Shown in pieces: positions 1 to 20,182 of a stretch of 20,182 nucleotides of DNA. The stretch comes from a virus, in the IMG/VR virus record IMGVR_UViG_3300017719_000303, positions 1 to 20,182 of that record. One strand, given 5' to 3'. A program made the translations under genes and the position numbers. The notes beneath the pieces were generated by a model, which had not been told where the DNA came from, did no database searches, and worked only from the letters and a program-made list of their open reading frames with translations. Positions within the stretch are counted from its first letter, which is position 1. Every line of letters begins with the position of its first letter.

Positions 1-5
1 AAAGT

Positions 6-200
6 ATGAAATATCTACTAATCCTCTTAACAATTTTTATAGTTTCTTGTTCGAAACCATCAGTAAGCGTGTGGGATAAATTATGGGATAGAATAGATAA
101 TATGAAAGAAGAAGATAAGGTATCAGAGTCAGATCAAAAACTGATACAAGAAGCGACTGAAAAAGAGTGGCAAGAAGTAGATAAACAAACAGATAAATAG
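6..200 (+). CDS. Small predicted lipoprotein
   Basis: A 64-residue protein with a typical lipoprotein signal: Met-Lys, a hydrophobic stretch (residues 3-12), then the lipobox Ile-Val-Ser-Cys with the lipidated Cys at residue 15. The mature part is about 50 residues, charged and helical, with many Glu, Asp and Lys. It would be exported and anchored in a membrane. Short phage lipoproteins include outer-membrane spanins (Rz1 type), but the usual Pro-rich composition is absent and no Rz-like partner is visible, so the role is unknown. It ends four bases before the next gene, within the tail of a structural gene block. Confidence 0.6.
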   Translation: MKYLLILLTIFIVSCSKPSVSVWDKLWDRIDNMKEEDKVSESDQKLIQEATEKEWQEVDKQTDK

Positions 201-204
201 TAGC

Positions 205-831
205 ATGACTACTACAAAAGCATTAGATAGACAACCAACTAAATTTGACTATGCAGAACCTACAAAGTTTAGGTTTGGCGTAACCAAACTTCCTAAAGTA
301 GAGTTTTTCTGTACGGCTGCAAACATACCTGGTATATCACTAGGTCAAGCAAGTATGCCTACACCTCTTAAAGACATACCTATACCAGGCGATAAATTAG
401 ATTATGATAATTTAACTATACAATTCTTGGTAGATGAAAGTTTAGAAAATTACAGAGAAATACATGGTTGGTTAACAGGTCTTGGTTTTCCTAAAGACCA
501 TGAACAATTTAGAAATCTACAAAACGCAGGAAGTGACAGATTTCCTACAACAAATAGTGTAAGTCTCAACAAAGAACTAGGAAAAGTAAGTACGGCAGTA
601 CAAGATGATGGTGGTCTATATTCAGACGCAACTTTATTTGTATTATCAAGTAAGAACAATGCAGCTTTAGAAGTTAGATTTAGAGATATATATCCTATAT
701 CATTATCTGGTTTAGACTATAATCAACAAGAAACTGATATACAGTATCTAACTGCTAGTGTGACCTTTGCATATAAGATATACGAATTTGCAGCTGTGTC
801 AGGTGGCAGAACCATAGAAACTACATCATAA
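205..831 (+). CDS. T4-like tail tube / baseplate tube protein (gp19/gp54-like)
   Basis: A 208-residue protein. The N-terminal part reads KFRFGVTKLPKVEFFC, then a PGISLG turn and TPLKDIPIPGDKL-Y-LTIQFLVDE. This is the pattern I associate with tail-tube-fold proteins of marine T4-like phages (gp19/gp54 group): an N-terminal beta strand, a polar loop with 'PG', then a long beta hairpin. The middle contains NYREIHGWLTGLGFP. The C-terminus ends with beta strands as in tube subunits (YLTASVTFAYKIYEF). It would be a virion component of the tail tube or the tube-baseplate junction. It is the last structural gene before the recombination module. The assignment is from remembered family pattern; tail completion or gp48-like proteins of the same fold are alternatives. 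Confidence 0.5.
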   Translation: MTTTKALDRQPTKFDYAEPTKFRFGVTKLPKVEFFCTAANIPGISLGQASMPTPLKDIPIPGDKLDYDNLTIQFLVDESLENYREIHGWLTGLGFPKDHEQFRNLQNAGSDRFPTTNSVSLNKELGKVSTAVQDDGGLYSDATLFVLSSKNNAALEVRFRDIYPISLSGLDYNQQETDIQYLTASVTFAYKIYEFAAVSGGRTIETTS

Positions 832-834
832 AGC

Positions 835-862
835 TTGATTTTTTGAGTAGTTATGATATAAT
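835..862 (+). promoter_or_regulatory. Sigma70-like promoter before uvsY
   Basis: TTGATT (835-840), a 16-base spacer and a perfect TATAAT (857-862). It lies in the only gap (832-907) between the structural gene and uvsY, so it probably starts transcription of the recombination module with host sigma factor. Confidence 0.5.
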
Positions 863-885
863 ATCCATAGGATAAAATATCCATA
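860..885 (+). repeat. 10-base direct repeat AATATCCATA, period 16
   Basis: AATATCCATA occurs at 860-869 and again at 876-885. The first copy overlaps the -10 box and the second covers the likely transcription start, a placement expected of an operator. No known binding protein is recognised. Confidence 0.4.
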
Positions 886-889
886 AATA
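882..889 (+). promoter_or_regulatory. Possible late promoter (CATAAATA)
   Basis: CATAAATA differs from the T4 late promoter box TATAAATA only at the first base. It lies 19 bases before the uvsY start codon. Marine T4-like phages tolerate variation at that base, but in such AT-rich sequence a match by chance is possible. Confidence 0.25.
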
Positions 890-907
890 TAAAAAGGTGA
901 ATACATA

Positions 908-1336
908 ATGACGTTAGAAGAAATACAGACAATGGCAGATAAAGACTTGAAGATCAATGATGTTGAACTTGATTTAGAATCTTTAAAGACGCCACAATTA
1001 CACAACAAATATTCAAAGTACCATTCAAAATATAAAAATCTTTTAAAGGTTGCTGAACAAGATTTAGCAAGAATTGTAAGAGAGAAGTGGGAATACTACA
1101 CAGGTAAAGCAGACCCTAGTGTATACCAAGAAAAACCTTTTAATCTAAAAGTATTAAGACAAGACGTTGACAAATACGTTAAGTCAGATAGTGATGTTAA
1201 TAAACTAGAACAAAAGGTAACATATATAGAAACAACGGTAGATTATTTAGAGAAGACTCTAAAAATTATATCAAATAGAACATTTACTATTAAGAATGCT
1301 ATAGATTGGAAAAAGTTTACTTCAGGAGTTATTTAA
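908..1336 (+). CDS. uvsY: UvsY recombination mediator
   Basis: A 142-residue protein, close to the 137 residues of T4 UvsY. It shares the N-terminal helical segment (M-LEEIQ), the YSKYHSKYKN...VREKWEYYTGKADP region (T4: YSKWLNKH...RLDYYSGRGD) and the C-terminal 'IISNRTFTIKNAIDWKKF' (T4: 'IKSRGFAIKHIQDMRAF'). UvsY loads the UvsX recombinase onto single-stranded DNA covered by gp32. The ribosome site AAGG (894-897) lies upstream of the ATG. The stop codon overlaps the next ATG by one base (TAATG at 1334-1338). It begins the recombination module and stands with uvsW, gp47 and gp46 as in other T4-like marine phages. Confidence 0.88.
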   Translation: MTLEEIQTMADKDLKINDVELDLESLKTPQLHNKYSKYHSKYKNLLKVAEQDLARIVREKWEYYTGKADPSVYQEKPFNLKVLRQDVDKYVKSDSDVNKLEQKVTYIETTVDYLEKTLKIISNRTFTIKNAIDWKKFTSGVI

Positions 1337-2229
1337 TGCAATTAAGAAATTCATACATGTTTTACAAGAGTGCTATCAAGCCAGATGTATGTAAGAAAAT
1401 TATATCACATGGTTTATCAAAGATGGTTGTGGATGAAAGTCATGGTGTATCAAAAGTAGCTGCTACCTTTGATGGTAAAGAAAAAGGTGGCATAGATAGT
1501 CAAGGCAGGAAGATGTCTGATACTATGATAACAGGAGGCGCAAACAGAGAAACGCTTGCTAAAAAAGGCATTGACGTTGAAAGAGCCTATGTAAGAGATA
1601 GTGATATTTCATGGTTGAATGACAAATGGTTATACGATTTATTTCATCCATATATACATCACGCAAACGCACAAGCAGGTTGGAACTGGAAGTGGGATTT
1701 TTCTGAGTCATTTCAGTTTACAGTATATCACGGTAGAAAAGAAAATGGTGGTTTCTATGGTTGGCATGCTGATGGATCATCTGATTTTAGAAGTGCATAT
1801 AAAGCAGCTGTAAAAGTAAAAGATGGTAAGGTACCACAATTTAAACCACCTAAAAGAGATGATAAAGGTTTTGTGATTATGAGACCTGATGGTAAACCTG
1901 AACCTGACATGAGAGGAGCTGATATACCTCTTAAAAGAGATAAGAAATCTTTAGCACCTGGATTTACTGATAATATACATATGTGGGATAAAGTAAGAAA
2001 AATAAGTATGACTGTTAATCTAACTAATCCTAATAATTATGCAGGTGGTAATCTAAAGTTTGATTTAGGCGCTCACGCAGGTAAGAAAAGATTTAAGGTA
2101 TGTGAAGAAATAAGACCTCAAGGATCAGTTATCATATTCCCTAGTTTTACATATCATTGTGTCACACCTTGTACAAGAGGAACTAGATACTCATTAGTAT
2201 TGTGGAGTTTAGGAAAACCATGGCAATAA
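1336..2229 (+). CDS. 2OG-Fe(II) oxygenase, prolyl-hydroxylase/PKHD type
   Basis: A 297-residue protein using the ATG at 1336, preceded by AGGAG at 1324-1328; an in-frame upstream ATG at 1306 lies inside uvsY and has no such site. The metal triad is His144-x-Asp146 (WHADGS) and His274 (FTYHCVTP), and Arg284, ten residues after the second His, is the expected 2-oxoglutarate anchor. The core strands 'ISMTVNLTNPNNYAGGNLKF' and 'GSVIIFPSFTYH' are typical of PKHD/P4H enzymes. It would hydroxylate an unknown substrate (protein, nucleobase or small molecule) using O2 and 2-oxoglutarate. A Lys/Pro-rich insert (about 160-215) lies between the HxD and the core. First of five consecutive genes of this fold. 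Confidence 0.85.
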   Translation: MQLRNSYMFYKSAIKPDVCKKIISHGLSKMVVDESHGVSKVAATFDGKEKGGIDSQGRKMSDTMITGGANRETLAKKGIDVERAYVRDSDISWLNDKWLYDLFHPYIHHANAQAGWNWKWDFSESFQFTVYHGRKENGGFYGWHADGSSDFRSAYKAAVKVKDGKVPQFKPPKRDDKGFVIMRPDGKPEPDMRGADIPLKRDKKSLAPGFTDNIHMWDKVRKISMTVNLTNPNNYAGGNLKFDLGAHAGKKRFKVCEEIRPQGSVIIFPSFTYHCVTPCTRGTRYSLVLWSLGKPWQ

Positions 2230-2975
2230 AAGACACAGAAAAATTTTACAAAGATAATAAGTATTGTGTTATAAAAGAATTTATACCACCTATACTTGCA
2301 GATTATCTATATGGTTATGCTCTTATGAGAGCTAATAGAGCAAAGACTATGGTCAATAGTAAATGGCCTGGTTATAGAGCAGAGCTTGATGGCACATATA
2401 AAGATCAACAAGTGCCTAATACTTACTCATGTTATGCTGATCCAGCAATGGAAACATTATTACAATATGGTTTACAAGGCATGAGAAATATTACAGGTTT
2501 AAATCTTAAACCTACATATTCATATTGGCGTTTATACAAGAACGGTGATGATTTAAAAAGACACAAAGATAGACCAAGTTGTGAAGTGTCAACTACATTA
2601 TGTTTAGGATATGACAATAATAATTTAAAAGGTAGAAAACAAGATTGGGAAAAATATGACTGGCCTATGTGGGTAGATAAGACAGGAGGCTTTGGTAATA
2701 GAGGTGTGCCTATTCATATGAAACCTGGTGATATGATAGTTTATAGAGGTTGTGAAATAGAACATTGGAGAGAACCTTTTTTAGGTGATAATCACGCTCA
2801 AGTATTCCTTCATTATAACAACGTAGATGGACCATATGGTGAAAACTGTGTCTATGATGGCAGACCTCATTTAGGATTACCTGCTGAATTTAAGATACCA
2901 GAAAAAATACAGGCAATGCAAAAGGCAGATAAAAACTTACATGAGCAGCGATTATCAAACAAAGAAAAAACATAA
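2220..2975 (+). CDS. 2OG-Fe(II) oxygenase superfamily protein
   Basis: A 251-residue protein starting at ATG 2220, ten bases inside the previous gene; a GTG at 2202 is an alternative. It carries His115-x-Asp117 in RHKDRPSCEVSTTLCLGYD, then GDMIVYRGCEIEHWREPF with the distal His182. The residue ten after that His is His192 rather than the usual Arg or Lys (sequence GDNHAQVFLHYN), so 2-oxoglutarate binding may differ or use Arg184. The N-terminal part (YCVIKEFIPPILADYLYGYA) is the usual helical cap of this fold. The HKDRPSCEVS and EHWRE signatures differ clearly from the neighbouring oxygenases, so this is a separate subfamily and not a recent duplication. Confidence 0.75.
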   Translation: MAIKDTEKFYKDNKYCVIKEFIPPILADYLYGYALMRANRAKTMVNSKWPGYRAELDGTYKDQQVPNTYSCYADPAMETLLQYGLQGMRNITGLNLKPTYSYWRLYKNGDDLKRHKDRPSCEVSTTLCLGYDNNNLKGRKQDWEKYDWPMWVDKTGGFGNRGVPIHMKPGDMIVYRGCEIEHWREPFLGDNHAQVFLHYNNVDGPYGENCVYDGRPHLGLPAEFKIPEKIQAMQKADKNLHEQRLSNKEKT

Positions 2976-3480
2976 AGATTTCACGTTGGTACAAGATAAT
3001 TTCTTGTCAAATAATGAGTGTGATGAGTTAGTAGAAAAATATAAAAATCTTACATCTGAATTTGATAATAATAAGTATGGTTATTCATCATACTTTACGA
3101 ACAATATAACATTTTCAGATCAATTAAAAACATTAATAGATACATACACAAAAACATTTAAGGAAAGTGCTTTGACACCTTATCCTTGGGTATTAAAAGA
3201 ACTTAGGTTTAAATGGTTTAAACCAGGCAACTGGTTCAAAGATTTTCATTGTGAGCATGGATATGATAATAACAAAAGAGTATTAAACTTTATGATATAT
3301 CTATCAGATCATAATTGTGGTACAGAGTTTTATACAGGTGAAGTAATTAAATCTATAAAAGGTAGGGTTGCTATGTTCCCAGCCTACTTTACACATCTAC
3401 ATAGAGGACAACAATGTCCTGATAACCATGATAGATATATTATGGGTGGCTATTTTAATTATGAAGATAATCAAAGATAA
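2941..3480 (+). CDS. 2OG-Fe(II) oxygenase-like protein with HxE motif
   Basis: A 179-residue protein whose start overlaps the previous gene by 35 bases; no other in-frame ATG exists until far downstream. The core has His103-x-Glu105 (FHCEHGYDNN), then VLNFMIYLSDHNCGTEFYTGE, and IKGRVAMFPAYFTHLHRGQ, with His152/His154 and the anchor Arg165 in DRYIMGGYF. The usual Asp of HxD is Glu here. The THLHRG element is typical of small phage and bacterial hydroxylases of this fold. The N-terminal domain (FTLVQDNFLSNNECDELVEKY) is the common helical start. Substrate unknown. It overlaps the next gene by 20 bases, so the block is probably translated together. Confidence 0.72.
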   Translation: MSSDYQTKKKHKDFTLVQDNFLSNNECDELVEKYKNLTSEFDNNKYGYSSYFTNNITFSDQLKTLIDTYTKTFKESALTPYPWVLKELRFKWFKPGNWFKDFHCEHGYDNNKRVLNFMIYLSDHNCGTEFYTGEVIKSIKGRVAMFPAYFTHLHRGQQCPDNHDRYIMGGYFNYEDNQR

Positions 3481-3976
3481 AGATTTTTTAAAAGATAAAC
3501 ATAAGGACTTTATATCAGAGTTTATTCTAAAGGCTGATTTTCCTTATTTCATACAACCACATTCTACATTTGATGACGACTACACAATGATGGAACATAT
3601 ATGTTTACGAAGATATGATAAAGATTGGAATACAGGCAACGTAGATATGTATAAGGATATATTAAATACGTTTTGCAATAAACATGACATACGATATAAG
3701 GAAATATTAAGGTGCTCTGTAAATCTAACATTTAACGTGGGTATAAAAAAATCATTAGAACATACAGATCATAAAGAACCACACAAACAATTATTAATAT
3801 ATTGTAATGATGTAAAGGACAAAAGATCATACACAGTAATATTAGATGAAAATAGAAAACCTATAGATAAAATAAAACCTATACAATATAGTGCAGTAAG
3901 TTTTGGTGACAATCATCACTATCATTATTATCCAAGAATAGGTCATAGAGTTGTATTGGTATATACATTTAAATGA
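3461..3976 (+). CDS. Small 2OG-Fe(II) oxygenase-like protein, paralogue A
   Basis: A 171-residue protein taken from the ATG at 3461 (MKIIKDKDFL). A longer reading from 3368 would lie inside the previous gene, and its N-terminus has no counterpart in the paralogue. His101-x-Asp103 (EHTDHKEPHKQLLIY) and the HHYH cluster (His152, 153, 155), with Arg163 ten residues after His153, give the metal and 2-oxoglutarate pattern. It is about the same length as the next gene and follows it along the whole chain (DKDFL, DFPxFI, LRR, SxNLTxN, SYTVI, YxFP/YYPxxGxR, VYTFK/VFTFK). The substrate is unknown. Confidence 0.7.
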   Translation: MKIIKDKDFLKDKHKDFISEFILKADFPYFIQPHSTFDDDYTMMEHICLRRYDKDWNTGNVDMYKDILNTFCNKHDIRYKEILRCSVNLTFNVGIKKSLEHTDHKEPHKQLLIYCNDVKDKRSYTVILDENRKPIDKIKPIQYSAVSFGDNHHYHYYPRIGHRVVLVYTFK

Positions 3977-4494
3977 TAATAGATAAAGATTTTTTAAGTA
4001 AGGAACAGATAGCGTATATTGAAAATCATATTTTTAGTAATGACTTTCCTTGGTTTATTGAGAACAGGAGTGTTGTCGGCAGAAAGAATAAACCTTTTCT
4101 AAAACATACGGTATTAAGAAGACCTGAGGAAAGAGAAGAAGGAGAATATTTTAGGTCATATATGGGCAAATTCTGTTTAGGTATATTAGATAATTTTGCA
4201 AAAAATAATACTATGACTATAATAGATGTGCTTAGAATAAGTATCAATCTAACATATAACAATGGTTATGAAAAATGTAATGTACACCAAGACCATGAAT
4301 ATAATCATTCACAACTGCTTGTATATATAAATGAGTGTGATAAAAAATCATATACAGTAATTAAGAATGGTAAGAAGGAAATAAAAGTAAGACCAGAGAA
4401 GTATAAAGTTGTTTGTTTTGACAATCAACCTCACTATCTATATTTTCCTAAAAAAGGCCTTAGAGCTGTTATGGTATTTACATTTAAAATATGA
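3973..4494 (+). CDS. Small 2OG-Fe(II) oxygenase-like protein, paralogue B
   Basis: A 173-residue protein that overlaps the previous stop by four bases (ATGA). His105-x-Asp107 (VHQDHEYNHSQLLVYI), His154 (QPHYLYFPKKG) and Arg164, exactly ten residues later, complete the triad and anchor. It is the tandem paralogue of the gene before it, sharing motif order and length but with clear divergence, so the duplication is old. The reading frame is intact and both copies keep the catalytic residues, suggesting two distinct functions. Its stop overlaps the start of uvsW by four bases. Confidence 0.7.
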   Translation: MIIDKDFLSKEQIAYIENHIFSNDFPWFIENRSVVGRKNKPFLKHTVLRRPEEREEGEYFRSYMGKFCLGILDNFAKNNTMTIIDVLRISINLTYNNGYEKCNVHQDHEYNHSQLLVYINECDKKSYTVIKNGKKEIKVRPEKYKVVCFDNQPHYLYFPKKGLRAVMVFTFKI

Positions 4495-5945
4495 TTAAAG
4501 TAAAAAAATTAAATACGGTCTATTTACAGATAGAGGCAGAAGCAGATGTTAGACGTGAATTAACAGATTATTTTTCTTTTGAGGTACCTGGTTATAAGTT
4601 TACACCACAATTTAGAAACAGAGTTTGGGATGGTAAGATACGATTATATTCATATGCCACAGGTCAATTATATGTTGGATTGTATCCCTATCTAAAAGAC
4701 TGGTGTAATAAGAAAAACATAGAAATAGAAGAAAACAACGAGATTCATACAATTCAATCGCACACAGCCGCCGATATAGACGAATTAGTCAAGTCTTATG
4801 AACTCTCTATCACACCGAGAGATTATCAAATTGACGCATTTAAATATGCCTTAGATTACGAGAGAGGATTAATATTATCGCCTACTGCGTCTGGTAAATC
4901 ACTTATCGCATATCTATTGGTAAGACACTATCTAAACGTGATAGATAACAACATACTCATAATAGTACCAACAACATCATTAGTAGAACAACTATACAAA
5001 GACTTTAAAGACTATGGATTTGATGTAGAAAATAATGTAAGTAGAAACTACCATGGTTACGAAATAGAAGAAGGCAAACGAATAGTTATCTCTACTTGGC
5101 AATCTCTATATAAACTCCCAAAAACTTTTTTCGCTGACTTCGGCGCTGTTATAGGTGATGAAGCTCATTTATTTAAAGCTGTATCTCTGACGAAGATAAT
5201 GACGAAACTGACCGATTGTAAATATCGTATTGGTATGACTGGTACCTTAGATGGTACTAAAACCCATAAGTTAGTATTAGAAGGTCTATTTGGTAGAGTA
5301 AACAAAGTTGTATCTACTAGAGAACTAATAGATAAAAAACAACTTGCAGATTTAAAAATAATATGCCTAGTATTAAAACATACAGAGGCAGAAGCAAAAG
5401 CGATTTACAAAGAAAAGTATCATAAAGAGTTAGAATATCTAGCTCAGAGTGAGAAAAGAAATAAGTATATAAGAAATCTAGCAACAGCCTTGAATGGTAA
5501 TACTTTAATACTATTTCAACTTGTAGAAAAACATGGTAAGGAGTTATATGAACTTATACGAAACAAAGCAGGAGACCGAGAAGTCTTCTTTGTCTATGGA
5601 GGAGTTGACACCCAACAAAGAGAACAAGTTAGAGCAATCACAGAAAAAAGCGATGACGCTATTATCGTGGCTTCCTATGGGACTTTCTCTACGGGGATTA
5701 ACATACGGAACTTGCATAACATTATTTTTGCTAGTCCTTCTAAATCTAGGATAAGAAATCTACAATCAATAGGTAGAGGTTTAAGGATAGGTGATAGTAA
5801 AGATACAGCGACATTATATGACATATCAGATGACCTGACATATAAAGAAAAGAAGAACTTTACGCTGACCCACTTTCAGGAAAGAATAAATATTTACAAC
5901 GAGGAGGGTTTCACATATGAGATCCATAGTGTGGAACTAAAGTAA
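4491..5945 (+). CDS. uvsW: UvsW superfamily 2 helicase
   Basis: A 484-residue protein (T4 UvsW is about 500). The N-terminal domain (1-100) has the UvsW-specific FTPQFRNRVWDGKIRLY. The helicase core follows: Q-motif-like ITPRDYQIDA, Walker A PTASGKS (131-137), motif Ia 'LIIVPTTSLVEQ', DEAH-type box G-D-E-A-H (222-226), motif III MTGTL and motif VI QSIGRGLRIG (425-434). UvsW unwinds branched DNA and R-loops. In T4 it drives the change from origin-dependent to recombination-dependent replication and assists branch migration in repair. It is separated from uvsY here by five oxygenase genes. Confidence 0.92.
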   Translation: MIKVKKLNTVYLQIEAEADVRRELTDYFSFEVPGYKFTPQFRNRVWDGKIRLYSYATGQLYVGLYPYLKDWCNKKNIEIEENNEIHTIQSHTAADIDELVKSYELSITPRDYQIDAFKYALDYERGLILSPTASGKSLIAYLLVRHYLNVIDNNILIIVPTTSLVEQLYKDFKDYGFDVENNVSRNYHGYEIEEGKRIVISTWQSLYKLPKTFFADFGAVIGDEAHLFKAVSLTKIMTKLTDCKYRIGMTGTLDGTKTHKLVLEGLFGRVNKVVSTRELIDKKQLADLKIICLVLKHTEAEAKAIYKEKYHKELEYLAQSEKRNKYIRNLATALNGNTLILFQLVEKHGKELYELIRNKAGDREVFFVYGGVDTQQREQVRAITEKSDDAIIVASYGTFSTGINIRNLHNIIFASPSKSRIRNLQSIGRGLRIGDSKDTATLYDISDDLTYKEKKNFTLTHFQERINIYNEEGFTYEIHSVELK

Positions 5946-5946
5946 T

Positions 5947-6372
5947 ATGGTTAAAATAATTCGACTAATATCTGGCGAAGAAATCTGTTGTGTAATTCCT
6001 AAAGAACAAATTAAAGATAATAAAACGCTTATAAGATTATCTGAGCCAATGTTAATTAAATACGTGCCTAAAATAACCGAGATGGGGATATCAGATTATA
6101 TCGCATTGGTTAAATGGGTTGGGTTTACTAATGATAAAATTATAACAATACCAAAAGATAAGATTATGACTATCGCAAATGCCACAGAGCCTTTTACTAG
6201 AAGATATCATCATTTAGTAGATACAATAAACAAACAAAATCAAAAACTTCCTGCCTTTATAGAAAGAGATATGTCAGATGAAGACTATGATAATTATGAT
6301 AATAAAACTCAAAAAGAGAACCTTGATGATTTAAAAGAATACTTTGATATGCCTAGCAAAAAGATACACTAG
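5947..6372 (+). CDS. Conserved phage protein with LSm/Hfq-like N-terminus
   Basis: A 141-residue protein. The start, MVKIIRLISGEEICCVIP, followed by LIRLSEPMLI and a short strand pattern to about residue 75, resembles the Sm1/Sm2 strands of LSm-like phage proteins (lysine or valine, then 'LxSGEE' and a second strand). Residues 90-141 are charged and probably unstructured (DEDYDNYDNKTQKE). An RNA-binding role is the common guess for such folds, but nothing here proves it. It begins one base after the uvsW stop, so it belongs to that unit. Confidence 0.5.
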   Translation: MVKIIRLISGEEICCVIPKEQIKDNKTLIRLSEPMLIKYVPKITEMGISDYIALVKWVGFTNDKIITIPKDKIMTIANATEPFTRRYHHLVDTINKQNQKLPAFIERDMSDEDYDNYDNKTQKENLDDLKEYFDMPSKKIH

Positions 6373-6376
6373 CTAA

Positions 6377-6390
6377 GGTCCCTGGTGACC
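6377..6390 (+). other. Short inverted repeat in the 71-base gap
   Basis: GGTC (6377-6380) and GACC (6387-6390) can pair around a six-base loop in the gap 6373-6443. There is no T-run after it and no convincing -35/-10 pair, so it is only a weak structural candidate. The rest of the gap shows nothing recognisable. Confidence 0.2.
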
Positions 6391-6443
6391 AACCCACATA
6401 GGGTATTATATCAGAAAAACCTAACCTGTCAAGCGACCGTGAA

Positions 6444-7049
6444 ATGAATTTACATATACCATTAAAGAACGTACCTATAATATCAATAAAAGACTTTCAT
6501 AAGTTTACAAAATATCAAAAAGATAAGATAATAAAAAATTTATTAGGTATAAAAGACCTTTGGGATAACCAACCTAATTCAAATAAATCAACTACTAATT
6601 TTGAGATATTATATAATAAAGATGACAAAAAGTATAATAATCTTATTAATGACCTATATGATAAATTTTATAGAGTAGCACAACAGTTATTTAATTTTAC
6701 AGTATCAAAGAAAAGTAAAAGAATATGTTGGGCATGTATTACTAATAAAGAATACTATAACTTTGTGCCACATAATCATATAAAGTCATCTACTATTAAT
6801 GCTGTATATTACTTAAATATACCTAGAATAAACAAGAAATTATCAGGTCCTGTAAAGTTTAAAGTAGATAATAAATGGATATACTATCAACCAGATAATA
6901 ACGAGTTAATATTATTCCCAAATTATCTTATACATGACGCAACTAAACACAACTCAAAAGAATGGAGAGTAAGTATAAACATGGAAATACTATGTAGAGA
7001 AGATAAGGATTATATTGTGCATGTCCTTGACAAAAACAACAAAATGTAG
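6444..7049 (+). CDS. 2OG-Fe(II) oxygenase-like protein, HxH subfamily
   Basis: A 201-residue protein. The core reads VPHNHIKSSTINAVYYLNIP, with His110-Asn-His112 in place of HxD. After it come GPVKF, 'NNELILFPNYLIHDATKH' with His164, and Arg175 in EWRVSINMEI. The arrangement H-x-H, SG/NAVYYL, LFP-x-YLIH, RVSIN is that of the putative 2OG-Fe(II) oxygenase family I know as PF13759. It stands upstream of gp55 and shares its pattern with the genes at 8667 and 12628. The last part carries the promoter for gp55. Start ATG 6444 has only a weak ribosome site. Confidence 0.65.
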   Translation: MNLHIPLKNVPIISIKDFHKFTKYQKDKIIKNLLGIKDLWDNQPNSNKSTTNFEILYNKDDKKYNNLINDLYDKFYRVAQQLFNFTVSKKSKRICWACITNKEYYNFVPHNHIKSSTINAVYYLNIPRINKKLSGPVKFKVDNKWIYYQPDNNELILFPNYLIHDATKHNSKEWRVSINMEILCREDKDYIVHVLDKNNKM

Positions 7050-7055
7050 TATTAT
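7027..7055 (+). promoter_or_regulatory. Strong sigma70-like promoter at gp55
   Basis: A perfect TTGACA (7027-7032), 17-base spacer and TATTAT (7050-7055) lie in the end of the previous gene. Transcription would start near 7061-7063, at or next to the gp55 ATG (7062), giving a leaderless or near-leaderless message. No ribosome-binding sequence precedes that ATG, which fits. Confidence 0.5.
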
Positions 7056-7061
7056 ATAATT

Positions 7062-7610
7062 ATGACTAGAACAAAGAAAAAATCAGTACATTATGTAAGC
7101 AATAAAGAGTTTTTACAGGCAATGATTGAATACAAGGATCGTTGTGAAAAGGCAGATAAAAGAAAAAGAAAAAGACCTCCTGTGACTAACTACATTGGTG
7201 AATGTTTTTTAAAGATAGCAAATCATTTATCATACAGACCTAACTTTATAAATTACACATTTAGAGATGACATGATAAGTGATGGTATAGAAAACTGCTT
7301 ACAATATTTAAATAATTTTAACCCACAAAAATCAAATAACCCATTTGCTTATTTTACGCAGATAATATATTATGCGTTTATTAGAAGAATACAGAAAGAG
7401 AAAAAACAAGCAAATATAAAATATAAGATGATTGAACAGGCAGGTATTGATGAGTTTGATACACTACCTGGAGATACTAATACAGAATATAAGAATCAAT
7501 TTTTAGAATTTTTAAGAAAGAATAGACCAACAACCGAAGAACCAAAAAAGAGTGAAATAAAAGTTAAGAAAAGAAAAAGAAGAAATTACACAAGCGTTTT
7601 AGATACATAA
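7062..7610 (+). CDS. 55: gp55 late sigma factor
   Basis: A 182-residue protein (T4 gp55 is 185). The centre has NYIGECFLKIANHLSYRPNF, then 'FRDDMISDGIENCLQYLNNF' and NPFAYFTQIIYYAFIRRIQKEKKQ, the region 2-like helix that binds core RNA polymerase and the -10 element. The T4 protein carries the same FRDEMI..GIE.C..Y..NF and NPFAYFTQI elements. It directs host RNA polymerase to TATAAATA late promoters. The C-terminus is Lys/Arg rich. Start ATG 7062 has no ribosome site. The stop and the next ATG share one base (TAATG at 7608-7612). Confidence 0.93.
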   Translation: MTRTKKKSVHYVSNKEFLQAMIEYKDRCEKADKRKRKRPPVTNYIGECFLKIANHLSYRPNFINYTFRDDMISDGIENCLQYLNNFNPQKSNNPFAYFTQIIYYAFIRRIQKEKKQANIKYKMIEQAGIDEFDTLPGDTNTEYKNQFLEFLRKNRPTTEEPKKSEIKVKKRKRRNYTSVLDT

Positions 7611-8674
7611 TGAAAATTGCAATATTAAATGATACACACTTCGGTGTTCGTAATGATAGCGAAGCATTTAGAAAATATCAATTAAGATTTTATAACGAAA
7701 TCTTTTTTCCTTACCTAGAAAAAAACAATATTAAAACACTAATACATTTAGGCGATGTTGTTGATAGAAGAAAATTTATTAACTTTCAAACTGCCTCTAT
7801 TTACAGACAACAATTCTGGGACAGATTATATAAAGAAAAGATTGATACACATATAATCATAGGTAACCATGATACCTATTTTAAAAATACAAATGAGGTA
7901 AATGCTATAGAAAATTTATATACAAGTTTTGATGGTGTTAATGAACCATTTATATACACTAAACCTAAAGTCGTAGATTTTGATGGCACTTCTATATTAT
8001 TAATGCCTTGGATATGTGATGATACTAAAGAAGAATCTATACAGATGTTGAATACAGCAAAGGCAGATTTATGTTTTGGTCATTTAGAGATTAAAGGTAT
8101 AGAAATGCAGAATGGTGTAATCAATGAGTTTGGTAATGATAAGGCAGACTTCAAAAGATTTGATAGAGTAATTTCAGGTCACTTTCACAAACATACAGAT
8201 GATGGTCAGATATTTTATTGTGGTGCTCAATATGAGATGACATGGTCAGATTACCAAGACCCTAAAGGTTTTCATATCTTTGATACAGAAACAAGAGAGA
8301 TTGAAAGAATATGGAATCCTCTAACTATTCATAAAAAAATAATATATGATGACAAGAAAAAAGATTACATAAACTATGATATACAACCTTATCATAATCA
8401 CTTTATAAAATTAATAGTCTTAAATAAGACAGATGATAACCAATTTGACAAATTTGTTGAAAGGTTGTATAATGAGATAACGGTACATGATTTAAATATT
8501 ATAGAAGATTACTCTGATATAAAAGCAAGTGTAAGAGATGACATAGTTGAAATGGGTGAGGATACTGTCACATTCCTAAATAACTATGTAGATCAACTTG
8601 AAACAGATGTAAATAAAACTAAACTAAAAGAGTATTTAAAATCATTTTACATAGAAGCAAACGACAATGCCTAA
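7610..8674 (+). CDS. 47: gp47 recombination nuclease subunit (SbcD/Mre11-like)
   Basis: A 354-residue protein (T4 gp47 is 339). Metallophosphoesterase motifs are complete: D8-x-H10 (NDTHFG), G48-D49-VVD (GDVVDRR), G85-N86-H87-D88 (GNHDTY), FGHLEIKG and G190-H191-F-H193 (GHFHKH). With gp46 it forms the Mre11/Rad50-type complex that resects DNA ends for recombination-dependent replication and breaks down host DNA. It is separated from gp46 by one oxygenase-like gene, with which it overlaps by eight bases. Confidence 0.95.
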   Translation: MKIAILNDTHFGVRNDSEAFRKYQLRFYNEIFFPYLEKNNIKTLIHLGDVVDRRKFINFQTASIYRQQFWDRLYKEKIDTHIIIGNHDTYFKNTNEVNAIENLYTSFDGVNEPFIYTKPKVVDFDGTSILLMPWICDDTKEESIQMLNTAKADLCFGHLEIKGIEMQNGVINEFGNDKADFKRFDRVISGHFHKHTDDGQIFYCGAQYEMTWSDYQDPKGFHIFDTETREIERIWNPLTIHKKIIYDDKKKDYINYDIQPYHNHFIKLIVLNKTDDNQFDKFVERLYNEITVHDLNIIEDYSDIKASVRDDIVEMGEDTVTFLNNYVDQLETDVNKTKLKEYLKSFYIEANDNA

Positions 8675-9275
8675 ACCTAAACCAAGTAAAAAAATTATCA
8701 GACAAGAAAATCTATGGCCTACGCCATATTGGTATACACAACTATGGGATTTTATGAGAAGTGAAACTAGAGTTACCTTCAATGATGATTTTACAGGTTA
8801 TATTCTAAATGAAGAACAAAATAATAAGTCTGTTAGAAAATCAAACAGAGGTGGTTGGCAAAGTCATTCAACAAACGCTACAGATGAAAATTATAAACCA
8901 CTAGTAGATGAGATTATGGAGTTTGTAAAACATTTAAATTTAGATGTTAAAGATATGCAAATAGCACAACTATGGGCAAATGTAAATAGAAAAAATGATT
9001 ATAATATAATACATCAACATGGACAATACAGTCTATCAGGAACTTATTATGTTAAGGTACCTGAAGATTCTGGTCGTATCGTGTTTAGAGATCCAAGACC
9101 TGGTGCAATGGGCAATAATTTTTTAGTGAGTAATTTTGATAAAGGTGAGTTTAAAAAATTAAGTATAATGGAAGGACTACTTGCGATATGGCCTTCGTAC
9201 CTAGATCATCTTGTAGAACCAAGTAATACAGACGAGGAGAGAATATCAATTAGTTTTGATATAATTTGTAGATGA
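8667..9275 (+). CDS. 2OG-Fe(II) oxygenase-like protein (PF13759 type), HxH
   Basis: A 202-residue protein. The N-terminus has the family phrase NLWPTPYWYT. The core has 'NIIHQHGQYSLSGTYYVKVP' with His116-Gln-His118, SGRIVFRDPRPGAM, 'LAIWPSYLDHLVEPS' with His181, and Arg192 in ERISISFD. This is the full pattern of the family, with HxH where other dioxygenases have HxD. It lies between gp47 and gp46 and overlaps both (eight and four bases), so the three are translated together. Its substrate is unknown; co-translation hints at work on DNA ends or on a partner of the nuclease but does not show it. Confidence 0.75.
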   Translation: MPKPKPSKKIIRQENLWPTPYWYTQLWDFMRSETRVTFNDDFTGYILNEEQNNKSVRKSNRGGWQSHSTNATDENYKPLVDEIMEFVKHLNLDVKDMQIAQLWANVNRKNDYNIIHQHGQYSLSGTYYVKVPEDSGRIVFRDPRPGAMGNNFLVSNFDKGEFKKLSIMEGLLAIWPSYLDHLVEPSNTDEERISISFDIICR

Positions 9276-10981
9276 TATATTTTAAGAAGTTAAGATGGAA
9301 GAATTTTTTATCTACTGGTAATCAGTTTATAGAAGTTGACCTGGCAAAGTCACCATCAACATTAATCATAGGTTCTAACGGCTCAGGTAAATCTACTTTA
9401 CTTGACGCATTATGTTTTTCTCTATTTAACAGACCATTTAGAACTATTAAGAAAGAGCAATTAGTAAACACAATCAATAATGCTGATTGTGAGATACAGG
9501 TTGATTTTGAAACAAATGGTAAACAGTATAGAATTATTAGAGGTATCAAACCTAATTTATTTGAGATTTATTGTAATGATGTATTGATAAACCAAGACGC
9601 CTCAAATGTAGATTATCAAAACATGTTAGAACAGAATATTTTAAAATGCAATTATCGTGCTTTCTGTCAAGTAGTAATATTAGGGTCATCATCATACGAG
9701 CCATTTATGCACCTACGAGCAAGATACAGACGAGAGGTTGTAGAGGAAATATTAGACATAAGAGTTTTTAGTCATATGGATTTATTGTTAAGACACAAAC
9801 AAGCTGAACTATCTAAAAATATTGTAGATGTTAGGCATAGATATGATTTGATGTCAGAGAAATATCAATTACAGAAAGACCATTTTGAACACATACAAAA
9901 TAGAGATAACACAGACATAGAAGATCGAAGATCACAACTAAAAGAAAATGATAAAAGTAATTATGAGTACAATCAAAAATTACAATTGTTAAATGAGAAG
10001 ATTATATCAACAAAGGCAGAGATATGGGGCGGTGATAAGTTTACAAGAAAGTCTGCTGACCTTTCTAAACTAGAGGCAAAGATAGAAACTAATTTATCTA
10101 ATCATAAAAAGACTTTAGAATTTTTTAAGAATAATGATACTTGTAATACATGTACACAACCCATAGATAAAGCATTTAAACAAAGTAAAATATCAAGTGA
10201 AGAAAGTAAAATATCAGAGTTAGAAGCAGGCCTGACAAACCTATCAACAGAGATAATCAAAACACAGGATAAGATAACTGAATATAAAGCAGTAGAAAAA
10301 AGATTAAATGATTTAGATATATCTGTTGCAAAGGTTAACACCTCTATTTCAGAAATCAATAGACACTCAAATAGACTTGATATTGAGATACAGAAACTAC
10401 AATCAGAAAAAGAAAACACAGGTAAGGTTGCACATGAATTAGACCAATTGAACGAGGACCTAAAACAAATAAATGTTGACAAAGAAAAAGTTATAGAAGA
10501 AAAAAAATACATTGATATTGCTAGAGAGATATTAAATGATACAGGTGTCAAGGCAAAGATAATTAAAAAGTATCTGCCTATAATGAATAACTTAATTAAT
10601 AAATATCTACAATCTATGGACTTCTTTGTTAACTTTCATTTAGATGAGGAGTTTAACGAAACAATTAAGAGTAGATTTAGAGATACGTTTGTTTATAATA
10701 GTTTTAGTGAAGGTGAAAAATTAAGAATAGACCTTGCATTATTATTTACATGGCGAACAATCGCTAAGATGAAAAATAGTACAAATACAAATTTATTAAT
10801 ACTTGACGAGATATTTGATAGTAGTTTAGATGGTTCAGGTACCGAAGACTTCTTTAAAATATTAAAGTCATTGACAAGTGAAAATACATTTATTATATCT
10901 CACAAAGGCGATATATTATTTGATAAGTTTACTAATATAATAAAATTTGAGAAATATAAAAACTTTACGAGGTTAGCATAA
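9272..10981 (+). CDS. 46: gp46 recombination nuclease ATPase (SbcC/Rad50-like)
   Basis: A 569-residue protein (T4 gp46 is 560). N-terminal Walker A GSNGSGKST (34-42), then 'LCFSLFNRPF', a Q-loop region, a long coiled coil (about 180-430) with the zinc hook C291-x-x-C294 in its middle, and the C-terminal lobe with signature FSEGEKLRIDLALLF (478-492) and Walker B 'LLILDEIFDSSLD' (D512-E513). It is the ATPase and tether of the gp46/gp47 complex. The start overlaps the previous stop (ATGA). The gene ends in TAATG, shared with the deformylase start. Confidence 0.95.
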   Translation: MIYFKKLRWKNFLSTGNQFIEVDLAKSPSTLIIGSNGSGKSTLLDALCFSLFNRPFRTIKKEQLVNTINNADCEIQVDFETNGKQYRIIRGIKPNLFEIYCNDVLINQDASNVDYQNMLEQNILKCNYRAFCQVVILGSSSYEPFMHLRARYRREVVEEILDIRVFSHMDLLLRHKQAELSKNIVDVRHRYDLMSEKYQLQKDHFEHIQNRDNTDIEDRRSQLKENDKSNYEYNQKLQLLNEKIISTKAEIWGGDKFTRKSADLSKLEAKIETNLSNHKKTLEFFKNNDTCNTCTQPIDKAFKQSKISSEESKISELEAGLTNLSTEIIKTQDKITEYKAVEKRLNDLDISVAKVNTSISEINRHSNRLDIEIQKLQSEKENTGKVAHELDQLNEDLKQINVDKEKVIEEKKYIDIAREILNDTGVKAKIIKKYLPIMNNLINKYLQSMDFFVNFHLDEEFNETIKSRFRDTFVYNSFSEGEKLRIDLALLFTWRTIAKMKNSTNTNLLILDEIFDSSLDGSGTEDFFKILKSLTSENTFIISHKGDILFDKFTNIIKFEKYKNFTRLA

Positions 10982-11469
10982 TGATATATAAATTATTACC
11001 ACCAAACGATCCAAGAGTATTATCATCAATAGCAGAATTTGATATTGAAAGATTCAAAGATGAAGAAAAGATAGAACTAAAAGAATTTGTAGATAATATG
11101 TTTGAGACCATGAAACAATATGGTGGTATAGGATTGTCTGCTAATCAAGTAGGTAAACCATATAGAATGTTTGTTATGGGTGATCACCTAAATATACAAA
11201 AGAATAAGAAGTGGGTTTGTATTAATCCTAAAATTACAAATGTCACTAAAGAGTTGATAAGATATAAAGAAGGTTGTCTAACTTTTCCTTTCTTATTTTT
11301 AGATATAGAAAGACCACAAGATATATCGGTTGAGTACCTAGATGAAAATTTAGAAAAAAAAGAAGAACATATGTCAGGTATTGTGGCAAGATGTTTTCAA
11401 CATGAATTTGACCATATGCAAGGCATAGTATTTACAGAGCATGTCAGTAAATTAAAACTAGAGATGTAA
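10981..11469 (+). CDS. def: Peptide deformylase
   Basis: A 162-residue protein of full family length. The three motifs are present: GGIGLSANQVG (48-58, catalytic Gln56), EGCLTFP (97-103, metal Cys99) and QHEFDHMQG (metal His141 and His145, catalytic Glu142). It removes the formyl group from nascent chains. Deformylases are common in marine phages, usually explained as maintaining or speeding maturation of rapidly made proteins. The EGCLTFP form (T in place of the more usual S) is typical of phage and organelle-like versions. A GAGG site precedes the ATG. The start shares one base with the gp46 stop. Confidence 0.93.
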   Translation: MIYKLLPPNDPRVLSSIAEFDIERFKDEEKIELKEFVDNMFETMKQYGGIGLSANQVGKPYRMFVMGDHLNIQKNKKWVCINPKITNVTKELIRYKEGCLTFPFLFLDIERPQDISVEYLDENLEKKEEHMSGIVARCFQHEFDHMQGIVFTEHVSKLKLEM

Positions 11470-11510
11470 ATAAAAAAAAGAAATAAAGAAATTAAAAAGG
11501 CACAAAAAAG

Positions 11511-12137
11511 ATGGCAATCCTCACAGAATTAGATTTACCACAATATAAACAGAGTTTAAGAAAGTGTGTAGCGTTTTTAAATAACATTGAATATTCACCT
11601 GTAAAAACAAAATACAACGCAAAGGGTGATTGGGATGCTATATCAATTAGAGGATATAGTGATGATGTAGGCAACATTTTAAAACCTGGTGTTTTAAAAA
11701 GTAATGTAGAACCATCTCATTTAAGATGGACACATCTATATGAAGAACCTGATTGTTTACCTATAAAAGAAATACTATCACATATACCTGCTGAGTTTGA
11801 AAGAGTAAGAGTTATGAGATTAAAAGCAGGTACAACTATAAAAAAACATACAGACAAAATAGATAAAGAAATTAAGAATAAGAATATTATTAGAATACAC
11901 ATACCATTAAAGACAAGTTTAAATGTTCACTTCTACCTATGGGAAGGTAAGGAACAACATCACTATAATTTAGAAACAGGAAAATATTATTATACAGACG
12001 TTTCAAAACCACATGCTGTTCACAATAAAGCAGATTTTGATAGATTACATCTTGTGGTTGATTGTTATAATAACCCTAAAATAAAAAGTTTATTAGATGA
12101 TGATAGATTAAATACAATGGTAGGCGTAGATATATGA
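11511..12137 (+). CDS. Aspartyl/asparaginyl beta-hydroxylase-like oxygenase
   Basis: A 208-residue protein. The core reads 'RVMRLKAGTTIKKHTDKID', with His113-x-Asp115, then IIRIHIPLKTSLNVHFYLWEG and YTDVSKPHAVHNKADFDRLHLVVD, where His168 and Arg178 stand ten residues apart. The order matches the Asp/Asn beta-hydroxylase branch of the 2-oxoglutarate oxygenases (family PF05118-like). The N-terminal 90 residues contain 'GDWDAISIRGYSDD', seen in related phage proteins. It follows a 41-base A-rich stretch (11470-11510) with AAGG before the ATG. Substrate unknown; this branch usually acts on proteins. Confidence 0.75.
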   Translation: MAILTELDLPQYKQSLRKCVAFLNNIEYSPVKTKYNAKGDWDAISIRGYSDDVGNILKPGVLKSNVEPSHLRWTHLYEEPDCLPIKEILSHIPAEFERVRVMRLKAGTTIKKHTDKIDKEIKNKNIIRIHIPLKTSLNVHFYLWEGKEQHHYNLETGKYYYTDVSKPHAVHNKADFDRLHLVVDCYNNPKIKSLLDDDRLNTMVGVDI

Positions 12138-12247
12138 GTTTTTTAGTATGGCACATGCTTGCGATATTGACAATTATGATAATATCGTTTATAATAGGTT
12201 ATAGTGTAGGTGAAAAAAATGTTAATAGCAAAAGAAGAAGATTTTGA
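12134..12247 (+). CDS. 37-residue membrane peptide
   Basis: The ATG at 12134 overlaps the previous stop (ATGA). It encodes Met-Ser-Phe-Leu-Val-Trp, then a continuous hydrophobic stretch (about residues 3-25: LVWHMLAILTIMIISFIIGY) and a basic tail ending KRRRF. This is one transmembrane helix with positive charges at the C-terminal end, so the C-terminus is likely cytoplasmic. The last 29 bases overlap the next gene. The stop-start overlap and clean helix suggest a real gene, but its length is too small for a firm call; no function is recognised. Confidence 0.45.
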   Translation: MSFLVWHMLAILTIMIISFIIGYSVGEKNVNSKRRRF

Positions 12248-12644
12248 ACAAGTAAAAACCATATTTTATAAACATAAGAAATGGTTTCCCCATGTAAGAA
12301 CTGATTACATGAGGCGTATGATTGCAAAACAACAATTAATTTTAGAAGAAGGTATATTGATTACCTTTCATCACGCTAAAAGAAAACAAACTATTGGCGA
12401 TGTTCATGTGAAAAAAGGCGATACTGTATTACATCAAATTGCAAATGATGACCCAGGTAGTGGTAATGCAAAAGTAATATTACAGAATTTTTTTGAGTGG
12501 TGTCCTAGAGATGTATTCTTATCAGTAAGATCAGACAACACAAAGGCATGTAGTTTCTATGAACAGATAGGAATGAAACTAGTAGGAGAAACTAGTTGGG
12601 CAAGAGGTACTTTACCAGGCAAGGTTTATGCAAAAAGAAAGTAA
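12219..12644 (+). CDS. GNAT-family acetyltransferase
   Basis: A 141-residue protein with the start taken as ATG 12219 (AGGTG at 12208-12212 upstream); GTG 12210 in frame is an alternative. The pattern is GNAT-like: a short N-terminal helix (DFEQVKTIFYKHKKWF), strands (ILEEGILITF), then GSGNAKVILQNFFEW (the acetyl-CoA binding region, with a degenerate Q/RxxGxG loop 'DDPGSGNAK'), and the terminal V-RSDNTKACSFYEQIGMKLVGE motif, which is very typical of the family (N..A..FYE..GF). It probably acetylates an amine on an unknown target. Confidence 0.7.
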   Translation: MLIAKEEDFEQVKTIFYKHKKWFPHVRTDYMRRMIAKQQLILEEGILITFHHAKRKQTIGDVHVKKGDTVLHQIANDDPGSGNAKVILQNFFEWCPRDVFLSVRSDNTKACSFYEQIGMKLVGETSWARGTLPGKVYAKRK

Positions 12645-13182
12645 TATATCATTTCACTCATTAAATAGTTTTTATATGATAACGACATTAGAAAAATTTA
12701 GTTTCTTTAATAGAAAGTTATTAGAACACTTTGATAAAATGCCTAACCTTAGTTTTGCTAATGTGACAAAAACTGATTGGTCTATGAGTAAAGAAGAGTC
12801 AGATAAGAAAACATACATCAAACCTTTTTTTAAAAAGATCACTCCTTACTATAATAAGATTGCAAAACAATTAGGTAAAAAAAGGTGGGGATGGAGAGCA
12901 GGCAATATCTGGTTTCAACAATATAATGAAAAGAGTGATCATCACTGGCACAATCACTGGTATGCTAATTGGACTAATGTATATTATGTTGAACTGCCTG
13001 ATAGATCATTAACAACACAATTATATGATACATTGAGAAAAAAAATTATAAATGTAAAATTAAGAGAGGGACAGTTATTAACTTTTCCCGCTCATGTAAT
13101 GCACAGGTCACCTGTAAATAAATCTAAAGAAAGAAAAACTGTTATATCGTTTAATACTAATATAAACATGGAGACAAAATGA
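12628..13182 (+). CDS. 2OG-Fe(II) oxygenase-like protein, HxH subfamily
   Basis: A 184-residue protein from ATG 12628 (AAGG three bases upstream, 17-base overlap); ATG 12676 (MITTLEKFSFF) is an equally plausible start giving 168 residues. With 12628 numbering the core is HHWHNHWYANWTNVYYVELP (His108-Asn-His110), then 'GQLLTFPAHVMHRSPVNKS' with His156/His159, and Arg169 in ERKTVISFN. The W-H-x-H, NVYYV, TFP...H, R pattern matches the genes at 6444 and 8667. The gene ends four bases into the methyltransferase gene (ATGA overlap). Confidence 0.65.
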   Translation: MQKESNISFHSLNSFYMITTLEKFSFFNRKLLEHFDKMPNLSFANVTKTDWSMSKEESDKKTYIKPFFKKITPYYNKIAKQLGKKRWGWRAGNIWFQQYNEKSDHHWHNHWYANWTNVYYVELPDRSLTTQLYDTLRKKIINVKLREGQLLTFPAHVMHRSPVNKSKERKTVISFNTNINMETK

Positions 13183-14258
13183 CAAACGCAATAGAGGTAG
13201 TTAGAGATTGGAAAGACAATAAAGGTTTTCCATACTATCCTGAAGATAGAAAATGGCGTAATGATGAATTTGCAAAACTAACATCTTTCAACAGAGATAC
13301 ATTATTAGATAGACAACATAAAATTATAGGTCAATCAACACATGGTTTATCACTTGCATGGTCTTATATGCACCACGCATGGTCAATCAAATGTGGCACT
13401 ATGAAGACGCCTATGGAGATATGGGAAGATGAAACACATTTAGAAAAAGGTATCAATAAGATATTGACAGGCACTTTCTTTACAAAGAGAGAAGCACATA
13501 AGATAACAAAATCAGATATGAGGGCAATGTTAAGAAGATACTCTGGCTCACAAATGGTATCTAATTTTAGACCTACAGCAGCTGCGACTCTATATGATAT
13601 ATTTGTAGAAAAAGATAGTCCACTAGAGGGTACTGAAGCAGGTACAGTTTGGGATCCTAGTATGGGTTATGGTGGTCGTTTAATGGGTGCAATTGCAGCT
13701 GGTGTTAATTACATAGGCACAGACCCATGTGTTCCTACATATGCAGGTTTAGAAAAAATTAGAGATGAATATGGCCATGATCATAAATCATATACACTAT
13801 TAAGACAAGGTTCAGAAACTTACATACCTGAAGACAATAGTTTAGATTTTGTATTTACTAGTCCACCTTATCTAGGACACGAACAATACGGTGATGAACC
13901 TGAACAATCATATAACAAGTTTAAAGTACAAGATGAATGGCGAAATGGTTTCTTATTACAGACTATTAAGAACGCCTATAAGGGATTGAAACCTGGTAAA
14001 TATGCAGGCTTCAATGTAGCAAATGTAAAATCATATAAGACCTTCGAAGAAGATACCTACGATTGTATGGTTGAGGCAGGATTTAAAGATATACAGATAT
14101 GGTGGTTATCTTTATCAACTCAACAAGGAACAAAGGTACAATCTACACTAGAAGGCACAGAAACAGAAAAGAAACAATCTCAAAACTACATAGGGCGATT
14201 CGCAAGGCCAGATGTTGCAGGTAGAAAATACGAACCAATATTCATTGGAATCAAGTAA
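13179..14258 (+). CDS. DNA amino-methyltransferase (N6-adenine or N4-cytosine)
   Basis: A 359-residue protein. AdoMet-binding motif I is DPSMGYGGRL (159-168), followed by GTDPCVPTY, where the acidic residue after the second strand is expected, and the catalytic motif IV TSPPYLG (227-233), in which S/D/N-P-P-Y defines amino-group methyltransferases. The N-terminal 120 residues (AWSYMHHAWSIKCG, LRRYSGSQMVSNFRPTAAATLYD) probably include the target-recognition part. No restriction nuclease gene is nearby, so it is an orphan modification enzyme; protecting phage DNA or altering its expression are possible roles. TSPPY alone does not tell adenine from cytosine. Confidence 0.8.
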   Translation: MTNAIEVVRDWKDNKGFPYYPEDRKWRNDEFAKLTSFNRDTLLDRQHKIIGQSTHGLSLAWSYMHHAWSIKCGTMKTPMEIWEDETHLEKGINKILTGTFFTKREAHKITKSDMRAMLRRYSGSQMVSNFRPTAAATLYDIFVEKDSPLEGTEAGTVWDPSMGYGGRLMGAIAAGVNYIGTDPCVPTYAGLEKIRDEYGHDHKSYTLLRQGSETYIPEDNSLDFVFTSPPYLGHEQYGDEPEQSYNKFKVQDEWRNGFLLQTIKNAYKGLKPGKYAGFNVANVKSYKTFEEDTYDCMVEAGFKDIQIWWLSLSTQQGTKVQSTLEGTETEKKQSQNYIGRFARPDVAGRKYEPIFIGIK

Positions 14259-14320
14259 ATACCGACTCGTTCTTGTTTTGTTCTCATAGCGCAACCTGAC
14301 GCAGTTTAAATAACCTATAT

Positions 14321-14377
14321 TTGACGTACCATTTAGTGCTTGTTTAATATACCGTAATAGTGTAGCATAAGTGTATA
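14321..14377 (+). promoter_or_regulatory. Promoter region of the CobT-like gene
   Basis: The 121-base gap 14259-14379 holds TTGTTT (14340-14345), 17 bases, TAGCAT (14363-14368), embedded in the 22-base element (14356-14377) that is repeated before the CobS-like gene. A second pair, TTGACG (14321-14326) and TAATAT (14345-14350), 18 bases apart, offers an alternative start. Confidence 0.45.
14356..14377 (+). repeat. 22-base promoter-like element, copy 1
   Basis: The element starts AATAGTGTAGCATA and ends TGTATA. It matches positions 16557-16578 at 20 of 22 bases. It ends two bases before the ATG at 14380. Confidence 0.6.
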
Positions 14378-14379
14378 TT

Positions 14380-16521
14380 ATGAATAAAAACACTATGAAT
14401 AAATCACAACTTGCAAAATTACTTGCTACTGAAAATATAGAAGTACAAGAAAACGCTGTACAGACTGCTTCGTTTGATGTAGTTAACAGAGTATTAACAA
14501 TCCCAATATTTAAAGAAGAACACAAATCTAAACATGTATATGACATGTTAGTAGGACATGAGGTATCTCATGCTTTACATACACCATCTGATTCATGGAA
14601 AGAGATGGCAAAAAGAACTAAAGAATTTAAGTCATTTGTAAATGTTATTGAAGACGCTAGAATTGACAAGTTAATTCAAAAGAAGTATCCTGGTTTAACA
14701 GATGATTACCTACAAGGTTTTGATAAGATGTTAAAAGATGATTTCTTTAAAACAAAAGGTAAGAACTTACAAAATGATTATGCTCTTATTGATAAGATCA
14801 ACTTATATTATAAGTCTTCAAAAAGATTAGATTTCAATTTTACTCCTAAAGAAAAAATCCTAGTTAACGCTGTTGACAAGTGTAAAACCTTTGATGATGT
14901 TTTAAAGTTATCAGAGGAAATACTAGGGTATTGTAAAGATGAATTAAAGAAAAATCAACAATTACAAAAAGTTTATACACAAGACCCTAATGGTGAGAAG
15001 GTTGGCGACTCTGATTTAGATAGTGAGTCTTCATCTAGTAAAAGTACAGATGAAAAATTAGACGAATGGTTAGAGAAGAAGTCAGAATCAGATGGTGATA
15101 ATGATGATACTGATAAGAAAAAAGAATCAAATACAATAGGTGCTAACGGTGCAGGTGGCGAAGGTACTGCTACTGAATTGAGATCATTAACTAATGATGA
15201 TATGGATAGTGCTGTGAAAGGTATTACAGATGATCAGGCTAGACAACGTGACTATTGCGAATTACCAAAAGTTAATCTTAAAAAATTAATTATTCCTTAT
15301 CAAAAGTTTATTAGAGATATTATGGTTTATGATAAACAACACCATAATACAGAATATGATAAACAACAAATCAATAAGGCAAAAGTTAGAACTCAAAAAT
15401 TTATGAAAGAGTCTTCTAATGTTGTAAATTATCTAGTTAAAGAATTTGAGATGAAAAAAAATGCCAAGTTATATGCTCGTGCTTCACAGGATAAAACAGG
15501 TATTATTGACCCTCTAAAATTACATAGTTATAAATTTGCTGAAGATATATTTAAAAAGATTACAACTGTACCTAATCAAAAAAATCACGGTATGATTTTA
15601 TTACTTGATTGGTCTGGCTCAATGCAAAAACATTTACTACCAACAGTAGAACAATTATTAAACTTGACTCTATTCTGTAAAAAGATCAATATACCTTTTT
15701 CAGTTTATGCGTTTATGAATAATCATAGAGAAACCAAAGATGACTATACAGACTCAGGTTTTTCTGTGACTAATAAATCTTTACAACCAGATGGTTCAAC
15801 TAGACTTGTTCAAGTGTTTTCACATAAACAATCAAAAGTTGATTACATGAGAAGTGCTACTATATTACATAGGGCTGCAATGTACTTTAATGACTATGGA
15901 TATAGAAGACATGATCATATGTTAGAGGATGAATCAGTACCTTCTATCTCTGGTGATTACTATCTATCTTCAACACCACTTAATGAGTCGTTGATTGCCT
16001 TAGATACTATAATTGCTAAATTTAAAAAAGATTATAATACAGATAAACTTTCACTTGTTACCTTAACAGATGGTGCTTCTAATTCAATGAATCACAAAGG
16101 TCATGGTGAGATTTATGTAAAACTTAATAACAGATATGTACAGGCTGGTAGTTATTGGGGTGACAACAAAGACCTTACAAGTGTTATGTTAAAGTATCTT
16201 AAAAAGAAATATGATTTACAGACTATTGGTTTCTATCTAGTTTCAAAATATAGAGAATTACAATACATGTTAAAAGTGCCATACAATAAAGAGATGTTGG
16301 CTAGAAAGATGTTTACTAAAGATAAGTTTATTGCTGACTATTCAAAGGCATATGATGTTTACTTCTATGTTAAATCTGATACTAGGGTTGCGAATCAAGT
16401 GTTTAATTCTAATTCAGATTCAACCAATAAGAGAACTTTAAAAAAGATGTTTATGTCTGGTATGAAAAATAGAATAAACAGTAGGGTTTTATTACAGAAT
16501 TTTATTAAGAGGATCGCTTAA
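14380..16521 (+). CDS. CobT-like protein: HExxH metallopeptidase-like + VWA domain
   Basis: A 713-residue protein starting at ATG 14380 (a GTG at 14371 in frame lies in the promoter element). Residues 59-64 read G-H-E-V-S-H, a complete HExxH zinc motif, and Glu91 in IEDARIDKL, 27 residues later, could be the third ligand. A low-complexity acidic/Ser stretch (about 205-260: SESSSSKS, DGDNDD) is followed by a C-terminal von Willebrand A domain with metal-site motif D410-W-S412-G-S414, STPLNESL (the T motif) and TDG (563-565). This layout, with an AAA+ partner next door, is that of CobT/DUF2201-like proteins. Marine phage copies are usually annotated as cobaltochelatase CobT, but no CobN is present in the window, so another remodelling or protease-like role is likely. 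Confidence 0.75.
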   Translation: MNKNTMNKSQLAKLLATENIEVQENAVQTASFDVVNRVLTIPIFKEEHKSKHVYDMLVGHEVSHALHTPSDSWKEMAKRTKEFKSFVNVIEDARIDKLIQKKYPGLTDDYLQGFDKMLKDDFFKTKGKNLQNDYALIDKINLYYKSSKRLDFNFTPKEKILVNAVDKCKTFDDVLKLSEEILGYCKDELKKNQQLQKVYTQDPNGEKVGDSDLDSESSSSKSTDEKLDEWLEKKSESDGDNDDTDKKKESNTIGANGAGGEGTATELRSLTNDDMDSAVKGITDDQARQRDYCELPKVNLKKLIIPYQKFIRDIMVYDKQHHNTEYDKQQINKAKVRTQKFMKESSNVVNYLVKEFEMKKNAKLYARASQDKTGIIDPLKLHSYKFAEDIFKKITTVPNQKNHGMILLLDWSGSMQKHLLPTVEQLLNLTLFCKKINIPFSVYAFMNNHRETKDDYTDSGFSVTNKSLQPDGSTRLVQVFSHKQSKVDYMRSATILHRAAMYFNDYGYRRHDHMLEDESVPSISGDYYLSSTPLNESLIALDTIIAKFKKDYNTDKLSLVTLTDGASNSMNHKGHGEIYVKLNNRYVQAGSYWGDNKDLTSVMLKYLKKKYDLQTIGFYLVSKYRELQYMLKVPYNKEMLARKMFTKDKFIADYSKAYDVYFYVKSDTRVANQVFNSNSDSTNKRTLKKMFMSGMKNRINSRVLLQNFIKRIA

Positions 16522-16604
16522 TGTGCGACATTTTGCGCTCTTGTGAAATCGCTAGAAATAGTGTAGCATATATGTATAACTTAACTATGAAAGGACTTAT
16601 ATAA
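16521..16604 (+). CDS. Candidate 27-residue peptide linking cobT-like and cobS-like genes
   Basis: ATG 16521 shares a base with the previous stop (TAATG at 16519-16523) and the stop shares a base with the next ATG (TAATG at 16602-16606). AGAGGA (16508-16513) lies eight bases upstream. The reading (MCDILRSCEIARN... MKGLI) fills the gap exactly, but it is short, carries the promoter element inside it and resembles no known peptide. It may be chance or a coupling device. Confidence 0.25.
   Translation: MCDILRSCEIARNSVAYMYNLTMKGLI
16541..16578 (+). promoter_or_regulatory. Promoter of the CobS-like gene, with element copy 2
   Basis: TTGTGA (16541-16546), 17 bases, TAGCAT (16564-16569), within the second copy of the 22-base element (16557-16578). 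The same spacing and the same TAGCAT box occur upstream of the CobT-like gene. AAAGG (16589-16593) then precedes the ATG at 16604. Confidence 0.5.
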
Positions 16605-17803
16605 TGATTGAGTTAAACAAAACACAAAAAACGGTATTGAAAGTATTAAAAGATACTTACAAAAAAGATACCGTGACTAGGGCAGAGATTAATGCTCTTG
16701 TTAAAAAGAAGGTTATCAAAAATCCTTCTTGGTTAAAATCAGACAAGTACAAAGTTGATAGAGGAGTTTATACTCTTAATGTTGACTCTACTGCTGATGT
16801 AGAATCAAAAGTTGAACAACCTAAAGTTTCAACTGATACAAAGGCTGCTTATATTGTGTCTTCATTGACCGACAATGTAGTGCCTGCCAAAGATACTGAT
16901 TTCGTAAACTTTGGTAATTATGCAGATATTAAAAATATCGTAAAATCTAAAAAGTTTTATCCTGTTTTTATCACAGGTCTTTCTGGTAACGGTAAGACGC
17001 TTGCTGTGACTCAGGCATGTGCCGAGTCTAAAAGAGAGATGATTAGATGTAATATTACGATTGAGACCGATGAGGATGATTTGTTGGGTGGTTATAGACT
17101 TAAAGATGGTCAGACCGTGTGGCAAAATGGTCCTGTAATCGAGGCAATGGAAAGAGGTGCTGTTCTTTTACTTGATGAGATTGACCTTGCAAGTAATAAG
17201 ATCATGTGTTTACAACCTATCCTTGAAGGTTCAGGTGTCTATGTTAAAAAGATTAACAAGTTTGTTAAACCAAAGATTGGCTTTAATGTGATTGCAACTG
17301 CTAACACTAAAGGTCAAGGTAGTGATGACGGTAAGTTTATCGGTACTAATGTTCTTAACGAGGCTTTCCTAGAAAGATTCCCAGTTACCTTTGAACAACA
17401 ATATCCTTCTGCTAAGATTGAAGAAAAAATTGTTGCTCAAAAACTTGTAAGTGCAGGTAAGAGTGATGTTAAGTTTGCTCACAATCTAGTGACTTGGGCT
17501 GACGTTATAAGAAAAACTTATAATGATGGCGGCGTTGATGAGATTATATCAACTAGAAGACTTGTCCATATTGCTGAGGCATACGGTATCTTTAAAAACA
17601 AAATGAAGGCAATCGCTGTTTGTACTAATAGATTTGATGATGATACTAAAACATCATTTGTTGATTTGTATAGTAAAGTTGATAGTGGTGCTTCAGTTGA
17701 ACAGATACTTGAAGATAAGAAAAATGCTGAAGAGGCAGAAATCTTAAACGAAAAGAATTCCGATGATGATGAGGATGGTGAAGAGGAGGACATGAATGTC
17801 TAA
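16604..17803 (+). CDS. CobS-like MoxR-family AAA+ ATPase
   Basis: A 399-residue protein. Residues 1-60 form a small basic, helical domain (NKTQKTVLKVLKDTYKKD, VTRAEINALVKKK). The AAA+ core has Walker A GLSGNGKT (125-132), a helix-2 loop (DEDDLLGGYRLKDGQTVWQ) typical of MoxR/CobS, Walker B VLLLDEID (187-194), sensor-1 'VIATANTKGQG' and sensor-2-like STRRLVHIAE. The tail is acidic (DDDEDGEEED). MoxR ATPases act with VWA proteins to remodel or insert cofactors into targets; CobS does this for cobaltochelatase. The VWA partner is the gene before it. Phage copies are often named cobS, but the function here is unproven. Confidence 0.8.
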   Translation: MIELNKTQKTVLKVLKDTYKKDTVTRAEINALVKKKVIKNPSWLKSDKYKVDRGVYTLNVDSTADVESKVEQPKVSTDTKAAYIVSSLTDNVVPAKDTDFVNFGNYADIKNIVKSKKFYPVFITGLSGNGKTLAVTQACAESKREMIRCNITIETDEDDLLGGYRLKDGQTVWQNGPVIEAMERGAVLLLDEIDLASNKIMCLQPILEGSGVYVKKINKFVKPKIGFNVIATANTKGQGSDDGKFIGTNVLNEAFLERFPVTFEQQYPSAKIEEKIVAQKLVSAGKSDVKFAHNLVTWADVIRKTYNDGGVDEIISTRRLVHIAEAYGIFKNKMKAIAVCTNRFDDDTKTSFVDLYSKVDSGASVEQILEDKKNAEEAEILNEKNSDDDEDGEEEDMNV

Positions 17804-19178
17804 TCTATTGAGTAACCAAAAAATCATCCATAGTGTAAGTCCGCTTGTGGCCAGTAATGGCCACAAGTTACCAACAGAGGACCTTGTATATAAAGGTGAA
17901 GTCTGTTGGGCTTATATCTTACACAATATAAAGAATAGTAAGTGGTACATAGGTATCTCAACAAAGGATCCTAGTGAGTATCAAACAAATTCTGAAAACA
18001 AAGAATTGATGAGGGCTATGTCAAGGAACGAAATACAGAGACGTATAATAAAGGTAGGTAGTAATCTTGCTCAGATGAAAGTATTTGAGAGGGATCTTAT
18101 TAAAGATACCGATGCCGTTAGTGACTCTAATAGTTATAACTTAGGTCCTGGTATAGTCGCTAAAGGCACTATCAGAGAACCTGATTTAGATAAGATGTTT
18201 GAGATTGCTAGACAAATACTTGAAGATAGGTCTTTGTTAGGTTGTAAGTTTTATAAATTAGACCTTATGAATCATAAAGATATTAAAAAAGGTAAAGGTT
18301 ATTTTTTACCAGATAGTAATTTAAAAGATTTAGTATCATTTCAAATTAGAGATGAAGCATTAAATTATGAACATTGTAATAGAATGGTTGAGAAGATTGA
18401 CTCTGCTCTAGGTAACCTTGAATTAATTGAACAAGAAACAGGTCAAAAGTTTCTAGTTATCATTTTAAGAGACGTAGAATACAAAGGCAGAGTGGTTGAT
18501 TTAATCATAGGTGGTAATCATACTATCTATGCCATAGAAAAATCAAAATTTTGTTATGAGTTGCCTATATTAGATATACCAAAAAGTGTACATGGTATAT
18601 GGACACTTGAAGAAAGAAGAAGTCTAGGTGAGTATTTAAATCCTATTTCTTCAGTTGTAAAATTAGAAACAAACGAAGACGATTTAATTAAAACTTGTTT
18701 ATCATTTGCTAATAGTTTTGGTATTGATACAGATGTTATAGGTAAACATTTAGATAAACATGGTATTGTAGGTAAACAAAGAAGTAGAATAAAAGCAAAT
18801 GTTACCTTGAAGTTTAAAAAACAAAAAGAAGAACAAGAAGCACCTACTAACTTTATAACCTATGAAAACTCTGAGGACAAAAGAGTACAGACAACTGTTA
18901 ATGAGAAGAAAAAAGAGGAACACACACTTGTTCAACCTATATCTTCTGGTAAGTTATCTGTGGGTGATGTTGTACAGAGATTAGTTAGAAAGGTTAAAGA
19001 TGATAAGATGAACTATAAAAGAATACATTTAGTTGTCTATCATCCTACTCATACTGCTAAGAAAAACTTTGATGACCAATGGGTACAGATGATACACGCA
19101 TGGGATTGGGCAGTTGATAAGACTAAAATTGAGGGTATAACATATGAAGAAATGCCATTTGAAAAGGAGGAAATATAA
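17796..19178 (+). CDS. GIY-YIG nuclease-like / ParB-like fusion protein
   Basis: A 460-residue protein. Residues 35-120 have a GIY-YIG-like domain: AYI (39-41), ten residues later YIG (51-53), then Arg82/83, Glu99 in FERDLI and Asn115 in YNLGPG, in the expected order. The first element is AYI, not GIY. Residues 217-270 read LVIILRDVEYKGRVVDLII and GGNHTIYAIEKS (239-250), like the ParB/sulfiredoxin phosphate-binding loop. Residues 300-350 (DLIKTCLSFANSFGIDTD) are helical and may bind DNA. The C-terminus holds KKK-rich and acidic stretches. Strong GAGGAGGA (17783-17790) precedes the ATG, which overlaps the AAA+ gene. A DNA-nicking or partition-like function is inferred only. Confidence 0.55.
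   Translation: MSNLLSNQKIIHSVSPLVASNGHKLPTEDLVYKGEVCWAYILHNIKNSKWYIGISTKDPSEYQTNSENKELMRAMSRNEIQRRIIKVGSNLAQMKVFERDLIKDTDAVSDSNSYNLGPGIVAKGTIREPDLDKMFEIARQILEDRSLLGCKFYKLDLMNHKDIKKGKGYFLPDSNLKDLVSFQIRDEALNYEHCNRMVEKIDSALGNLELIEQETGQKFLVIILRDVEYKGRVVDLIIGGNHTIYAIEKSKFCYELPILDIPKSVHGIWTLEERRSLGEYLNPISSVVKLETNEDDLIKTCLSFANSFGIDTDVIGKHLDKHGIVGKQRSRIKANVTLKFKKQKEEQEAPTNFITYENSEDKRVQTTVNEKKKEEHTLVQPISSGKLSVGDVVQRLVRKVKDDKMNYKRIHLVVYHPTHTAKKNFDDQWVQMIHAWDWAVDKTKIEGITYEEMPFEKEEI
17844..17867 (+). other. Perfect 10-base-pair hairpin with GTAA loop, in coding sequence
   Basis: CTTGTGGCCA, loop GTAA, TGGCCACAAG. In RNA this is a ten-pair stem capped by a GNRA tetraloop, extended by a G-U pair (17843/17868). 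It lies at codons 17-24 of the GIY-YIG/ParB-like gene, just after the start, where structure can influence translation. It could also be a protein-binding DNA site. Confidence 0.65.
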
Positions 19179-19486
19179 TGGGTATATACGATTACGATAA
19201 AGACACAAAACCTAAAATGTCTAAAGAAGAATCAGATAAGATGATGAAGAAGTTTTTAGACAAAGGTGGTAAGGTACAAAAATTAAAACCTGGTTCTGCT
19301 GCTGTGTTAGGTAGTATGGATAAAAGTGGTAAACCTGCCTATTCAAAAGAAGAAATTGAAAAAGGTATTACAGGTAAGACACCTAGACCAGATTATAAGA
19401 ATTACAAACCTAATACATACCATGATTATGATTTAGGTGGTGATAAGATACCAGTTTATGAACCAAAAGGAAAGGACAACCAGTGA
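19178..19486 (+). CDS. Small hypothetical phage protein
   Basis: A 102-residue hydrophilic protein with the phrase FLDKGGKVQKLKPG (26-39), a short 'FLxKGGKVxxxxPG' element seen in many small phage proteins of unknown function. The remainder is rich in Lys, Gly, Pro and Tyr (DYKNYKPNTYHDYDLGG). AAGGAGG (19164-19170) precedes ATG 19178, whose first base is shared with the previous stop. Unknown function; it may be a leader for the bS21 gene, to which it is coupled through a four-base overlap. Confidence 0.55.
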   Translation: MGIYDYDKDTKPKMSKEESDKMMKKFLDKGGKVQKLKPGSAAVLGSMDKSGKPAYSKEEIEKGITGKTPRPDYKNYKPNTYHDYDLGGDKIPVYEPKGKDNQ

Positions 19487-19725
19487 GTATAACAGTTGAA
19501 GTAAGAGGTGGCAACCTAGAGAAGGCAATGCGTGTACTAAAGAAAAAAGTACAAAAGGCAGGCATAGTAAAAGAGGCAAGAGAGCGTCAATACTTTATGA
19601 AACCATCAGAAAAAAAACGAGAAGTTATGAAAACTCGTGCTATAACTCTAAAGAAAGCCCAAAAAAAGAATGACGAAATGTTGGGTTATCAATGGATTAA
19701 GGGTGTTAAAATTAAAAAAATTTAA
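19483..19725 (+). CDS. rpsU: Ribosomal protein bS21
   Basis: An 80-residue protein. The sequence VEVRGGNLEKAMRVLKKKVQ, then KAGIVKEARERQYFMKPSEK, KREVMK and a basic helix to the end follows bS21 closely (V-V..n-E.A.RR.K...eK.Gi..e.r.r..yekPt..Rkr). bS21 sits near the 3' end of 16S rRNA, where it helps messages pair with the ribosome. The start is GTG (19483), whose frame and family fit point here; AAAGGA (19471-19476) is upstream. Phage-encoded bS21 is known from marine phages and could favour phage messages. The gene ends the operon. Confidence 0.88.
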   Translation: MSITVEVRGGNLEKAMRVLKKKVQKAGIVKEARERQYFMKPSEKKREVMKTRAITLKKAQKKNDEMLGYQWIKGVKIKKI

Positions 19726-19762
19726 AGTTTCTACGCCGTTGTGTCTGATATATATATTATTA

Positions 19763-19790
19763 CTAAAAGGCAATTCATAAGCCCTTTTAG
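19763..19790 (+). terminator. Inverted repeat CTAAAAGG/CCTTTTAG after bS21
   Basis: CTAAAAGG (19763-19770) pairs with CCTTTTAG (19783-19790), with a 12-base loop. The stem is AT-rich and its 3' arm contains TTTT, so it is a plausible but weak intrinsic terminator. Confidence 0.35.
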
Positions 19791-19801
19791 GGGTGTAGAT
19801 A

Positions 19802-19821
19802 GGGGCTGCTTAGGCAGCCCC
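19802..19821 (+). other. Perfect GC-rich hairpin
   Basis: GGGGCTGC, loop TTAG, GCAGCCCC: an eight-pair stem far more GC-rich than its surroundings. No T-run follows (AGCAAATC), so it is not a classical terminator. It may protect an RNA 3' end or be a recognition structure. Confidence 0.6.
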
Positions 19822-19838
19822 AGCAAATCGGTGATCTT

Positions 19839-19873
19839 TGCCAGTTTAACTCCGTGATAAAAGAAAACTGGCA
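19839..19873 (+). other. Nine-base inverted repeat TGCCAGTTT/AAACTGGCA
   Basis: TGCCAGTTT (19839-19847) pairs with AAACTGGCA (19865-19873) across a 17-base loop. TTTGC (19837-19841) can instead pair with GCAAA (19823-19827), so two exclusive folds are possible. Confidence 0.5.
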
Positions 19874-19964
19874 TAGTGGTCCATTGGTCTTCGTAGATCC
19901 GTATGGGTATAGGCTCAGTAAGATGAGTTAGGGTAAATGTGGGTGAGACCTACCACTACCACGC

Positions 19965-19994
19965 TTGAAATTATATAAATAATTATTATATAAT
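19965..19994 (+). promoter_or_regulatory. Sigma70-like promoter before hsp20
   Basis: TTGAAA (19965-19970), 18 bases, perfect TATAAT (19989-19994). The start would fall near 20001, in the 5' leader of hsp20. Confidence 0.5.
19974..19981 (+). promoter_or_regulatory. T4-type late promoter TATAAATA
   Basis: An exact match to the T4 late box, lying inside the spacer of the sigma70-like promoter. The sigma that reads this box (gp55) is encoded in the same window at 7062-7610. Initiation would be expected near 19987-19990. Confidence 0.55.
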
Positions 19995-19998
19995 AATA

Positions 19999-20020
19999 GA
20001 CAACGCCTTATAGGGTTGTC
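19999..20020 (+). other. Hairpin in the hsp20 leader
   Basis: GACAAC (19999-20004) pairs with GTTGTC (20015-20020), with inner CC/GG pairs after one mismatch. It lies between the promoters and the ribosome site and could stabilise the message or act as a heat-sensitive element. Confidence 0.4.
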
Positions 20021-20054
20021 GAAAATAAACTTTGCTTAACAAAAGGAGGTTTTT

Positions 20055-20182
20055 ATGACCAATAAAGCACTATCTATTTTCAATCAATTAAGACCGTTAT
20101 CAGTAGGATTTGATGACATGTTCGATCATTTCGAATCAATGTTTGATGTACCTACGGTTAACTATCCACCATACAATCTAGT
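20055..20182 (+). CDS. Hsp20-family small heat shock protein (5' part)
   Basis: The first 42 residues are visible before the window ends. They read MTNKALSIFNQLRPLSVGFD, then DMFDHFESMF and TVNYPPYN. The 'SIF..L.P..VGFDDMFD..E..F' N-terminus followed by YPPYN, leading into the alpha-crystallin domain, is that of IbpA-type Hsp20 chaperones. Hsp20 binds unfolding proteins and is a usual gene of marine T4-like phages. A perfect ribosome site AAAGGAGG (20042-20049) lies five bases before the ATG, the strongest in the window. Promoters at 19965-19994 suggest both early and late expression. The catalytic fold itself lies outside the window. Confidence 0.85.
   Translation, partial: MTNKALSIFNQLRPLSVGFDDMFDHFESMFDVPTVNYPPYNL

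Follow-up and report, generated by a model that had tools for sequence, protein, structure and literature searches.

Nine oxygenase-fold genes, very probably exchangeable cassettes, in the recombination and late-transcription block of a pelagiphage-like Kyanoviridae phage

The window analysed here, a stretch of 20,182 nucleotides (IMG/VR record IMGVR_UViG_3300017719_000303), comes from the genome of a pelagiphage-like member of the Kyanoviridae, a fragment of which it represents; the phage is marine, related to those infecting the ocean bacterium SAR11, with Mosig as its closest isolate. The window carries nine genes that almost certainly encode oxygenase-fold proteins. All nine ORFs were recovered intact at the positions given by the sequence-only reading and are located on the plus strand, the majority abutting or overlapping a neighbour, and they are interleaved with T4-like genes of the same strand, comprising (i) the recombination mediator uvsY (908..1336; phrog_231, 2.8e-50) and the helicase uvsW (4491..5945; phrog_16, 9.7e-111), which form the left and right borders of an oxygenase-receiving gap; (ii) the late sigma factor gp55 (7062..7610; phrog_234, 3.4e-63); and (iii) the recombination nuclease subunits gp47 (7610..8674; phrog_100, 6.4e-92) and gp46 (9272..10981; phrog_77, 1.1e-163). 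We consider it probable that the nine are stand-alone, exchangeable non-haem Fe(II) oxygenases with substrates of their own, perhaps hydroxylating amino-acid residues. The array is no assembly accident, since contig L011 carries these nine genes in the same order at 99.8% identity; in addition, the diverged contig L110 has seven, and further contigs contain portions. Such crowding is unusual, but it is already known that phages of this kind collect enzymes of this type.

Pfam profiles, predicted structures and homology bear out the sequence-only reading of nine oxygenase-fold genes from several subfamilies set among uvsY, uvsW, gp55, gp47 and gp46. Five genes exceed the Pfam cut-offs (PF13640, 27 bits; PF13759, 27 bits; PF05118, 22.6 bits) and a sixth, 2941, falls slightly under. 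Oxygenase 1 (1336..2229), the start of which overlaps the uvsY stop, is PKHD/PiuC-like, with an HAD..H..R motif and 41.8 bits to PF13640; it scores 47.7 bits against the NCBIfam PKHD hydroxylases, below their cut-off, and matches PiuC chains at E 0.001. Oxygenase 3 (2941..3480) reaches 24.4 bits with PF13640 and 2.7e-21 with phrog_61, and is linked to the superfamily through an iterated HMM, its HCE..H..R motif being a reading by eye of a shallow alignment. The PF13759 type comprises oxygenase 6 (6444..7049; HNH..H..R, 39.8 bits), oxygenase 7 (8667..9275; HQH..H..R, 79.1 bits), placed between gp47 and gp46, and oxygenase 9 (12628..13182; HNH..H..R/K, 37.4 bits). Oxygenase 7 also exceeds the cut-off of TIGR02466 with 87.2 bits, and its relatives with solved structures are 2rg4 and 3bvc, bacterial proteins of unknown function that belong to the same fold family as all three genes and have HxH..H residues like them. 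Oxygenase 8 (11511..12137; HTD..H..R), encoded between a peptide deformylase and a GNAT-like acetyltransferase, belongs to PF05118 (45.5 bits), with L-proline cis-4-hydroxylase as its nearest PDB protein.

The three remaining proteins have no convincing Pfam match, and searches of PDB sequences with the 2220 and 3973 profiles returned chance matches only. Oxygenase 2 (2220..2975; PHROG 2954, HKD..H) was assigned from its invariant alignment columns and from an AlphaFold2 model with pLDDT 86.5, oxygenase 5 (3973..4494; PHROG 274, H105xD107..H154..R164, that is HQD..H..R) from a model with pLDDT 91.0, and oxygenase 4 (3461..3976; PHROG 274, HTD..H..R) from invariant columns and 37% identity to oxygenase 5, of which it is a tandem copy. 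Foldseek retrieved exclusively 2OG-type oxygenases among the top 50 PDB matches listed for either model, with TM values up to 0.76 for 3973 and P. putida P4H as the best match for 2220 (E 1.7e-9); the nearest solved relatives share only 10-17% identity. The folds closest to 2220 and 3973 are prolyl hydroxylases acting on protein (10-18% identity), namely the P. putida enzyme (PPHD), which acts on EF-Tu, and human PHD2, and they have the HxD..H metal site in common with both phage proteins. Some of the other matched enzymes (PolD, EvdO1, OkaE) act on small molecules. The sequence-only reading had described an H-x-D/E/H pair, a distal His and usually an Arg. The metal triad is HxD/E...H in 1336, 2220, 2941 (by eye), 3461, 3973 and 11511, and HxH...H, kept in relatives, in 6444, 8667 and 12628. 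The Arg/Lys that anchors 2-oxoglutarate is present in eight of the nine; in the 2220 family, the alignment discloses invariant metal ligands and a conserved Gln in place of the Arg found in P4H and PHD2, and 2220 may therefore not use 2OG.

The most useful new point concerns names. PHROG 2954, annotated as 'ferrochelatase', and PHROG 274, annotated as 'DNA endonuclease V', are, as sampled here, oxygenases. Up to E=5, neither the ferrochelatase profile nor any other Pfam family matches protein 2220 or four phage proteins that bear the ferrochelatase name, and for 2220 no ferrochelatase appears in PDB sequence matches up to E=10 or among the 50 best fold matches. For PHROG 274, no match to the Pfam models of T4 DenV/EndoV was obtained, no nuclease occurs in PDB sequence matches or among the 50 best fold matches, and the P-SSM2 'denV' passes PF13640. 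Two pelagiphage papers take the ferrochelatase name literally: one describes, in an HTVC023P-type podovirus, a 2OG gene with a 'ferrochelatase' partner and reads the latter as a haem enzyme (PMC9599517), an oxygenase in the present reading, and the other, via phrog2954, gives ferrochelatases a category of their own with seasonal enrichment (PMC11561400). That podovirus resembles the window in having a 2220-family gene directly beside a 2OG oxygenase gene, an arrangement found in 23 of 25 dereplicated cases. Some records already call the homologues 2OG oxygenases, so that part of the renaming has begun.

Comparison with related contigs indicates that the oxygenase genes are very probably exchangeable cassettes. 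Contig L008, with flanks 87-92% identical to the window, cleanly lacks three oxygenase stretches, comprising (i) a three-gene insertion of oxygenases 3 to 5 (2951..4511, unstranded), where L008 holds about 20 bases; (ii) the single-gene insertion 6444-7025; and (iii) the single-gene insertion 12647-13175. Compared to L110, the stretch 2941-3461 is 85.5% identical between flanks of 73-74%; dS amounts to 0.34-0.66 for 6444 and 2941, and to 1.1-1.5 or saturation for the recombination genes. Gene 6444 occurs only in the strain of the window and the L110 lineage, and 12628 was found in no more than two contigs, which belong to the same strain. On the other hand, the gap between peptide deformylase and acetyltransferase that accommodates 11511 contains an oxygenase in all 33 such gaps, and 50 of the 54 ORFs inserted between uvsY and uvsW (47 dereplicated loci) are oxygenases, the other four being something else.

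The proposal that the set reflects accumulation and not only duplication stands: when the seven families that can be aligned with one another are placed in a tree, the array genes fall into different, mostly deep clades, and 3461/3973 is the only tandem pair, which rules out recent duplication as the chief source. A cellular origin of 2220 was also rejected. The search of genomic contigs yielded no host donor and matched only seven marine MAG contigs, of which L188 carries uvsY and uvsW and is phage, five others have additional oxygenase genes alongside, and L190 has none.

Large numbers of these genes per genome are routine, and nine inside the block from uvsY to the methyltransferase gene is extreme. 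A genome search for the window's own record recovers just one of the genes, and the counts therefore come from iterated HMMs built in this analysis, which carry some risk of profile drift. They give 15 oxygenase genes in Mosig and about 20 in HTVC008M, three of the latter matches being weak (<30 bits), and the cyanophage S-SCSM1 has 24 (PMC9602691). By the same HMMs, the runner-up to the nine genes of this block has seven and most loci have one or two (22 dereplicated loci). The three marine T4-like phages resemble the window in their many diverse short PF13640 and PF13759 oxygenases, and tandem arrays in such phages likewise include the 2220 and PHROG 274 families; nevertheless, Mosig and HTVC008M reach at most six or seven oxygenases per 12 kb, and their arrays of five or six are located between tail-fibre and neck genes. 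What had been called striking is thus so for the crowding in the recombination module and not for the genome-wide number, which is common in pelagiphage isolates; the refuting condition set by the sequence-only reading, an equal count in all related phages, is thereby half borne out.

We propose that each of the nine array genes encodes a stand-alone non-haem Fe(II) oxygenase, in the majority of cases probably a 2-oxoglutarate-dependent hydroxylase, and that they are exchanged as cassettes between the genes of a T4-like recombination and late-transcription block that is fixed in other respects. A base set would be formed by the near-fixed 11511 and the frequent pair 1336 and 2220, with 2941-3461-3973, 6444, 8667 and 12628 gained or lost singly or in threes among close relatives. 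Promoter and late-promoter scans gave no signal exceeding chance; the starts and stops of the oxygenase genes overlap those of the operon that hosts them, and they are therefore probably translated together with it. Each enzyme would most likely have a substrate of its own, and the first choice would be that, during infection, amino-acid residues of host or phage proteins, or else amino acids in free form, become hydroxylated. This assignment is a tentative first guess, suggested by the prolyl-hydroxylase folds, the proline-hydroxylase relative of 11511 and its deformylase and GNAT-like neighbours.

A single pathway modifying DNA bases, phage proteins or a host metabolite, as the sequence-only reading had inferred, is not supported, because close relatives differ by the gain and loss of individual genes or of a three-gene cassette. 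Protein or metabolite hydroxylation may still apply; a role on DNA bases found no positive evidence. Modification or repair of phage DNA bases would account for the setting among uvsY, uvsW, gp46 and gp47, a DNA-methylase-like gene adjoining 12628 (PF01555, 20 bits, below cut-off) makes a link conceivable, and DNA repair has been proposed for cyanophage 2OG proteins in work cited within PMC3037559. However, no TET/JBP or AlkB model is among the Pfam matches listed to E=1 for the nine proteins, both predicted folds come closest to prolyl-hydroxylase-type enzymes, and similar arrays in Mosig and HTVC008M lie between tail-fibre and neck genes, so that the position is not tied to recombination; this explanation is disfavoured as improbable. 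Action on small molecules, altering host metabolites or drawing down 2-oxoglutarate so as to steer nitrogen and energy metabolism, a role proposed for cyanophages (PMC3037559), is doubtful, and a better candidate than DNA bases. It is consistent with the natural-product and amino-acid oxygenases among the fold matches and with a Trp-halogenase gene (PF04820) in the gp55-gp47 gap of L110, with similar ORFs in seven other contigs, but 2OG draw-down requires no subfamily diversity and no complete metabolic pathway was found in the window.

Cassette turnover among close relatives is also what defence or counter-defence factors show when exchange between phages diversifies them, but the only PADLOC matches are to its generic '2OG' accessory model and, by chance, to Cas5 in one instance; a defence system was set aside, and this role is a slim prospect. 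Slimmer still is the case that most of the genes are inert, functionless passengers: presence is patchy, with 12628 and 6444 in just one or two lineages, but every one of the nine is intact, the families keep their metal ligands without variation, and dN/dS of 0.09-0.39 denotes purifying selection in eight of the nine genes, 12628 having no comparator. A variant that we regard as unlikely joins 1336 and 2220 into one enzyme of two parts, in which a canonical 2OG hydroxylase is accompanied by an iron-keeping partner oxygenase that has lost the 2OG anchor, and makes the uvsY-uvsW gap a dedicated oxygenase exchange site; in that case, the enzyme would have become widespread in pelagiphages and cyanophages while bearing the ferrochelatase name.

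Returning to the cassette reading, the locus sets stable genes apart from exchangeable ones, which narrows the first targets to 11511 and the 1336 and 2220 pair. Pelagiphage and cyanophage oxygenase genes count among the abundant genes of marine phages and have no demonstrated function in the cited literature, and, under the corrected names, both the haem link in pelagiphages (PMC9599517) and the seasonal ferrochelatase category (PMC11561400) would become statements about oxygenases.

Sequence comparisons put the phage of this 20,182-base virus fragment among the T4-like Kyanoviridae, with Pelagibacter phage Mosig EXVC030M as the nearest isolate (77% identical at the DNA level across an aligned 9%, and 64% in UvsW), followed by Methylophilales phage Melnitz and Pelagibacter phage HTVC008M (56%); the host of the window's own phage is one that we infer. 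The gene order comprises tail tube, uvsY, oxygenases 1336, 2220, 2941, 3461 and 3973 (named by start coordinate), uvsW, 'mau', oxygenase 6444, gp55, gp47, oxygenase 8667 and gp46, and then peptide deformylase, oxygenase 11511, an acetyltransferase-like gene, oxygenase 12628, methyltransferase, and peptidase-like, cobS-like AAA and bS21 genes. A small gene near bS21 (19208-19446) is relocated, its counterpart in L110, a more diverged related contig, lying between gp46 and deformylase (L110:13041-13279). In many relatives, among them contigs L026, L029 and L072, the uvsW-mau gap holds a conserved ORF of ~155 residues, absent from the window, with the methyltransferase-like motif LEIGTGTGKS. Contig L188, filed under the bacterial MAG Porticoccaceae MED754, is evidently of phage origin and binned with bacterial sequence: its tail tube, uvsY, uvsW and gp55 genes are 68-81% identical to those of the window.

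The sequence-only reading of nine oxygenase-fold genes is borne out by Pfam, PHROG, iterated-HMM and structure-model evidence. Five of the nine pass Pfam gathering scores and 2941 falls 2.6 bits under, matching phrog_61 at 2.7e-21; 2220, 3461 and 3973 have no convincing match in Pfam and belong to PHROG families named 'ferrochelatase' and 'DNA endonuclease V'. Seven of the genes fall into one superfamily under iterated HMMs built from fetched loci, with 2220 and 11511 remaining outside. The best 50 Foldseek matches in the PDB to the AlphaFold2 models of 2220 (pLDDT 86.5, pTM 0.85) and 3973 (pLDDT 91.0, pTM 0.88) are oxygenases with the same fold, at moderate TM-scores (about 0.4-0.8) and 10-18% identity, led by (i) P. 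putida prolyl-4-hydroxylase (E 1.7e-9) and PHD2 for 2220, and (ii) a Burkholderia 2-oxoglutarate (2OG) oxygenase, PolD and PHD2 for 3973.

Conserved active-site columns across the families' relatives show that the motif originally read in the nine, an H-x-D/E/H pair, a distal His and usually an Arg, is right overall with two qualifications, three genes being three-His and one lacking the Arg. H105, D107, H154 and R164 are invariant among 13 relatives of 3973, and HxD..H is kept in 11511. The PF13759-type 8667, 12628 and 6444 keep His-x-His and the distal His (12 members aligned), and the same residues occur in 2rg4 and 3bvc, their structurally solved bacterial relatives. H115, D117 and H182 of the 2220 family do not vary among the 15 close members or the seven more distant ones, S-PM2 included, and Gln replaces the 2OG-binding Arg, likewise in all dereplicated members whose stretch was displayed.

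That nine such genes are striking holds for their crowding in the module, but not for genome-wide totals. After dereplication at 95% UvsW identity, 22 loci extend from uvsY as far as the methyltransferase or peptidase gene; L011, which is the window's own strain, has 9 oxygenase genes, L110 has 7, four others have 5, 4, 3 and 3, and the remainder have 2 or 1. With the same HMMs, whole genomes total 15 in Mosig, 20 in HTVC008M (three weak) and 2 in Melnitz, and the maximum within any 12 kb is 9 in the window, 7 in HTVC008M and 6 in Mosig. The short contigs L166 and L171 hold seven matches inside about 6.3 kb; dense arrays are therefore not unique to the window. S-SCSM1 carries 24 oxygenase genes (PMC9602691), and 14 of 16 cyanophages carry several (PMC3037559). 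The array is a real, unusually crowded instance of an already known phenomenon. Mosig and HTVC008M bear comparable arrays between tail-fibre and neck genes, whereas that of the window lies among the uvsY-to-methyltransferase genes.

Against L008, a close relative with a shared backbone 87-92% identical, window stretches 2951-4511, 6444-7025 and 12647-13175, which correspond to oxygenase genes, are absent, with about 20, 12 and 110 bases in their place. The L008 gp55-gp47 gap contains instead a 1.5-kb ORF (L008:5666-7204), whose L110 counterpart (L110:8049-9593) matches the PF04820 Trp halogenase family at 344 bits; such a flavin-dependent Trp-halogenase-like gene occupies this gap in L110, L008, L007, L020, L022, L025, L083 and L111, and is missing from the window. 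Identity to L110 is 85.5% across the 2941-3461 stretch and 73-74% in its flanks, and simple NG86 estimates of dS are 0.34 for 6444 and 0.66 for 2941 versus 1.1-1.5 or saturation for recombination genes; this higher identity and low dS point to exchange of oxygenase genes between lineages after their split. The uvsY-uvsW gaps of 47 dereplicated loci contain 50 oxygenases versus four other ORFs. Of 25 dereplicated cases of a 2220-family gene, 22 have an oxygenase immediately upstream, which belongs to the 1336 type in 14.

dN/dS is 0.09-0.39 wherever a comparator exists, 12628 being without one, and purifying selection on the other oxygenase genes is shown. Starts and stops overlap with those of neighbours (e.g. 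3973-3976, 4491-4494 and 9272-9275), so the oxygenases would be expressed together with the recombination operon. They are probably separate hydroxylases, each with a separate substrate. Protein or amino-acid hydroxylation is our first choice, on context and not proof, because the closest folds act on prolyl residues, and 11511 is nearest to a proline hydroxylase and has a fixed place, with peptide deformylase on one side and an acetyltransferase-like gene on the other; action on small molecules is the main rival, and DNA-base chemistry is unlikely. An 11511-type gene occurs in 33 of the 33 deformylase-acetyltransferase gaps examined. Window 10981-12644 holds peptide deformylase, a PF05118 hydroxylase and a GNAT-like gene as a conserved trio, with bS21 further down (19483-19725), and the trio together with bS21 looks like a protein-synthesis set.

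Members of PHROG 2954, 'ferrochelatase', include window 2220-2975, Mosig 43207-43977, HTVC023P 44301-44921, HTVC008M 56808-57449 and S-PM2 194317-194925; the 'ferrochelatase' or homologous proteins of these four phages gave no Pfam match at E-values up to 5. PHROG 274, 'DNA endonuclease V' or denV, includes window 3461-4494, P-SSM2 138413-138982 and HTVC008M 24214-24702, 26549-27034 and 76476-76958; these proteins have no credible nuclease match in Pfam, and the P-SSM2 'denV' is over the PF13640 cut-off. The name 'ferrochelatase' has been taken literally, as a haem enzyme (PMC9599517, PMC11561400). Some database records already give homologues an oxygenase name; a limited literature search found no prior published correction, which may still exist. 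The PHROG 2954 proteins are predicted to be oxygenases that carry HxD..H and have Gln where the 2OG-binding Arg usually stands, and those of PHROG 274 to be oxygenases and not DenV or EndoV nucleases, exposing 'ferrochelatase' and 'DNA endonuclease V' as two database misnomers.

Follow-up and report, generated by a model that had tools for sequence, protein, structure and literature searches.

Two adjacent genes of a marine T4-like phage most plausibly encode a single machine, a AAA+-driven metallopeptidase with a VWA adaptor that would act near the replisome; we put the probability of this reading at about 60%. The gene pair itself is already known and its label is disputed. Of the two labels, our data support "peptidase" better than "cobaltochelatase". 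The window, meaning the whole stretch of DNA that was analysed, is the 20,182-base record IMGVR_UViG_3300017719_000303, with a G+C content of 30 to 33%.

In the proposed mechanism, a ring ATPase of the CbbQ/NorQ/CobS group would work with a partner carrying a C-terminal VWA adaptor and an N-terminal zincin-type metallopeptidase domain, probably of the HExxH...D type. The VWA domain would link the ring to the substrate via its metal site (MIDAS), ATP hydrolysis would remodel or unfold the substrate, and the metallopeptidase domain would cut what had been remodelled. The machine would be active in the early or middle phase of infection, in the vicinity of the replication and recombination machinery, and its substrate would be a protein of that machinery. 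We infer metal binding, proteolysis, contact between ring and VWA domain, and the site of action; the replication link and the timing are read from gene location and promoter-like sites.

The gene pair and its family matches

In the window, the pair follows a T4-like block that comprises UvsW, the late sigma factor gp55, gp47, gp46, and peptide deformylase (Table 1). The HExxH-VWA protein matched the phrog_459 profile over its full length (E = 2.4e-174; residues 7 to 716 of the 716-aa frame obtained with an alternative GTG start at 14371). A Pfam search gave no match for this protein, including to the CobT families PF06213 and PF11775. Its full-length AlphaFold2 (AF2) model had a pLDDT of 75.6, and the best PDB fold match was the VWA domain of NorD from its complex with NorQ (9qh6, E = 5.3e-4). 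The first-pass annotation had described an intact HEVSH motif, a VWA metal site, and a AAA+ partner gene that follows, and all of these were confirmed.

The AAA+ protein matched phrog_249 (E = 3.2e-123) and, in Pfam, AAA_5 (E = 6.5e-17) and CbbQ_C (E = 4.1e-5). Together with the Walker A and B motifs and the adjacent VWA protein with its MIDAS, these matches place it among the CbbQ/NorQ/MoxR-type AAA+ proteins. In the PDB, it matched CobS (E = 7.9e-18) and NorQ (E = 3.2e-12). Midasin was the top PDB match (E = 2.7e-42) and was rejected because this score adds up the contributions of its several AAA domains; taken singly, the highest-scoring of them reached 46 bits versus 68 for CobS. Residues 1 to 62 of the AAA+ protein form an N-terminal domain that on inspection resembles a winged helix, and database searches with it gave no match. 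The corresponding domain in other phages gave subthreshold matches to ROS/MucR zinc fingers (E = 0.008 to 0.15).

Table 1. Features of the gene pair in the window
Feature	Position	Strand	Basis or remark
Promoter-like element, AATAGTGTAGCATAAGTGTATA	14356..14377	+	Upstream of HExxH-VWA gene
HExxH-VWA protein, 713 aa	14380..16521	+	phrog_459 ("peptidase"); ATG at 14380, stop at 16521
N-terminal zincin-like domain, residues 9-195	14404..14964	+	AF2 model, PDB fold matches
HEVSH motif, residues 60-64, in predicted helix 51-67	14557..14571	+	Conservation, AF2 helix
Glu91-Asp92, in predicted helix 81-102	14650..14655	+	Each 76/77; candidate third ligand, Asp92 over Glu91
Acidic/serine low-complexity linker, residues 195-264, predicted disordered	14962..15171	+	pLDDT <50 over most of its length
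VWA domain, about residues 403-713	15586..16518	+	NorD VWA fold match; exact borders inferred
MIDAS DxSxS (DWSGS), residues 410-414	15607..15621	+	D410, S412, S414 in 77/77
MIDAS Asp564	16069-16071	+	D564 in 76/77
Promoter-like element, AATAGTGTAGCATATATGTATA	16557..16578	+	Upstream of AAA+ gene
AAA+ ATPase, CbbQ/NorQ/CobS/MoxR-like	16604..17803	+	phrog_249, annotated cobS / "porphyrin biosynthesis"
AAA+ protein N-terminal domain, residues 1-62	16604..16789	+	Conserved pattern in relatives
Walker A GLSGNGKT, residues 125-132	16976..16999	+	Sequence, inside AAA_5 match
Walker B LLLDE	17165-17179	+	Sequence, inside AAA_5 match

Conservation and predicted fold of the N-terminal domain

To this end of the protein belongs the HExxH motif, whose conservation was scored among 77 mobile-element homologues less than 85% identical. 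A total of 186 virus and plasmid loci had been fetched, nearly all with relatives of the pair, and the scored set included Vibrio phage ICP2, SSU5-like phage-plasmids, Rhizobium, Roseobacter, and Gordonia phages, and two Pseudomonas plasmids. His60 and His64 were each present in 75 of the 77 and Glu61 in all of them, so that HExxH is kept about as well as the MIDAS and its presence in the window protein is not due to chance. An alignment of 47 N-domains, whose distant members share 13 to 18% identity with the window protein, retained only nine invariant columns (A30, P42, H60, E61, H64, N88, E91, D92, and G105).

Glu91 had been put forward as a possible third metal ligand. Asp92 appears more likely from the pattern of exceptions, since it is Asp92, not Glu91, that covaries with HExxH. 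At positions 91-92, ICP2, with HExxH intact, has Val-Asp, and phage nickie, which lacks the motif, has Glu-Ser; in chromosomal CobT proteins, none of which has HExxH, Glu is kept in 126 of 126 scorable sequences and Asp in 2. The weight of this preference is moderate because independent exceptions are few.

The AF2 model of the N-domain alone was of higher quality (pLDDT 89.1, pTM 0.85) and consists of three strands followed by the two helices that carry HExxH and Glu91-Asp92; the conserved HExxH thus sits on a predicted helix of the active-site type, as in zincins. The first-pass annotation had proposed a comparison of the predicted structure with metallopeptidases. Here, the 13 best PDB fold matches were all HExxH zincins (ArdC, selecase, jannalysin, and abylysin), with ArdC of plasmid R388 at the top, although individually these matches were weak and not significant (E = 0.08 to 0.57, probability 0.66 to 0.99). 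The claim of a zincin-like fold therefore rests on their uniformity and not on any single match. Lower in the ranking, IrrE/PprI, ZMPSTE24, and other zincins were mixed with unrelated proteins. The solved CobT N-domain structures (PDB 21vu and 9uka) were not among the top fold-library matches, and a sequence-profile search of the PDB with the N-domain found no relatives. In general, both the conservation pattern and the modelled fold of the domain suggest a likeness to metallopeptidases.

The two phages without the motif, nickie and BUCTxx99 (SE..K and RE..T in its place), still keep the pair, which means that remodelling without cleavage may occur in some members. On this basis, the pair could be a remodelling machine like NorQD and CbbQO throughout, with the N-domain as a binding or structural module and no proteolysis. 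Such a machine would be in keeping with NorD VWA as the best whole-model match, with the NorQ/CbbQ matches of the AAA+ protein, and with chromosomal CobT, which has no HExxH. However, Glu61, at the position of the catalytic base, is invariant, the motif is retained to nearly the same degree as the MIDAS, and only two losses were seen among the mobile-element members. We therefore consider a purely remodelling role unlikely and favor the metallopeptidase.

Relationship to CobT and CobS and the search for CobN

No HExxH motif was found in 130 chromosomal alphaproteobacterial CobT proteins (80 encoded in named genomes, together with 50 members of the CobT family drawn from alphaproteobacterial genomes); two string matches in this set fell upstream of the start codon, outside the protein. 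In a profile alignment, SMALR or a similar string of CobT occupied the position of HExxH. Profile comparison linked the N-domain to its CobT counterpart through the proteins of other phages (hhalign probability of 93.5% against chromosomal CobT), and the SSU5-like relative Cyrano, unlike the window protein, does match the CobT families PF06213/PF11775.

In a quick tree, chromosomal CobT formed a single clade (support of 100) nested within HExxH-bearing sequences, with midpoint rooting, long branches flagged, and the root not established. This topology fits one loss of HExxH in CobT and two separate losses in phages; given the status of the root, the direction of loss is our interpretation. It is possible, though we hold this more tentatively than the machine itself and below even odds, that an ATP-driven HExxH-VWA metallopeptidase of mobile elements serves replication or recombination, that CobT is its descendant minus the active site, and that viral "cobS" encodes the protease motor. 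If true, CobT would gain a link to an enzyme ancestor.

As reported previously, Liu et al. (2021) regarded "peptidase" as a mistaken label and suggested instead a viral CobST that borrows the CobN of the host (PMC8651126), a view repeated in a later paper (PMC9503304). According to a 2023 paper, it is not known whether the cobS of cyanophages has a function in making cobalamin (PMC9983427). The gene "cobS" is a core gene in T4-like cyanophages (PMC3037559) and has been counted among globally conserved viral auxiliary metabolic genes, where it was taken as a sign of a possible viral part in vitamin B12 supply (PMC9301287). Our literature search, outside of which most subscription journals lay, returned no paper examining the HExxH motif.

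On the borrowed-CobN proposal, the viral pair and the host CobN would together insert cobalt and raise the cobalamin supply. Cobalamin can matter to some ribonucleotide reductases (PMC8651126). The AAA+ protein is indeed related to CobS, by the PDB match given above and by 67.6 bits against TIGR01650, and the relation of the N-domain, through other phages, to CobT leaves room for a chelatase-like role. However, that score is far under the TIGR01650 cut-off of 558.55, the window protein matches no CobT family in Pfam, and it keeps the motif that all 130 CobT proteins lack.

CobN was searched for with PF02514, for which Sinorhizobium meliloti served as a positive control. As the first-pass annotation had noted, no CobN was found in the window, which by itself is weak evidence because the record is only 20 kb long. 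CobN was likewise not found in 18 records of phages or viruses that carry relatives and represent different groups (some perhaps fragments), in another 3 virus records and 3 plasmids with relatives, or, within the control genome set, in Escherichia coli or Caulobacter. The SSU5-like version of the pair was present, at the sequence level, in 219 of 5,426 complete E. coli genomes, always on plasmids, and thus in a host without CobN. Chromosomal CobT itself often occurs without this subunit: among 142 alphaproteobacterial genomes, CobT was found in 107 and CobN/BchH in 55, of which 3 lay outside the CobT-positive set. At most 52 genomes therefore had both, and about half of the CobT-bearing genomes, some of them incomplete, had no detected CobN. 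Taken with the zincin-like N-domain model, these results bear out the earlier suggestion that cobalt chelation is probably not the function of the pair, and we judge a viral CobST to be improbable. If the pair is instead the protease machine preferred here, the inference of a viral role in vitamin B12 falls. The name "viral B12 gene", in wide use, is probably wrong.

Genomic setting and comparison with known systems

The HExxH-VWA protein is encoded in 463 phage records, nearly all marine T4-like and mostly annotated "peptidase"; their hosts are nearly all Synechococcus, Prochlorococcus, and Pelagibacter. For both proteins, the closest isolate listed was Pelagibacter phage Mosig, with 36% identity for the full-length HExxH-VWA protein and 71.5% for the AAA+ protein, and a SAR11 host is therefore likely for the window phage. 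SAR11 lacks MetE and MetH (PMC12478193). No match was confirmed when viral sequences were scanned with the protein of the Ochrobactrum phage. The same architecture was found on plasmids and phage-plasmids, so that the earlier term "phage-specific" is too narrow.

The two genes were adjacent in 173 of the 178 loci with room to tell. In T4-like phages, the pair stands between gp46 and gp45/44/62; DnaE (DNA polymerase III alpha) was encoded nearby in 29 of 29 SSU5-like and 26 of 28 RHEph10-like loci, and on a Pseudomonas putida plasmid the neighbors were RecT, an exonuclease, and ssb. This neighborhood suggests an association with the replisome.

A 22-base promoter-like element matched only twice in the 20 kb of the window, before exactly these two genes (0.01 matches expected). 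Among relatives, TTGACTTTT-N-TATAGCAT preceded the HExxH-VWA gene in 40 of 53 distinct upstream regions (0.8 expected), and a promoter-like site preceded the AAA+ gene in 35 of 42 (0.9 expected), with expectations taken from simple base shuffles. The sites in relatives are sigma-70-like, with TTGACTTTT followed by TAGCAT at the usual spacing. Such host-type sites before both genes suggest that the pair is expressed early or in the middle of infection.

The spread over phages and plasmids would also suit a counter-defense or DNA-entry factor, in which the pair may inactivate a host defense protein. ArdC-like zincin domains act in antirestriction, ArdC headed the fold matches, and weak Pfam matches to MPTase-PolyVal were found in 6 of the 47 N-domains. 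These matches are all subthreshold, however, the pair is constantly placed in the replication block, and a search of the window proteins against a defense library gave no match; we regard this role as very improbable.

Compared with known systems, the preferred metallopeptidase machine shares parts with several. Minigluzincins such as selecase, and ArdC, have a zincin fold with an HExxH helix like the N-domain model, although the fold match is weak, and we know of no VWA or AAA+ partner for them. DUF2201 proteins (PF13203 "putative metallopeptidase" plus a VWA-like domain) combine HExxH and VWA as the window protein does, and their third-ligand region reads NxACDxxIN versus NxxEDxxID in the HExxH-VWA family. 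They were rejected as homologues, with hhalign probabilities of 0.7 to 8% (three sequences only) and no PF13203 match in the window protein. At locus L318, the frame upstream of the DUF2201 gene appeared AAA+-like by inspection.

CobS-CobT is likewise a AAA+ plus VWA pair with a related N-domain, but CobT has SM..R or similar for HExxH and mostly Gln for Asp92, and CobS-CobT works with CobN, which was not found in the searched records of the pair. NorQ-NorD and CbbQ-CbbO, the known targets of which are metalloenzymes, combine a CbbQ-type AAA+ protein with a VWA adaptor as the pair does, with NorD as the best structural match; an HExxH zincin domain was not recognized in them by these searches. 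The phrog_459/phrog_249 genes of T4-like cyanophages and pelagiphages, whose published label is vitamin B12 synthesis, belong to the same family as the pair and stand in the order gp46, HExxH-VWA, AAA+, gp45.

Domains at the N-termini of the AAA+ partners

The AAA+ partners of phages that are not T4-like (loci L081, L087, L091, L088, and L092) carried an N-terminal C2H2/ROS-MucR-like segment, with matches below threshold. In the T4-like AAA+ partners, a winged-helix-looking domain was found at the N-terminus instead. Judged from sequence, both kinds of N-terminus suggest a possible link to DNA.

Other genes of the window and a near-identical contig

At least six small proteins encoded within positions 1306-13182 of the window matched families of either 2OG-Fe(II) oxygenases or Asp/Arg hydroxylases, and their genes were interspersed between replication genes. 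For the ORF following the HExxH-VWA/AAA+ pair, no phage family match was found, and its sole match, a weak one, was to a GIY-YIG nuclease. In a contig 99% identical to the window, the HExxH-VWA frame was broken (L025:6001-8147), due to either a sequencing error or a real break.

Matches of further window ORFs
Feature	Position	Match
Oxygenase/hydroxylase-like	1306-2229	Family match
Oxygenase/hydroxylase-like	2941-3480	Just under Pfam cut-off
Oxygenase/hydroxylase-like	6444-7049	Family match
Oxygenase/hydroxylase-like	8667-9275	Family match
Oxygenase/hydroxylase-like	11511-12137	Family match
Oxygenase/hydroxylase-like	12628-13182	Family match
ORF next after the pair	17796-19178	GIY-YIG nuclease, weak (E 0.12)

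CobT-like genes in phages, plasmids, and chromosomes

The CobT-like protein of phage Cyrano (L081:2647-4755) is labelled dimethylbenzimidazole phosphoribosyltransferase, apparently through confusion of two unrelated proteins that share the name CobT. Gene sets of the order AAA+, DUF3150, HExxH-VWA were present on plasmid pCAR1 and on a Pseudomonas putida plasmid (L086:4914-9052 and L084:4905-9498), in the latter close to RecT and a lambda-type exonuclease. Among 142 alphaproteobacterial genomes, some of them incomplete, 107 carried CobT on the chromosome, whereas CobN/BchH was found in just 55 (loci L082-L083 and L187-L317; genomes G001-G147); in Caulobacter vibrioides, CobT was present but CobN was not found. 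Chromosomal CobST may have a second role.
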